Shown: positions 1 to 64,000 of the stretch, in pieces
Layout of the letters: each line of letters starts with the position of its first letter
Numbering within the stretch: position 1 is the stretch's first letter
DNA from: Brevundimonas subvibrioides
Lineage (GTDB): Bacteria > Pseudomonadota > Alphaproteobacteria > Caulobacterales > Caulobacteraceae
Length of the DNA: 64,000 nt
Assembly: GCF_002280785.1 (NCBI RefSeq)
Contig: NZ_NCEQ01000002.1
Span: 124,001-188,000, forward strand
Direction: 5' to 3'
The notes under the pieces: model-generated
Seen by the model: only the letters and a program-made list of their open reading frames with translations
Database searches by the model: none
Told to the model about the DNA's origin: nothing
Program-made: the position numbers and the translations under genes

Positions 1-656
1 GAGGCGTCGTGGGGCAGGGCGGCGCCGGAAAGCTTCAAATTCACCTGGCCGTCGACGCGGGCGCCCAGGCTGTGCAACCGGGCGGCGGAAACATCGTCCT
101 GGGGCATGACGAGGGAGAAGGCGGACAGGAGCTCGTGAGCCGACTTCGGGAAACGGGCCCAGCCGGCGGCGGTCTTTTCGGTGATGCGGGCGCTGACGAG
201 GGCCAGCGAAATCTTCCGGTCGCGGGCGGCGAGGATCAGGTTGGGCCAGAGCTCGGACTCGACGAAGACGCCAACTGAGGGCCGCCAGTGGTCGAGGAAG
301 GCGGCGACCCCGCCGGGGACGTCCACGGGCGCGAACTGGTGGATCACGCCGGGAGGCAGGCGGCGGGCCAGCAACTCCGCCGAGGTTACCGTGCCGGAGG
401 TGACGAGGACGGTCAGGTCGGGCCGGGCCTTCACGATCCGCTCGACGACGGGCAACAGCGACAGGGTCTCGCCGACGCTGACGCCGTGCAGCCAGACCAG
501 ATCGCCGTCGGGGCGGGCGACGCCAGCAACGCCGAGGCGTTCGTCGACGCGGACGGCGTCTTCCTTGCCCTGTTTGACGCGGGCGTCGAGCAGGCGGGGG
601 GCCAGGGGTTCCAGCGTGCGGGTCAGCAGGCGGTAGGCGAGCAGAGGGAGGGTCAC
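1..656 (-). CDS. waaA: 3-deoxy-D-manno-octulosonic acid (Kdo) transferase, 3' end outside window
   Basis: Transfers Kdo from CMP-Kdo to lipid A at the inner face of the cytoplasmic membrane. Reading the minus strand from a GTG at 656, about 218 residues are visible. They start TLPLLAYRLLTRTLEPLAPR and contain the family motifs LVWLHGVSVGE and VFVESELWPNLI of the N-terminal GT-B half. The C-terminal half lies beyond base 1. The start overlaps the stop of the DUF374 gene by GTGA, so translation is probably coupled. ABC exporter, DUF374 acyltransferase and waaA in this order is a familiar alphaproteobacterial lipid A operon. Identity is sure; the GTG start is inferred from the overlap. Confidence 0.93.
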   Translation of the reverse strand, partial: MTLPLLAYRLLTRTLEPLAPRLLDARVKQGKEDAVRVDERLGVAGVARPDGDLVWLHGVSVGETLSLLPVVERIVKARPDLTVLVTSGTVTSAELLARRLPPGVIHQFAPVDVPGGVAAFLDHWRPSVGVFVESELWPNLILAARDRKISLALVSARITEKTAAGWARFPKSAHELLSAFSLVMPQDDVSAARLHSLGARVDGQVNLKLSGAALPHDA

Positions 657-1339
657 AGCCGCTCCAGCCCGGTGATGGCGTCGGCGCGCGCCTCCACGGC
701 GGTCAGCCTTTCCGCCCAGGGACCGGTGACGTCAGAGAGTTCGGCGCCCTCGGGGTAACGGGCGATGTCATAGACGATGGCGCCGCGACCGAAGGGCAGG
801 GGCAGGATGGCGCGATCCCAGCTGTTCAGGCGGATGGCCGGATGGCAGCTCATGCCGATGAACAGGGCCGGGGCGCCGGACATCCGCGCCATCAGGGGCA
901 GGCCCTCGGCCATGACCCGGACCGGGCCGCGCGGGCCGTCGGGGGTGATGGCCAGAGCGCCGACCTTGAGCTGTTTCAGGCCATCGCGGAGCGCGCGGGA
1001 GCCGCCCTTGGCCGCGTCCGCCTTGTCCTTGTTGGCGGAGGAGCCGCGCACTGCCGGGAAGCCCTGCAAGGCCACGGCCTTGGCGATGAACTGGCCGTCC
1101 GGGCTGAGTGAAATCAGGGCCTTGGCGGGTTGAGCCAAGTGAAGCGGCCAGCACGCGGGACTGAGACCAATGCGCGAATGCCAGAAGACGCAGATGACGC
1201 CGCCGCCGTCGGCCCAGACCTTTTCGGCATGCTCGCGGCCCTCCCAGGTCCAGCGGATCGTGGCGAAGCAGAGCTTCATCCAGCCGGCGAGCACGAACGA
1301 CAGGATGGTCTGGATGAGAGGATTGCGGAGCGGCCTCAC
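653..1339 (-). CDS. DUF374 family lysophospholipid acyltransferase-like protein
   Basis: About 228 residues. It belongs to the DUF374 branch of the LPLAT acyltransferases, which usually sits beside waaA and is presumed to acylate a lipid A or phospholipid intermediate; the exact substrate is unknown. Visible motifs are FWHSRIG (the family's H-containing block), SLSPDGQFIAK and ITPDGPRGP. The frame stays open upstream into the ABC exporter gene, but that extension is a low-complexity, Arg/Ser-rich shadow. The GTG at 1339, one base after the exporter stop, gives RPLRNPLIQTILSFVLAGW, a sensible membrane-associated N-terminus. It overlaps waaA by four bases. Confidence 0.88.
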   Translation of the reverse strand: MRPLRNPLIQTILSFVLAGWMKLCFATIRWTWEGREHAEKVWADGGGVICVFWHSRIGLSPACWPLHLAQPAKALISLSPDGQFIAKAVALQGFPAVRGSSANKDKADAAKGGSRALRDGLKQLKVGALAITPDGPRGPVRVMAEGLPLMARMSGAPALFIGMSCHPAIRLNSWDRAILPLPFGRGAIVYDIARYPEGAELSDVTGPWAERLTAVEARADAITGLERL

Positions 1340-1340
1340 G

Positions 1341-3170
1341 TCACGCCACCGTGGCGACGGCAGGGGTTCCGTCGAGCGACTGCTGTTTCGCCAGCCGGCT
1401 GTAGAGTCCGCCCTTCCTGACGAGGCTCGCGTGGGTGCCGCTCTCGACGATGCGACCGGCTTCGAGCACCACGATGCGCGTCGCATGCCGGACCGTGGAC
1501 AGTCTGTGAGCGATCATCAATGTTGATCTCCCGGCCATGAGCCGCTCCAGCGCAGCCTGAACCAGGGCTTCGCTCTCGGTGTCGAGGGCCGAGGTGGCTT
1601 CGTCGAGCAGCAGGATGGGCGCGTCCTTGAGGAAGGCGCGGGCGATGGCGATGCGCTGACGCTGGCCGCCCGACAGCCGCATGCCGCCTTCGCCGGCGCG
1701 GGTCTGGTATCCCTGGGGCAGGGCGATGATGAAGTCGTGGGCGGCGGCGGACCTGGCGGCCTCGGCGATCTGGTCCGGCGTGGCGTCGGGCCGCGCATAG
1801 GCGATGTTGGCGGCGATCGTGTCGTCGAACAGGAAGGGTTCCTGGGTCACCAGGGCGATCCGGGCGCGCAGGTCCGGCAGGCTGAGCGCGCGCAGGTCGG
1901 CGCCGTTGATCGTCACCCTGCCCGAGGTCACGTCATAGAAGCGCGGCAGCAGGCTGAGCAGGGTCGACTTGCCGCCGCCGGACGGGCCGACCAGGGCGAC
2001 AGTCTCTCCCGGCGCGACGGTCAAAGAGACCTCCGTGATTGTGGGCGAGGCGGCGCCGTAGCTGAACGACACCTTGTCGAAGGCGATCTTCGCGGGGCCG
2101 GGCGGCAGGGCCTTGGGCGAAGCGGCCTCGCGGATCTCCGGGTCGATGTCGAGCGAGCCGAACAGGCGACGCGCGGCGGTCATGCCCTCGGCCATCACGG
2201 TCTGCAGATTGGTCACCTGACGCAGCGACTGGCCGGCGGACATCAGCAGGCCGACATAGGCCGCGAAGGCGCCGACCGTCATCTGGCCGTTGCGCGCCTG
2301 CCAGCCGGCATAGGCCATGACGGCAGCGACCACGAGCATGGCGACGAGGTTGGAGAAGGGGCCGGCGAAGGCTCTGGAGTCGGCGGACTTGATGACGTGG
2401 CGCTGGCGGCGGCCGACGACCTCGGCGACGCGCGCTTGCTCGGCCGCCTCGCGGTTCTCGATCTTGATCAGGCGGACGCCGTCCAGGTTCTCCATCAGGG
2501 CGGTGGAGAGGTTTTCGGTCTCGACCATGGCGCCCGTCGTGGCCTTGCGCATCCGCTTGCCGAAACGCTGGATGACGAAGGCGATCAGCGGCGCGCCGAG
2601 CAGGACGATGGCTGTCAGCCGCCAGTCCGACCAGGCCATGAAGATCAGCACCGCGATCAGGGTCAGGCCGTGCTGGGTGTAGTTGACCACGCCGCTGGTG
2701 AAGGCCTCCCGCACCAGGTTGGCGTCGAACAGGACGCTGGAAACGAAGGCCCCGGAATGCTGGCTGCGCAGGCGGGCAAGGTCGGCGCGGATCATGGAGC
2801 CGAACAGCCGCACCTGGATGTCGCCGACGATGCCGTGCCCCAGGCGATTGACGAGTGCGGCCTGGCCGAGCGAGGCCGCCGTCCAGATCAGGCCGATGCC
2901 GACGATGATAGCCGGGATGGCGACCAGCGCATGCTGCGGCGGCACGACGAACAGGCCCGCCACCTTCACCGGATTGCCCAGGAACATGCCGTCGATGGCG
3001 GGCTGCAGCAGTTGCAGGACCGTGGCGGCGCTGAGGCCCGCGATCGCGGCGCAGATCATCGACAGGATCAGCACGGCCTTGCGGCGGGACAGGTAGTCGC
3101 GCCAGATGCGGCCGATCAGGGGGCGCGGGGCGGCGTCCTCCTGCGGAACGGTCGGAACGGGCGAAGTCAT
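1341..3170 (-). CDS. msbA: MsbA-like ABC exporter (fused membrane and ATPase domains)
   Basis: A half-transporter of about 609 residues. It has an N-terminal six-helix exporter domain and a C-terminal nucleotide-binding domain with Walker A GPSGGGKST, signature LSGGQRQR, Walker B ILLLDEATSALD and switch MIAHRLSTV. The likely job is flipping lipid A-core or a related lipid; the DUF374 and waaA genes follow directly, which supports this. An ATG at 3170 is preferred. A TTG 30 bases upstream would add ten residues but has no better ribosome-binding site. Length and motifs are intact. The family call is firm; the substrate is inferred from neighbours. Confidence 0.9.
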   Translation of the reverse strand: MTSPVPTVPQEDAAPRPLIGRIWRDYLSRRKAVLILSMICAAIAGLSAATVLQLLQPAIDGMFLGNPVKVAGLFVVPPQHALVAIPAIIVGIGLIWTAASLGQAALVNRLGHGIVGDIQVRLFGSMIRADLARLRSQHSGAFVSSVLFDANLVREAFTSGVVNYTQHGLTLIAVLIFMAWSDWRLTAIVLLGAPLIAFVIQRFGKRMRKATTGAMVETENLSTALMENLDGVRLIKIENREAAEQARVAEVVGRRQRHVIKSADSRAFAGPFSNLVAMLVVAAVMAYAGWQARNGQMTVGAFAAYVGLLMSAGQSLRQVTNLQTVMAEGMTAARRLFGSLDIDPEIREAASPKALPPGPAKIAFDKVSFSYGAASPTITEVSLTVAPGETVALVGPSGGGKSTLLSLLPRFYDVTSGRVTINGADLRALSLPDLRARIALVTQEPFLFDDTIAANIAYARPDATPDQIAEAARSAAAHDFIIALPQGYQTRAGEGGMRLSGGQRQRIAIARAFLKDAPILLLDEATSALDTESEALVQAALERLMAGRSTLMIAHRLSTVRHATRIVVLEAGRIVESGTHASLVRKGGLYSRLAKQQSLDGTPAVATVA

Positions 3171-3209
3171 CCGCCCGAGGTCGGACGACCTGCCGCGCAA
3201 GTCAAGGGA

Positions 3210-3773
3210 TCAGTCGGCCGGAGGCGGGATCGCCGCGTCGGTGAGGACCACCCGTCCTGGCGCGTCGATGAGGGGTTCGTCGGACGGGAAGCGGGGATAG
3301 GATCGCCCGTCGAACGAGACCTTGGCCTCGTAGGGCGCGGGGCCGCCGCCGCCGGAGACGGTGACGGCGATGTCGGGCAGGCCGTGGGTTGAGGTGTTCA
3401 GCACGCGCACCGGATTGCTCACGCGCGAGACATTGCCGACCTGGTCCCAACCCCCGGTAGCGGGACGCAGGATCAGCAGGTTACAGCCGCCCGAGCCGCA
3501 CCAGTTCATGCCGACAAGATAGACGAGCGCGAGGCGACGATCGCCTTCACCGTCCACAACGCTCACCCAGCGCGTGTCGGACGCGGCGTCGCCGAGGATT
3601 TCCGTGATCTTTGCGACGAGGGCGGGATCAGTCTCCGACGCCGCCGATACGAGGGGGGTGGTCGGGGCGTTCGGCGCTGCGGCAGCTGACGGCGGGGCCT
3701 CAGGCTCCTCGGCCGGGGTGCAGGCGACGAGCGCGAGGGGAGCGAGGAGCAGGGCGAGGGGGATCAGGCGCAT
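3210..3773 (-). CDS. putative lipoprotein, unknown function
   Basis: 187 residues. The N-terminus MRLIPLALLLAPLALVAC is a lipoprotein signal with a lipobox ending at Cys18, followed by a Pro/Ala/Glu-rich linker to about residue 50. The mature domain has two more cysteines in MNWCGSGGCNLLIL and a glycine-rich VTVSGGGGPAPYEAKVSFDG near the C-terminus. The pattern resembles small envelope proteins that report on calculated surface quantities, but I recognise no named family. It precedes the MsbA-like exporter by about 40 bases on the same strand and could be co-transcribed. It is divergent from the phosphatase gene at 3848. Confidence 0.75.
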   Translation of the reverse strand: MRLIPLALLLAPLALVACTPAEEPEAPPSAAAAPNAPTTPLVSAASETDPALVAKITEILGDAASDTRWVSVVDGEGDRRLALVYLVGMNWCGSGGCNLLILRPATGGWDQVGNVSRVSNPVRVLNTSTHGLPDIAVTVSGGGGPAPYEAKVSFDGRSYPRFPSDEPLIDAPGRVVLTDAAIPPPAD

Positions 3774-3847
3774 ACGAGAGGCTCCACGGGGACACAGTAT
3801 CGGTCGCCTCGCTTCTGCACGGGATGACGCCGGCTGTCGCCCCCACT

Positions 3848-4525
3848 ATGTCTGACGCGATGAGCCGATTTGATGTGAGCACGGAGGCCGGTCGCAAGGC
3901 GGCGGAGCGGGACTTCTTCTGGAACGACCACGCCTTCCTGCGTCTGGCGTTTTCGAACGCCCACTGGCTGGGCCCCGATCTGGTGCGCACCAACCAGCCG
4001 TCGCCGAGGCAGCTGGAGGGCTGGGCGAAGCGCGGGATCAGGACCGTCATCAACCTGCGCGGCGAGCGGGACGAGGGCTACTACTGGCTGGAGAAGGCGG
4101 CGTGCGAGCGGCTGGGCCTGACGCTGATCGATGCGCCGCTCGATTCGCGCGATCCGCCGGGCAAGGACCGGGTTCGCCGCGCGCGGGACCTGTTCCTGAG
4201 CATCGAATACCCGGTGCTGATCCACTGCAAGTCCGGGGCGGACCGGGCCGGGCTGATGGCGGTCTTCTATCGCCACTTCCATCTCGGCGAGCCGGTCTCG
4301 AAGGCGATGAGCGAGCTGTCGAAGAAATATCTGCACAGCCGCGAGGGGCTGACCGGCGTGCTGGACCACTTCCTCGAGACCTATGTGAACGAGGTCGAGC
4401 CGACAGGGGTGGGTTTCATGGAGTGGGTCGAGAGCGACGCCTATGACCCCGGGGCGATGCGCAGGGACTTCCGCGCCAACTGGTGGGGCACGTTGCTGAC
4501 CGAGAAGCTGCTGAGGCGGGAGTAG
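3848..4525 (+). CDS. protein tyrosine/dual-specificity phosphatase-like protein
   Basis: About 225 residues. The P-loop HCKSGADRAG fits the cysteine phosphatase signature C-x5-R, and an upstream Asp-containing stretch (DAPLDSRDPPGKDR) may supply the general acid. The region VINLRGERDEGYYWLEKAACERLG is typical of the DUF442/Siw14-like phosphatase fold that acts on phosphotyrosine or inositol phosphates. No signal peptide, so probably cytoplasmic. The open frame extends further upstream through a poor, Arg-rich stretch; ATG 3848 (or ATG 3860) is where family-like sequence begins. It is transcribed away from the lipoprotein gene. Substrate unknown. Confidence 0.82.
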   Translation: MSDAMSRFDVSTEAGRKAAERDFFWNDHAFLRLAFSNAHWLGPDLVRTNQPSPRQLEGWAKRGIRTVINLRGERDEGYYWLEKAACERLGLTLIDAPLDSRDPPGKDRVRRARDLFLSIEYPVLIHCKSGADRAGLMAVFYRHFHLGEPVSKAMSELSKKYLHSREGLTGVLDHFLETYVNEVEPTGVGFMEWVESDAYDPGAMRRDFRANWWGTLLTEKLLRRE

Positions 4526-4540
4526 CCCGACCTCCCGACC

Positions 4541-4753
4541 CTAGCCCCAGGGGCCGGTCGGCTTGCGCTTCTGTTCGGGCCTGACGCCGTTTTCCGCGTC
4601 GAGCCGGGCCTTGCGGGAGGCCTCCCACTGGCGGAACCAGCGGGCGTAGCCGCGCTCGCGGCCGAGCACGATCAGCCACAGGGCCAGGGTGGCCAGGAGG
4701 CCGACCAGGGCGGCGATCTGGGCTCCGTCGAGAGTTGTGCCGAACAGGGTCAC
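4541..4753 (-). CDS. small single-pass membrane protein, unknown
   Basis: 70 residues from a GTG at 4753. One transmembrane segment (about residues 10-31, AQIAALVGLLATLALWLIVL), followed by a basic, Trp/Arg-rich cytoplasmic tail (RGYARWFRQWEASRKARLDAENG) ending in TGPWG. The GTG overlaps the stop codon of the preceding small membrane gene (GTGA), so the two are very likely translated together. A longer open frame across the previous gene in another phase is a shadow. No family recognised; the pair looks like a small membrane complex. Confidence 0.65.
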   Translation of the reverse strand: MTLFGTTLDGAQIAALVGLLATLALWLIVLGRERGYARWFRQWEASRKARLDAENGVRPEQKRKPTGPWG

Positions 4754-4992
4754 GATGGGCGCTCCGCAGGAATGGCGTCGGCCGGGGCCGGTTCGACGGT
4801 CACGGGCGGCGTCGGCGCCGGGGCATTGGCGAAGGGATCGGCCTCGGCGGCATTGGCCGGGCTGATCGGGTCGTTCCAGCCGGTGTCCTGGTCGATGACG
4901 ATGTCCTGTCGGGTCGCCGGACGACGAGTGGCGAAGGCCACGATGCCGACGCCCAGCGCCAGCAGGGTCAGAACGATCAGGGTCGGGATCAT
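4750..4992 (-). CDS. small single-pass membrane protein with acidic Pro-rich tail
   Basis: 80 residues beginning MIPTLIVLTLLALGVGIVAF, an N-terminal membrane segment or uncleaved signal. Then come a short basic turn (ATRRPATRQD) and a Pro/Ala/Asp-rich tail that includes ADPFANAPAPTPPVTVEPAP. The tail is low complexity and looks like a linker or periplasmic extension. The stop is shared with the GTG start of the next small membrane gene. No known family. Confidence comes from the clean start, the hydrophobic segment and the coupling. Confidence 0.65.
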   Translation of the reverse strand: MIPTLIVLTLLALGVGIVAFATRRPATRQDIVIDQDTGWNDPISPANAAEADPFANAPAPTPPVTVEPAPADAIPAERPS

Positions 4993-5067
4993 GTGAGCGC
5001 TCCTCAGTTGACGCCAACCTACCCGGTAAGAGCGCTCGCGTCCCGGCTGCGGTCCCCGGTGCGACGA

Positions 5068-5313
5068 TCAGGCCTCGCCGCGCGGGTCGATCATGCGGTG
5101 CGCGTGCAGGATGAAGAAGCGCATGTGGGCGTTGTCGACGGTGGCCTGGGCCCGGGCCCTCCAGGCGGCCTTGGCCTCGGTGTAGTTCGGAAAGGCGCCG
5201 ACAAACTCGACCTTGGACAGGTCGCGGAAGACCGGGGCGTCGAGGTGGCGCAGCTCTCCGCCGATCACCAGGTGAAGCAGTTGGGGGTCGGCGGCATTGG
5301 GGGCGTCGGTCAT
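5068..5313 (-). CDS. DUF4170 family protein
   Basis: 81 residues. The core LLHLVIGGELRHLDAPVFRD, VEFVGAFPNYTEAKAAWRARAQ and VDNAHMRFFILHAHRMIDP is the conserved body of DUF4170, a small soluble family common in Alphaproteobacteria and often found between the cysQ-like phosphatase and lipid A genes. Function unknown. It lies 25 bases downstream of the CysQ-like gene on the same strand, as in that conserved neighbourhood. Length is normal for the family. Confidence 0.85.
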   Translation of the reverse strand: MTDAPNAADPQLLHLVIGGELRHLDAPVFRDLSKVEFVGAFPNYTEAKAAWRARAQATVDNAHMRFFILHAHRMIDPRGEA

Positions 5314-5338
5314 GGGGCGTGTCCGGGAGGAGCGGGGA

Positions 5339-6133
5339 TCAGGTCGCCAGCGGGATAGGCGTTGTGCGCCGCAGGATCAACGGGTGCAGCGCCGGCGCCG
5401 AGCAGACGAGGCTGGCCTGGCGCGGGTCCGGGCGGTTGAACAGCCATGGCTGGCCGTGGTGATCGGAGACCCTCGCCCCGGCCTCGGCGGCGATGAGGGC
5501 CCCGGCGCAGACGTCCCAGTCCCATTTGGGCGTCAGGGCGATGGCCGCGTCGAAGGCCCCGGAGGCGACCAGAGCCATGCGGTAGGCCAGGGCGTTTCGC
5601 TTCTCGTAGCGCATCGGCGGCCACGGCTCGGGCCAGTGCGGGCCTTCCATCAGCCGGGCGTCGGCGAGGACGGCGGCGTCGTCCAGCGCATCGACGTCGG
5701 AGGCCGCGATGGAGCGGCCGTTGAGGCGGGCGCCGCCGTCCAGTGTCGCCTGATAGGTCTCGCCGGTTGCGGGGACATGGATGACGGCGGCGACGGGCCG
5801 GCCGTCCTCGACCACGGCGATGGGCACGCACCACCAGGGCTGGTTCTTCATGAAGGCGACGGTGCCGTCGATGGGATCGACGACGAACAGTCGGCGGCGC
5901 GACAGGCGCTCGACCGTATCGACGGTCTCTTCCGACAGCCAGCCGTAGTCGGGGCGGGCGGCCAGCAGGGTCGCCTTCAGCATGTCATCGACGGCGAGGT
6001 CGGCGTTGGTGACCGGGGAGCCGCCGTCCTTGTGGGTGATCTTCAGGCCGCGATCGCGCTCGGCCTCGGCAAGGGCGCCGGCGGCGCGGGCGGCGTCGAG
6101 GATCAGGGCGAGATCGGCGGCGAGATCGATCAT
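5339..6133 (-). CDS. cysQ: inositol monophosphatase family protein, CysQ-like 3'(2'),5'-bisphosphate nucleotidase
   Basis: 264 residues from ATG 6133. It has the metal-dependent phosphatase motifs of the IMPase superfamily: LSEETVDT (metal-binding Glu), VVDPIDGTVAFMK (the DPIDGT signature) and KWDWDVCAGALIAAEAGA near the C-terminus. CysQ-type members hydrolyse 3'-phosphoadenosine 5'-phosphate; inositol phosphates are an alternative substrate. The ATG overlaps the PmbA stop (ATGA), so the genes are coupled, and DUF4170 follows. The in-frame extension upstream is a shadow of pmbA. Confidence 0.87.
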   Translation of the reverse strand: MIDLAADLALILDAARAAGALAEAERDRGLKITHKDGGSPVTNADLAVDDMLKATLLAARPDYGWLSEETVDTVERLSRRRLFVVDPIDGTVAFMKNQPWWCVPIAVVEDGRPVAAVIHVPATGETYQATLDGGARLNGRSIAASDVDALDDAAVLADARLMEGPHWPEPWPPMRYEKRNALAYRMALVASGAFDAAIALTPKWDWDVCAGALIAAEAGARVSDHHGQPWLFNRPDPRQASLVCSAPALHPLILRRTTPIPLAT

Positions 6134-7476
6134 TTGCCGGCGATGGCGACGCCGTCGATGAGCAGCGACGGGCTGTTGAATCCGCCGCGGAACTCCAGGT
6201 CCGATCCGGGCACAAGGCGCATCCACAGATCGGCGAGGTTGCCGGCGACGGTGATCTCGCTGACCGGATAGGCCCGCTCGCCGTTCTCGAACCAGTAGCC
6301 GGACACCCCGGCGGACCAGTCGCCGGTATTCGCGTTCAGCGACGGACCGAACATGCTGGTGACGACCAGACCGGCCCCCGCCTGGCCCATCAGACCCTGC
6401 AGATCGACGTCGCCGGGGCTGAGGTGCAGGTTGTGGGTCTGCACGCCCGCCGGGCCGACGAGGCCTCTTGAGGCGTGACCGGTGGTCTTCAGGCCCAGTT
6501 GTGCGGCGGCCGATGAGTTCAGCAGCCAGGTGGTCAGGACGCCGTCGTCGACCAGGTTGCGGCGCTCGACCGGCGAGCCTTCGTCGTCGAACGGGGTGGA
6601 GGCCATGCCCCGGATGCGGAACGGGTCGTCGATCAGGCTGAGGCCCCTGGGCAGAACCTGTTCGCCCATCCGGTCCTTGAGGAAGGACTGGCCGCGCGCG
6701 ATCGAGGGGCCGGAGATGGCGCCCAGCAGGGGCGACAACACCTGGGCGGCGACGCGGCGCTCGAAGATCACCGGTGCGGTGGTCGAGGCGATCTTGCGCG
6801 GGCCGATCTTCTCGACCGCACGGCGGCCGGCCTCGGCGCCGATGCCGTCGGGGCCGGGCAGATCGGCGAGCCAGCGGGTGGAACGGCTCTCGCCGCCGCG
6901 CTCCATGGCGCCGTCCTTCCCGGCGATGACACCGACGCCGAGCGAGAAACCGGTCGCGGCATAGGCGCCGTCGAAGCCTTCGGAGGTGACCAGGCGCCAG
7001 CGGCTGGAGGCCGTGCCGGCGTGGCCGCCTTCGGACCTGGAGACGCCGGGGACGGCGAGGGCGACGGCCTCGGCTTCACGGGCGACCTGTTCCAGTTCGG
7101 CGGCGGTGCGCTCTGACGGATCCGACAGCTGCAGGTCCGGGAAGGGGCCGCGGGCCAGTCCGGCGCCGGGGACAAGGGCGGCCCAGGGGTCTTCCGGGGC
7201 CAGCCGGGCCATGGCGACGGCGCGCTCTATCAGGCGGGCGCGCGTCGCGGCGCTGAGGTCGGAAGCGGAGACGGTCGCCTGACGCCGGCCGATGAAGACC
7301 CGCAGGCCCAGGTCGCGGCTCTCCTCGCGCTCCACATCCTCGAGGGCGCCGTTGCGGACGCCGACGGAGAGCGAAGCGCGTTCGGCGGTGGCGGCCTCGG
7401 CGGCGTCGGCCCCGGCCCGAAGGGCGGCGGCGACGACGTCTTGCAGGAGGTCGGTAGTGGAAAGGCTGTCAGGCAT
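6130..7476 (-). CDS. pmbA: PmbA/TldD family metalloprotease subunit
   Basis: 448 residues, normal for PmbA (TldE). TldD/PmbA proteins form a complex that degrades unfolded small peptides and matures some modified peptides and antitoxins. Visible family features are the N-terminal domain with repeated DLGLRVFIGRRQATVSASD-type sequence, the central RRAVEKIGPRKIAS block, and the C-terminal NANTGDWSAGVSGYWFENGE and EFRGGFNSPSLLIDG segments. The HExxxH zinc site belongs to TldD and is not expected here. First gene of a coupled set with cysQ and DUF4170. Confidence 0.9.
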   Translation of the reverse strand: MPDSLSTTDLLQDVVAAALRAGADAAEAATAERASLSVGVRNGALEDVEREESRDLGLRVFIGRRQATVSASDLSAATRARLIERAVAMARLAPEDPWAALVPGAGLARGPFPDLQLSDPSERTAAELEQVAREAEAVALAVPGVSRSEGGHAGTASSRWRLVTSEGFDGAYAATGFSLGVGVIAGKDGAMERGGESRSTRWLADLPGPDGIGAEAGRRAVEKIGPRKIASTTAPVIFERRVAAQVLSPLLGAISGPSIARGQSFLKDRMGEQVLPRGLSLIDDPFRIRGMASTPFDDEGSPVERRNLVDDGVLTTWLLNSSAAAQLGLKTTGHASRGLVGPAGVQTHNLHLSPGDVDLQGLMGQAGAGLVVTSMFGPSLNANTGDWSAGVSGYWFENGERAYPVSEITVAGNLADLWMRLVPGSDLEFRGGFNSPSLLIDGVAIAGK

Positions 7477-7515
7477 GGCCCGATATGGCGAACCCGGACC
7501 TCCCCCGCAACGGGC

Positions 7516-7929
7516 CTAGAAGGGCTGGCCGCGAATGAAGGCGTGGACGATCAGCATTCCGGCGGCCGTGATCAGGGACAGGAAGGTCAGGCCCATGCCG
7601 GCCTTGCGGGCCAGGGTCACCTTGTCCGGCGCCAGACCGAAGGAATGCAGCAGCCGTCCGAGGAACAGCACGCCGCCGACGGCATGGACCGCGTAGGCGG
7701 GCATGCCCAGCAGGGTCAGCAGGGCCAACGCGCCCACGCCGACGGGGACATATTCCGCGCAGTTGCCGAAGGTGCGCCCCGCCACAGTCAGCTCCGGCTG
7801 ACCGCCGTCACCCAGTCCGATTCCATGCTTCTGGCGTGTCATGATCACCCGGATGGCCAGGACGACCATCAGAAGGATCATCAGGCCGCTCCAGAGAGCG
7901 GCGGCTTGTGCGGTGGTCATGTCGGCCAT
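7516..7929 (-). CDS. MAPEG family membrane protein
   Basis: 137 residues with four predicted transmembrane helices. MAPEG proteins are small membrane enzymes related to microsomal glutathione transferases and eicosanoid-synthesis enzymes. The diagnostic stretch FGNCAEYVPVGVGALALL sits between helices 1 and 2, and RLLHSFGLAP lies near helix 3. The bacterial substrate is unknown. It starts five bases after the stop of the M14 peptidase gene on the same strand, so co-transcription is likely. Confidence 0.85.
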   Translation of the reverse strand: MADMTTAQAAALWSGLMILLMVVLAIRVIMTRQKHGIGLGDGGQPELTVAGRTFGNCAEYVPVGVGALALLTLLGMPAYAVHAVGGVLFLGRLLHSFGLAPDKVTLARKAGMGLTFLSLITAAGMLIVHAFIRGQPF

Positions 7930-7934
7930 GGCTT

Positions 7935-9770
7935 CTAGTCCTCCCGTCCGACCGGATAGAGTCGGTAGCGGTCATCATAGAACGGGGTTCGCTCGTAGAA
8001 CCACGCCAATCTGGCGTCGCCATTGGCGGCGAAGGCGGGCTCGGCGGCGACCTTGGCCTCGAACTCGGCCTTCAGCGCCGGATCGGCCGCCATCATGGCC
8101 TCGGCCAGGGGCGCGATGGCGTAGCCCTCGATATATTCGACGCGACTGAGGATTTCCGGGAAGAGGCCCCAGGCGAAGAAGCTCTCGCTCGACTGGGGCT
8201 CCAGCAGCAGGACGGCGATGTCGCCCAGCGGCTGGTCTGTCGGCACCCGCACCGAGCCGGGGGCGAAGGTCCAGTCGCGCCGCTCGGGCGTGACCTCGGT
8301 GACGGTCGCCTGGACATGGCCTTCGTTGGGTCGCGGCGCGAGGATCGGGTTGTCGAGGTGCAGCATCTCGACCGATACGGTGCGAGGCGCGGCGAGCGTC
8401 TCCATGGTCAGGCCGTGGATCCGCAGCCGCTCGATCAGGTCGGTGCGGTAGGCAGGGACCCAGTAGGCTGTCGGGCGATGCAGGCGGATGCCGGGGCGTG
8501 ATCCGTAGTAGGGCAGCTGCCACAACTCGGGGTCCGGGCGGCCCAGCCAGCGAACCTCCTGGCGACCGGAGGCCGGGCTGTCCCAGGTTTCGTAGAGCAC
8601 GCCCTTGAAGGTGCGGGTCTGGTGCGGAACCGGGTCGGATTCGAAGTTCGCCAGCACCTCGGCGGGACGCAGCGCGCGGTCGGCCGCGATGGCGGCCCGC
8701 AGGGGCGTGACGTTGTCGGCGAGGAGGCGCAGGCTGGTCTCGAGGAAGACGTAGGTCCCCAGGACACGCTGCTCGTAAGGCTTCAGACTGTGGTTCTCGA
8801 TCAGGATGGTCGGGACGTGGGCCGCGTCGCCCCAGCCGTTCGAAAACCGTTCGCCCAGCCCTCCGTCGTTCAGGCCGGCGCGCGGGTTCTGGTCGTCGAT
8901 GCCGAAGACCAGCGGGCCGGGGATATGCCCCTGGTCCTCGAGCGCGGCGTTCATGGCGGGCTTGAACACGGTGTCGAGCCAGCGGGCGCTGGAGGGCGAG
9001 CGACTGAAGGCGTCGAACTCGCCGTTGAACCCGTAGGTGACGTCGTACTGGTAATCCATCCCGTCGGTGACGTGGATGTCGAGGTAGAGGTCGGGCTTCA
9101 GACCGTTGATGAAGGTCCGCAGGGCCCGCATCTCCGGCTGGTCCAGCTTCAGGAAGTCGCGGTTGAGGTTCTGGTTGGTGCCTGTGTTGCGCCAGCCCTG
9201 GATGCGGGGCCCACGCTGGTTCGGGCGGCTGTAGGGTGAGGCGCGCTCGTGGCCATCGACCGACAGGATGGGGATCAGGACCAGGTTGGCGCGGTCGAGC
9301 AGGTCGCCCTTTGACCCGAAGGCGATGTCGCGCAGCAGCATCATGCCCGCGTCCTTGCCGTCGATCTCTCCGGGATGGATGCCGGCCTGGGCCAGCAGGA
9401 CGGGCTTCGACGGATCGAGGGTCGCGCCGTCTCTGGACGCGATCACCGCGTAGATCGGGCGGCCCTCCGGCGAGACGCCGAACTGTTCGATGCGAATCAG
9501 GTCGGACGCCGCGTCCAGCCGGTCGAACCAGGCGCGGGTGGCGGCGTAGTCGGGGCTGAAGTCGTGCGCCGGATCGCGCTCGAAATCGGTGATCCAGGGG
9601 TTGGAGGCCTCGGCGATCAGCGCCCGGCTGGCCCCGTCCCACGCCAGAGCCGGCGGCAGGAAGGGCTGGTCCCAGGGGGCGGTATTGGGTCGGGACTGGG
9701 ACATGGCGGGACTCGACGCGAGGACCGCGAGGGCGGTCAGGATGAGGACGGTGCGCATGGGTCGTTTCAT
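7935..9770 (-). CDS. secreted M14 family zinc carboxypeptidase
   Basis: About 611 residues from ATG 9770; a GGAG lies just upstream. The signal peptide is RTVLILTALAVLASSPAMSQ. Zinc ligands of M14 peptidases appear as LLAQAGIHPGEIDGKDAG (H-x2-E) and LYLDIHVTDGMDY (second His). IENHSLKPYEQRVLGTY supplies the catalytic Glu region. The C-terminal approximately 200 residues form an extra domain. Probably periplasmic or secreted peptide trimming. A TTG further upstream is a less likely start; ATG 9758 is possible. Confidence 0.87.
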   Translation of the reverse strand: MKRPMRTVLILTALAVLASSPAMSQSRPNTAPWDQPFLPPALAWDGASRALIAEASNPWITDFERDPAHDFSPDYAATRAWFDRLDAASDLIRIEQFGVSPEGRPIYAVIASRDGATLDPSKPVLLAQAGIHPGEIDGKDAGMMLLRDIAFGSKGDLLDRANLVLIPILSVDGHERASPYSRPNQRGPRIQGWRNTGTNQNLNRDFLKLDQPEMRALRTFINGLKPDLYLDIHVTDGMDYQYDVTYGFNGEFDAFSRSPSSARWLDTVFKPAMNAALEDQGHIPGPLVFGIDDQNPRAGLNDGGLGERFSNGWGDAAHVPTILIENHSLKPYEQRVLGTYVFLETSLRLLADNVTPLRAAIAADRALRPAEVLANFESDPVPHQTRTFKGVLYETWDSPASGRQEVRWLGRPDPELWQLPYYGSRPGIRLHRPTAYWVPAYRTDLIERLRIHGLTMETLAAPRTVSVEMLHLDNPILAPRPNEGHVQATVTEVTPERRDWTFAPGSVRVPTDQPLGDIAVLLLEPQSSESFFAWGLFPEILSRVEYIEGYAIAPLAEAMMAADPALKAEFEAKVAAEPAFAANGDARLAWFYERTPFYDDRYRLYPVGRED

Positions 9771-9798
9771 CTGCTCCGCGGTCGTCGCTGGCAAGCCG

Positions 9799-10419
9799 TC
9801 ATCCGGTCGGCGGCGACCATCCGCCGGCCGCGATCAGGGCCACGCCTGACCGCGCCAAATTGAACATGCTGTAGGCGACCAGGACGATCAGGGCGCCGAC
9901 GGCGACGCGACGCCAGGGTGCGAAGGCCGCCGTCGCCGTGCCCAGGCTGAAGACGGCGAAGCCGATCCACAATCGCGGCGAGGACAGGGAGGCGAAGCCC
10001 GCATCCGCCAGCATGAGGCAGATGAAGATGGTCATGACGATCAGGTTGGCCGCGAGGATGCAGGTGAAGATCAGGCGCCGATGCGCCCAGAAATGGGTGT
10101 CCAGATCGATCCGCTCCTCGACCCCTTCGGCCGTCACGCGCGGGAAGGTCACGCTGGCGGCGACGTAGAAGGTGGCGGCCACGACGAGGCCGACGAACAG
10201 CAGGGCCAGGTTGAACGGCGCGCCCCGAAAGATGGTCCAGGCCTGGCTCCAGAAGGTCGCCACATCCATGGCCACGAACAGGGCCAGCAGCGGCGTCAGC
10301 CAGCCGAAGCGCACGCGCTGACGCTCGTGCAGCACGCGCGAGAATCCGCCGACCAGTTCAGCCACCGACAGGCCGAGCAGCAGGCCGTAGAAGCTGAAGA
10401 AGAATTCAAACGCGCTCAC
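9799..10419 (-). CDS. multi-pass membrane protein, unknown
   Basis: 206 residues from a GTG at 10419. Six or so hydrophobic segments, starting with FFFSFYGLLLGLSVAELVGG, which contains a conserved-looking Glu within the membrane. The Arg-rich loops HERQRVRFGW and HFWAHRRLIF are probably cytoplasmic. No catalytic motif or family that I recognise. It lies upstream of the M14 peptidase gene, 28 bases away on the same strand, and may belong to that operon. Confidence 0.7.
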   Translation of the reverse strand: MSAFEFFFSFYGLLLGLSVAELVGGFSRVLHERQRVRFGWLTPLLALFVAMDVATFWSQAWTIFRGAPFNLALLFVGLVVAATFYVAASVTFPRVTAEGVEERIDLDTHFWAHRRLIFTCILAANLIVMTIFICLMLADAGFASLSSPRLWIGFAVFSLGTATAAFAPWRRVAVGALIVLVAYSMFNLARSGVALIAAGGWSPPTG

Positions 10420-10487
10420 CGAGTCACCCGACCTTTGCAGGAGGGACGCTAGCGAAGGCGACGGGGGCGGTCACCCCCGCCCGAAGA

Positions 10488-10823
10488 TCAGCCGCGACGG
10501 TCGCGCTTGCGCGTGAGCCGGTCGACGATCCCCTGTTCGTCCTCGAGCCGCTCGCGCAGGTCTTCCATGCTGGAGATCTGTTCCGGGGTCGGCGCGGCCA
10601 GGGCTTCCAGCGTCTCGATCTGCGACTGCAACGAGAAGACGGCTTCCTCGGCCTCGAACAGCCGGTCCTCCTCGCGCGCGGTGAGGGCGGGGCGGGGGGC
10701 CTCGCGAAGACGGCGGGTGTCGCCGCCGCGGCCGGCCAGAACCTGGGCCTCGGCGGTCGCGGGGATGGAGACGGCGATCGGTGCAGCAAAGGCGATGGCG
10801 AGTGCGACGGCGGCAAACTTCAT
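10488..10823 (-). CDS. secreted coiled-coil protein, unknown
   Basis: 111 residues from ATG 10823. Signal peptide MKFAAVALAIAFAAPIAV with cleavage after about residue 28 (ATAEA). The mature part is mostly one long charged heptad-like helix (residues 45-105) containing AREEDRLFEAEEAVFSLQSQ and MEDLRERLEDEQGIVDRL, ending KRDRRG. Likely periplasmic. No family recognised. The first 12 in-frame codons before ATG 10823 lack signal character, which decides the start. Confidence 0.68.
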   Translation of the reverse strand: MKFAAVALAIAFAAPIAVSIPATAEAQVLAGRGGDTRRLREAPRPALTAREEDRLFEAEEAVFSLQSQIETLEALAAPTPEQISSMEDLRERLEDEQGIVDRLTRKRDRRG

Positions 10824-11076
10824 GGGGCGCTCCGGGAAAGAAGCTGCGACGCTATCCACAGCATTGCGGCGCTGTCATGCGAAAAACGCAATGCAGACAC
10901 ATTTCGGGTGAGCCGCAGCCTGTGTGACGCAGCGACGCCACGGTCAGCGCAACAGGCCGGTGATCACAGGTCCGACGATCCCGGTCCGCTTTCAGCACGG
11001 AAGGGCCCCGTGAACCGGATGCTGGAGGCGCCGGGCCTGGTCTTGAAAGGCGGCGCCTGCGACGACCGGGACCCGG

Positions 11077-12606
11077 CTATTTCCAGATCGGCGTCCCGTC
11101 ACCCGGCAAGCCGAGCCGGTCCCACATGTCCGACACCCGCGCGACGACGGCGTCATCCATGCGGATTTCCTCGCCCCATTCCCGCTTCGTTTCCGGCGGC
11201 CATTTGTCGGTGGCGTCCAGGCCGATCTTGGACCCCAGGCCGCTCTCGGGGCTGGCGAAGTCCAGATAGTCGATCGGCGTGTTCTCGATCAGGGTGATGT
11301 CGCGGGCCGGGTCCATCTTGGTGGCCAGGGCCCACATGACCTGTTTCCAGTCGCGCGCGTCGATGTCGTCGTCCACGACGATGACCCATTTGGTGTACAT
11401 GAACTGGCGCAGATAGCTCCAGACGCCCAGCATCACCCGCTTGGCATGGCCGGGATAGGCCTTCTTCATCGACACCACGGCGATGCGGTAGGAGCAGCCC
11501 TCGGGCGGCAGCCAGAAGTCGGTGATCTCGGGGAACTGGGCCCGCAGCAGGGGGATGAAGACCTCGTTGAGCGCCTCGCCCAGCACCGAGGGTTCGTCCG
11601 GCGGGCGGCCGGTGAAGGTGGTCAGATAGATCGGGTCACGGCGCATGGTGATGGCGCTGACCTGGAACACCGGGAAGGTCTCGACCGAGTTGTAGTAGCC
11701 GGTGTGGTCGCCATAGGGGCCCTCGGGGGCGTGCTCGTTCAGCAGGACGTGGCCCTCCAGCACGATCTCGGCCTGGGCCGGCACCATCAGGGGCACGGTC
11801 TTGCAGGCGACCAGCTCGGCCTTGGCCCCGCGCATCAGACCGGCGAACTGGTATTCCGACAGGGTGTCCGGCACGGGGGTGACGGCGGCCAGGATGGTGC
11901 CGGGGTCGGCCCCCAGAACGACGGCGCAGGGCAGGGGCTCGGTCGGGCGGGCCTTCTTGTGGCGGGCATAGTGTTGCGCCCCGCCGCGGTGGGCCAGCCA
12001 GCGCATGATGGCGCGGTCCTTGCCCAATACCTGCATGCGGTAGATGCCGAGGTTGAAGTCGTCCTCGCGGTCGTCCGACGGCCCCTTGGTGACCACCAGA
12101 CCCCAGGTGATCAGGGGGGCCGGCTCGCCGGGCCAGCAGGTCTGGATCGGCAGCTTGCCGAGGTCGATCTGGTCGCCCTTGAGGACGATGTCCTGGACGG
12201 GTGCGGACTTGACCACCTTCGGCCGCATGGCGAGCACGGACTGGGCCAAAGGCAGCATGTCCATGGCGTCGGACAGGCCGCGCGGCGGGGTCGGGTTCTT
12301 GAGGAAGGCCAGCAGTTCGCCCACCTCGCGCAGTTCGGCGGCGGTGGTGCGGGACTTCTTGTCCAGGGTCACGCCCATGGCCACGCGCTTGACCGTGCCG
12401 AACAGATTGGCCAGCGCCGGGATCGGGCTGATCGAGCCGTCGGGCATGACCGGCTTCTCGAACAGGACGGCCGGGCCGCCGTTCCTGAGCAGCCGGGTCT
12501 GGATCTCGGTCATCTCCAGCACGGTCGAGACCGGCTCGGTGACGCGAACCAGCTCGCCGCAGGCCTCCAGCTGGGCCATGAAGTCGCGCAGGGATTTGTA
12601 GGCCAT
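11077..12606 (-). CDS. ubiD: UbiD family decarboxylase
   Basis: 509 residues. UbiD enzymes use prenylated FMN to decarboxylate aromatic or unsaturated acids; the housekeeping member acts on 4-hydroxy-3-polyprenylbenzoate in ubiquinone synthesis. The N-terminus [20 protein letters not shown] and the segments [20 protein letters not shown] and [20 protein letters not shown] are typical; the catalytic E-R-E triad lies in the central domain. The size matches E. coli UbiD. The prenyl-FMN partner UbiX is not in the window. The 253 bases downstream (10824-11076) hold no gene that I can support. Confidence 0.93.
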
Positions 12607-12640
12607 CGGTCGCTTTCGGCTGGGCGGTCAGGGCGCCTGC

Positions 12641-13306
12641 CTAGGACAGCGTGACGGAACTGTCACCCTTGCCAAGGGCGCTCAGGCCGCGGTCCATCGC
12701 CGCGACGATCAGGCCGAGACCCAGGAAGAAGGCCAGCAAGGCGGCGAAGTTCACGCCCGCCCGTTCCCAGCCGAGCGCGCCGATATCGATGAACCAGTAG
12801 GGATACCAGCCGACCAACTGGCCATGGATCACCGTCCAGAGGCCGTAGAGCAGGGGGTAGGCGAGCCACTTCACCGGGTCGATCCAGCGCAGCCGCCCCT
12901 TGGGCACGAACAGCAGCCAGTCGAGCACGAAGGCGATCGGCATGACGGTGTGCAGGACCTGGTTGACGTAGACCAGCAGCCCCTGAGGGTTCCAGGTCGC
13001 AGCCAGCAGCGTGTGATAGATCAGGCCGACGACGGCGATATACATGGCCACTGCGGCGCGGACCCCCTCGCTGGCCGTCCAGCGGCCGATGCGGCTGTCG
13101 GGGAACAGGGCCGGAGCGGTCAGGGCCAGGGCGACCAGCACATTGGTCAGCACCGTGAAATAGCTGAAGAAGACGACCGTCGAGCCGAAGACGGACCGCG
13201 TCCCCGCGTCCAGAGACAGCGCGTACTGGGCGAGGAGCCCGACCCAGCCGACGAGGGCGAACAGGATGCGCCAGCCACGCGCCGCGCCGTGCATCCCCTG
13301 GAGCAT
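12641..13306 (-). CDS. Pr6Pr family membrane protein
   Basis: 221 residues with six hydrophobic helices. The sequences STVVFFSYFTVLTNVLVALA, YHTLLAATWNPQG, HTVMPIAFVLDWLLF and the C-terminal YPYWFIDIGALGWERAGVN match the Pr6Pr family, distant relatives of androgen-inducible FAR-17a/AIG1 hydrolases. Function in bacteria is unknown. The ATG at 13306 overlaps the stop of the upstream HTH gene (TGATG), so translation is coupled. ATG 13294 is an alternative. Confidence 0.82.
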   Translation of the reverse strand: MLQGMHGAARGWRILFALVGWVGLLAQYALSLDAGTRSVFGSTVVFFSYFTVLTNVLVALALTAPALFPDSRIGRWTASEGVRAAVAMYIAVVGLIYHTLLAATWNPQGLLVYVNQVLHTVMPIAFVLDWLLFVPKGRLRWIDPVKWLAYPLLYGLWTVIHGQLVGWYPYWFIDIGALGWERAGVNFAALLAFFLGLGLIVAAMDRGLSALGKGDSSVTLS

Positions 13307-13554
13307 CAGTAGGCCGGGGTGTCGGAGACCAGGGCCCACATCGGCAAGCGCAGGCGGTTGGTGGCGGCGGCAATCTGGAGCGAGGTCAGATGGGCGCGGC
13401 CGGCCTCGGCGCGGCGCTCTTCCTCGGGGGTGATCTTCAGGGCCTCGGCGACGGCATCGACACCTAAGCCGCGCTGCTCGCGCCAGCGTTTCAGGCGGGC
13501 CCCGATTGCTGCGTCACCCGGATCGATGCCGGGGAAACCGAGAACAGAGCCCAT
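13306..13554 (-). CDS. small XRE-like helix-turn-helix protein
   Basis: 82 residues. Residues 18-70 read as a Cro/CI-type helix-turn-helix (IGARLKRWREQRGLGVDAVA, then LKITPEEERRAEAGRAHLTS), with a short C-terminal tail. No separate ligand domain. It is the first gene of a coupled pair with the Pr6Pr membrane protein and may regulate it. The HTH call rests on pattern only; some XRE consensus positions are weak. Confidence 0.7.
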   Translation of the reverse strand: MGSVLGFPGIDPGDAAIGARLKRWREQRGLGVDAVAEALKITPEEERRAEAGRAHLTSLQIAAATNRLRLPMWALVSDTPAY

Positions 13555-13593
13555 GGGTCGCCTCCTCGCGCGCCTATGCTGGCGCGTCCGGGC

Positions 13594-14430
13594 TCAATCC
13601 TTGTCCCATTTGAAGTCCTTGTCGAGCCAGTCGCCGAGGCGGCCGTCGGGGCGGGCGAGGGCGTGGATGCGGGCCATCTCCTCGTCGGCGAGCTCGAAAT
13701 CCCAAATGTCGAAATTCTCGGCGGCGCGCTCGGGCTTCAGCGTGCGCGGGATGGCGATGACGCCCTGCTGCACCAGCCAGCGCAGGGTGACCTGGCCGGT
13801 GGACTTGCCGTGGGCGCGCGCGATCTCGCCGATCACGGCATCGTCCGCGATCTTGCCCTGGGCGAGCGGTGACCAGGCGGTGATCGAGGAGCCGATGTCC
13901 GCAGCGGTGGCGCGCAGGGTCTTCAGCGACAGATAGGGATGGTATTCGACCTGGTTGGTGATCAGCCGGGCGGGCGACAGGCGCTGCGCCTCGCGGAACT
14001 GGCCAGAGGGGAAGTTCGACAGGCCGATTGACCGGGTTAGACCCGCGTCCTTCGCAGCGTTCAGCGCGCCGAGGGTCTCGGCGAAGGTCGGGGAGGTCTT
14101 GGGCCAGTGCAGCAGCAGAAGGTCGGGGGTGAAGCCGAGGCTTGCCGCCGATTCCTCTGCCTGCCGCAACAGGGCGTCGTGCTCGAAGTGGGCGGTCCAT
14201 ATCTTGGTGGTCAGCCAGATGTCCTCGCGGGCCACGCCGGAATCACGGATGCCGTCGCCGACGGCGGCCTCGTTCCTGTAGATCCACGCCGTGTCGATGT
14301 GGCGATAGCCGATCCGCAGGGCCTCGGCGACCATGCGCCGCGCATCCGCCGGTTCCAGCTGCCAGGTGCCGAAGCCGAGCTGGGGGATGGTCAGCCCGTC
14401 GACGGTCAGGGACAGGGGGGTATTGGGCAT
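13594..14430 (-). CDS. aldo/keto reductase
   Basis: 278 residues from ATG 14430. A TIM-barrel NADPH-dependent reductase, closest in pattern to 2,5-diketo-D-gluconate reductases. The tetrad is visible: Asp and Tyr in HIDTAWIYRNE, Lys in LTTKIW, His in LLLLHWPKTSP. Cofactor-binding sequence lies near the C-terminus (IAIPRTLKPERAAENFDIW). The in-frame stretch upstream of 14430 reads through the hydrolase gene in a wrong phase and is not coding. Physiological substrate unknown. Confidence 0.9.
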   Translation of the reverse strand: MPNTPLSLTVDGLTIPQLGFGTWQLEPADARRMVAEALRIGYRHIDTAWIYRNEAAVGDGIRDSGVAREDIWLTTKIWTAHFEHDALLRQAEESAASLGFTPDLLLLHWPKTSPTFAETLGALNAAKDAGLTRSIGLSNFPSGQFREAQRLSPARLITNQVEYHPYLSLKTLRATAADIGSSITAWSPLAQGKIADDAVIGEIARAHGKSTGQVTLRWLVQQGVIAIPRTLKPERAAENFDIWDFELADEEMARIHALARPDGRLGDWLDKDFKWDKD

Positions 14431-14498
14431 GGGGACGCTCCGGCGACAGCTTCGGGGTGGAGAAGGCCCGATATGGGGGGCAGGTTCCCTGACGCCAG

Positions 14499-15359
14499 TC
14501 AGGCGGCTTTCAGCCAGTCGAGGATTTCGTCCCACAATGGTTCCAGACCGCGCCGGAACGCGCCCTCGTGGCCGATCCGGCGAACCCCCTGTTCGGTCGG
14601 CGAGCGCAGGACCATGTCGCCGGGCGCGGCAGGATAGACCTCCAGCATGTCGGCCCCGGACCGGGCATTGGCGATGGGATCGTCGGTGAAGATCCATGAC
14701 CGGATCGGGGCGGTCACAGCCGCGAAATGATTGGGCGTGAGCTCGTCGAGCAGCCGCTCGCGGAAATAGGCCGGGTCGTGGCACCAGCGCCGCCAGGGCA
14801 GGAAGACGCCGCGTGGCAGATCGGCACCCCGCCACAGGTTGCCGCCCTTGATATAGCCATGCCGGGCCAGGCTGTACGGCCCGTAGACCCACCAGAAAAA
14901 CAGCTCGGTCGGGTTGTAGCTGACGGGGTGACTGCGCCAGTAGCCCGAGCCGACGGCCACGAAGGCATGGCGCGTGATCTTCGCATGATTGGGCATGAAG
15001 CCGGCGAAGTGGCCGCCGACGCTGTGGCCGACATGGACCACGGGCAGGCCGGGCGCTGCAGCGATCAAGGCTTCCAGTGCTGCCGGCATGTCGAGGCGGC
15101 CCCAGTCCTCATAGGTCATCTCCATTGCGGCGAGATCGTCCGGGCGCGAGCCGCCGATGCCGCGCATGTCACAGGTCAGGACCGCTGCGCCGCGCCCGGC
15201 CAGATGCCGGGCGAACCGCTCGTAGAAACCCCTGGGAAAGCCGGTGCCGGAGGTGACCAGCACGGCATGTGTGGGCGCGGGTCCCGTGAACAGTTGTGCG
15301 GAGAGGGCGTAGCCGTCGTCGGCGACCGCCACGATCTCCCGCGTGACAAGCTCGGTCAT
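14499..15359 (-). CDS. alpha/beta hydrolase
   Basis: 286 residues from ATG 15359, preceded by GAGG. The nucleophile elbow GHSVGGH places Ser near residue 122. The oxyanion region is TSGTGFPRGFYERFA, and the C-terminal IGHEGAFRRGLEP carries the likely catalytic His. The motif ESF GYWRSHPV and a hydrophobic lid (NPTELFFWWVYGPYSLARHG) resemble the YheT-independent bacterial esterase group often annotated as serine aminopeptidase S33. Cytoplasmic. Substrate unknown. Confidence 0.83.
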   Translation of the reverse strand: MTELVTREIVAVADDGYALSAQLFTGPAPTHAVLVTSGTGFPRGFYERFARHLAGRGAAVLTCDMRGIGGSRPDDLAAMEMTYEDWGRLDMPAALEALIAAAPGLPVVHVGHSVGGHFAGFMPNHAKITRHAFVAVGSGYWRSHPVSYNPTELFFWWVYGPYSLARHGYIKGGNLWRGADLPRGVFLPWRRWCHDPAYFRERLLDELTPNHFAAVTAPIRSWIFTDDPIANARSGADMLEVYPAAPGDMVLRSPTEQGVRRIGHEGAFRRGLEPLWDEILDWLKAA

Positions 15360-15420
15360 GTCGAGATCCTCAAGTCCATCCTGTTTCAAAACGAACTTGA
15401 CAGGATGACCTCGGGGAAGG

Positions 15421-15762
15421 TCAAGCGGGCGGACTGTAGCCTCTGGAAAGCCGCTTCGGCACGATCTTCAGCCAGCGTTTTTCCAGCGTCTTGCGCAGCC
15501 AGACGGGGTCGACCGTGGTCAGCCGGGCCAGGACGATCGGATGGCCGCGATAGTGGTCGGTGATGTGGAAGGTGGCGGGCTCGGCCTCCATCAGCATGTC
15601 CCGGTGATCCAGACTGTCGACATAGACGACCACGCTGTCGTCCTCGGCCCGCAAGCGGGTAAAGAACCGCCCCGCCGCCTTGAACGACGGCCTGCCGTAG
15701 GAGGTGCCGACCTCGGTCTCAGGGAAGGTAAGCACCAGAGCGCGAAGATCGGCAGGGGTCAT
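15421..15762 (-). CDS. MmcQ/YjbR family protein
   Basis: 113 residues from ATG 15762. The sequence LTFPETEVGTSYGRPSFKAA, the central FITDHY-like strand (TFHITDHYRGHPIVLARL) and the tail VWLRKTLEKRWLKIVPKR fit the YjbR fold, a small double-wing DNA-binding-like domain of unknown role. The ATG overlaps the stop of the preceding ChaN-like gene (ATGA), so the two are coupled. The upstream in-frame extension is a shadow of that gene. Confidence 0.85.
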   Translation of the reverse strand: MTPADLRALVLTFPETEVGTSYGRPSFKAAGRFFTRLRAEDDSVVVYVDSLDHRDMLMEAEPATFHITDHYRGHPIVLARLTTVDPVWLRKTLEKRWLKIVPKRLSRGYSPPA

Positions 15763-16568
15763 TCGGGACGTGCCGGAGGCGAGGCCGTCCAAGGGCCGAG
15801 CGCCAGAAGGCCGTCCCAGGCCCCGTCGTCTTGCGGCTCGAGGATCACGCCGCGCGCCTCTGGATCCATGACGGCGATCGAATCGTCCGACCCGCAGACT
15901 ATCTCGCCGCTCGACCGACCGGTGCACGACCACGACTGCCCGCCCTGTTGCGCGACGTTGAGCGACAGCACCGCCGTCGGTCTAAGATGCCCGGCGGCGA
16001 ACAGGTAGCCGTCCTTGTTAAAGGCTGTCTTTCGATTGTGTAGATTGCCGCCAAGGGCAAGGACCAGCGCCTCGGGCTTAGACGCCGCCGCGTCCACCAG
16101 CATTCGAGCCATGTCGATCTCGTAGTAGGATTGGTCGAAGCCTGCGGGTCGTCTTTCGGTCGGCATGAAGGCGCGGACGGCGATGTCGCGACCGGCCGCT
16201 CTCAGCGTCCTCAATCGGAACAACATATCCCTCATGGCTTCGCTGGAGCGGCCATCAGCATTGGCACGGATCCAGTAGCCGTGCGCCAGAAGCGTCTCGC
16301 GCGCCGCATCGCCCCCGTCCGAGGCGATCCAGGCGTCCAGATCTGCCTGCATCGCGGCGGTCATTTCCAGCGCGACCACGATCGGACGATCCGTGGAGGC
16401 CTCGCATACCAACTCGGCGAAGGCGGCGGGGGCTTCTACGGTGCCGTGAATCTCGCCGACGAAGACGAAACGGGTCTCAGGTCTCGCCCACAGAAGCTCC
16501 GCGCCGTCCGGGGCCGCGCAGACGGGAGTCTGCGACAAGGAGAGTGCCGTGACTATGGCTGAAATCAT
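15759..16568 (-). CDS. ChaN-like (Tiki/heme-binding superfamily) exported protein
   Basis: 269 residues from ATG 16568 with a signal peptide ending near PVCAA. The motif FVFVGEIHGTVEAPAAF and the later ALGGNLHNRKTAFN match the ChaN/EreA/Tiki fold, in which a conserved Glu-x-x-His pair sits in the active or ligand site. ChaN binds heme in some bacteria; peptidase or esterase roles occur elsewhere in the superfamily. Two late cysteines (SCTGRS, IVCGSD) may form a disulfide. Periplasmic. A GTG at 16577 is an alternative start. Confidence 0.72.
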   Translation of the reverse strand: MISAIVTALSLSQTPVCAAPDGAELLWARPETRFVFVGEIHGTVEAPAAFAELVCEASTDRPIVVALEMTAAMQADLDAWIASDGGDAARETLLAHGYWIRANADGRSSEAMRDMLFRLRTLRAAGRDIAVRAFMPTERRPAGFDQSYYEIDMARMLVDAAASKPEALVLALGGNLHNRKTAFNKDGYLFAAGHLRPTAVLSLNVAQQGGQSWSCTGRSSGEIVCGSDDSIAVMDPEARGVILEPQDDGAWDGLLALGPWTASPPARPE

Positions 16569-16635
16569 GATGCGCACCTCGACGGTATCGCGCCATCTGA
16601 AGCGGTCATTGCGGCGGCTGTGCGACCAAAGAAAA

Positions 16636-16661
16636 GGCCGCGCCCCTTGCGAGGCGCGGCC
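16636..16661 (-). terminator. rho-independent terminator after the exbD gene
   Basis: A perfect 9-bp stem (GGCCGCGCC/GGCGCGGCC) with an 8-base loop. On the minus strand it is followed directly by TTTTCTTT. It lies 26 bases downstream of the exbD stop and insulates the ChaN-like gene. Confidence 0.8.
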
Positions 16662-16687
16662 CTGATCTCGTGGATGGGCGCGAACGC

Positions 16688-17128
<441 letters not shown>

Positions 17129-17274
17129 GCGTTGTTTCTCCATGGAGGCTCGGCCAGCGGGGCGCGAGCGACGCGTTACGGTTCGGACGGTTTCTTGGCG
17201 TCTGCCGCGAGGCTTGTAAAGCGGTCTCGGAAGGAAGTCGGTTCCTTGGGCGCGGTTTTCGCCCGAACGGGGAG

Positions 17275-17307
17275 AAATCCTCCTCCGCCGTGGGCGAAGG
17301 AGGATTT
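17275..17307 (-). terminator. hairpin downstream of folE
   Basis: A 15-bp stem with one G-T type mismatch and a 3-base loop, five bases after the folE stop. Both ends carry AAAT/ATTT, so it could act on either strand. The following T-tract on the minus strand is short. Confidence 0.65.
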
Positions 17308-17312
17308 ATCGA

Positions 17313-17927
17313 TCAGCCCTTGGCCAGCTTCAGGAAGCGTTCGATCAAGGCCGGGTCCGACTTGAAGGCCCCCGTGAAGCGGGTTGTGATGGTCGAGACA
17401 TGGCGGTGATGCACGCCGCGGGTCGTCATGCACTGGTGCTCGGCGTCGATCAGGACAGCGACGCCGGCGGGATTGAGGTTGTCCTCAAGCGCCTTGGCGA
17501 TCTCCTGGGTCAGGGTCTCCTGCGTCTGCAGACGCTTGGAGAAGATCTCGACCACGCGGGCGATCTTGGAGATGCCCACGACCTTCTCGGTCGGCAGATA
17601 GGCGACATAGGCCTTGCCGAGGAAGGGCGCCATGTGGTGCTCGCAGTGGCTCTCGACCTCGATCTCGCGCAGCAGCACCATGTCGTCGTAGCCCTGCACG
17701 TCCTCGAACGTGCGGCTCAGCTCCTTGGCCGGATCGGCCGCATAGCCCTCGAACCATTCGCCATAGGCGTCGACCACCCGTTTGGGCGTGTCCAGCAGGC
17801 CTTCCCGATCCGGATTGTCACCCGACCATGCGATCAGGGTGCGCACGGCGGCCAGGGCCTCCTCGCGGGTCGGGCGGGACAGATGATCGTTGCCGACGAG
17901 GGTCGGCCTGGAGGCGTTGGCGTCCAT
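17313..17927 (-). CDS. folE: GTP cyclohydrolase I
   Basis: 204 residues. Converts GTP to 7,8-dihydroneopterin triphosphate, the first step of tetrahydrofolate synthesis. Zinc and catalytic residues are seen in [11 protein letters not shown] and [11 protein letters not shown] (Cys, His, His, Cys), and the GTP site in [12 protein letters not shown] and [11 protein letters not shown]. Full length for the type IA enzyme. It diverges from cysS across a 155-base intergenic region that must hold both promoters; I could not pick convincing -35/-10 boxes. Confidence 0.97.
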
Positions 17928-18082
17928 GAAGTGTTTTCTAAGCGACCAGTAGCGCCGGAACGAAGGTTCCGGATTGACGCGCGTCGCTCTCCCTATTCGT
18001 AACCACGGCTGTTCGCCGGGACCAGTCGGCTATATGGGACGCGCGCACCGTCCCGCAAGAAAACGAACTGCAACGCTTCAAA

Positions 18083-19492
<1,410 letters not shown>

Positions 19493-19497
19493 CGGGT

Positions 19498-19524
19498 TTC
19501 CTTCTCCCGCAAGGGGAGGAGGGA
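19498..19524. terminator. possible bidirectional terminator between convergent genes
   Basis: Imperfect hairpin TTCCTTCTCCC - GCAA - GGGGAGGAGGGAA, with G-T pairs, placed between the cysS and ABC ATPase stops. The sequence also resembles a piece of the larger intergenic repeat at 20691. Confidence 0.45.
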
Positions 19525-19525
19525 A

Positions 19526-20614
<1,089 letters not shown>

Positions 20615-20690
20615 CGTGTGTCCTGTCCCGGGGTCGTTCTTTCAGGGACTGTAAGCGGTTACGCGGAGGCGGAGAAGGAGTTTCCTCCTT

Positions 20691-20841
20691 CTCCCTCCCA
20701 CTTGGGGGAGGGTGGTCGGAGCGTAGCGGAGACCGGGTGGGGGCGGCCGCGCGATCCGGATCCAGACGAGAAAAGGCGACCCGTCACCGAGCCGCCCCCA
20801 CCCCGTCGCTGCGCGACGACCCTCCCCCGAGGGGGAGGGAG
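20691..20841. repeat. paired inverted intergenic repeat (Caulobacterales-type GC-rich palindromic element)
   Basis: Two arms of about 50-57 bases face each other (20691-20747 and 20791-20841), separated by about 43 bases. Each arm reads CTCCCTCC..GGGGGAGGGT, then a small palindrome (GTCGCGCAGCGAC in one arm, GTCGGAGCGTAGCGGAGAC in the other), then GGGTGGGGGCGGC. The arms are near complements. Such elements are common between genes in this bacterial group. Between the helicase stop and the ATPase start, it could also end transcription. Confidence 0.75.
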
Positions 20842-20846
20842 ATACT

Positions 20847-22991
20847 CTAGCCGTTCGGCTTCTTCTTGCCCTTGAAGGGCTTCTTCTCGCCGGCCGGCTT
20901 GCCGTGCGCGTCCCTGGCGGCCCAGGGACGGTCGCCGCCCTTGGGCTTGCCCTTCCACGGCTTGTCGCCGGGCGCGGCCGGAGCGGCGTCGGAGGCGGGC
21001 GCCCAGGCAGTCTTGGGACGGTCGGCGTGAGGTTTCTTCACCCACGGCTTCTTGCCCTCGGGCGTCGGTGCATCGGACGTGCGCTTGACCCATTTGGGCC
21101 GTTCACCGTCGGCGGCGGCGGCCGGAGCCGTCTCACGCTTGACCCAGGGCTTCTTCTCGCCGGCCGGCTTGTCCTCGCGCGGCTTCCAGGCGGGCTTGTC
21201 GCCATCCTCGCGGGGCTTCCAGGCCGGCTTGTCCGCACGCGGGGCGCGATCGCCGCCCTCGGTCTTGTTGGCCCAGGGTTTCCGCTCCGGACGATCACCA
21301 CCATCGCCGGCGGGCTTCTTGTCCCAGCGGCTGGCGGGGCGTTCCTTCGGACCCGGAGCCACGGCGTCGTTGACGGTCACGCCGTCCTCGGTCCCGGCCG
21401 CGATGGCGGCGCGGAACCTGGCTTCGGCCGCCGTGGTGATCTCGAACTTGGTCTCGCGGTCGAAGATCTTGATCGAGCCGATGTCGCCCTTGGTCACGTG
21501 GCCGAGGCGGCACAGGGTCGGCAACAGCCATTTCGGATCGGCGTTCTTGTCGCGACCGATGTTGATGCGGAACCAGACCATGTCGCCGCCGCGGGCGAAG
21601 TCGCGCAGGGGACCATCAGCCTGGCCGCGATCATTCACGCCGCTGACCTGGGCGCGCTTCATGCGCTCGTCGTCATAGACCTCTTCCGGGGCCGGCAGCT
21701 TCTGGCGATAGAGGCGGATCAGAGAGGCCGCGACCTGTTCGGGCGTGGTGCGCTCGAGCAGCAGACGACCCAGCTCCAGGGCCTCCTCGTCCTCGACCGG
21801 CGCGGTCAGGGCGGGATCGGCCAGCAGGCGTTCGCGATCCTTCTCCATGATCATCTCGGCGCTCGGAGGCCCCGACCACTCGGCGACGATCGAGGCCGAT
21901 TGCAGCATCAGCTCGACCTTGCGACGGCGCGTATAGGAGACCAGCAGGACGGAAACGCCCTTCTTGCCCGCGCGGCCTGTCCGGCCCGAACGGTGCAGCA
22001 GGCCGGCCTTGTTGACCGGGATCTCGGCGTGGATGACCAGGCCCAGGTCGGGCAGGTCCAGACCGCGCGCGGCGACGTCGGTGGCGACGCAGACGCGGGC
22101 GTGGCCGTCACGCAGGGCCTGCAGGGCTTCGGAGCGCTGGCTCTGGGTCAGTTCGCCCGACAGGCCGACGACGGAGAAGCCGCGTTCGCGCAGCGACGAG
22201 GTCAGATGCTTCACCCGCTCGCGGGTGTTGGCGAACACCAGGGCGCCGGGGGCCTCGAAATAGCGCAGCACATTGACGACGCCGAGTTCGATCTCGTTGG
22301 GCGCGACGCGGATGGCCTTGTACTCGATGTCGGCGTGCGACGTGTTGCCGGCGACCGTGTCGATGCGGACCGCGTCGCGCTGATAGGTCTTGGCCAGCTG
22401 GACGATGTCGCGGGCCAGGGTGGCCGAGAACAGCAGGGTCCGGCGCTCGGGCGGGGCGGCGTCGAGAATAAAGGTCAGGTCTTCCTGGAAGCCCATGTCC
22501 AGCATCTCGTCGGCCTCATCGAGCACGACGGCGCGGGCTTCCGACAGGTCGAGGGCGCCACGTTCCAGGTGGTCGCGCAAACGACCGGGCGTGCCGACGA
22601 CGATGTGAGCGCCGCGCTCCAGCGCCCGACGCTCGACCTTGGGGTCCATGCCGCCGACGCAGGAGACGATGCGCGCCCCGGTCTGGGCATACAGCCACTG
22701 CAGTTCGTTGGAGACCTGCTGGGCCAGTTCGCGGGTCGGGGCGATGACGAGGGCCAGCGGATTGCCGAAGTCGGTGAACTTCTCGGCGTCGCCGAGCAGG
22801 GTGGGGGCCAGGGCCAGGCCGAAGGCCACGGTCTTGCCCGAGCCGGTCTGGGCCGAGACCAGCAGATCGCGTCCGGTGCCGTCTTCGGCCTGGGACGCCT
22901 CCAGCACGGCGGATTGCACCGGGGTCGGCTCGGCATAGCCGCGTTCGGACAGGGCGCGGTCGAGCGCAGGATGACTGGCGGGGAAGGGCAT
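20847..22991 (-). CDS. DEAD-box RNA helicase with DbpA-like RNA-binding domain and basic repetitive tail
   Basis: 714 residues. The helicase core (about 1-370) has SAQTGSGKT, APTRELAQQ, VLDEADEMLDMGF, LFSAT and HRSGRTGRAG. A DbpA-type RNA-binding domain follows around residues 470-540 (RINIGRDKNADPKWLLPTLC, GHVTKGDIGSIKIFDRETKF). The last approximately 170 residues are Lys/Pro/Trp-rich with repeats such as KPAWKPREDGD and KKPWVK, typical of flexible RNA-binding tails. Probably acts in ribosome assembly or cold-stress RNA remodelling, as CsdA/DbpA relatives do. Confidence 0.92.
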   Translation of the reverse strand: MPFPASHPALDRALSERGYAEPTPVQSAVLEASQAEDGTGRDLLVSAQTGSGKTVAFGLALAPTLLGDAEKFTDFGNPLALVIAPTRELAQQVSNELQWLYAQTGARIVSCVGGMDPKVERRALERGAHIVVGTPGRLRDHLERGALDLSEARAVVLDEADEMLDMGFQEDLTFILDAAPPERRTLLFSATLARDIVQLAKTYQRDAVRIDTVAGNTSHADIEYKAIRVAPNEIELGVVNVLRYFEAPGALVFANTRERVKHLTSSLRERGFSVVGLSGELTQSQRSEALQALRDGHARVCVATDVAARGLDLPDLGLVIHAEIPVNKAGLLHRSGRTGRAGKKGVSVLLVSYTRRRKVELMLQSASIVAEWSGPPSAEMIMEKDRERLLADPALTAPVEDEEALELGRLLLERTTPEQVAASLIRLYRQKLPAPEEVYDDERMKRAQVSGVNDRGQADGPLRDFARGGDMVWFRINIGRDKNADPKWLLPTLCRLGHVTKGDIGSIKIFDRETKFEITTAAEARFRAAIAAGTEDGVTVNDAVAPGPKERPASRWDKKPAGDGGDRPERKPWANKTEGGDRAPRADKPAWKPREDGDKPAWKPREDKPAGEKKPWVKRETAPAAAADGERPKWVKRTSDAPTPEGKKPWVKKPHADRPKTAWAPASDAAPAAPGDKPWKGKPKGGDRPWAARDAHGKPAGEKKPFKGKKKPNG

Positions 22992-23224
22992 GGCGGTTCC
23001 GTAGGGCGCCGGGCCTGAATTGGCGAGCGGCGCGGGGCGTTCGTAGGCAGCGAGAAATCAAGCAGGGGCGAGATTTCGCGGGGCAGGGCCTTTGGTCCCC
23101 GATCAAGGCCGAATGAGGGTGATGCGGCGAGATCGTGTCGGAATCTGACCCTCGTTCCGCGAGCCAGTGACACCGGGGCCGACAGGGGGCAATGTCCGGC
23201 GGTCTTTCGGGGGTTAGAATCGTC

Positions 23225-25609
23225 ATGCGCAACGTCCTGTTTTCCACGGCCCTTTCGCTGTCGCTGGCGGCTGCGCCGCTGCTGACGGGGCCGGCGATCG
23301 CCCAGCAGCGACTCCAGCCGGGCGGATCGGTCCAGGGCGACCTGTCGCGCGGCGACGACCAGCTCGATTCCGGCGAGTTCGTCGATGTCTACGAGGTTCA
23401 GGGCCGGGCGGGTCAGCCGCTGTCGGTGGTCATGCGCTCCGACGATTTCGACGCCTATCTGATGGTCCGCGGCCCGGGCGACTTCGAGGAAGACAACGAC
23501 GACTCGGGCGACGACGGCACCAATGCGGGCCTCGACCTGCGCCTGCCCGCCGACGGGACCTATCGCATCACGGCCACGAGCTATGAGCCGGGCGAAAGCG
23601 GCCGCTACACCCTGTCGATGAGCGGGGCTGGCGCGGGCGCGCGCGCCCAGGCGAGCGGCGGCGGTCGAGGCCCCCAGAACGCGGGCGGCGGCATGCTGCA
23701 GCCCGGCCGTGGCGCATCAGGCGCCCTCGCCCAGGGTGACCGCAGGCTGGAAGCCGGGGAGTTCGCAGACGACTGGGAACTGCAGGTCCGGCGTGGCGAG
23801 ACCTATACCGTCAGTCTCGATGCCGGCGATTTCGACGCCTATCTGATGGTGCGCGGACCGGGCGGCCTCAGCGAGGACAATGACGACGATCCGGGCCAGC
23901 GCGGCGGCCGCAACAGCCGCCTGACCTTCACCGCCGTCGCCGACGGCACGGTGGAGATTTCGGCGACCAGCTTCGGCCCCGACGAGACGGGTCGCTACCA
24001 GATCCTGGCCGAACAGGGCGGACGCGCGCCCTATGCCGGGGGCGGCCGTCAGCCGCAGCCGACCTATCAACCGCCGTCGCGTCAGGCGGACGGCGTGATC
24101 CAGCTGGGCCAGACGATCAACGGGAACCTCGGGCAGGGCGATCGCCAGCTGAACAGCGGCGAATACATCAACACCTACACCCTGCGCGGCCGTCGTGGTC
24201 AGCAACTGGACCTGCGCCTGTCGTCCCAGGCCTTCGACCCGTACATCGCCATCGAGGGACCGGGCCTGTCGGAGTTCAACGACGACGATCCGGACGCCGA
24301 CGGCAGCCGCGACAGCCGCCTGTTCGTGACCCTGCCGCAGGACGGCGACTACCAGATCACGGCGACCAGCTACGAAGCCGGCGAACAGGGCTCTTATCGT
24401 CTGGCGGCCCTTCCGGCCGACGGCCGCGCGTCGCAGGGGCGTCCGCGTCAGGACTCCTACGTCGACGATCGCGGCCAGCGCCAGGACGTCGAGGGCGGTT
24501 CGATCTCGATCGGCGACACTGTCGGGGGTGCGCTGCAATCGGGCGACGAGCAGCTCGACAGCGGCGAATACGTCGACACTTTCACCTTCACCGGCCGACG
24601 CGGCCAGCGGGTGGCGGCGGAGCTGACCTCCTCGGCGTTCGACGCCTACATCATCCTGACCACGCCCTCGGGCGAACAGCTGGACAACGATGACGGCGAG
24701 GACGGCACCGACAGCCGTCTGGACACGGTCATCCAGGAAGACGGCGAGTATCAGGTGATGGTCACCTCCTACGCCGCCGGCGAGACCGGGTCGTACCGGT
24801 TCTCGGTTGTCCCGAGCCAGGGATCGCCGCGCCAGGCGTCGGTCCAGGGCGGTCCGCGCGTGTTCGCCATCATGGTCGGTGTTTCGGACTACGGCGATGT
24901 CGCCAACGATCTTCCGTACACTGATGAAGACGCCGAAAAGCTCGCCGAGACCCTGCAACGCGGCGGCGTTCTGAACCCGTCCAGCGTCGTCCTGACCAAT
25001 GCCGAGGCCACCGTCGGCGGCGTGCGTCGCGCCTTCCAGGAAGTCTCGCGTCAGGCCGGACCGGACGACATGTTCCTGTTCTTCTTCTCCGGCCACGGCA
25101 GCCAGGAAGACACCCAGGCCAGCGCGGTGGAGCCGGACGGACGCACCGAGTCCATCGTCCTGCGCGACGGCGAGATCACCGACCAGGAAATGGCCCGGCT
25201 GTTCGGCGGGCTGAATACCCGCCTGTCGCTGCTGGTGCTCGACAGCTGCTTCTCCGGCGGCTTCGCCCGCAACGTGGTCGACCGCCCGGGCGTCATGGGC
25301 CTGTTCTCGTCCGAGGAGGACCTGACCAGCGCGGTGGCCGACAAGTTCGAGGCCGGCGGCTATCTGTCCCACTTCCTGCGCGCCGGTCTGGCGGGGGCGG
25401 GCGACGGCGACGGCGACGGCGCCGTGACGGCGGGCGAACTGGCCACCTATCTGCGCCGCCAGTTCGTCGCCGAGGTCGATAACGTCGAGGCCGAGACCAT
25501 GGAAGGCCAGCGCAACTACCAGAATCTGGTCATCGACCGGGGCGGGGTGCAGGTGGACGACGTCGTCCTGCGCCTGGCCTCCAGCGGCTATAACTCTGGT
25601 TCGCACTGA
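23225..25609 (+). CDS. secreted caspase-like (C14) protein with four PPC-like repeats and an EF-hand
   Basis: 794 residues from ATG 23225, which begins a signal peptide (MRNVLFSTALSLSLAAAPLL, cleavage near AIAQQ). Four beta-rich repeats follow at about 28-140, 160-265, 290-395 and 430-535. Each has the pattern LxSGEFxDxYxxxGRxGQ, FDAYLxVRGP, acidic DNDD and YxITATSYEPGExGxY, as in bacterial pre-peptidase C-terminal domains. A caspase-type domain starts near 545 (RVFAIMVGVSDYGDV). The catalytic pair is His624 in FFSGHGSQ and Cys675 in LDSCFSGG. DGDGDGAVTAGEL at 727-739 is a complete EF-hand loop. Inference: a Ca-responsive, exported orthocaspase. Its substrate is unknown. A small lipoprotein gene follows. 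Confidence 0.88.
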   Translation: MRNVLFSTALSLSLAAAPLLTGPAIAQQRLQPGGSVQGDLSRGDDQLDSGEFVDVYEVQGRAGQPLSVVMRSDDFDAYLMVRGPGDFEEDNDDSGDDGTNAGLDLRLPADGTYRITATSYEPGESGRYTLSMSGAGAGARAQASGGGRGPQNAGGGMLQPGRGASGALAQGDRRLEAGEFADDWELQVRRGETYTVSLDAGDFDAYLMVRGPGGLSEDNDDDPGQRGGRNSRLTFTAVADGTVEISATSFGPDETGRYQILAEQGGRAPYAGGGRQPQPTYQPPSRQADGVIQLGQTINGNLGQGDRQLNSGEYINTYTLRGRRGQQLDLRLSSQAFDPYIAIEGPGLSEFNDDDPDADGSRDSRLFVTLPQDGDYQITATSYEAGEQGSYRLAALPADGRASQGRPRQDSYVDDRGQRQDVEGGSISIGDTVGGALQSGDEQLDSGEYVDTFTFTGRRGQRVAAELTSSAFDAYIILTTPSGEQLDNDDGEDGTDSRLDTVIQEDGEYQVMVTSYAAGETGSYRFSVVPSQGSPRQASVQGGPRVFAIMVGVSDYGDVANDLPYTDEDAEKLAETLQRGGVLNPSSVVLTNAEATVGGVRRAFQEVSRQAGPDDMFLFFFSGHGSQEDTQASAVEPDGRTESIVLRDGEITDQEMARLFGGLNTRLSLLVLDSCFSGGFARNVVDRPGVMGLFSSEEDLTSAVADKFEAGGYLSHFLRAGLAGAGDGDGDGAVTAGELATYLRRQFVAEVDNVEAETMEGQRNYQNLVIDRGGVQVDDVVLRLASSGYNSGSH

Positions 25610-25640
25610 GCCTGTCCCGATTTCAGTAGGAGTAAAGCCG

Positions 25641-26024
25641 ATGACCATCCTTCGCGCCGCCGCCGTGGCTGCCGCCGTTCTCGCCCTCGGCGCCTGCCAG
25701 CAGCAGGCGGCCAGGGCCCCGGCCGTCCCCGCGACCCCGGTCGCCGAGGTGGTCAGCGGCGCGACCGGCGCCGATCAGGCGGTCGCCTGCATGGCCTATC
25801 TGGCCCTGAAACAGGGGGCGCTGGAGGCCCTGACGCCCCCCGGCGACGTCACCGCCGTCCGCGCCGCGATGAACGACTGGGAAGGCCTGGCGCTGACCTC
25901 GATGACCCAGGACGAGGTGACCCAGTATTTCGCCAGCTCCTTCGCTGTCGAGGACGACGCCTCACCCGGCAAGATCGAGGTCACCTCGGCCTGGTGCCTG
26001 GCGAACAAGCCCGCCGCCTCCTGA
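25641..26024 (+). CDS. putative lipoprotein, unknown
   Basis: 127 residues with signal MTILRAAAVAAAVLALGAC, lipobox Cys19, preceded by AGGAG. An Ala/Pro linker leads to a compact domain with two Cys (AVACMAYLALKQG and SAWCLANKPAAS). It starts 31 bases after the caspase-like gene on the same strand and is probably co-transcribed, so it may be a partner or inhibitor of that protein; this is inference from position. No family recognised. Confidence 0.72.
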   Translation: MTILRAAAVAAAVLALGACQQQAARAPAVPATPVAEVVSGATGADQAVACMAYLALKQGALEALTPPGDVTAVRAAMNDWEGLALTSMTQDEVTQYFASSFAVEDDASPGKIEVTSAWCLANKPAAS

Positions 26025-26070
26025 TAGATGGGCCTCGCCTCGCGGGGCTCGTCTGGTGCATGAGGGGCGC

Positions 26071-27615
26071 ATGAGCGCGACACCAGGTGACAGCCAGGGC
26101 CACTACGCGGAGCTGGAATACACTGCCGGCTACTACCACGAGCTGGGGCCGGCCCATCTGCGGTTCTGTGGCCTGATCGCGGGGGTCGATGTCGCCGTTC
26201 CAGAGGCGCCCACCTACCTTGAACTGGGCATGGGGCAGGGGGTGTCTCTGGCGGTTCACGCCGCCGCCAACCTCGGCGACTATTGGGGCGTCGACATCAA
26301 TCCGGCCCATGTCGAGAACGCCCGCGAGCTGGCGGCCTCGTTCGACGGCGCCCTGCAGCTGGACGCCCGGAGCTTTGAGGCCTTCGCGACCCGGGACGAC
26401 CTGCCGCTGTTCGACATCATAACCCTGCACGGAGTCTGGAGCTGGGTTTCGGACGCCAGCCGGCGGGTCATCGTCGACCTGATCCGGGACCGGCTGAAGC
26501 CCGGAGGCGTCGTCTATTTGAGCTACAACTGCCAGCCGGGCTGGGCGTCGCGGTCGCCGGTGCGCCACCTGCTGAAACTGGGCCATGCCGCGCGACCGGG
26601 CGGCGACGCCGAAGCCCGGATCGAAGCGGCGCTGGAGTTCATGGAGGATGTCGCCGCCGCCGACGGCCGCTTCTTCGCCGAGAACCGCCCCGCCGCCAGC
26701 CATGCCGCGTCCCTGCGCAAGGTCGGCGCCCAGTATATCGGCCACGAGTATCTGAACGCCGACTGGCACGTCCCGTATTTCTCGGAGGTGGCCCAGGCCC
26801 TGGCGGAGGCGGACCTCGGCTTCGTCACCTCCGCCCGCCTGCTGGACCGGGTCAACGCCATCCATCTCGCGCCCGCCGGCGTCGCCCTGCTGGACCGGCA
26901 GAAGGATACGGTCCTGCGCGAGTCCGTCCGCGACTTCCTGGTCAACCAGCAGTTCCGCCCCGATGTCTTCGCGAAGGCCGCACGCACGCTGTCGCCCTCC
27001 GAACAGGCGGCGCGCCTCGACGCCCAGGCCTTCGTTCTTGTCTGCGGGCTCGACGAGATCGACTTCCAGCTGACCGGCGCCCAGGGCGAGGTCGTTCTGT
27101 CCGAGGTGATCTACGGCCCCCTGGCCGTCGCCCTGGCGGACGAGGACTTCCGCCCGAAGACGACGACCGGGCTGATGGCCGCGCCCGGCGTCTCCACCCT
27201 CCGGCGCAGCGATGTGGTCGCCGCCCTGATCAACCTCGTGGGCATGGGCGTGCTCAGGCCGGCGCAGGCCTTCACGCCCGAAATCCGCGCGCGATGCGAC
27301 TCCTGCAATCGCCTCGTCCTCGACCGCGCGCTGACCGGACCGCACCTGAAACATATGGCCTCGCCCGTGACCGGCGGCGGCATCCTGACGCCCCGGTCGG
27401 CTCAACTGTTCCTGCGCGCCTGGCTCGCCGGCGCCCGCACGACGGACGAGATCGCCCTCTCGGTCTGGCAGGTGTTCGAGACCACGAACGAACGGGCCGT
27501 GCGCAACGGCCACGAGGCGGCTGACCGCGAGGACAATCTGGCCGCACTCGCCGAGATGGCGCGCCGCTTCCTCGACCAGACCGTGCCCCTCTATCGGGCG
27601 CTGGCGATCCTGTAG
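26071..27615 (+). CDS. class I SAM-dependent methyltransferase with regulatory domain
   Basis: 514 residues. An N-terminal Rossmann methyltransferase: YLELGMGQGVSLAVHAAAN is motif I, VDINPAHVENARELA motif II, and LFDIITLHGVWSWVSDAS motif IV. A second, all-helical region from about 230 onward matches the methyltransferase regulatory domain found in bacterial proteins of unknown target. ATG 26071, with GAGGGG upstream, is preferred over GTG 26056. The stop lies four bases from the stop of the convergent Asp/Asn hydroxylase gene. Substrate unknown. Confidence 0.83.
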   Translation: MSATPGDSQGHYAELEYTAGYYHELGPAHLRFCGLIAGVDVAVPEAPTYLELGMGQGVSLAVHAAANLGDYWGVDINPAHVENARELAASFDGALQLDARSFEAFATRDDLPLFDIITLHGVWSWVSDASRRVIVDLIRDRLKPGGVVYLSYNCQPGWASRSPVRHLLKLGHAARPGGDAEARIEAALEFMEDVAAADGRFFAENRPAASHAASLRKVGAQYIGHEYLNADWHVPYFSEVAQALAEADLGFVTSARLLDRVNAIHLAPAGVALLDRQKDTVLRESVRDFLVNQQFRPDVFAKAARTLSPSEQAARLDAQAFVLVCGLDEIDFQLTGAQGEVVLSEVIYGPLAVALADEDFRPKTTTGLMAAPGVSTLRRSDVVAALINLVGMGVLRPAQAFTPEIRARCDSCNRLVLDRALTGPHLKHMASPVTGGGILTPRSAQLFLRAWLAGARTTDEIALSVWQVFETTNERAVRNGHEAADREDNLAALAEMARRFLDQTVPLYRALAIL

Positions 27616-27619
27616 CCGA

Positions 27620-28792
27620 TCAGTCCCACGACCCCGTCGGCGGCGCATAGGCGTCCATCGACTGCAGCAGGGTCGAGATCAGCCGCCGTTCCTCCTCGTC
27701 CAGCTCGGGGCGCCAGACGTCGAAGATCAGGACGATCCGCGTGCTGTCGCTGCGGTTCCAGGCCTCGTGTTCGATCGAGTCGTTGAACATCCAGGCCTTG
27801 CCTTTTTCCCAGGTGCGGGTCTGGTTGCCGACGCGGAACACACAGTTCGGCGGGACGATCAGCGGCAGGTGGCACAGCAGCCGGGTATTGACCACGCCGG
27901 TGTGAGGCGTGATGTGCGCGCCGGGTTTCAGCTGCGAAAAATTGATCAGCGGCGAGCGGCCGTTCACGTGGCACAGCGGGGCTGCGTTCATCACCGCCAT
28001 CGTATCGCGGAAGCGGGCGACGTTCTCCGTCTCCCGGCCATCCTTCCACAGGTAGTAGGAACTCCAGTCCATGTTGTCGGTCAGTTTCGACGGCGCACGA
28101 ATTATCATGTCATCCTTGGACTGGACGTAGGGCTCGAAGGCCTTGTCCTCGTCGATGACGTTCATGACTTCCGCAGCGACGGCATCCGTGGCGTCCTCGA
28201 CCGCGTCCATCCAGGGCGTCGCCTCGCGGGGATAGAACTCCACGTCCGGGAGACCCGGATAATAGAGAAAGCGTGGTTGCTGGACGTACAGCTTGCGGCG
28301 GCCGGTCAGGACCTCGAGGGCGTGGGTGAACCGCTCCGGCGCCTTGCCCTCGCGATAGCCGGCATCGGCCAGTTCGGAGCGCACGAAGCCCTCCAGATCG
28401 GTCTTCAACTGTTCCCGTCGCGCCCTCGTTCGGGCCACGCCCGCGACGAGGTCCGGAGCCAGGGAGGGATGGCCGGCGGCGGCCGCCTCGACCAGCCCGA
28501 AATGCGCATTGGCCTCCCTGCGCTCGCCCTTGGCCGCCAGGGCCTCGGCCTTGACCAGCAGGGCTCGCAGCTGGCGCGGATCAAGCTGTAAGGCGCGGTT
28601 CGCCGCGTCCAGCGCCGCATCCGTCTCGTGCAGATTCCAGAGGGCGGTGGCGAGCAGGGCGTGGGCGCCGGCATCGGCCCGACCCGTGGCCGTGGCCTCT
28701 TCCAGCCGCGCCCGGGCGGAGCGCCAGTCGCCGGCGCGGAACGCCGCCATCGCGGCCTCGAGAATGGGACGGTCGGAAGGAAGCCACTGCAT
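27620..28792 (-). CDS. aspartyl/asparaginyl beta-hydroxylase domain protein with N-terminal TPR
   Basis: 390 residues. Residues 1-110 form TPR-like helices (AMAAFRAGDWRSARARLEEA, TALWNLHETDAALDAANRAL). The C-terminal domain is a 2-oxoglutarate/Fe(II) AspH fold: the iron His residues appear in GAHITPHTGVVNTRLLCHL and DSIEHEAWN, and the 2-oxoglutarate Arg in SDSTRIVLIFDVWRPEL. It may hydroxylate Asp or Asn side chains of a protein target. Convergent with the methyltransferase gene. Confidence 0.87.
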   Translation of the reverse strand: MQWLPSDRPILEAAMAAFRAGDWRSARARLEEATATGRADAGAHALLATALWNLHETDAALDAANRALQLDPRQLRALLVKAEALAAKGERREANAHFGLVEAAAAGHPSLAPDLVAGVARTRARREQLKTDLEGFVRSELADAGYREGKAPERFTHALEVLTGRRKLYVQQPRFLYYPGLPDVEFYPREATPWMDAVEDATDAVAAEVMNVIDEDKAFEPYVQSKDDMIIRAPSKLTDNMDWSSYYLWKDGRETENVARFRDTMAVMNAAPLCHVNGRSPLINFSQLKPGAHITPHTGVVNTRLLCHLPLIVPPNCVFRVGNQTRTWEKGKAWMFNDSIEHEAWNRSDSTRIVLIFDVWRPELDEEERRLISTLLQSMDAYAPPTGSWD

Positions 28793-28998
28793 GGCGCGTT
28801 CCTAGCGCGCGTCCGCCTTCGCCTCAATCACCGTCAGACGCAGCGCGGGATCGGACCCGGCTGCGGCGTCCGGTGGGCAGGTTGCCGAGGCCTCGTGTAC
28901 AGAGATGCGCCCCTACGATCCGGTCGTCAGGCGTTCCTCGCGGCCCCTGGCGTCCGGCGTCACGGTCTTGACCGTCGTCAGGTGCCCGCAGCGGTCGC

Positions 28999-30372
28999 TC
29001 ATGACACGGGTTTTCTTTCGCCGACGATCGTGGGGATCAGTTCCGACACGGTCGGGTGAATATGCACCGTGTGCTGCAGGGTGGACGCTCTGGCCCCTGA
29101 GGCCATGGCATTGACGACGGCATGGATCGCTTCGTCACCGCCGGGGCCGAGGATGGCGCCGCCCAGGATGGCCTGGGTGTCGGCATCGATGACGATCTTC
29201 ATCAGCCCCCGGGTCTCGCCCTTCTCGACGGCGCGGCCGACCCGGGTCATGGGACGGACCCCGACCTCGATCCGGTGACCGGCCGCCAGCGCCTGAGCCT
29301 CTGTCATCCCGACCCGACCCAGAGGCGGATCGACGTAGAGGGCGTAGGTGTCGATGCGGTCGGTCACCTTCCGGTCCGCGCCGGCCAGCAGGTTGTCGGC
29401 CACGATCTCGAAATCGTTGTAGGCGGTGTGTGTGAAGGCCCCGCGCCCGTTGCAGTCGCCCAGCGCCCAGATGCCGTCGACGGTCGTTTGCAGCTGATCA
29501 TCGACGGTGATGGCGCCCCGGGCATCGACAACCACCCCGGCCTTGTCGAGGTCCAGATCGTCGGTGTTGGGCCGCCGCCCGACGGCCAGCAGGACGTGGG
29601 TTCCCAGCACCTCCGGCTCGCTGTCGTTACAGTCGACGCCGACAGCGATGCGGTCGCCGCGCATGACGAAGGTTATGCAGTCGGCCTTCAGCCGGAAGCG
29701 GACGCCCTCGGCCTCCAGCGCCGCCTGGATGGCCTCTGAGATGTCCACATCCTCACGCTGGATGATCCGCTCGCCCTTCTCGACGACGGTCACCTCGGAG
29801 CCGAAACGCCGGAACATCTGGGCGAACTCCAGCCCGATATAGCTGCCGCCGACGACGACCAGATGCTCCGGCAACTCGGTCAGTTGCAGGATCGTGGTGT
29901 TGGTCAGGACCGGTACGTCGTGCACGCCCGGCAGGTCGGGAATGACCGCCCGTCCGCCGACGTTGAGGAAGATCGTCGGGGCGGTGATCCGCGACTCGCC
30001 GACCTGCATCTCCGTCGGCGACACGAAGCGGGCGTGGCCTTCCAGCACGGTGCAGCCCTTCATCCCGTCCAGCCAGCCGCGGACCCCGCCGCTGGCCGTG
30101 TCGACGACCTTGTCCTTCCGCGCCATCACCCTGGCGAAGTCGATCGAGACCGGGCCGGCGATGACGCCGAAATCCCCCGCGCGGCGGGCGATGTGGGCGG
30201 CGTGGGCGCTGGCGACCAGGGTCTTGGTCGGCATGCAGCCGGTGTTGACGCAGGTGCCGCCGAACCGCCCGCGCTCGACCAGACAGACGGTCTGGCCCGC
30301 CGCGATCAGCCGTTCGGCCAACGGCGGCCCGGCCTGCCCCGCGCCGACAATGATGGCGTCATAGGTTTTCAT
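28999..30372 (-). CDS. FAD-dependent pyridine nucleotide-disulfide oxidoreductase
   Basis: 457 residues. FAD site IIVGAGQAGPPLAERL, redox disulfide in GGTCVNTGCMPTK, NAD(P) site VVGGSYIGLEFAQ, FAD ribityl region GDCNGRGAFTH, and dimerisation domain ending in HIHPTVSELIPT with the active-site His. It resembles mercuric reductase-like oxidoreductases but lacks the C-terminal vicinal Cys pair and the N-terminal HMA domain of true MerA, so mercury is an unlikely substrate. Followed by a DUF4126 gene upstream in the same operon (12-base gap). Confidence 0.9.
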   Translation of the reverse strand: MKTYDAIIVGAGQAGPPLAERLIAAGQTVCLVERGRFGGTCVNTGCMPTKTLVASAHAAHIARRAGDFGVIAGPVSIDFARVMARKDKVVDTASGGVRGWLDGMKGCTVLEGHARFVSPTEMQVGESRITAPTIFLNVGGRAVIPDLPGVHDVPVLTNTTILQLTELPEHLVVVGGSYIGLEFAQMFRRFGSEVTVVEKGERIIQREDVDISEAIQAALEAEGVRFRLKADCITFVMRGDRIAVGVDCNDSEPEVLGTHVLLAVGRRPNTDDLDLDKAGVVVDARGAITVDDQLQTTVDGIWALGDCNGRGAFTHTAYNDFEIVADNLLAGADRKVTDRIDTYALYVDPPLGRVGMTEAQALAAGHRIEVGVRPMTRVGRAVEKGETRGLMKIVIDADTQAILGGAILGPGGDEAIHAVVNAMASGARASTLQHTVHIHPTVSELIPTIVGERKPVS

Positions 30373-30384
30373 CAGGACCCTGTA

Positions 30385-30846
30385 TCAGATCAGAGCGATG
30401 ATCAGCACAGCCCCGCCGACCGCGACGACGTCCTCGATCAGGGCGGCGGGCAGATCGCGGCCGAACGCCGTGGCCAGCCGCGCCCGGGCCTCGGCCCCGC
30501 CACAGGTCCCGATCACGGCGCCGACCACGCCCGCGACCAGCCCTCCGACCAGCGATCCCCCCGCGATGCCGATGGCGGCCCCGCCCAGGCCGCCTATCAG
30601 GATGCGGGTGATGAACTGGACCGGGAGCTTGCGGCTCGGCGTCTTCGGCAACTGGTCGGTGATCAGCTCCGCGATCGCCGCGAGGGTCAGGATGATCGGC
30701 GCCGCGATATGACCAAGGAAAGCCAGTGGGGTCCCGGCCAGCGGCACGATGCCCAGCCAGGCGGCCCAGGCGATGGCGGCGGGCGCCGTCATGGCGCGAA
30801 GACCGGCGACGACGCCGATGGCGAGAGCAAGAAGATACAGCGTCAT
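30385..30846 (-). CDS. DUF4126 family membrane protein
   Basis: 153 residues from ATG 30846. Four or five hydrophobic segments rich in Gly and Ala (IGVVAGLRAMTAPAAIAWAA, LGGAAIGIAGGSLVGGLVAG), with the family's KTPSRK loop. DUF4126 proteins have unknown function. It lies directly upstream of the FAD oxidoreductase and is presumably co-transcribed with it. It diverges from the M28 peptidase gene. A far longer upstream in-frame extension overlaps that peptidase and is rejected. Confidence 0.82.
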   Translation of the reverse strand: MTLYLLALAIGVVAGLRAMTAPAAIAWAAWLGIVPLAGTPLAFLGHIAAPIILTLAAIAELITDQLPKTPSRKLPVQFITRILIGGLGGAAIGIAGGSLVGGLVAGVVGAVIGTCGGAEARARLATAFGRDLPAALIEDVVAVGGAVLIIALI

Positions 30847-30997
30847 GGTCGCGTTCCCGATCGAGCCTGGGTCTGGACCTTGGCCGCATCGGCGCGCCGG
30901 CGCGAGCCTCCTCACGGACATTGTTCGTGCGCCGTATCGCTCGACAGCGGCGACCCGGAGGATCAGGGTCAAGGTCCCGTTGTTGAATGAGCGCCCC

Positions 30998-32635
30998 ATG
31001 TCCGCACGCCTCCGCCTCGCCGTCCTCGCCGCCTGCGTCGTTTCCGCCTCGGCCGCCGTCGCCCAGGAAGGCCGGGTCGATCCGGAGCGGCTGAACGCGG
31101 CCGTCGCCGTGCTCGCCGGGGATGAATTCGGAGGCCGCGCCCCGACCACGCCGGGCGAGGAGAAGTCGGTCACCTGGATCGCGGGACAGTTCCAGGCCCT
31201 CGGCCTTGAACCCGCCGGCGACGACGGGACCTGGTTCCAGACCGTGCCGATCAACCGCTTCGTCCAGGACGGACCGGCGGTGATCACGGCCAGGGCCGGC
31301 GGCGAGACGATCACGCTCCAGCGCGGGACCGACATCATCGCCAACAGCCACCGGCCCCAGGACCACATCACCATCACCGAAGCGCCGGTGGTCTTCGTCG
31401 GCTACGGCGTCGATGCGCCGGAGCGCGGCTGGGATGACTTCAAGGGCGTCGATGTGCGCGGCAAGGTCTTGCTGATGCTGGTCAATGACCCGGACTTCGA
31501 GGTCGCCGCCGACAGCCCCACGGCCAACCGTTTCGACGGCCAGGGCATGACCTGGTACGGCCGCTGGGTCTATAAATTCGAGGAGGCGGCCCGTCGCGGC
31601 GCGGCGGCGGTCTTCGTGATCCACGAGACGGCGGGCGCCGGCTATCCGTGGAACACCTTGCAGAACTCCTCCACCGCCCCCGGCCTGGACATCGTCCGCG
31701 CCGATCCGGCGCGCGAGCGGGTTCAGGCCCAGGGCTGGATCCAGCAGGCGCAGGCGGCGCGGTTGATGACGGCGGCGGGCCTCGACTATGCGACCCTGAA
31801 GACCGCGGCCCAGTCGTCGGACTTCCGCCCCGTGGCGCTGGACGGAGTGACGATGTCGCTCGATTTCGGCCAGACCTTCAGCCGCCTGACGACGCGCAAT
31901 GTCGCCGCCCGCCTGCCCGGAACGACCCGTCCGGACGAGACCGTCATGTACGGGGCCCACTGGGACGCCTACGGCCGCGCGGTCGCCAATGCGGCCGGCG
32001 ACGACATCTATAACGGCGCCGTGGACAACGCGACGGGCGTAGCGGCGGTGCTGGAACTGGCGCGGCTCTACGCCGAGGCCCCGCGCACGGACCGATCGGT
32101 CCTGTTCGTCTCCTGGGCGGCGGAGGAGGCCGGGCTGCTCGGCGCCTACCACTATGCGGCGCATCCGCTGGTTCCGCTGGAGACCACGGTCGTCAACATC
32201 AATATGGACAGTTTGCTGCCCGGCCCGGCGTCGTCCGAGATCGTGGTCATCGGCTTCGGCAAGACCGACGCCCAGAACCGGCTCGCCGATCTGGCGTCGG
32301 AGGAGGGGCGGTCCCTGATCCCCGATCCGGCCCCCCAGGTCGGCGCCTTCTATCGCTCGGACCATTTCCCGCTGGCCAAGATGGGCGTCCCGGCCCTGTT
32401 CGCCGCCGCCGGCTTCACGGGCGCGTCCGACGCCAGCCGCGCCTATGTCCGCGACCGCTATCACCAACCGACCGACGAATGGGCAGCGGAGTGGTCGATG
32501 GAGGGGGCGGCCCGGGACGTGCAACTGCTCTACCGGGTCGGCCGCGATCTGGCCGAGGGCTCGGACTGGCCGGCCTGGACGCCCGGCAACGAGTTCGAGG
32601 CGGTGCGTCAGGCCAGCGCGGCGTCTCGGGAGTAG
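30998..32635 (+). CDS. secreted M28 family zinc aminopeptidase
   Basis: 545 residues from ATG 30998; signal peptide ends at ASAAVAQ. A PA-domain insertion lies around 115-260. The di-zinc site shows GAHWDAYG (His), GAVDNATGVAAVLELA (Asp), SWAAEEAGLLGAYHY (catalytic and metal Glu), INMDSLLP (Asp) and FYRSDHFPLAK (His). Probably periplasmic peptide degradation. It is the last chromosomal gene before the island junction; its stop is 82 bases from the tRNA fragment. Confidence 0.92.
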   Translation: MSARLRLAVLAACVVSASAAVAQEGRVDPERLNAAVAVLAGDEFGGRAPTTPGEEKSVTWIAGQFQALGLEPAGDDGTWFQTVPINRFVQDGPAVITARAGGETITLQRGTDIIANSHRPQDHITITEAPVVFVGYGVDAPERGWDDFKGVDVRGKVLLMLVNDPDFEVAADSPTANRFDGQGMTWYGRWVYKFEEAARRGAAAVFVIHETAGAGYPWNTLQNSSTAPGLDIVRADPARERVQAQGWIQQAQAARLMTAAGLDYATLKTAAQSSDFRPVALDGVTMSLDFGQTFSRLTTRNVAARLPGTTRPDETVMYGAHWDAYGRAVANAAGDDIYNGAVDNATGVAAVLELARLYAEAPRTDRSVLFVSWAAEEAGLLGAYHYAAHPLVPLETTVVNINMDSLLPGPASSEIVVIGFGKTDAQNRLADLASEEGRSLIPDPAPQVGAFYRSDHFPLAKMGVPALFAAAGFTGASDASRAYVRDRYHQPTDEWAAEWSMEGAARDVQLLYRVGRDLAEGSDWPAWTPGNEFEAVRQASAASRE

Positions 32636-32717
32636 GGGCGGGTGGGGGAGAGAGGCGCTTGCCTCGAACCGAAACCCCGCGGGCAGGGTTGGTGTGGCGG
32701 CTGCGCGCCAGGAGAAA

Positions 32718-32762
32718 TGGTGGATGCTGCAGGGATTGAACCTGCGACCCCCTCGGTGTGAA
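32718..32762 (-). other. tRNA-Val(CAC) 3' fragment: left attachment site (att) of the island
   Basis: On the minus strand the bases give anticodon loop TTCACAC (anticodon CAC), 3' anticodon stem CGAGG, variable loop GGGTC, T arm GCAGG-TTCAATC-CCTGC, acceptor AGCATCC, discriminator A and encoded CCA. The next five bases, GGCCC, cannot pair with CGAGG, and no D arm or 5' acceptor follows, so only the 3' half is present. Integrases of the P4 type recombine in tRNA 3' halves and leave such a copy at one end. No intact tRNA is found in the window. Confidence 0.85.
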
Positions 32763-32955
32763 GGGCCTCAAAGGCAATTTCAGGGCATTTCAGGACTGTG
32801 CATAACTCGCCAAATGTCTGAAAAACGTCAGTTTATCTTTTCAGCACTTTTCTTGCTTTTTCTGGGAATTCTGCATCTGGCGCCCCACCAGCGCCCCAGA
32901 AACTGCTAGGTTGGCACGCGTTTGATTTGCAGCGCAGGCGCGAGGAGAGCGCATT

Positions 32956-34479
32956 GTGGCCCGCCTTCTGCTTACCACGGACCGTCAGATCTCTGGGCTG
33001 AAACCCGCTGACAAGGTCTACGAGATGGGGATCGGCGGCAGCCGGGGTTTGGGGGTTCGCGTCTTTCCCACGGGACTGAAGCAATTCGAGTTCCGCTATG
33101 TGGCCGCGAACGGCACGAGGCGACGTCTCGGCCTCGGCGCCTATCCCGACCTGTCGCTGGCCGAGGCCCGCGCCAAGGTCGCGGGATTGCGGATCGCGGT
33201 GGTGGACGGCGGCGATCCCGTCGCGGAAAAGACCGCCGCCCGTGAACGGGCGCGAACCGGCGAAACCCTCGACGAACTCGCCGAGGCCTACTGGCAGGCG
33301 GCGACGGTGGGTCTGCACGGTGGGCGCCGTCGGCCGAAGCGGGAAGTCACCCTCTGCAACGAACGCCAGATGTGGCGGAACCACATCAAGATCCCGCTGG
33401 GCGCGCGGCCTTTCACTGAAATCCGGCGCGCGGACGTCAAGGTCTTCATGCGCAAGCTGGTAACCGACAGCGGGTTGGCGGCCGCCAGCGTGGCGTCGAT
33501 CGGCGCCGTGCTGCACGCCGTCCTGGGGTTCGCCGTGCTCGAGGAGCGTATCGAGTCCAATCCCGCGCTCGGCCTGGCCCGCCCGCTGGCCCTCACGTCG
33601 CGCGAGCGCATGTTTGACGACGCGGCCCTGCGGACGCTTTGGGACGCTGCGTCGGAGGCTTCCGTGCCGCGGGGACCGGGCGAGAAGACCGCAGGGGTTC
33701 ATGCGCGTCTGGAGCCGGCGATGGGGCTGGCCATCCAGCTGTTGATGCTGACCCTGACGCGCCGCAACGAGGTCGCCGGCGCGCGAAAGACGGAGTTCGA
33801 CCGGACCGCGAAGATCTGGACCATCCCTTCGGAGCGGGCCAAGGCCAAGCATCAGCACGTCGTGCCGTTGGGGGATGACGCCCTGGAGGTGCTGGACGTC
33901 GCCTGGGCCCTCGATCCGGGCAGTCCCTACCTCTTTCCATCGACCCGATCTCCGGGCCAGCACCTGGACCCGCACGCCATCACTCGCGCGTTCGCCCGAA
34001 CCTGCGCGCGCAGGAAGATGGCGGTGGGGTCGCCTCATGACGTCCGGCGGTCGGGCGCGACCACGCTCACCGGGCGGTATGGCGTCAGCCGCTTCGTGGT
34101 CGGGCTGGTGCTCGGACACACGCCCAGCGAAGGCGCGGCGGTCACCAGCGTCTATGACCGGCACACCTATGTGCCGGAGAAGCGGGCGGCGCTGGAGCTG
34201 TGGGCGAACCATCTCGTCCGGCCAGGCCGCGAGATCGCGACGCCAAAGGCGCTGGGGGACCTTGCGGCCGGTACACATGTGGATGAGGCCAAGGCCCGCG
34301 CGCTTGCCCTGTGCCAGAAAGGGGATTTGCACGGGGCAGTGCTCTCGATCTGCATGGACCTCTCGCGTCATCCGGCCACCGCGAGCTCGCATCTGACGAT
34401 CCTTGGCAAGGTTGGCCTCGAACGCGCCGCCGCAGGCTCGCGCGCGCAGGTCGAGGACTGGATCAGCGGCTTCCGATAG
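32956..34479 (+). CDS. int: P4-type tyrosine site-specific integrase
   Basis: 507 residues from GTG 32956, preceded by GAGGAGAG. The N-terminal DUF4102 arm-binding domain (GLGVRVFPTGLKQFEFRYV, RRLGLGAYPDLSLAEARAK) is followed by the SAM-like core-binding domain and the catalytic domain. Catalytic residues are Arg269 in LTRRNEVAG, His361 and Arg364 in SPHDVRR, His388 in VLGHTP and Tyr400 in VYDRHTY. About 95 residues follow the tyrosine, an extension with ICMDLSRHPATASSHLTILG that recurs in the remnant at 60 kb. It probably drives excision and insertion at tRNA-Val. Confidence 0.94.
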   Translation: MARLLLTTDRQISGLKPADKVYEMGIGGSRGLGVRVFPTGLKQFEFRYVAANGTRRRLGLGAYPDLSLAEARAKVAGLRIAVVDGGDPVAEKTAARERARTGETLDELAEAYWQAATVGLHGGRRRPKREVTLCNERQMWRNHIKIPLGARPFTEIRRADVKVFMRKLVTDSGLAAASVASIGAVLHAVLGFAVLEERIESNPALGLARPLALTSRERMFDDAALRTLWDAASEASVPRGPGEKTAGVHARLEPAMGLAIQLLMLTLTRRNEVAGARKTEFDRTAKIWTIPSERAKAKHQHVVPLGDDALEVLDVAWALDPGSPYLFPSTRSPGQHLDPHAITRAFARTCARRKMAVGSPHDVRRSGATTLTGRYGVSRFVVGLVLGHTPSEGAAVTSVYDRHTYVPEKRAALELWANHLVRPGREIATPKALGDLAAGTHVDEAKARALALCQKGDLHGAVLSICMDLSRHPATASSHLTILGKVGLERAAAGSRAQVEDWISGFR

Positions 34480-34721
34480 CTCTTGAGAGATGGCTGACCC
34501 ATTGCAGACCAACGCGAACGGCCGCCATCTTTTGGGAGATCCGACGCGCGACGGAGGAACGGCAATGGAGCCAGGGAGCATTGGAATGCGGCCGGGCGCC
34601 GGGCGCTCAGGACCCGCGCGACCGGTGGAATTGCCCGTGCGACGGCCCCGCTGGAGCCGGCCCACCTTGGGGCCGCGCCGGTTCTCGATCTCGGTCCGGC
34701 AGGCCGCCATCCGGAGACAAT

Positions 34722-35108
34722 CTAGAGGCGCTGGAGAGCCATCAGCAGTTTCTCGCCGACCTCGCGGGCCTTCTCGTCCAGCGCCGGATTGCCGACGACC
34801 AGCATCGAGGCGACCGGATCGATCGCGGCGACCTCGGTCCTGCCTGCCGAAATCTCCTGCACCACCACATTGCAGGGCAGCAGGGCGCCGACCTTGTCTT
34901 CGATCTGCAGGGCCTCGTGGGCCATTCGCGGATTGCAGGCGCCCAGGATCAGATAGGGGCGAAACTCCACGTCGATCTTGGTCTTGAGAGTTTTGCGGAC
35001 GTCGATCTCAGTGATCACGCCGAAGCCTTCTTCACTCAGGGCCTCGCGGGTGGCCGCGACCGTTGTGTCGAAGTCGAGGTCCAGGGTTCTGGAAAAATAG
35101 TAGCTCAT
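34722..35108 (-). CDS. DUF302 domain protein
   Basis: 128 residues from ATG 35108. The sequence LDLDFDTTVAATREALSEEG, VRKTLKTKIDVEFRPYLILG, GACNPRMAHEALQIEDKVGA, LLPCNVVVQE and the late EVAAIDPVASM are the DUF302 fold. These small proteins often sit beside thiosulfate/sulfide or heavy-metal genes, with unknown biochemical role. Two cysteines (GACNP, LPCNV) are family-typical. It is downstream of the TauE/SafE gene with a 20-base gap, so it is probably the last gene of the persulfide operon. Confidence 0.87.
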   Translation of the reverse strand: MSYYFSRTLDLDFDTTVAATREALSEEGFGVITEIDVRKTLKTKIDVEFRPYLILGACNPRMAHEALQIEDKVGALLPCNVVVQEISAGRTEVAAIDPVASMLVVGNPALDEKAREVGEKLLMALQRL

Positions 35109-35128
35109 GGCGATGCTCCTTGGTGAGA

Positions 35129-35908
35129 TCAGAACGGCCCGAGGGTGCGAGCCAGCATGTAGAGGGCGACAACAAAGATGAGACCGGCGAACAGCACGTT
35201 CAGCGCGCCGCGTTTGCGGTTCATGATGCGGGCGACGCGCGCGCCGATCAGCCCTCCGACCACGCCGCCGGCGATGAAAATCGCGGCGACCCTCCAGTCC
35301 ACGAGGCCGGCCCAGGCGTAGCTGGAGGCCGTCGTCACCCCGAAGGCGGCGACGCCGACCAGCGACGAGGCCACGGCATTCAGGATCGGCATGCCAGTAG
35401 CGAGGATCAGACCTGGAACGATCAGGAAGCCTCCGCCGATGCCGAAGAAGCCGGACAGCAGTCCTGTCCCGAACCCCAGGCCGACAAGCCGGGGACCATT
35501 TTCCGCGCTCAGGCGAACATCGGGCAGTCCTTGGCCGGAGCGGTTCCTCAACATCAGGCCGCCGACTACCAGCATCAGCACAGCGAACAGCGCCAGCAGG
35601 TTGTCGCCATCGACCTGGCGGCCCGCGAACGACCCGATCAAAGCGCCGACGACCCCGGCGGCGGCGAAAACGCTGGCACAGCGCCACTTGACCGCGCCCT
35701 TGCGGGCGTGACTGACCAGGTTGATACCGGCGTTGGACGCCACCGCGACCGCGCTCGTGCCGATCGCGACATGGGCGTCGCCGATACCAACCAGGTACAC
35801 CAGCAAGGGAACTGCCAGGATCGATCCCCCGCCGCCGACGAGGCCCAGAGAAAACCCCACCAGTCCGCCCGAGGCCAGCGTGAGCGCGTCCCTGGCTAGA
35901 TCGATCAT
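35129..35908 (-). CDS. TauE/SafE family sulfite exporter-like permease
   Basis: 259 residues, about eight transmembrane helices in two repeats. The repeats begin VGFSLGLVGGGGSILAVPLL and GFGTGLLSGFFGIGGGFLIV, the Gly-rich family signature. Likely exports sulfite or another sulfur oxyanion, which is the end product of the persulfide dioxygenase encoded nearby. The ATG at 35908 shares a base with the stop of the rhodanese gene (TGATG), so translation is coupled. Confidence 0.9.
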   Translation of the reverse strand: MIDLARDALTLASGGLVGFSLGLVGGGGSILAVPLLVYLVGIGDAHVAIGTSAVAVASNAGINLVSHARKGAVKWRCASVFAAAGVVGALIGSFAGRQVDGDNLLALFAVLMLVVGGLMLRNRSGQGLPDVRLSAENGPRLVGLGFGTGLLSGFFGIGGGFLIVPGLILATGMPILNAVASSLVGVAAFGVTTASSYAWAGLVDWRVAAIFIAGGVVGGLIGARVARIMNRKRGALNVLFAGLIFVVALYMLARTLGPF

Positions 35909-36435
35909 CAGGCCGTCATCAAGGGTGGGGCGTGGCGATTCCAGGGGGCCAGCGCCAGGATGCGGGCCATTCCGCAAAAGCCGGTCAAGCCGGACAGGGT
36001 CAGGCCGAGGCCGACAAACATTGGAAGGGTCAGGAACCAGCTTGAGACGAGGATGCCGAGAAACACGCCGACAGCGACCAGGCCGCCCGCGACAATGAAG
36101 ACCTGACGCTGGAGGTCTATCGGTTGGGATCGATCCCTGATGGTGGTCAAGCCCGCCTTGCGCCAGGCTTCGACGCCGCCGTCCACGACATACCAGTCGC
36201 AGGCCCCGGCCTTGGCCGCCAAGCGATCAATGTTCATGTCCGTGCGAGACCCGCTGCGGCAGTGGAAGATCAGGGTCTGCTCCGGAGACGCCTCGCTGTC
36301 GTCCCATGCGGACATCGGGTTCAGGACGGCGCCCGGGATGCGTTCGCGCGCATGTTCGTCGGCGTCGCGGATATCGACGAGCAAGGCGCCGGCGCGTACC
36401 AGACGCTGAGCTGTTTCAGGCGATACATATCTCAT
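35908..36435 (-). CDS. membrane-anchored rhodanese (YgaP-like)
   Basis: 175 residues from ATG 36435. Residues 1-105 are a rhodanese domain with active-site Cys in IFHCRSGSRTDMN. Residues 115-165 form two membrane helices (VFIVAGGLVAVGVFLGILVS, LPMFVGLGLTLSGLTGFCG) of the DUF2892 type. This is the architecture of YgaP, a membrane sulfurtransferase. Its role here is to move sulfane sulfur near the membrane. Coupled to the TauE/SafE permease gene. Confidence 0.9.
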   Translation of the reverse strand: MRYVSPETAQRLVRAGALLVDIRDADEHARERIPGAVLNPMSAWDDSEASPEQTLIFHCRSGSRTDMNIDRLAAKAGACDWYVVDGGVEAWRKAGLTTIRDRSQPIDLQRQVFIVAGGLVAVGVFLGILVSSWFLTLPMFVGLGLTLSGLTGFCGMARILALAPWNRHAPPLMTA

Positions 36436-36479
36436 GCCTGGGCTCGTCCGCCCCGTTGCTTCCGGTTCGGCTGAGCGTC

Positions 36480-36803
36480 TCATTGACCGTCCTCGACCGG
36501 GAGGCCGGCGGCGCGCCAGGCGTCGATCCCACCCTCGAGAATGAAGATCTCCCCGGAGCCGGCCTTGGCCGCGAGACCATCGGCGTTTGCCTGCGTCCGA
36601 CGACCGCTTCTGCAGTGGAAGATCACCGCCTGTCCCTCGATTCGTCTCAGGTCCCGGGAATCGATCGCCGACAACGGGAGGCTTCGCGCCGCGGGGATAC
36701 AGGCCCCGACGCGTTCGTCCGGCTCGCGGATATCGACCAGTAGGGCGCCGCTCCGGATCCTCTCCGCGGCGTCCGTCGGCGTGATGGGTTTGACAGGGGT
36801 CAT
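36480..36803 (-). CDS. single-domain rhodanese sulfurtransferase
   Basis: 107 residues, one rhodanese domain. The active loop is IFHCRSGRRTQAN (Cys in CRSGRR), and the C-terminal EGGIDAWRAAGLPVEDGQ is typical. Cytoplasmic. It probably carries persulfide sulfur between glutathione and other acceptors. The ATG at 36803 overlaps the repressor stop (ATGA), and the membrane rhodanese follows 44 bases later, so all form one operon under the repressor. Confidence 0.9.
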   Translation of the reverse strand: MTPVKPITPTDAAERIRSGALLVDIREPDERVGACIPAARSLPLSAIDSRDLRRIEGQAVIFHCRSGRRTQANADGLAAKAGSGEIFILEGGIDAWRAAGLPVEDGQ

Positions 36804-37174
36804 GTCGGCTCTCCGCGTTCGATATCGACCAGGTCGGGGCAGAAGATGTCCCGGAGCAGCGCCAGCAAGCGCCCGGCATTCGGATCCGCGACCCGATAGA
36901 AAATTGTCTGGGCCTCGCGGCGGAAGGCGACCAGGCCGTCCTCGCGCAGCCGGGCGAGGTGTTGGGATAGCGCCGACTGGCTCAGGCCGATCTGGCTGGC
37001 CAACTGGCCGACCGACATCTCCTCCGCCGAGATCAGGTGACAGAGGATGAGCAGGCGACGCTCATTGCCCAACGCCCGCAACAGCTGGGCCGCTTCCCCG
37101 GCCCGTGCTTCGAAATCCGCCAAGGTGAGCGCGGAAAGTTCTGCCGTCGGCAGGAACAAATTTGTATCTCTCAT
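36800..37174 (-). CDS. bigR: BigR/SqrR-like ArsR family persulfide-responsive repressor
   Basis: 124 residues. A winged helix-turn-helix of the ArsR family (LLRALGNERRLLILCHL, GQLASQIGLSQSALSQHLARL, wing around VAFRREAQTIFYRV). Cysteines are at 45 and 112 only, the positions expected for the redox pair of BigR/SqrR that forms a tetrasulfide bridge with persulfides and releases DNA. First gene of the minus-strand operon and divergent from the dioxygenase across an AT-rich operator region. The ligand is inferred from the Cys pair and the neighbours. Confidence 0.9.
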   Translation of the reverse strand: MRDTNLFLPTAELSALTLADFEARAGEAAQLLRALGNERRLLILCHLISAEEMSVGQLASQIGLSQSALSQHLARLREDGLVAFRREAQTIFYRVADPNAGRLLALLRDIFCPDLVDIERGEPT

Positions 37175-37178
37175 GTTT

Positions 37179-37198
37179 CTAATTTAGGTATTGCTAAT
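37179..37198. promoter_or_regulatory. probable BigR-type operator between repressor and dioxygenase genes
   Basis: AT-rich island in a GC-rich region with interleaved half-sites: CTAA, TTAG, then six bases, then CTAA (TTAG at 37184-37187, CTAA at 37194-37197). BigR boxes are AT-rich palindromes of this kind. It lies five bases from the repressor start and 34 from the dioxygenase start, so it can control both. Confidence 0.65.
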
Positions 37199-37231
37199 AT
37201 AAGTGTCAACCACGCTTTGCAGGAACTCGAC

Positions 37232-38107
37232 ATGACCATCGGCCCGAACATCCAGGCCTTCTTCGACGAGCCCACCCACACAGTGACCTATCTGGTGTCC
37301 GATCCGGCGACCGGTCAGGCGGCGGTGATCGATCCGGTTCTCGACTACGACCACCCATCCGGCGAGGTGGACACGCGCTCCCTCGCGACTGTGCTCGCCG
37401 CCGCCGAAGCGGGCGGTCTGACTGTGGTCTGGGCGCTGGAGACCCATGTTCATGCCGACCACCTCAGCGGAGCGCCCTACATCAAGCTCCGTACCGGCGC
37501 CGCGATCGGGATCGGCGAGCATGTCCGGGACGTGCAACGCATCTTTCGGCCCATCTTCAACGCTGAGGATGTGAAGGCGGACGGCAGCGACTTCGACAAA
37601 TTGTTCGCCGACGGCGAGCGCTTCGGGATCGGCGCGCTGGAGGTCGAGGTTCTCCATACGCCCGGTCATACGCCGGCCGACGTGAGCTACAGGATCGGAG
37701 ACGCGGTCTTTGTCGGCGACACGCTGTTCATGCCCGACTACGGCACCGCCCGCGCGGATTTTCCCGGCGGCGACGCACGTCAGCTCTACCGTTCAATCCG
37801 CAAGCTGCTCGACCTGCCGCCTGAGACGCGTCTGTTCCTGTGCCACGACTACAAGGCGCCGGGCCGGGATGCCTATTGTTGGGAGACGACGGTTCAGGAT
37901 CAGCGGAAAACGAGCGTCCATGTGCACGACGGCGTCACCGAGGACGCGTTCGTCAAGATGCGGACGGAACGGGACGCGACCCTTTCAGCCCCGGCGCTGC
38001 TCATCCCGTCGATCCAGGTCAACATTCGCGCCGGCAAATTTCCACCTGCCGAGGCCAATGGCGTCAGCTACCTGATGATCCCCGTAAAGCCGAAGGTCGG
38101 TGACTAA
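37232..38107 (+). CDS. persulfide dioxygenase-like metallo-beta-lactamase fold protein
   Basis: 291 residues from ATG 37232. MBL-fold motifs: ETHVHADHLSGAPYIK (H-x-H-x-DH), LHTPGHTPADVSY (His), GDTLFMPDYGTARADFPGGD (Asp) and LFLCHDYKAPGRD (His). This matches the ETHE1/Blh family, which oxidises glutathione persulfide to sulfite. A separate N-terminal phosphatase domain, as in some Blh proteins, is absent. Divergent from the BigR-like repressor, so likely induced by persulfide. The in-frame extension upstream crosses the repressor gene and is rejected. Confidence 0.9.
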   Translation: MTIGPNIQAFFDEPTHTVTYLVSDPATGQAAVIDPVLDYDHPSGEVDTRSLATVLAAAEAGGLTVVWALETHVHADHLSGAPYIKLRTGAAIGIGEHVRDVQRIFRPIFNAEDVKADGSDFDKLFADGERFGIGALEVEVLHTPGHTPADVSYRIGDAVFVGDTLFMPDYGTARADFPGGDARQLYRSIRKLLDLPPETRLFLCHDYKAPGRDAYCWETTVQDQRKTSVHVHDGVTEDAFVKMRTERDATLSAPALLIPSIQVNIRAGKFPPAEANGVSYLMIPVKPKVGD

Positions 38108-38122
38108 CGACGAACAAGTCGC

Positions 38123-39349
38123 TCAGGGGATATTCCTCCTTCCGCCCGGATGACGCGATGCCATGAACACAAGCCCCGCCATCGCCAGCAGGGCGAACAC
38201 GGCGCCGGCGAGGAAGGTCGCCTCCGGTCCCATCCGGGACCACAGCAAGCCGGCGACGACGCTGGCCGCCAGCAAGGTCACGCCGCTGGCGAGATTGAAC
38301 AGACCAAACGCCGTCCCGCGCATATGCGACGGGGCGGTATCCACGACCAGGGCGGCCAGAAGTCCCTGAGTCAGGCCCATGTGCAGGCCCCACAGGGCGA
38401 CGCCGATCAGAACGCCGGGTACGGTAGCCACGAAGGCGAGGACCACGTCGGCGGCGATCAGGACCGCCAGGCCGATGATGAGCAGCCAGCGTCGATCCAT
38501 CCGGTCCGACAGGCTCCCGGCCGGCGCCGCCACGACCGAATAGACCACATTCATCACCACCATCACCACCGGCACAAGAGCGATGGCGAGGCCGACATCC
38601 TGCGCCCTCAACACCAGGAAGGCTTCGCTGAACCTCGCCATGGTGAACACCACGCCCAGGGCGACGACAGACCAGAACGCTCCGCCCATCGCCAGCACAT
38701 CGATCCATCGGATCGGGGGTCGCGGATGACGCACGCCGTCGACGGGACGGGGCTCCTTGACCGCGAAGATGAGCACCGCGACCGCAAGCGCGGCTGGAAC
38801 CACGGCCCAAGCGAACACCGCGCGGATATTGCCCGCGAGAATGAACATGAGGGCCATCGCGATGAGCGGTCCGGCGAAAGCGCCGATGGTGTCGAGCGAT
38901 TGACGTAGACCGAAGGCCGCGCCGCGGATCTCGGGCGGCGCGATGTCGGCGACCAAGGCATCGCGCGGCGCGCCCCGAATGCCCTTGCCGATCCGATCGG
39001 CGAACCGCGCGCCGAAAACTTCGAACGGCGTCACCGCGACCGGAAAGATCGGCTTGGTCAACGCGCCAAGGCCATAGCCTGCCACGGCCAGCCACTTGCG
39101 GTGACCAAGGCGGTCGCTAAGCCAGCCCGAGAAGACCTTGGTGATCGATGCCGTGGCTTCGGCGATGCCTTCGAGCAGTCCCACCAGCGCGACGCTCGCG
39201 CCCAGGCCGGTCACCAGAAAGACGGGTAGCAGGCTGTGAATCATCTCCGACGAGACGTCCATGAACATGGAGACGAAGCCGATCGCCCAGACGCTTCTGG
39301 GCACCGCTCTCAGGCCGGTCTTGAGGGGCGCGGTCATGCGGCGGATCAT
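38123..39349 (-). CDS. MFS transporter, substrate unknown
   Basis: 408 residues with about twelve hydrophobic helices. MFS signatures are SGWLSDRLGHRKWLAVAGYG between helices 2 and 3 and a repeat-like AGSLSDRMDRRWLLIIG in the second half. GKGIRGAPRDALVADIAPPE after helix 4 is characteristic of a widespread MFS group without known cargo. It converges with the dioxygenase gene (15-base gap). ATG 39349 is used; ATG 39337 is equally possible. No regulator next to it. Confidence 0.88.
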   Translation of the reverse strand: MIRRMTAPLKTGLRAVPRSVWAIGFVSMFMDVSSEMIHSLLPVFLVTGLGASVALVGLLEGIAEATASITKVFSGWLSDRLGHRKWLAVAGYGLGALTKPIFPVAVTPFEVFGARFADRIGKGIRGAPRDALVADIAPPEIRGAAFGLRQSLDTIGAFAGPLIAMALMFILAGNIRAVFAWAVVPAALAVAVLIFAVKEPRPVDGVRHPRPPIRWIDVLAMGGAFWSVVALGVVFTMARFSEAFLVLRAQDVGLAIALVPVVMVVMNVVYSVVAAPAGSLSDRMDRRWLLIIGLAVLIAADVVLAFVATVPGVLIGVALWGLHMGLTQGLLAALVVDTAPSHMRGTAFGLFNLASGVTLLAASVVAGLLWSRMGPEATFLAGAVFALLAMAGLVFMASRHPGGRRNIP

Positions 39350-39702
39350 AGCGCGGATCGGCAGCTCCGAACGAGCGGAGGTTCAGCGGTCGAGTTTCGG
39401 AAGGTCGCCAAGCCATCTAGACGGCCACCGGTATCGGCCGTGGGCCTCGGGACAATCGCCTTCAGGAGGCTGAACGGACGCTGCACCACAAACTGTGTGA
39501 TCGAACCGCGATGCTGTGGTCTCGGGGGATGCGGACCTTCGCCGCCGCCGGCGTCCTCACGGATCTGAATGACGACAGCAGAGAAATCGCTCTTCCTGTC
39601 TGCCATCGAGCTTTGCGACTTCACATCGCCGCAGAACGGCGCCGCAACGGTGGACTCCATACATTCCGCTGCCAACTGGGGCCAAGGAGTTCAGTTGGTC
39701 GG
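39350..39702. other. 353-base stretch without a supported gene
   Basis: Open frames of about 110 codons exist on both strands, but none shows recognisable domain sequence, a good start or neighbour coupling. Codon use reads as a shadow. It must hold the promoter of the MFS gene. No clear hairpin or repeat was found. Confidence 0.5.
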
Positions 39703-40326
39703 TCACGGAAGACTGAACAGCACCTTGATCCAGCCGATGGTCTGGAAATGCTCCAATCCCTCGAACAAGGGAAAGGCCAGCAGCATGATGAGGCCGTCGC
39801 CCAGCGTGGTGAGGAAGAACCGAGGCCGAACCTCGATGACCTCACGGTCGCGCCACTTGGAAAGGTCGGGCCAGAAGCGTGGGGTCCGGCCAACGTAGGC
39901 CGCGTAAGTGGATCCGAAGGCCTGAGCGAGCCAGGCCTCCTCGCGTTTTACTGTGGCGGCGAACACGAGGACGGCGATCAGAAGGAAGAGGCCCGCAATG
40001 GTCGCGCTACCGGTCTGAGCGCCCATGCCGAAAGCGCCGAGGAAGCTGAAGACATAGAGCGGATTGCGCGTGATCGAGTATGGGCCGCGATCGACGATCT
40101 CGGCCTTCTTGCGGCCGCCGATATAGAGGGAACACCAGGCGCGTCCGACAATGCACAGGACGATGGCGGCGATGCCGACGGTTTCCAGCCCTTCGTGCAG
40201 GACAGTTTCGCCGCCGATCGTCTGGCTGATCGCCGAGAGGGCGACCACCCCGAGGATCGCGACCAGAAGGACCCCCTTTCTGATCAGTTGAACGCGGCGA
40301 AGGTCGAGGGTCTGGGTGATTGACAT
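39703..40326 (-). CDS. isoprenylcysteine carboxyl methyltransferase-like (PEMT/ICMT) membrane protein
   Basis: 207 residues from ATG 40326. Four or five helices. The family block is VDRGPYSITRNPLYVFSFLG (normally RGPYxxxRHPxY), followed by KREEAWLAQAFGSTYAAYV, the usual EE-x-x-L and Y-x-x-Y region. Here the His of RHP is replaced by Asn, which also occurs in some members. The acceptor is unknown. It lies 35 bases after the COG4705 gene and belongs to the same operon as the two-component system. Confidence 0.85.
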   Translation of the reverse strand: MSITQTLDLRRVQLIRKGVLLVAILGVVALSAISQTIGGETVLHEGLETVGIAAIVLCIVGRAWCSLYIGGRKKAEIVDRGPYSITRNPLYVFSFLGAFGMGAQTGSATIAGLFLLIAVLVFAATVKREEAWLAQAFGSTYAAYVGRTPRFWPDLSKWRDREVIEVRPRFFLTTLGDGLIMLLAFPLFEGLEHFQTIGWIKVLFSLP

Positions 40327-40361
40327 TGGAGATCCAAGGAGTCGAGAAACGGAAAGAAGGG

Positions 40362-41141
40362 TCAGGCTGCCAGCGCCCGTTTGCGGCCCGCCAACCACGT
40401 CGTCACTGCGATCAATGCGACAAGCACGATGAGCAGCACAGCCGTCGATCCGGTGGTGCCGAAGCCCAGGCCGCCTTTGTCGGGCGTTTTGGTGAGAAGG
40501 TCGCCCATCGTGGCCCCGAACGGTCGGGTCAGCACGAAGGCGATCCAGAACAGCACCGTGCGCGAGGTACGGGTGAAGAAGTAGGCAAGCACGGTCAGGC
40601 CAATCCCGGCCGTGATGAGGAGATTGCTGAGCCCGTAACCGAGGCCCGAGCTGTCGGCCAAGAAGTCTCCCAGGGCGGTGCCCAGGGTGTTGGAGACGAG
40701 GATCGCGATCCAGTAGAAGGTTTCGATCTTCGGATCGCGGATGTGATCGACGGCGATCGATCCCGTCGTCAGGCGCCAGGTCGCCAGCACGGCGACCAGC
40801 GTTGTGGCGATAAGGGTCGCGCCGGTGGCGTAGCCCAGGCCGAGACTTCGATCCATGAAGTCCGAGATAGTCGTGCCCGCCGTGCTGGTGGCGAGGATGA
40901 CGGCCCAGTACAGGAATGGGTGGAATCGCTTGGCCCTCAGCTGGAGGACGAGGGCGACGATGAAGAAGCCGATCAACACCAACGAGCTCGCGGCGTAGCC
41001 GATCTTGAGCGTCATCGACAGCAGGTCGCCGCCGGTTTCGCCGACGGTGGTGGCGCAGATTTTCATGACCCAGAAGGCGAAGGTGACCGTGGCGACCTTG
41101 CTCGCGGTCTCTGTGATCGGAGGAGAGCCGGCATGGGTCAT
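40362..41141 (-). CDS. COG4705-type membrane-anchored protein
   Basis: 259 residues with eight hydrophobic helices in an apparent fourfold repeat. Elements of the form FWxxKxxATTxGETxGD recur: FWVMKICATTVGETGGD, STAGTTISDFMDRSLGLGYATG, SNTLGTALGDFLADSSGLGYG and RPFGATMGDLLTKTPDKGGLG. The conserved Thr/Gly/Asp in each repeat suggests an ion path, perhaps for a metal, but transport has not been shown for this family as far as I know. The ATG overlaps the histidine kinase stop (ATGA). Confidence 0.82.
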   Translation of the reverse strand: MTHAGSPPITETASKVATVTFAFWVMKICATTVGETGGDLLSMTLKIGYAASSLVLIGFFIVALVLQLRAKRFHPFLYWAVILATSTAGTTISDFMDRSLGLGYATGATLIATTLVAVLATWRLTTGSIAVDHIRDPKIETFYWIAILVSNTLGTALGDFLADSSGLGYGLSNLLITAGIGLTVLAYFFTRTSRTVLFWIAFVLTRPFGATMGDLLTKTPDKGGLGFGTTGSTAVLLIVLVALIAVTTWLAGRKRALAA

Positions 41142-42520
41142 GCGGTAAGGCTTTCTGTGGTCGCGCGCTCGAACCCGATCGAAGCGACCAGGCCGGGCTC
41201 GCCGGATTGAAGTGAAAGTCGGGCATCGTGCAAGGCGGCGATCGCGGCCACCAGCGCGAGGCCCAGGCCGGAGCCCGGAGATCCCCGGCTGTGATCGAGG
41301 CGATAGAAGCGTTGGGTGACCTTCGACAGGTCGGCCGAAGGGATCCCCGGGCCGTTGTCCCGAACCGTTAGGATGACCCTGCCGTCCTCAATGCGGGCGT
41401 CGAGGCCGATGTGAGCCGGCGCGGGCGAGTGGACAATCGCGTTTTCGACCAGGTTGGACAGCATCTGAACCAGGAGATCCTCATCTCCGTTGATCACGGC
41501 CTCGGTGTCCCTTCTGAACTCCAGCCCGTGGCCGGTTTGCTCGGCGACCGGCTGATAGGCCTCGAACACCCGTTGCATCATCTGGCCGGCGTCGATCGGG
41601 CCGAAGCCCGACCGCCCGGCGCCTGCCTCGATCTGGGCGATCCGCAGAAGCGCCGCGAAGATGTCGAGCGTTTGGTCGAGCTCTGTGAGGGAGAGATCGA
41701 CCGTCGCCTGAAAGGCCTCGACCGTGGTGAGGTTCGCCCTCGCATGTTCCAGGCGATGCCGCAGCCGGTTCAGCGGGGTGCGCAGATCGTGGGCGATATC
41801 CGATGAGACGTGGCGTATCGCCTCCATCGAGGCCTCCAGTCGGTCGAGCATGCGATTGAGGTTCCGCCGCAAGGCGTCGAACTCGGATCCAAGTCCGATC
41901 GGCGGCATTCGGTCGCTCAGATGACCCTGCATGATCCGCTCCGTCGCCGCGTTCACGCGGTCGAGTCGGCGGGCCAGGACTGCGCCCGACGCCAGTCCTC
42001 CGATCGCCGCGAGCACGGTCATGCCGATCACGCCCCAGATCGTGAGAAGCCCCATCCATTCGCGCAGTTCATGAATGGCGTAGGTGCTCTTGCCGACCAC
42101 AAGGGAACCCTGCGGGAGTTGAGTGACCAGCACCTCGATCGTGGCCAGTTCGCCGGAAGTTTCCCGACCGTCCGGCGGGGCCGGGGCCGTGACCTCGCTG
42201 AAGCCTGTGACGGTGGGTCTTGTTGGAAGCCCGCCCGCGAGGACGCGGCCCTCGGCGTCCAGAACGAGGTATTTCAGAGAGTCGGCGACCTGGATTCGAG
42301 ACGCGACCCGGCGCGCCACGATCGCAGGGTTCGCAGCCCCGCCGTCCGACAACAGGATCCGGGTTTCCGATCGCAAGTCATCGCGGATCGAAGCGTTCGC
42401 ATAGCTGGCGACGGACCAATAGAAGGCTGTGAACATCAGGGCGCCGCCGAGCGCGAAGATCACGGCGAACACGGCCGCCAGCCGCAGGGCGGACGAGGCG
42501 AGAAATCTAGGCGCGGTCAT
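41138..42520 (-). CDS. sensor histidine kinase
   Basis: 460 residues from ATG 42520. Two membrane helices (LAAVFAVIFALGGALMFTAF and LLTIWGVIGMTVLAAIGGLA) flank a sensor domain of about 120 residues. Then come HAMP, the HisKA block VSSDIAHDLRTPLNRL (phospho-His), N box NLVENAIVHS, and ATP boxes DNGPGIPSAD and GSPGSGLGLALV. Starts 14 bases inside the end of the response regulator gene. A GTG at 42541 is an alternative. The stimulus is unknown; the setting suggests metal or envelope stress. Confidence 0.93.
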   Translation of the reverse strand: MTAPRFLASSALRLAAVFAVIFALGGALMFTAFYWSVASYANASIRDDLRSETRILLSDGGAANPAIVARRVASRIQVADSLKYLVLDAEGRVLAGGLPTRPTVTGFSEVTAPAPPDGRETSGELATIEVLVTQLPQGSLVVGKSTYAIHELREWMGLLTIWGVIGMTVLAAIGGLASGAVLARRLDRVNAATERIMQGHLSDRMPPIGLGSEFDALRRNLNRMLDRLEASMEAIRHVSSDIAHDLRTPLNRLRHRLEHARANLTTVEAFQATVDLSLTELDQTLDIFAALLRIAQIEAGAGRSGFGPIDAGQMMQRVFEAYQPVAEQTGHGLEFRRDTEAVINGDEDLLVQMLSNLVENAIVHSPAPAHIGLDARIEDGRVILTVRDNGPGIPSADLSKVTQRFYRLDHSRGSPGSGLGLALVAAIAALHDARLSLQSGEPGLVASIGFERATTESLTA

Positions 42521-43184
42521 CAATCGTATACCCCGCGCCACGGACCGTATGGATGAGATCCTGACCGAAGGGCCGATCGACCTTGGCCCTGAGCCGGCTC
42601 ATATGCGCATCAACCAGATTGGTCTTCGGATCGAAGTGAAATCCCCAGACCTTGTCCAGGAGCATGGCCCGCGTGACGACTTGACCGCTATGGCGGACAA
42701 GAAACTCCAGAAGCTTGAATTCCTGGGGCGTGAGGTCCAGCCGGGTGGTTCCGCGCCGCGCCGTTCGGGCGGCGAGATCGAGCTGCAGATCGCCCACGTC
42801 GAGGACGGGTCTCAGATCGATGGACGGTGAGCGCCTGCCCAGGGCCTGAACCCGCGCCAATAACTCGCTGAAGGCGTAGGGCTTGACCAGATAGTCGTCG
42901 CCGCCGGATTCGAAGCCTTCGACACGATCCCTGACGCCACCGACCGCGGTCAGGAAGATGACGGGCGTCGCGTTGCCCGCGTCGCGAACCGCCCGGATCA
43001 CGGACAGGCCGTCGCCGCCCGGCACCATCCGATCGATGATCAGCACGTCATGGGCGCCCTCGAGCGCCAGATGCAGGCCGTCGTCCGCCGTCGCGGCAAC
43101 ATCCACCGTATGACCGGCTTCGGTGAGACCGCGCCTCACAAACTCGGCGGTCTCGTGGTCGTCTTCCAGAAGAAGCAGTTTCAT
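42507..43184 (-). CDS. OmpR family response regulator
   Basis: 225 residues from ATG 43184. The receiver has acidic LLLEDDHE, phospho-Asp in VLIIDRMVPGGDGL, and Lys in DDYLVKPYAF. The C-terminal winged helix (LTPQEFKLLEFLVRHSGQVV, KTNLVDAHMSRLRAKVD, GAGYTIDD) resembles CusR/CzcR/QseB-type regulators. Paired with the overlapping kinase gene; PepSY gene upstream is a likely target. Confidence 0.94.
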   Translation of the reverse strand: MKLLLLEDDHETAEFVRRGLTEAGHTVDVAATADDGLHLALEGAHDVLIIDRMVPGGDGLSVIRAVRDAGNATPVIFLTAVGGVRDRVEGFESGGDDYLVKPYAFSELLARVQALGRRSPSIDLRPVLDVGDLQLDLAARTARRGTTRLDLTPQEFKLLEFLVRHSGQVVTRAMLLDKVWGFHFDPKTNLVDAHMSRLRAKVDRPFGQDLIHTVRGAGYTIDDRA

Positions 43185-43236
43185 GAGCGCGCCCTGGCGA
43201 CGGGTGCGCCGCCCTGATGAGGGGCGGCGTCCCGGA

Positions 43237-43596
43237 TCAATCGTTGTCTTCGGGGCCTTCACCGGCCTCGTCGGCTTCCTCGGCGGCCGCGGTCACGGCG
43301 CCGGTGGCCATATCCACGACATAGGTCGCGACGTGGTCGCCGGCCGCGATCTCCACTTCCCAGCTGCGGCCGCTTTCGTCGTCGAACGAGGCCTCCATCG
43401 CCTTGCCCGACCCCTGGCGCTCGGCGATCACGACAGCCTGGCCCAGCGAGACGCGGGCTCCGTTGACAGCGGCGATCTCGCTGCGTTCGTCCTGCTTCGG
43501 CGCGCCGCTGTTGGCGGCGACGGCCGCGCCGCCGATGGCCGCGGCCGCAACAAGCGCCGCCGCGGACAAACCGACAACGAGTTTCTTGCGGGTCAT
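43237..43596 (-). CDS. exported PepSY domain protein
   Basis: 119 residues from ATG 43596, with GGAG upstream. Signal sequence KKLVVGLSAAALVAAAAIGG, then one PepSY domain (VSLGQAVVIAERQGSGKAME, SWEVEIAAGDHVATYVVDMA, TGAV) and an acidic tail rich in Glu. PepSY proteins next to two-component systems often modulate the sensor from the periplasm. It starts the operon. Confidence 0.85.
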   Translation of the reverse strand: MTRKKLVVGLSAAALVAAAAIGGAAVAANSGAPKQDERSEIAAVNGARVSLGQAVVIAERQGSGKAMEASFDDESGRSWEVEIAAGDHVATYVVDMATGAVTAAAEEADEAGEGPEDND

Positions 43597-43998
43597 TTGA
43601 AATCTCCAACCGCCCAGCAGCGGGCGTAGTCGGACTTTAGGCCTGACAACATTCGCCAACGCTCACGACGGGATTACAAGTGGGGCACGAGGAAACAGAG
43701 CGATGAAAATCCTCTATGAGGCAGGCGGAGCATCGGCCGGGGGCTTCCGGAGGGGCCGGCTTCACCAAGCGTCGTTGCCGTGAAGGCCTGATTGAGGTCA
43801 TAGGCCCTGACCGGCCCTAGGCATCAGCACAAGGCCCCGCACCCGACGTCCTGCCCCTGTCGGACGGCGACTGGCGGCCGGTCCGGCGCGTCAGATCAGC
43901 CTGCCCCGCCAGGATCATCGGGAAGGACAGCCCGCATTCGATATTCGCAAGGGCCGTTGATCCGCCACCGCCGGCGGCTTGACCGGGGCCAAGGTGGG
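43597..43998. other. 402-base stretch between the PepSY and DUF1289 genes
   Basis: No coding region with support. The part next to 43596 must carry the promoter of the PepSY-kinase operon on the minus strand. Short open frames on either strand show no domain. I saw no hairpin with a T-tract. Confidence 0.5.
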
Positions 43999-44238
43999 TC
44001 ATCTCTCTTGATTCTGGAACAGATCGGCGGGCGCTGCGGATGGTCGATCGGCTTGGGATCTTCCTTGATCCTTCAACCGTCGCAGACGTCGCGTGAGATC
44101 CTTGAGGATCAGCTGTCGGGCCCGTGGCTGCATTTTGCGCCAGGATCGGATCTCCGGAACCGAGCGGCCGCAGCCCACGCACCAGCCGGTTCGGCCATCG
44201 AAGCGACAGACGTCGATGCAGGGCGAATCAGAACTCAC
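43999..44238 (-). CDS. DUF1289 family protein
   Basis: 79 residues from a GTG at 44238. The Cys-rich core SPCIDVCRFDGRTGWCVGCG followed by RSVPEIRSWRKM is the DUF1289 motif, with four Cys in CxxxC...CxxC arrangement, so probably a metal or Fe-S site. The C-terminus is basic. The GTG overlaps the stop of the P-type ATPase gene (GTGA). This coupling with a metal pump is unusual for a family normally found beside housekeeping genes. Confidence 0.82.
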   Translation of the reverse strand: MSSDSPCIDVCRFDGRTGWCVGCGRSVPEIRSWRKMQPRARQLILKDLTRRLRRLKDQGRSQADRPSAAPADLFQNQER

Positions 44239-46337
44239 GGCGTGGCCGCGGAAGGCAGGACGCCGATCGGGACCGGGGCGGGGCTTGCCTCATCCGCTCT
44301 GGCCACGGCAGGCAGGAGCCGGGCCGAATTGAGGATGAAGGCGAGCTCCGATGCGACGTGGATGAAGGCGGCGAACAGCGGGTTGAGAAAGCCGGCCGCC
44401 GCCAGGCCGATTCCCAGGGCGTCGATCGCCAGGGTGCCGGCGAAATTCTGCCAGATGATCCGACGGGTCCGCCGCGCGATCCGCAAGGTGTCCACGAGAC
44501 GCACGAGATCATTTCCCAGAAGGACGACGTCGGCGCTTTCCTGGGCGACATCCGTTCCCGAGCCCATGGCGATGCCGACGCTCGCGGCGGCCAGAGCGGG
44601 GGCGTCATTCACGCCGTCGCCCACCATGGCGACGATCCGCTTCTGCCCCACGAGCGCCTGGATGCGGGCGAGTTTGTCTTCCGGGAGCAGGCCCGCCTCG
44701 ATGTCCCGGATGCCGAGGCTGGCTCCCACGGCCTGGGCGACGGGAAGGGCGTCGCCGGTCAACAGAAGGGTGCGGATGCCGAGGCCGTGCAGCGCTTCTA
44801 TGGCGCGCTTGGCCTCCGGTCGTACGGTGTCGGCGACCGCGATCGCGCCCAGCAGGCAGCCGTTCCGGGCGACGTATACCTCTGAAGCCGCTTGGACGCC
44901 GACGCTGAGCGTGCCGGGGATCGACACCGCGTTGTCCTGCATCCAGGCCTGATTGCCGACAAGGATGACGGAGGCACCCACCTTGGCGACGATCCCTCGG
45001 CCTGGCGTGTAGGCGAAGTGTTCCGGTTCGGTCACCGTTCGTCCCCGGTTCAGAGCGTAGGCGACGATCGCCTTGCCGAGGGGGTGTTCGGATCGTAATT
45101 CGGCCGAAGCCGCCGCGTCGAGAAGGTCGTCCGGCGTTGCGCCGGCCACGGTCACGACCGCCTGGACCTCGGGCCGACCGAAGGTCAGGGTCCCCGTCTT
45201 GTCGAGCACGACGGTATCGACCTTGCCGAGCGTCTCCAGATGGACGCCGCCCTTGATGATCGCGCCGAGCCGGGCGGAGCGACCGATGCCGCCGAGGATG
45301 GCCAAGGGCGTGCCGGCGGCGATGCCGCAGGCCCCGGCGACGATGATCACTGAAATCGTGGAGTAGATGTTTTGAGTGATCAGATAGGTCAGGACAGCCG
45401 AGCCGAGGGCGAAATAGACGAGATAGCCCGCCATGCGATCGGCGAGCCGTTGAACCGGCGCTCGGGAGCGCTCCGCGCGCTCCACCGCTTCGATGATCTT
45501 GCCGTAGCTTGTGTCCTTGCCGATACGCTCGGCTTGAACTTCGAGCGCGCCGGACTGATTGATGGATCCGGCGAAGACAGCGGTCCCTTCCGTCTTCTCC
45601 ACCGGCATGGATTCACCGGTGATGCGGGACTCATCGACGAACGAATAGCCTGACAAGACCGCGCCATCGACCGGAATACGTCCGCCTGGCGCGACGAGGA
45701 TCGCGTCGCCGATGTTGAGTTCCTCGGCCGAAATGGTCTGGATGGCGCCCGTCCGGCGAACCGAGACCTCGCGGGGCAGGAACTCCAGCAGATCGCGGAT
45801 GGCCCTGCGGCCGCGGCCGACCGTCAAACCCTCCAGCACCTCGGCCACCAGCACGAAGAGCGTGATGATCAGCGCCGTGAAGAACTCGCCGATCGCCGCC
45901 GCGGCCACGATGGCGATCGTCATCGACAGTTCCATGGTCATGCGACGCTGGAGGACGTTCTCGAAGGCTTCCTTCAGGATCGGCCAGCCGCCCACCAACA
46001 GACCGACGATTCCGATCAGGCTGATCGTTTCGAGCGGCTCCCAAACCCGGAACCATACGAGCGCTGCTGTCACCGCCACAAAACCGATGCGCACCGCCTC
46101 CGTCCACTCAAACGGATGCTCGTGATCGTGACCATCGTCGTCGTGGTCATGGTCGTGATCGTGGTGATCGCGGTCATGGCCGGCGTGAACATGGCCTTGC
46201 CCGGAATGGTCCCCGGAATCCGGGCCGGCAGGAACGATGGTGCGGGCCTCCGCCTGGTCGGCGAGGGTGGGGACGTTCCGGCCGGACTGATCGACCATGG
46301 GAGAGTCCATTTTCTGGCTGAATGCGGGAGAGGTCAT
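44235..46337 (-). CDS. P1B-type heavy-metal ATPase with His-rich N-terminus
   Basis: About 700 residues. The N-terminal approximately 75 residues lack a CxxC metal domain but hold a long His/Asp tract (around HAGHDRDHHDHDHDHDDD). TGES, DKTGTLTFGRP and GDGVNDAPALAAAS are intact, so the pump should be active. In the sixth-type membrane helix, where CPC or SPC is usual, it reads VAGACGIAAGTPLAILGG, i.e. GAC in place of CPC. This leaves the ion (Co, Ni, Zn, Cd or Mn) uncertain. ATG 46337 is used; ATG 46310 or 46298 are possible. An RcnR-like sensor gene lies upstream, probably co-transcribed. Confidence 0.9.
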   Translation of the reverse strand: MTSPAFSQKMDSPMVDQSGRNVPTLADQAEARTIVPAGPDSGDHSGQGHVHAGHDRDHHDHDHDHDDDGHDHEHPFEWTEAVRIGFVAVTAALVWFRVWEPLETISLIGIVGLLVGGWPILKEAFENVLQRRMTMELSMTIAIVAAAAIGEFFTALIITLFVLVAEVLEGLTVGRGRRAIRDLLEFLPREVSVRRTGAIQTISAEELNIGDAILVAPGGRIPVDGAVLSGYSFVDESRITGESMPVEKTEGTAVFAGSINQSGALEVQAERIGKDTSYGKIIEAVERAERSRAPVQRLADRMAGYLVYFALGSAVLTYLITQNIYSTISVIIVAGACGIAAGTPLAILGGIGRSARLGAIIKGGVHLETLGKVDTVVLDKTGTLTFGRPEVQAVVTVAGATPDDLLDAAASAELRSEHPLGKAIVAYALNRGRTVTEPEHFAYTPGRGIVAKVGASVILVGNQAWMQDNAVSIPGTLSVGVQAASEVYVARNGCLLGAIAVADTVRPEAKRAIEALHGLGIRTLLLTGDALPVAQAVGASLGIRDIEAGLLPEDKLARIQALVGQKRIVAMVGDGVNDAPALAAASVGIAMGSGTDVAQESADVVLLGNDLVRLVDTLRIARRTRRIIWQNFAGTLAIDALGIGLAAAGFLNPLFAAFIHVASELAFILNSARLLPAVARADEASPAPVPIGVLPSAATP

Positions 46338-46427
46338 GCCGACGACGCACAAGGCTTCAACGGTGGTGCGGTCCGGACTCTCCGGTCGCGAGGTCGATCA
46401 TCGTCGTCCGTTATCGTCACGGGGCCG

Positions 46428-46703
46428 CTACTTTGAATAGCGACGGATGATGGCGATGAGTTCGTCGGCTCCGCTCCGGCGCTCGGCCTCGTTCAGATCG
46501 GGGCGGGCCACATGGTGCCGCAGGTGGTCCTCGATCAGTTCCTCCAGCAGCCCGCCCATGGCTCCCCGCGCCGCGGCGACCTGCTGCAGAATTTGCGAAC
46601 AGCCGGCTTCGGACTCGATCGCCCGCTCGATCGCGCCCAGCTGGCCAGCGATGCGCCGGACACGCGACACGAGCTTCTTCTTGTTGGTGACTGTGTGAGC
46701 CAT
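46428..46703 (-). CDS. RcnR/CsoR family metal-sensing repressor, RcnR-type ligand set
   Basis: 91 residues from ATG 46703. An all-helical CsoR/RcnR family protein: KKKLVSRVRRIAGQLGAIER, then SEAGCSQILQQVAAARGAMG and ELIEDHLRHHV. The metal positions are His3, Cys35, His60 and His64, the set used by the Ni/Co sensor RcnR; a CsoR copper sensor would have Cys36-His61-Cys65. Inference: Ni or Co (perhaps Mn) controls the P1B ATPase gene downstream. Its own start overlaps a matching operator. Confidence 0.9.
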   Translation of the reverse strand: MAHTVTNKKKLVSRVRRIAGQLGAIERAIESEAGCSQILQQVAAARGAMGGLLEELIEDHLRHHVARPDLNEAERRSGADELIAIIRRYSK

Positions 46704-46705
46704 AG

Positions 46706-46722
46706 ATACTCCCCTATAGTAT
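46706..46722 (-). promoter_or_regulatory. RcnR-type operator (ATACT-CCCCTAT-AGTAT)
   Basis: Inverted arms ATACT and AGTAT around a C-run on the plus strand, i.e. TACT/AGTA arms with a G-tract on the minus strand, as in known RcnR/CsoR sites. The run GGGGAG within it sits six bases before the repressor ATG and can also serve as the ribosome-binding site. A second CTCCCCTAT lies 18 bases on (46727-46735). Confidence 0.75.
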
Positions 46723-46763
46723 GTTGCTCCCCTATGCGAGACCCGATAAAGGACGACATCCTG

Positions 46764-46864
46764 TTGGGGAGTAGCTGCCGGTGTTGATCGCCGGGGTCGG
46801 GTCAACACACTCGCGCTTCGGCGCGTGGTCCGACCAGCGGAACCGCCGCCTAGCGAGACCAGCG
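46764..46864 (+). ncRNA. yybP-ykoY manganese riboswitch upstream of mntP
   Basis: Conserved elements occur in order: GGGGAGTAGC at 46766-46775, GTCAACACACTCG at 46801-46813, and GAGACCA at 46855-46861, with pairing segments between them. E. coli mntP and alx leaders carry the same blocks. The motif senses Mn(II) and turns on efflux genes; the neighbouring gene is mntP, which fits. No search was run; the call rests on matching blocks and position. Confidence 0.82.
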
Positions 46865-46925
46865 CATTCCACCGCCGCACCGGCCGGAGTGGAAGCGCTG
46901 TTCATCGCCCGGTGGATGCCCCGTC

Positions 46926-47498
46926 ATGACGCCCGTCGCCATCGTCGTCCTGTCTCTCAGCATGTCTACAGACGCCTTCGCGGCAGCCGTCGGTCGCGGC
47001 GCTTCGCATCGACCGAGCCCCCTGAGCGCGATCAGGGCCGGGCTTGTGTTTGGCGTCATCGAAGCCATCACCCCGGTGATCGGCTGGTCTCTGGGCCTGG
47101 TCGCCGCAGGCCTGGTCGAGAGGATCGATCACTGGATCGCCTTCAGCCTGCTAGCGGCCGTCGGCGGAAAAATGATCTGGGAGGCCGTCCGCGCCGGGCC
47201 TGAAACCGGGGAGGGCGCCCCTCGCCGGTCCGGATCGTGGGGCCTGATCGCCACGGCGGTGGGGACCAGTATCGATGCGGCCGCCGTCGGCGTCGGTCTG
47301 GCCTTCATGGGCGCCAACATCTGGGTCATCGCCGGTTCGATCGGCGTCACGACCTTCCTGCTGACCACGCTCGGCATGCTGATTGGCCGGGCGGTCGGCC
47401 AACGCTTCGGCAAGATCGTCGAACTCCTCGGAGGTCTGGCGCTGATCGCCCTCGGGTTGACGATCCTGCTTGAACATCTGGGTGTTATCGGGGGCTGA
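46926..47498 (+). CDS. mntP: manganese efflux pump MntP
   Basis: 190 residues with six helices. The family signature LSMSTDAFAAAVGRG and the repeat AVGTSIDAAAVGVGLAF carry the essential Asp residues of the two half repeats (DUF204). Exports Mn(II). The riboswitch immediately upstream should give Mn-dependent expression. Divergent from the RcnR-like sensor gene. ATG 46926 has only a weak ribosome-binding site, consistent with riboswitch control of translation. Confidence 0.92.
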   Translation: MTPVAIVVLSLSMSTDAFAAAVGRGASHRPSPLSAIRAGLVFGVIEAITPVIGWSLGLVAAGLVERIDHWIAFSLLAAVGGKMIWEAVRAGPETGEGAPRRSGSWGLIATAVGTSIDAAAVGVGLAFMGANIWVIAGSIGVTTFLLTTLGMLIGRAVGQRFGKIVELLGGLALIALGLTILLEHLGVIGG

Positions 47499-47576
47499 AC
47501 CGCACGGCCCCGAACGCCGGCTCGAGGGCCACGGGCGTCGCGTGGCTGGATCGGAAGACAGAGCGTGCCTTGAGCC

Positions 47577-47906
47577 TCAGTCGCGGCGATCCTGCAAGGC
47601 GCCGTCCTCCACCCGGATCCGCCAGGCGACGAGTAGCGCATTGGCGACGCTCCAGACCAGAGCGATCCAGACCTGGCCGAAGACCAGCGGCAGGACGAGG
47701 ATCTCCAGCGATGCGACGATGTAGTTGGGGTGGCGCACGAACCGGTATGGACCGCGCGTCTCCAGCGGCGCACCGGGCAGCCGTTCGAAGCCGCCGTGGG
47801 TGGTGGCGAACATCTCCGCCCCGTTGGCCGCTACATCCTCCTGCCGCAGCACATGGGGCGGCCAGGCCAACGCCAAAGCCTGTAGCCGTGGTGGGATGTC
47901 ACTCAC
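47577..47906 (-). pseudogene. truncated isoprenylcysteine methyltransferase-like gene
   Basis: About 109 codons from a GTG at 47906. The C-terminal part matches the ICMT/PEMT family: TRGPYRFVRHPNYIVASLEI with the canonical RHPNY, then WIALVWSVANALLVAWRIRVEDGAL. The N-terminal membrane helices expected upstream are absent and the first 40 residues are not family-like. Likely a remnant left by recombination; a short functional protein cannot be excluded. Convergent with mntP. Confidence 0.6.
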
Positions 47907-48179
47907 GCGATGCTCCGGGTCCTGCAACCAACAAACATGCGCTTGGCGGACCGCAACCTAGCGCGACCGCACGGGCTAGGTTCCCGCGAGCCGTCGTGCC
48001 CGACCTGCATGCATTCGACGATTTCGCCGGCGAAGAGAAACCTCGATGACGATGAGGTCGCGTCGTGGTTGATCGGAGGTTGGTGAGTCCGCGTGGTCGG
48101 CCACCCGCGTCAGCGAAGCCGCGCTCGATCGGGCTTCGATGAATCCTGAGTCGGTTTCGCGGGCGCCGAGCGGGGCCGG

Positions 48180-48416
48180 TTAGTGAACGACTTCGCCCAT
48201 GACCGGATCAACGCGGCGAAGCTGACCGGCGGAGTCCTGGATGAAGACCTCCACCTCCCGCCCCTGTTCCAGCAGTTGGCCCGCACGAAGCAGAGCGGCG
48301 TCCAGGGCATCAACGCTGTAGTCATAGTGGCCAGCGTCCTGGCCGTCTCGCATCAGTCGCCATTCTCCGCCCGACCGAATGACCGTAACCTGGATCGGGG
48401 GAAGGCTCGTCGGCAT
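48180..48416 (-). CDS. small DUF2188-like protein
   Basis: 78 residues from ATG 48416, with GAGG eight bases upstream. One small alpha/beta domain: QVTVIRSGGEWRLMRDGQDA, HYDYSVDALDAALLRAGQLL, EVEVFIQDSAGQLRRVDPV. The shape (Trp, Asp-Gly turn, Ala-rich helix, final strand) fits DUF2188-type domains. A related domain forms the N-terminus of the chimeric gene at 59932. Function unknown. Confidence 0.65.
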   Translation of the reverse strand: MPTSLPPIQVTVIRSGGEWRLMRDGQDAGHYDYSVDALDAALLRAGQLLEQGREVEVFIQDSAGQLRRVDPVMGEVVH

Positions 48417-48609
48417 GAGTGCGTCCTCGGTCACGAGACGAGAGTCTAGAGTCGGATACGCGCTACGGCAACGGCGCCGGAACGTGGCGGGTTGGACAGG
48501 CCATGCCGCGACTTCGCCAGTCTCGGCGCCACGGTTTTCCAGACCGTGAGCTTCGCTGACGCCTGGTCGGAGACTGCTAACGGACCGAATTCGCGCCGCC
48601 TGGCCGCTG

Positions 48610-48885
48610 TCAGAGATATTTGGTGATCGCCTTGAACTCGGCGACCGCCTGTCGGGCTTCCGCCGGATCGCCGTCCGAAGCGTGCGCCAGGCAATGGTCG
48701 ATATGGTCGTGGATCAGGGTCTTCTTGGCCGCCGCGACCGCCTTTTCGATCGCATGAAGCTGCTGGGCCAGATCGAGGCAGCTACGCCCGGCCTCGATCA
48801 TGCCGATGGTCTTGCGAAGATGCCCCTCGGCGCGTTTCAGCCGATTGACGATCTCGGGGTGGGATTCATGGGCGACGTGAGCCAT
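48610..48885 (-). CDS. CsoR family metal-sensing repressor, CsoR-type ligand set
   Basis: 91 residues. A helical CsoR family protein (HPEIVNRLKRAEGHLRKTIG). Metal positions are Cys36 (GRSCLDLA), His61 and Cys65 (IHDHIDHCLA), the Cys-His-Cys triad of copper-sensing CsoR, with additional His at 3, 6, 9, 59 and 64. Divergent from an NreB-like exporter gene 28 bases away; a palindrome separates them. Copper is suggested by the ligands; nickel by the neighbour. Confidence 0.9.
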   Translation of the reverse strand: MAHVAHESHPEIVNRLKRAEGHLRKTIGMIEAGRSCLDLAQQLHAIEKAVAAAKKTLIHDHIDHCLAHASDGDPAEARQAVAEFKAITKYL

Positions 48886-48900
48886 GATAGCTATGCTATC
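48886..48900. promoter_or_regulatory. inverted repeat in the CsoR-exporter divergent region
   Basis: GATAGC - TAT - GCTATC, six-base arms around three bases, directly abutting the repressor start and 13 bases before the exporter ATG. Likely operator for the repressor; it differs from the G-tract operator at 46706. Confidence 0.55.
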
Positions 48901-48912
48901 CTCCTGGAGGGG

Positions 48913-50280
48913 ATGTGGCCAGACCTCCCGTCAACGCGCTTCGAACGGTCCTTGATGTTCTCCCCCCTTCGCCATCCGGGCTATCGGCACCTCTTCATCG
49001 CCCAGGTTTCGGCTCTGCTGGGCACGGGGATGGCGACCGTCGCGCTCGGACTGCTCGCTTACGACCTCGCGGGCGCCAATGCGGGCGAGATCCTCGGCGC
49101 GGCCCTGGCGATCAAGATGATCGCCTATATCGGCGTGGCCCCGTTCGCGAGCGCGCTTTCGGCCCGGCTGCCCAGGAAGGTGCTGCTGGTTTCGCTGGAC
49201 GTGGTGCGCGCCGGCGTGGCCGCCGTCCTGCCGTTCGTCGGCGAGGCCTGGCAGGTCTACGCCCTGATGACCGTGCTCTATGTGGCCTCCGCCGCCTTCA
49301 CCCCGGCCTTCCAAGCGATGATCCCCGACTTGTTGCCGGACGAAGGCGAATACACCAAGGCTCTGTCGCTCTCGCGCCTGGCGGCCGATCTGGAGAGCGT
49401 CGCCAGTCCCGTGCTGGCGGCCCTTCTGCTGGCGGTGATGAGTTACAGCAACCTGTTCGCCGGCACCGCCGTGGGCTTCGTCGTCTCGGGTCTGTTCGTC
49501 ATAAGCGCCGTCCTGCCGAAACCCAGCCGAGCCGCCCTGAAACCCTTCCTGCAACGCCTCACTGGCGGCATGCGCCTGTTCGCCCTGACGCCGCGCCTTC
49601 GGGGCTTGCTGGCCATCAGCCTGGCGACCGCGGCGGGCGGAGCCATGGTGTTCGTCAACACAGTCGTTCTCGTTCAGTCGCGCTTTGGTCTGTCGGGCCA
49701 GGCGACGGCCTGGGCCCTGGCGGCGTTCGGCGGCGGCTCCATGACCGCGGCGGTGTTTCTGCCGCGCCTGCTGGGACGGCTGACCGACCGCTCGGCCATG
49801 GTGCTTGGCGCGGCGACGATGACAGGGGTGTTGCTGGCCGGGACCTGGTTGGCTGTGAGCTACGTCGCGTTGTTGGCGCTGTGGGTGATCATGGGCTTCG
49901 GATATTCGCTGACGATCACCCCGGCGGGGCGAGCTCTGCGCCGGTCATCCAACGCGGGAGACCGACCCGCGCTGTTCGCGGCGCAGTTCGCCCTGTCCCA
50001 TGCCTGCTGGCTGATCGCCTATCCGGTGGCGGGCCTGGTCAGCGCCGCCGTTGATCCTGGCGCGGCCTTCCTGGTGCTGGCGGGGCTGTGCGCGACCGGA
50101 ACTGTCCTGGGCTTGTTGATCTGGCCTGCCCATGACCCCGAGAACCTTCCCCACAATCATGGGGATCTGCCGGCCGACGATCCTCACCGGGGCGAGGGCC
50201 GAGGCGGGGATGAAGCGGACCACGCCCACCCCTTCGTCATCGACGAACGACATGATCGTTGGCCGACGACGAAGAAGTGA
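48913..50280 (+). CDS. NreB-like MFS metal exporter with His-rich C-terminal tail
   Basis: 455 residues with twelve helices (MFSPLRHPGYRHLFIAQVSA, then repeated MFS pattern; RLTDRSAMVLGAATMTGVLL in the second half). After the last helix a 45-residue tail has eight or so His with many Asp and Glu (HDPENLPHNHGDLPADDPHR, DEADHAHPF). NreB nickel exporters carry such tails. ATG 48913 is used, close to GGAGG; ATG 48955 would remove 14 residues. Probably exports Ni and perhaps Co or Cu. Confidence 0.87.
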   Translation: MWPDLPSTRFERSLMFSPLRHPGYRHLFIAQVSALLGTGMATVALGLLAYDLAGANAGEILGAALAIKMIAYIGVAPFASALSARLPRKVLLVSLDVVRAGVAAVLPFVGEAWQVYALMTVLYVASAAFTPAFQAMIPDLLPDEGEYTKALSLSRLAADLESVASPVLAALLLAVMSYSNLFAGTAVGFVVSGLFVISAVLPKPSRAALKPFLQRLTGGMRLFALTPRLRGLLAISLATAAGGAMVFVNTVVLVQSRFGLSGQATAWALAAFGGGSMTAAVFLPRLLGRLTDRSAMVLGAATMTGVLLAGTWLAVSYVALLALWVIMGFGYSLTITPAGRALRRSSNAGDRPALFAAQFALSHACWLIAYPVAGLVSAAVDPGAAFLVLAGLCATGTVLGLLIWPAHDPENLPHNHGDLPADDPHRGEGRGGDEADHAHPFVIDERHDRWPTTKK

Positions 50281-50290
50281 CCCGGGTCGC

Positions 50291-50932
50291 TCAGACGACT
50301 CGTTTGATCTCGCTGTACGCGCCCTCGGTGACCAGGGTGATCGTCACGGGTTGGCCCGTGCGATTTCGCCAGAACCAACCGTGGCTGCCGGTGAAGGCGG
50401 CCGTCAGTTCATCCTCGACCCGCTCGGCCGAGCCCTTGTTATAGCCGTAATAGGGCGTGCCGGGCCGGTCGGCGTGGGTGTCGTAATTGATCCGCCCGCC
50501 GCTGCTGGTCCAGGTGAAGCGCGCGGTCGCCCCGGCTTCCATCACCAGCTTGATCTCGGCGCCCTCGTCAGGCGCGAGAGTGAGAACCGTCCGGTCGGAG
50601 CGCAGTCCGGCCGGGGCCGCCGAGGCAGCGCCGGCCGGCGTCGGCGCCGCCGTCGCCGCCGTCGCCGCGACGGGGGGCGCAACGCCCCCGGCGGCGGGCG
50701 TCGTTTCCGCGATTTCTTCGGCTTGAGCCTCGGCGGCGAGGGAGACCTTGATCCGCCCCATCTCGGTCAGGCCGAACAGTGAACCGACCCGGGTCGGATC
50801 GACCCCGTACTCGGCGGGCATGACGACCGTGACGAGCAAGCCCGTGGCGACCGCAACGGCTATGCCTGTGGACTTCAGCAGCTGGCGCGTCGAGGGCAGG
50901 TCCGCGTCGGTGGGTTTGTTGGCGTTGTACAT
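50291..50932 (-). CDS. membrane-anchored protein linked to HupE ("transmembrane anchor" type)
   Basis: 213 residues. One N-terminal helix (LLKSTGIAVAVATGLLVTVV) then an Ala/Pro linker (about 85-115) and a C-terminal beta domain with aromatic RINYDTHADRP, YYGYNKGSAERVEDELTAAF and TGSHGWFWRNRTGQPVTITL, which looks like a periplasmic binding or lectin-like fold. It is regularly found next to HupE genes; the role is unknown. It starts 14 bases after the hupE stop. Confidence 0.75.
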   Translation of the reverse strand: MYNANKPTDADLPSTRQLLKSTGIAVAVATGLLVTVVMPAEYGVDPTRVGSLFGLTEMGRIKVSLAAEAQAEEIAETTPAAGGVAPPVAATAATAAPTPAGAASAAPAGLRSDRTVLTLAPDEGAEIKLVMEAGATARFTWTSSGGRINYDTHADRPGTPYYGYNKGSAERVEDELTAAFTGSHGWFWRNRTGQPVTITLVTEGAYSEIKRVV

Positions 50933-50946
50933 GATGAGGTCTCCGG

Positions 50947-51678
50947 TCAGACGACGAAGAAGCCGACGAGCTGGTAGCCCGTCAGGATGAAGCCGAGAGT
51001 CATGAGGACGACGTTGGCGGCATAGGCGTGCCGCCAGAAACTGCCCGTCTTGCGCCAGAATCCCATGACGATGAGGATGGCGCCGAGGGCCAGCAGTTGG
51101 CCGGCCTCGACGCCGATGTTGAAGGCGATCAGATTGCCGATCAGTCCGTCCGGCGACAGGTTGAAGTCCTGCAGCTTGGTCGCCAGGCCGAAGCCGTGGA
51201 ACAGGCCGAAGATGATTGTCGCGGCCTTGGTTGAGGGCTGGACGCCGAACCACCGCTGGAAGGCTCCGAGATTGTCGAGCGCCTTGTAGACGACCGACAG
51301 GCCGATGATGGCGTCCACCAGATAGCTGGAGACGCTGATGTCGGTCAGCACGCCGAGTAGCAGGGTCGAGGAGTGGCCGATGGCGAACAGCGTCACATAG
51401 ATGCTGATGTCCTTCATCCGGTAGAGGAAGAAGATCACGCCCAGCAGGAACAGCAGGTGATCGTAGCCGGTGACCATGTGCTTGGCCCCCAGATAGAGGA
51501 ACGGCCAGAACAGGAAGCCCGAGGTTTCCTGGATGTAGCCCTTGTCACCTTCGGCGACGCCGTGGGCGAAGGCCTGGCCGAGCCCGCCGTCGACCAGGAA
51601 GAACACGAGGATGGCGACCAGCGCCATCGCGGGTGATTTGAGCCAGGACCAGGGGTCGCGGCGATACGCAACGGTCAT
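50947..51678 (-). CDS. HupE/UreJ-like permease
   Basis: 243 residues with seven or eight helices. Signature sequences KHMVTGYDHLLFLLGVIFF, TLFAIGHSSTLLLGVL and GLFHGFGLATKLQDF place His and Asp in the membrane, as in HupE/UreJ nickel/cobalt permeases. In this context it may move Ni or Co. Upstream of the anchor protein and downstream of the czc operon by 44 bases, all on the minus strand. Confidence 0.85.
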   Translation of the reverse strand: MTVAYRRDPWSWLKSPAMALVAILVFFLVDGGLGQAFAHGVAEGDKGYIQETSGFLFWPFLYLGAKHMVTGYDHLLFLLGVIFFLYRMKDISIYVTLFAIGHSSTLLLGVLTDISVSSYLVDAIIGLSVVYKALDNLGAFQRWFGVQPSTKAATIIFGLFHGFGLATKLQDFNLSPDGLIGNLIAFNIGVEAGQLLALGAILIVMGFWRKTGSFWRHAYAANVVLMTLGFILTGYQLVGFFVV

Positions 51679-51721
51679 GAGAGCCTTCCGGAGCTTGGGG
51701 AGGGAAAGGAACGGAGCGACA

Positions 51722-56180
<4,459 letters not shown>

Positions 56181-56184
<4 letters not shown>

Positions 56185-57494
56185 GAGCGGGTCTCCAGGC
56201 CGAGCAGGTCGGCATGCGCGCCGGTCAGCCGGTCAAGGCGGGCGCGATCGATGTGAAACTGTTTGAGGACGGCGACGCGGCGGGCCTTGGTGGCGAGAAG
56301 CGCGGTCTGGGCGGCGATGACGTCGTTGTAGGTGAAGCCGCCGCGCGCGAAGCCGTCGCGGACGAGGGCCACGGCGCGCTCGGCCTGGGGCAACGTCTCA
56401 TTGGCGATGCGCTGGGCTTCGAGGGCCCGCGAGGCGAGGAGAACCTGCAGCCGGGCAATCTCGCGTTCCCGTTCCTGCCGGAGAGCCGCCATGTCGGCCT
56501 CGGCGGCGACGCCTTCGAACCTGGCGCGCTCGATGGCCCCCTCGTTTCGATCGTAGCGGCCGAGCGGGATGGACCCGCCGACGACAAGGCCGAGATCCTG
56601 CCCGTCCCAGAAGTGACGGACGCCGACGCTGACCGTCGCGTCAGGGGTGGCGCGCGCCTGTTCCACGCGGACTCTGGCTTGAGCGACATCCCGCTGTGCG
56701 GCCAGAACCGCGAGGTCAATCCCGGAGGCCGGGCCTGCCATTTCTCGGGCGGCACCCGTGTCCTCGAAGTCGGCCGGATCGAGAGAAAAATCCGGGGCGC
56801 CGATCCAGAACCGACCGAGCGTGGCGCGGGCGAGCCGGGCCTGTATCCCGGCCTGGTCGAAGTCGATCTGGGCTTGAGCGAGTTCGGCCTCGGCGCGGGC
56901 GCCGGCGAACAGGGGATCGCGGGCCATGTCCACACGACGCTGCACTTCGATCTGGAAGCGTTCGGCCAAGGCGAGACGTTCACGAGCGATCTCAAGTTCA
57001 GCTTGGGCGCCAAGCGCTTCGGCCCAGGCGCGCTGCACCTGCTCAAGACGATCCAGTCGCCTGATCGCGGCTTCGGCCTGAACCACGGCCGCTTCGCCTT
57101 GGGCCAAGGCTATGCGCGCCGGCCGGTCGCCCCCGCGTTCGAACCGCTGCTCATAGGACAGGGTCGTCTCGGTCCGGTCGATGATGTTGCCCCCGCCCAA
57201 GGTGGGCAGGTTTTCGACCATCAGGCCCAGTGTTGGATTTGGGCGGACGTCGGCCTGCCGAACGGCGGCGTCACTGGCGCGAACCCGCGCCTCCGCGCCA
57301 GGCAAGCCCGGATCGACGCCGGCGGCGCGCGCGAGCGCGCCCTCCAGGGTCAGGGCGGCCGCTTCCGTTGCGGCCGACGGCGGGGTCTGCGCGAGCGCAG
57401 GAAGAGACGGCAACGCCGCCAGTGGAAGCGCCAGCGCCGAAACGGCCGCTAGACGCGCCCACGATCCGGCCAGGCCGGCGATCGGGGTGTTCAA
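56181..57494 (-). CDS. czcC: CzcC-type outer-membrane efflux protein (TolC family)
   Basis: 437 residues from a TTG at 57494, with GGAG seven bases upstream. Signal sequence LAAVSALALPLAALPSLPAL. Two TolC/OEP repeats: ALTLEGALARAAGVDPGLPG, EARVRASDAAVRQADVRPNP, TTLSYEQRFERGGDRPARIA in the first; the second contains LVVGGSIPLGRYDRNEGAIE and YNDVIAAQTALLATKARRVA. Forms the outer-membrane duct. Coupled to czcB by ATGA. Confidence 0.93.
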
Positions 57495-57542
57495 GGAAAT
57501 CTCCGGAAAACGAGGTGCGCGCAGCCGAAAGGCCGCGCCGGT

Positions 57543-57959
57543 TCAGACGACCGTGCGCATCCGTTTCGGAGGGTACTCGGGCCCGTCCCGGCTCAAATCG
57601 CCCAAGGCCGGAGCCACGCCGGGCGTACGGGCAGCGAGCCTTGAAGACAGGCCGTCGTCTAGCGGATGCTCGGCTCCGGGGAGCGCCCCGTGACTGTCGC
57701 CGCCGACCTGGTGTCCGTGACCCAGGGGTCCTTCGTTGTCGACGTCCTTGGGGGTGGCGTCGTCGGATTGATCGTCCGGCGCGACGTGGACATGATCAGC
57801 GATCTGGTCCGCCACCGTATCGACTTCGACCAGCGCCACGGCGGGCCAATCGGCGGCATGCGCCATGCCGTGCTGCGCATCCATCATGCCATGCAGCGTC
57901 GTCACCGCCAAAAGAGCGGTGCACAGAAAGACGCAGAAGGAACGAATCGAATTTTGCAA
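57543..57959 (-). CDS. small secreted His-rich protein preceding czcC (CzcI-like)
   Basis: About 138 residues from TTG 57959 (AGGGA upstream). Signal peptide NSIRSFCVFLCTALLAVTTL, then HGMMDAQHGMAHAADWPAV, an acidic stretch DHVHVAPDDQSDDATPKDVD and GHGHQVGGDSHGALPGAEH. The composition suits a periplasmic metal buffer or sensor. A gene of similar build (61950) lies at the same place before the second czcC. I infer the CzcI-like label from position and composition, not from alignment. Confidence 0.62.
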   Translation of the reverse strand: MQNSIRSFCVFLCTALLAVTTLHGMMDAQHGMAHAADWPAVALVEVDTVADQIADHVHVAPDDQSDDATPKDVDNEGPLGHGHQVGGDSHGALPGAEHPLDDGLSSRLAARTPGVAPALGDLSRDGPEYPPKRMRTVV

Positions 57960-58115
57960 ACGGAATCCCTGACCCGCACTTACCCACGGTGTGATGCTCA
58001 CGCAACCGAGGAATTCGGGACAGATCGACGCGACGGCGGGCGGCCGCTCCGACGCTCGCCCGGACACTTTGAAAGACAACTACCGTTGAATCCTCTTCCG
58101 ATCGGACTTGAAACC

Positions 58116-58472
58116 ATGGCAGGCGGCAAGAAAACCACCATCCGCGGAGGCAGCCCGCGTTGGACCACAAGGCCTTACAGCAAACACCGGGTGCGGCGCC
58201 GCAAGGCGCCGGAACCACCCCGGCCAGGGCTCGACCTCGTCGTGGCGCTCATCAGCGTTCCGATCGCTGTGGTCGGCGCCCTCTTCCTTGGATCCACGAT
58301 GGTCGGTACGTTCAAGCTGCCGCTGTACCTCGGATACAGCGGGACGCTCGTTCCGCTCGCGGCGGCCCACATCCTGATCACCCCCCGAGGCTGGCCCCGG
58401 GTCGTCGCCACCATCGGGATGGCGGTCGCCTTGGTCGTTGGTCTAGCGCTGCTCTATCCGGGTGGGCCGTAG
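58116..58472 (+). CDS. small membrane protein, unknown
   Basis: 118 residues from ATG 58116. A very basic N-terminus (KKTTIRGGSPRWTTRPYSKH) is followed by three hydrophobic helices (LDLVVALISVPIAVVGALFL, LPLYLGYSGTLVPLAAAHIL, VVATIGMAVALVVGLALLYP). No family recognised. Divergent from the small His-rich gene. A longer reading frame upstream lacks coding character. Confidence 0.55.
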   Translation: MAGGKKTTIRGGSPRWTTRPYSKHRVRRRKAPEPPRPGLDLVVALISVPIAVVGALFLGSTMVGTFKLPLYLGYSGTLVPLAAAHILITPRGWPRVVATIGMAVALVVGLALLYPGGP

Positions 58473-58518
58473 CCCGGTCGATAACCTTTCCTTGGTCGCT
58501 CCGGGGTTAGGGCCGGGC

Positions 58519-59166
58519 ATGCACCGTGCCGCTGCCGAGCCGATGGACCGATCCCCGCCGCGCATCGCCCGCGGCGGCTGGCTGGACGCGCTCCGCTTCA
58601 TCGTCGGAGCCCTGATCATCCTTTATCAATTCAGGAAAGCGGCTCCGGTCCCGCTGGGGCAACTGCATCCGGTGTTCGATCGCGGCTATCTGCTCACCGA
58701 CTTCTTCATCATCGATTCCGGCTACGTCCTGGCCCGCATTTATGGGAACCGCCTGGCCGCCGGGCAGGCCTCCCTGCGCGCCTATTCTCGCCAATGCCTG
58801 CTGCGCGTCATCCCGGCTCACTTGCTGGTCAGCCTGATCCTTGTGGCCATTGTGGGCGGCGCGACGCTGGCCTGCGCAGCCCCCAGCAATCCGCAATGGT
58901 TCGACTGGTCGCAGCAGCCCGCCCAGGTGCTTCTGGTCCAGTCCTACGGCGTGCCGGGCGGGCAGGGCTGGAATGCGCCGACCTGGACCTTGTCCGCCCT
59001 GATCGGATGCTACCTGCTGTTGCCCTGGATCTGCCGCCTGCCGTGGCGTTGGCCGCCGGTCCTCGTGGTCGCTTGGCCTGCGTGGAGATGGAGACCGGCA
59101 CGAGCCTGGCGGCTGCTGCGCGGGTCGGCGGGCTCGCAGATCAGGCTGCTCCGAGTCGCAGCGTGA
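58519..59166 (+). pseudogene. truncated acyltransferase 3 family gene
   Basis: About 215 codons. The N-terminal half of an acyltransferase-3 protein is clear: GGWLDALRFIVGALIILYQF, PVFDRGYLLTDFFIIDSGYV, RQCLLRVIPAHLLVSLILVA and WNAPTWTLSALIGCYLLLPW. After about residue 175 it turns into Arg/Trp-rich sequence (WRWRPARAWRLLRG), consistent with a frameshift, and stops; the usual protein has about 350 residues and ten helices. The active-site His of the family (normally RFxxA..HxxF) reads ILYQF here. Start 58519 or 58543. Confidence 0.68.
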
Positions 59167-59283
59167 GGCGGATGTTCGGCGTGACGCCGGCTCACGGATA
59201 GGGCGCGGTACGGCCGACAAGCAATCGAAACGTTCAATAGCTGGCTAGCAGATCAAGGCACATTGGTCTGGAAGGAGAGGCCC

Positions 59284-59607
59284 ATGCCCGTTGTCGGATT
59301 AGTCACCCGCGTCTTTTGCGTCCCCTTGTTCTTTGCAGGACTACTCGCTGTCGCCGTAGCCTTGATTGAAACCGGCGCTCCCACATGGGTGTTGCCGATC
59401 CTGCTCGTCGTCGCTTTGACCGTGTCTGCTCTGGCCGAGCGACTTGCTCCATACGAGCCCGTCTGGAACCAGTCGCACGGCGATATCGGCGTCGCGGGCC
59501 AAGCCGACTACCCTCGGAGCTATTTCGACCAACTCATCGAACCGTTCCGTCGGCCCACTTCCCTGACGCCCCCAGATCGCGGGCTACGAACAGCTCCGGA
59601 GGATTAA
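59284..59607 (+). pseudogene. fragment of a sterol desaturase-like gene
   Basis: 107 codons from ATG 59284 with GGAGAGG upstream. Two helices, then SALAERLAPYEPVWNQSHGD, which matches the stretch before the first His box of sterol desaturase/fatty acid hydroxylase proteins. The His boxes themselves are missing: sequence changes to GQADYPRSYFDQLIEPFRRP and ends. So only the first third remains, or a new small membrane protein has formed from it. Base composition here is less GC-rich than around it. Confidence 0.6.
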
Positions 59608-59611
59608 AAAC

Positions 59612-59932
59612 ATGCTCGTCCTAAATCTATTGGCGGCCCTCGCCTTGCAAACCGCTGCTCCCGCGCCCTTATCGGCCGCAGCAGCAACCCTGCTGCAACC
59701 TCGCGAAATCCAGCTTAACCTCGATGGACGTCGTTGGACCTGTGGTTCCGACGGTACCTGCGAAGGCCGCGGAACGGGCACGTCGCAGCCGTTGATACGT
59801 GAATGCCGTCGGTTTGTCGGCCGGCTTGGCCCAGTTTCACGCTTTGCCCGCGCGGGTGAAGCACTTACCGAAGCCGAAGTCGCCCGGTGTAATTCGACCG
59901 ATAACGGCCGCGTTCCACGAAGTCCCCAATAA
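59612..59932 (+). CDS. small secreted CC_3452-like protein
   Basis: 106 residues, ribosome-binding site GGAGGATT. Signal MLVLNLLAALALQTAAPAP, then RRWTCGSDGTCEGRGTGTSQ, LIRECRRFVGRLGPVSRFAR, AGEALTEAEVARCN. Four Cys with the RECxRxVxxxGP and RCN pattern occur in small exported proteins of Caulobacterales and Sphingomonadales annotated CC_3452 family. Function unknown. The stop overlaps the start of the chimeric gene (TAATG). Confidence 0.65.
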   Translation: MLVLNLLAALALQTAAPAPLSAAAATLLQPREIQLNLDGRRWTCGSDGTCEGRGTGTSQPLIRECRRFVGRLGPVSRFARAGEALTEAEVARCNSTDNGRVPRSPQ

Positions 59933-60639
59933 TGCCTGACCGACGCGGCTCACGGCAATGCCGAGGTCAGGACTGCGTCGAACTTTTTGTGTTGAGCAAC
60001 GGGGACCGCTGGACCGTCACGTCTGACGGAGTCGCGAGAGGAAATTTTGACTATCAGGTGGATGCTGAGGAGGCGGCCACCCGCGCCTTCGCCCAGACGT
60101 GCACGCGCAGAAAGCTGGCGGTCGGCTCGCCCCATGATGTCAGGCGGTCTGGCGCGACGACGCTCACGGGGCGATATGGCGTCAGCCGCTTCGTGGTCGG
60201 GTTGGTGCTCGGGCATACGCCAAACGAAGGCGCGGCGGTCACATGCGTCTATGACCGGCATACCTATGTGCGCGAGAAACGGGCGGCGCTGGAACTGTGG
60301 GCGAACCATCTCATCCGGCCCGGCCTTGAGATCGGGGAGCCAAGGGCGCTTCCGGACCCTGCGGCCGGTACGCATGTGGATGAGGCCAAGGCCCGCGCGT
60401 TTGCCCTGTGCCAGAGGGGAGAGTTGCACGAGGCGGTGCTCTCGATCTGCATGGACCTCTCGCGTCATCCGGCCACCGTCAGCTCGCATCTGGCCATCCT
60501 GGGCAAGGCCGGCCTTGAAAGCGCGGCGGCGGGACCGCGACCGCAAGTGGAAGACTGGATCAGCGGGTTTCGCTGGACCTTGGCAGACGTCACGGACACA
60601 GTCTTGTCTTACGGAGTGAGCCTGGCGACCCTCCTCTGA
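59932..60639 (+). pseudogene. chimera: DUF2188-like N-terminus joined to a tyrosine integrase C-terminal third
   Basis: 235 codons. Residues 1-49 (including CVELFVLSNGDRWTVTSDGV and NFDYQVDAEEAA) resemble the small protein at 48180. From TRAFAQTCTRRKLAVGSPHD onward the reading is that of the integrase at 32956 from its His361 region to the end, with many silent and some amino acid changes. It holds HDVRR, GHTP and YDRHTY but no Arg269 or DNA-binding domains, so it cannot be an active recombinase. The old stop is lost and the frame runs about 20 codons further, into the merR gene end. Confidence 0.82.
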
Positions 60640-61109
60640 CGTGACTTCATTGCTCCGCCCTCCATCCGCCCGTGCCCCGCCGCGCAAAGATCATGATCGT
60701 GCAGCGCCTCGATCACCTTGCAGGCCGACACCCGGCCGCCGGCGCATTCGGCGGTCATGCGCCTCAACTCCGACCGCAAGGCCTGGAGTTGGGCGATCTT
60801 CTCGCTGACGTCCACGAGATGCCGCTCCGCGATGATGTTGGCCTCGTCGCAAGGCCGGTCCGGATGGTCGGCCAAATCGAGCAGTGAGCGGATGGCGTCC
60901 AGATCGAAACCCAGCTGGCGCGCGTGGCGGATGAACGACAGGCGCTGCAGGGCGGCGTCGTCATAGAGCCGGCGGTCGCTCGCGGTCCGGGGCGGCTCGG
61001 GCAGGAGGCCGATCTGTTCGTAAAACCGGATGGTCGGAATCTTGACGCCCGTGGCGACCGACAGCTTGCCGATCGTTTGGAGCGGAGAGAGAGCGGGGCG
61101 TGCTGACAT
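60609..61109 (-). CDS. MerR family metal-responsive activator (CadR/ZntR/PbrR-like)
   Basis: 166 residues. HTH IGKLSVATGVKIPTIRFYEQ, then GLLPEPPRTASDRRLYDDAA and RLSFIRHARQLGFDLDAIRS, the MerR core. Metal residues: Cys87 (PCDEANI), Cys122 and Cys130 (ECAGGRVSAC), Cys142 with His138 and His140 (ALHDHDLCAAGH). This is the CadR/ZntR/PbrR pattern for Cd, Pb or Zn. It diverges from the CDF-like gene across a MerR-type promoter. Its 3' end overlaps the chimeric frame by 31 bases. Confidence 0.92.
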   Translation of the reverse strand: MSARPALSPLQTIGKLSVATGVKIPTIRFYEQIGLLPEPPRTASDRRLYDDAALQRLSFIRHARQLGFDLDAIRSLLDLADHPDRPCDEANIIAERHLVDVSEKIAQLQALRSELRRMTAECAGGRVSACKVIEALHDHDLCAAGHGRMEGGAMKSRQRRVARLTP

Positions 61110-61126
61110 GGTTCTGAAAATAGGGG

Positions 61127-61158
61127 CTTGATCCTCTAGCCGCTAGAGCATGCACAAC
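61127..61158 (+). promoter_or_regulatory. MerR-type promoter/operator of the CDF gene
   Basis: TTGATC (-35-like, 61128-61133) is followed by the dyad CTCTAG-CCG-CTAGAG (61134-61148) inside a long spacer. The -10 element is not obvious; CACAAC at 61153 gives a 19-base spacer. Layout and dyad match CadR/ZntR operators, where the activator bends a long-spacer promoter. Confidence 0.7.
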
Positions 61159-61185
61159 GGTTTCTCAAGGATCGCCGGAGCCGTC

Positions 61186-61836
61186 ATGACCGAACCCCTG
61201 ATCTCGGACCCTCCCGCCGCCACGGGCTGCGGCTGCGGCGCGGCGGTGAAGTTCGACGGCGCGTCTCCCGCCTATCGCCGCATCCTCCTGTCGGTGATCG
61301 CGATCAACGCGGCGGCCTTCATAGCGGTCGCGGGCGGGGCGCTTCTCCAGGGCTCCGCCGCCCTCGGCGCCAACGCCCTCGACTTCCTCGCCGACAGCGC
61401 GACCTACGCCATCAGCCTGTGGGTCATTGGCAAATCCGTGCGGGTGCGCTCGGGCGTGGCCTTGCTCAAGGGCGCGAGCCTGGGGCTCCTCGCGGTATTC
61501 ATCCTGGGCTTCGCCATCTGGCGGGCCGTTTCGGGTGTCCCGCCCGAGGGGACGGTGATCACCGGCCTCGGCCTGTTCGGCTTTTTCGCCAACGCCGTCG
61601 CCGCCTTCTTGCTCGTGCGTCACCGCGAGGGCGACGCCAATGTCCGCTCCGTCTGGCTCTGCACGCGAAACGACCTGATCCAAAGCCTCGTGGTCGCGGC
61701 GGCCGGGGGCCTGGTCTGGCTGACCGCCTCGCGCTGGCCCGACCTGATCGCCGGTGCCGTCCTCGCCGTGGTTTTCCTGCAGTCGGCCTGGTCGATCATC
61801 CGCCAGTCGCGGCGCGAACTGCGGGACGTCGCATGA
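61186..61836 (+). CDS. short cation diffusion facilitator-like transporter
   Basis: 216 residues from ATG 61186 with GGAG five bases upstream. A Cys-rich N-terminus (ATGCGCGAAVKFDG) precedes five or six helices. Metal-site helices read GANALDFLADSATYAISLWV and CTRNDLIQSLVVAAAGGLVW. The usual cytoplasmic domain of CDF proteins (about 80 residues) is absent, so this is a short type that is often paired with MerR regulators. Exports Zn, Cd or a related divalent metal under the MerR activator. Confidence 0.85.
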   Translation: MTEPLISDPPAATGCGCGAAVKFDGASPAYRRILLSVIAINAAAFIAVAGGALLQGSAALGANALDFLADSATYAISLWVIGKSVRVRSGVALLKGASLGLLAVFILGFAIWRAVSGVPPEGTVITGLGLFGFFANAVAAFLLVRHREGDANVRSVWLCTRNDLIQSLVVAAAGGLVWLTASRWPDLIAGAVLAVVFLQSAWSIIRQSRRELRDVA

Positions 61837-61949
61837 AAGCCGGGAGACCGGCCCTGACGGCCCGGCGGCCCGTCTCGGGTCGAGGAGGGCGTCGCCGCCC
61901 TGCGACGATGGCGCGATTGCAGTCGCGGTGGACCGTGTTATGGGACGCC

Positions 61950-62300
61950 ATGGAATTCTCCTCGGTCAGGCACGGTTGGATGGCGGCGCTGATTGCGTCG
62001 TTCCTCGCCCTGTTTGTCCTGGTCTCCGCCGTCGAGGCCGCCGTCTGCGCCCCCGAAGCCGCGACCGCTCATGCCTCGGAGACGGTCTCTGACACCCCGG
62101 CCGACCCCGACGACAACGATCGACCGGAACAGCACGCGATCTGTTCGCACGGCCATTGCCATCACAGCGGGGTCGCGACGGCGGCGACGCCTGGCGCCCC
62201 GGTCGTGACTCACGCCGGGGCCGACCTGGACGCCCTGCCACTGGCGGACGGCTTGCCGTCTCGCATGCCCGCCGGACCGGACCGCCCTCCCAGAGGCTGA
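61950..62300 (+). CDS. small secreted His/Cys-containing protein before the second czc operon
   Basis: 116 residues from ATG 61950. Hydrophobic signal (MAALIASFLALFVLVSAVEA) then an acidic linker and the motif HAICSHGHCHHSGVA, with Cys and His spaced for metal. The remainder is Ala/Pro-rich (ATPGAPVVTHAGADLDALPL, SRMPAGPDRPP). Same place and build as the gene at 57543 before the first czcC, so probably a CzcI-like periplasmic partner. Start choice rests on the signal peptide. Confidence 0.62.
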   Translation: MEFSSVRHGWMAALIASFLALFVLVSAVEAAVCAPEAATAHASETVSDTPADPDDNDRPEQHAICSHGHCHHSGVATAATPGAPVVTHAGADLDALPLADGLPSRMPAGPDRPPRG

Positions 62301-62355
62301 CGGGATCGCGCGCGATCGCGCGCCCTCCACGTCAACCATCTGGGAAACAGGACCT

Positions 62356-63615
62356 ATGCCATCCTCCAATTGCCGTCTGCCGCGTATCGCGGTCGGCGGA
62401 GCCGCAGTCGCCCTCTCGGCGATCCTGGCCATACTGACTCCCGGCTCGGCTTTCGCCGAACCGGTCACGCTCGCCGAGGCGCTGTCGCGCGCCTCCGCGT
62501 CCTCGCCGACCCTCGCCGCCGCTGAGGCGGACGTCGCGGCAGCGATCGGTCGCGCGCAACAGGCAGGGTTCCGGCCGAATCCGGAGCTTGGCCTTGAGGT
62601 CGAGAATTTCGCCGGCACTGGCGCCTTCTCGGGTCTGGACGACGCCGAGAGCACACTCAGCGTGGGCCAGCGCTTCGAACTCGGCGGCAAGCGGCCGGCG
62701 CGCGAGCGCGCCGCCCAGGCCGAGGTGGACGCCGCCCGGCTGCGCCTGGCGGTGGCGCGCGCGGACCTGCAGCAGCAGGTCCGTGACGCCTATGCCGAAG
62801 CCTGGGCCGACAGCCGGCGGGTCGAACTCGCCCGCGAACAGTTCGTACGCGCCGACAATCTCCAGACCATCGCGACGGAACTGGTCGACGCCGGGCGGGA
62901 GCCGCCGCTGCGGGCGCTGAGGGCCCGCACCTCCGCCCTGGAAGCGGTTGGCCGTGTTCGGGCCGCCGAGGCCGAGTATGCTGAGGCCCAGCGGGCGCTC
63001 GCCGCCCTCTGGGGCGGCAGCGACGATCTGCCCGAGCCGATCGCATCCGGGACCGGGGCCGCGCCCGAGGCCGTCATCGATCCGGCGACCGCGCTGGACG
63101 TGCGCCTGGCCGAGGCGGAGGTCGCGACCTCGATCGCCGTCGTGGACCGTGAACGGACCCTGTCGCGCCCCGATGTGACGGTCAGCGTCGGCGCCCGTCA
63201 GTTCCGCGGCACGGACGACACGGCGCTGGTGGTCGGCGCGTCCATGCCGATCGGCCTCTTCGATCGCAACCAGGGCAATATCGCCGCGGCGGACGCCGAG
63301 CGGACCGGCGCCGAGGCCCGCCGCAACGCCGCACTGGCCGGGGCGATCCGGCGCACGCGTGACGCCCGGGCCGCCCTGCGCACCGCCGAGGCCCGCCTCG
63401 GCTTCCTGGAAAACCAGGCCGAACCCGAGGCGCTGGAGGCCGTGCGCATCGCGCGAGAAGGCTTCTCGGCCGGCCGCTTCACCCTGCTGGACGTGCTCGA
63501 CGCCGAAGAGGCGCTGAACACCCTGCAGACCGAAATGATCACCGCAGAGCTGGAGCGCGCGCAAGCCGTCGCCGCCCTGACCCGCGCCACCGAAACCGAA
63601 GGGTCCTCCCAATGA
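62356..63615 (+). CDS. czcC: CzcC-type outer-membrane efflux protein, second copy
   Basis: 419 residues. Signal peptide up to GSAFAEPV. Two OEP repeats: VTLAEALSRASASSPTLAAA, PNPELGLEVENFAGTGAFSG, STLSVGQRFELGGKRPARER, and TALVVGASMPIGLFDRNQGN, GRFTLLDVLDAEEALNTLQT. Homologous to the protein at 56181 but clearly different, so not a recent copy. Overlaps the adaptor gene by ATGA. Confidence 0.92.
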   Translation: MPSSNCRLPRIAVGGAAVALSAILAILTPGSAFAEPVTLAEALSRASASSPTLAAAEADVAAAIGRAQQAGFRPNPELGLEVENFAGTGAFSGLDDAESTLSVGQRFELGGKRPARERAAQAEVDAARLRLAVARADLQQQVRDAYAEAWADSRRVELAREQFVRADNLQTIATELVDAGREPPLRALRARTSALEAVGRVRAAEAEYAEAQRALAALWGGSDDLPEPIASGTGAAPEAVIDPATALDVRLAEAEVATSIAVVDRERTLSRPDVTVSVGARQFRGTDDTALVVGASMPIGLFDRNQGNIAAADAERTGAEARRNAALAGAIRRTRDARAALRTAEARLGFLENQAEPEALEAVRIAREGFSAGRFTLLDVLDAEEALNTLQTEMITAELERAQAVAALTRATETEGSSQ

Positions 63616-64000
63616 GAAAGCTGACCAACCAGCAGCGCCTCCTCGCGGGAGCCGCAGCCACCGTGATCATCTTGGGCGGCGGTTACGCCGGCTGGTCCAT
63701 GACCCGCGCTCCCGAGGCTGCGCCCGAGGCGCAGGCAGCAGAAGAGGAAGCGCACGGCGCGGGCGAGGCCCTCGAGATGGACGCCGCGCGCATCCAGGCC
63801 GCCGGCATCGTCCTGGAGCCCGTCGGCAGCGGCGCGCTGAGCGCCGAGATCGTGGCCCAGGGCACGGTGGTTGGAACCCCGCAGGGCGAAGCCGTGCTCG
63901 CGGCCCGCGCCGACGGCGTGATCAGCCGGGTCTCCTTGCGTCTGGGCGACAGCGTGCGCGCCGGCCAGACCGTGGCCCTGATCGAGAGCCGCGAGGCCTC
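63612..64000 (+). CDS. czcB: CzcB-type RND adaptor, second copy, 3' end outside window
   Basis: About 129 residues visible. Membrane or signal segment LLAGAAATVIILGGGYAGWS, an acidic EAAPEAQAAEEEAHGAGE stretch, then the HlyD entry LEMDAARIQAAGIVLEPVGS, EIVAQGTVVGTPQGEAVLAA and RADGVISRVSLRLGDSVRAG. Shared ATG/TGA with the czcC copy. A czcA gene is expected directly beyond the window. Confidence 0.9.
   Translation, partial: MRKLTNQQRLLAGAAATVIILGGGYAGWSMTRAPEAAPEAQAAEEEAHGAGEALEMDAARIQAAGIVLEPVGSGALSAEIVAQGTVVGTPQGEAVLAARADGVISRVSLRLGDSVRAGQTVALIESREA

Follow-up and report, generated by a model that had tools for sequence, protein, structure and literature searches.

Islands and conjugative elements residing in the anticodon loops of tRNA genes are a standard kind of mobile DNA, and in the Islander account anticodon-centred attachment sites are counted in 2083 of 3919 islands (PMC4383910). 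The closest described systems come from Erythrobacter, where integrative conjugative elements (ICEs) occupy tRNA-Val-CAC and the tRNA stands at the element end; that description implies, without quite stating it, the same integrase-distal polarity as we report below (PMC4919336). By that published description the two are alike in their alphaproteobacterial host and tRNA isoacceptor, and differ in the genus and order of the host (PMC4919336). ICEs with conjugation genes have also been described in a Brevundimonas strain, their ends being other direct repeats (PMC10269605). At the level of paper listings, our literature search found no paper on a tRNA-Val island in Brevundimonas.

Here we analyse a window of 64,000 bp, bases 124001-188000 of contig C1 (225,803 bp; 37.8 kb extend beyond the window end) of a Brevundimonas assembly. 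We conclude with high confidence that a large island with many metal genes, probably an ICE or derived from one, has inserted site-specifically into the anticodon loop of tRNA-Val(CAC), after an M28 peptidase gene, the tRNA presumably being rebuilt at its far end. The empty site, the tRNA fragment, the integrase, the cargo and the same architecture in relatives are direct observations. The island type itself is well known; our addition to it is a Brevundimonas family whose boundaries are defined, together with isoacceptor switching and one flip of polarity. Like Islander-type tRNA islands (PMC4383910), this one has an integrase and a displaced 3′ tRNA fragment; the intact tRNA needed for a full signature is absent from the assembly. 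As with the self-overlapping promoter of KplE1 IntS (PMC2951348), an attachment arm precedes the integrase gene, and on the strength of that position the promoter of the island integrase probably overlaps integrase binding sites. In contrast to KplE1 IntS, the integrase here sits beside the displaced fragment, the intact tRNA being 61-272 kb away in relatives, so that searches for tRNA-adjacent integrases would miss the island.

The left boundary and the empty site

The features around the left end of the island are as follows.

30998..32635, + strand: M28 peptidase, the chromosomal gene bordering the island on its left (Pfam Peptidase_M28; longer ORF 30749-32635)
32718..32762, − strand: displaced 3′ half of tRNA-Val(CAC), taken as attachment-site core and left boundary of the island
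32763..32955, + strand: inner attachment arm from core to integrase, with TTTCAGG repeats (seen by eye) and paired GCCCC units
32880..32899, + strand: a pair of GCGCCCCA units at 11-bp spacing, candidate arm-type sites for the integrase
32956..34479, + strand: tyrosine integrase, P4-type, 507 aa (Pfam Arm-DNA-bind_3 and Phage_integrase domains)

A sequence-only reading of the window had recognized the 3′ half of a tRNA-Val(CAC) gene whose neighbouring bases fail to complete the anticodon stem. Comparison with the intact tRNA-Val(CAC) gene of the relative G034 confirms both points: the fragment equals its 3′ 45 bases with zero mismatches, the run of identity is exactly 45 bases and breaks at the anticodon stem, leaving the fragment to end in the anticodon loop, and ARAGORN, run on the window, gives no tRNA call. 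The fragment is the sole copy in the whole assembly in a search allowing up to three mismatches; within the window a 31-base portion of it matches once, where shuffles give an expectation of zero.

In both G034 and G053, an uninterrupted tRNA-Val(CAC) gene lies directly after the same M28 peptidase gene, on the opposite strand, and constitutes the empty site. The 20 kb compared on the M28 side of G034 form blocks collinear with window 9.3-32.76 kb at 77-92% identity (those 20 kb include nothing equivalent to window 27.6-30.9 kb), and left-hand synteny ends where the 45-base tRNA identity ends. The 16.3 kb on the other side of the G034 tRNA gave no match on C1 from 104001 to the contig end. Because collinearity with G034 runs up to base 32762 and no match lies beyond the tRNA, we place the boundary between chromosome and inserted DNA at 32762/32763, and 32718-32762 reads as the remaining end of a chromosomal tRNA-Val(CAC) gene split by the island. 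The point at which chromosome gives way to acquired metal-handling genes, the left edge of at least 69 kb of mobile DNA, is thereby fixed to the base. The sequence-only reading had put the element on the right and the displaced chromosomal 3′ half at 32.7 kb, and had looked to strains lacking the island for a direct junction; the empty sites agree, G034 and G053 joining the M28 gene straight to the intact tRNA-Val(CAC). No intact tRNA-Val(CAC) was found to the left of the fragment, and the M28 gene adjoins an intact tRNA in these two relatives.

The genome G022 carries a sister element whose two ends lie on separate contigs. On one, a block matching window 19.5-26.0 kb stops a few bases before the fragment and integrase, and since that block directly precedes the fragment, we read it as the same locus minus the genes between 26.0 kb and the fragment. 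On the other, the intact tRNA is followed by a block that also follows the tRNA in G034, with genes that, from their translations, we take to be SDR, phosphatase, GlmU and RpiA. Elsewhere the M28 neighbour is missing: we examined 13 Val(CAC)-fragment loci from other relatives, each with 1.3 kb or more of sequence to the left, and found it at none of them (18 fragment loci, reduced by three at another tRNA and two with fewer than 400 bases of left flank); M28 next to tRNA-Val(CAC) is a local feature, known from G034 and G053.

The assembly is a draft of 36 contigs (3.31 Mb, 99% complete, 3.69% contamination), and such fragmentation and contamination are what would favour an artefact at 32.7 kb, in which the tRNA sequence would have served as a false bridge in C1 between the chromosome and a foreign contig. 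We regard this as extremely improbable: the junction of fragment, 193 bp and integrase recurs in other genomes (in a spacing check that leaves out L160, 27% identical), and the fragment carries the allele of its own lineage, with 0 mismatches to G034 and G038.

The integrase family and its paired ends

The integrase ORF begins 193 bp inside the boundary, a core-to-integrase gap identical in length in the closest relatives, and is directed into the island. Its earlier assignment as P4-type stands, given the Arm-DNA-bind_3 and Phage_integrase domains and the residues R269/R270, K296, H361, R365, H388 and Y400, invariant in 32/32 aligned relatives, which we take to be the R-K-H-R-H-Y catalytic set of tyrosine recombinases. 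The N terminus matches CP4-like integrase structures, and the family shares with P4/CP4-like integrases (PDB 3jtz, 3ju0) this arm-binding domain and the invariant tyrosine recombinase residues; compared with those proteins, one sub-group has about 85 additional C-terminal residues.

Across the genus, 113 of 131 genomes match the integrase at E <= 0.001, mostly distantly. A class-wide sample, which included at least two genomes of the genus without a match at E <= 1e-40, yielded matches at that threshold in 2 of 384 other genomes, at 36-39% identity. The integrase search gave 30 loci, one per genome, with 26 at 52% identity or more; this set of 26 omits the named loci L146-L159, whose genomes were already counted, and G143, with 66 residues at 85% and no locus, was left out of the counts. 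A Val-tRNA 3′ fragment lies upstream of the integrase in 22 of the 26 loci, being of the Val(CAC) type in 14, Val(TAC) in six and Val(GAC) in two, as assigned by comparison with tRNA calls and 45-mer matches. The remaining four comprise two cut by a contig start, G155 without a tRNA, and G045, where the integrase lies beside an intact tRNA-Val(TAC).

These last two loci merit separate description. The conserved left arm of G155 (L122:1150-1500) abuts sequence without a tRNA, as if by secondary-site insertion or rearrangement. In G045 (L128:1067-1143), an integrase of 67% identity stands on the 3′ side of the intact tRNA, the reverse of the usual arrangement. An integrase tree unites the six Val(TAC) users in one group with 100/100 support and sets G045, the seventh, apart on a long branch, while leaving several deeper forks open.

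If the tRNA is split at one end and rebuilt at the other, a second copy of the 3′ half is expected. Scanning the CAC and TAC 45-mers in 26 genomes, we found one in 17 of the 20 genomes with a CAC or TAC fragment upstream of the integrase, and none in the source genome, G050 or G023, all of which are drafts. Where both copies share a contig they have the predicted same orientation in 7/7 pairs, and in six of the seven the integrase and the second copy are to the same side of the fragment, G049 conforming only if its single contig is circular; the copies are spaced 61.0 kb (G001), 76.4 kb (G117), 96.7 kb (G055), 98.9 kb (G118), 122.2 kb (G152), 167.8 kb (G049) and 272.2 kb (G151) apart. ARAGORN called an intact tRNA-Val at 14/14 second copies tested and at 0/11 fragment copies tested. 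From the orientation and intact-tRNA results, the two-ended model holds as a rule for the Brevundimonas integrase family.

Both ends also carry paired GCCCC units. The pattern GCCCC-N6-GCCCC occurs in 27 of the 31 left ends tested (excepting G153, G115, G012 and G045; G022, whose left end is a contig start, is outside the count), compared with 0.19% of dinucleotide shuffles, and in 14/14 right ends, at most 260 bases from the intact tRNA; eight of these 14 carry one identical 21-base sequence, the end sequences being related and their pairs therefore not independent events. The units on both arms are likely integrase arm sites.

We suggest the following route to the present arrangement. The integrase encoded at 32956-34479 would join attP of a circular element to attB in the anticodon loop of tRNA-Val(CAC), with the paired 11-bp GCCCC units on both arms serving as its arm sites. 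The chromosomal 3′ half would be left behind at 32718-32762, and at the far end the chromosomal 5′ half would gain the element's own copy of the 3′ half, making the tRNA whole again. The element would be an ICE or derived from one, and presumably arrived by conjugative transfer.

We lean, by a modest degree, towards a Brevundimonas-centred island family in which the integrase lies far from the rebuilt tRNA, which moves among Val CAC, TAC and GAC tRNAs while keeping its GCCCC pairs, and of which G045 is a flipped member. If so, the family would be a natural series for changes in both the tRNA target of an integrase and the polarity of its attachment site; the genus-wide paired ends offer material for studying target switching between valine tRNAs.

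The far end in the source genome

The sequence-only reading had placed a rebuilt tRNA at the far end of the element. Sister elements have an intact tRNA in that position, but none was found in the source genome, and the tRNA-Val(CAC) with the same 45-base 3′ end expected downstream on the contig is absent from the 37.8 kb of C1 right of the window, where ARAGORN calls no tRNA. The assembly contains no second copy of the 45-mer, no second site for a merged Val-tRNA pattern, and no Val(CAC) among its 35 tRNAs; the right-end repeat was likewise not found. DNA of the G034 right flank gave only short or repeat matches in the source genome among the best 40 of 370 and the best 40 of 666 candidates, the latter search being crowded by a dispersed repeat, and GlmU gave only a weak partial match with 20/20 candidates scored; the absence of the right flank rests mainly on the GlmU search. 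A stretch of about 180 bp within the G034 query (L065:945-1137, from G034:C19) accounts for dozens of 54 listed matches across the source contigs, at about 69-97% identity, and probably represents a dispersed repeat family.

GlmU is a core gene. With both it and the tRNA missing, the absence of tRNA and flank is most simply explained by a gap in the assembly, and we infer that the rebuilt tRNA-Val(CAC) of the source genome lies inside that gap; the chromosome piece from tRNA-Val(CAC) to glmU would then be what the assembly lacks. An island whose far end had been deleted, with the tRNA never or no longer rebuilt and GTG codons read by tRNA-Val(TAC), would equally account for a 99%-complete assembly with 35 tRNAs that includes neither a tRNA-Val(CAC) nor a second 45-mer, and G050 and G023, though both drafts, also have no second copy. 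We consider such a stranded state improbable, as the neighbouring block including GlmU was also not found, which points to a gap, and as 17 of the 20 fragment-bearing genomes retain a second copy, intact in 14/14 tested.

Contig C8 holds the sole TrbE match of the source genome. At about 2.5-78 kb (L202-L206) it contains a second island-like, paralogous region, with diverged duplicates of metal genes on the C1 island and a TrbE that shares 90% identity with the G152 protein. Since C8 reaches 332,885 bp and includes tRNA-Gly and tRNA-Ala genes, it would be a separate element with chromosome beyond. An intact tRNA-Gly(GCC) is present at C8 91256-91327, and on its 3′ side a different 11-bp repeat pair, GGTAGCGG, seen by eye, suggests another element end.

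Cargo and the remnant of a second integrase

The visible island spans at least 69,041 bp and runs to the end of C1; the earlier estimate of at least 31 kb was too low. Its G+C content is 67.7%, against 68.8% left of the island. Our home-made gene prediction places 64 genes besides the integrase on it; the part of the cargo that lies within the window is as follows.

34722..38107, strand not given: DUF302, TauE/SafE exporter, rhodanese, ArsR-type regulator, metallo-beta-lactamase-fold protein (Pfam)
38123..50280, strand not given: MFS, PEMT methyltransferase, HAMP/HisKA histidine kinase, P-type ATPase, metal-sensitive repressor, second MFS (Pfam, part of the genes)
51722..57494, − strand: CusA/CzcA-type RND efflux pump, adaptor and outer-membrane protein (Pfam ACR_tran, HlyD, OEP)
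60070..60573, + strand: remnant covering the last third (residues 340-507) of a further, related integrase (85% identity, same orientation)
60609..64000, strand not given: MerR regulator, cation efflux protein, genes leading to an RND pump (Pfam, genes 62356-64772 apart)

Beyond the window end, the RND pump lies at 64776-68021 on the window's scale. A Pfam scan of 27 of the 64 genes, made together with the integrase remnant, assigns 13 of the 27 proteins, by family name, to metal or sulfur handling: TauE, rhodanese, three P-type ATPases, a metal-sensitive repressor, two RND pumps, an adaptor, an outer-membrane channel, a cation efflux protein, a multicopper oxidase and FTR1. The other 14 are regulators, MFS and other transporters, enzymes, or proteins with no family assignment. 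We take the genes at 34722..38107 to be a sulfide-handling-like module, and plasmid records matching the RND pump at 51722..57494 are annotated CusA/CzcA. A plasmid origin of the cargo was considered and rejected: 135 plasmid records match 24.8 kb of the island, the best-ranked covering 20% at 75.9% identity, and integrase matches are below 60% identity in 1136/1136 plasmid records. Five plasmid records have a shorter region at 80-95% identity to the island.

Much of the island, out to 100,344 on the window's scale, aligns with the opening 46 kb of the G152 element. Near its far end that element has a TraG-type coupling protein, a T2SSE-family ATPase, TrbE, TrbL, CagX and TrbI, in a scan of 10 chosen proteins, and looks like an ICE. 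No conjugation gene was seen on the visible 69 kb among the 27 of 64 predicted genes scanned, and at the DNA level nothing on the island matches the G152 conjugation region. As G152 (122 kb) is the closest fully spanned relative and has Trb-type conjugation genes, the island here is probably an ICE or the remnant of one.

The integrase remnant raises the question of whether the island arose in a single step. Two related elements may have accreted at one tRNA, the newer running from 32.7 to about 60 kb and the older lying beyond, with the remnant at 60.07-60.57 kb as the decayed left end of the older and the whole now one mobile unit, if mobile. The remnant's 85% identity and shared orientation are consistent with this, as are two integrase-plus-fragment copies in G046 and in G018 and the integrase 3′ remnants of G153, on its contigs C28 and C14; related elements could plausibly have arrived in tandem, with deletion afterwards. 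Weighing against it, no tRNA core adjoins the remnant at 60070-60573, collinearity between the G152 element and the island extends to either side of the remnant point, the one G152 match to the remnant being G152's own integrase, and a truncated integrase could come through other recombination. We hold this composite origin to be a real possibility, just short of one that we would favour. The remnant itself sits in frame behind a short non-integrase stretch (ORF 59932-60639).
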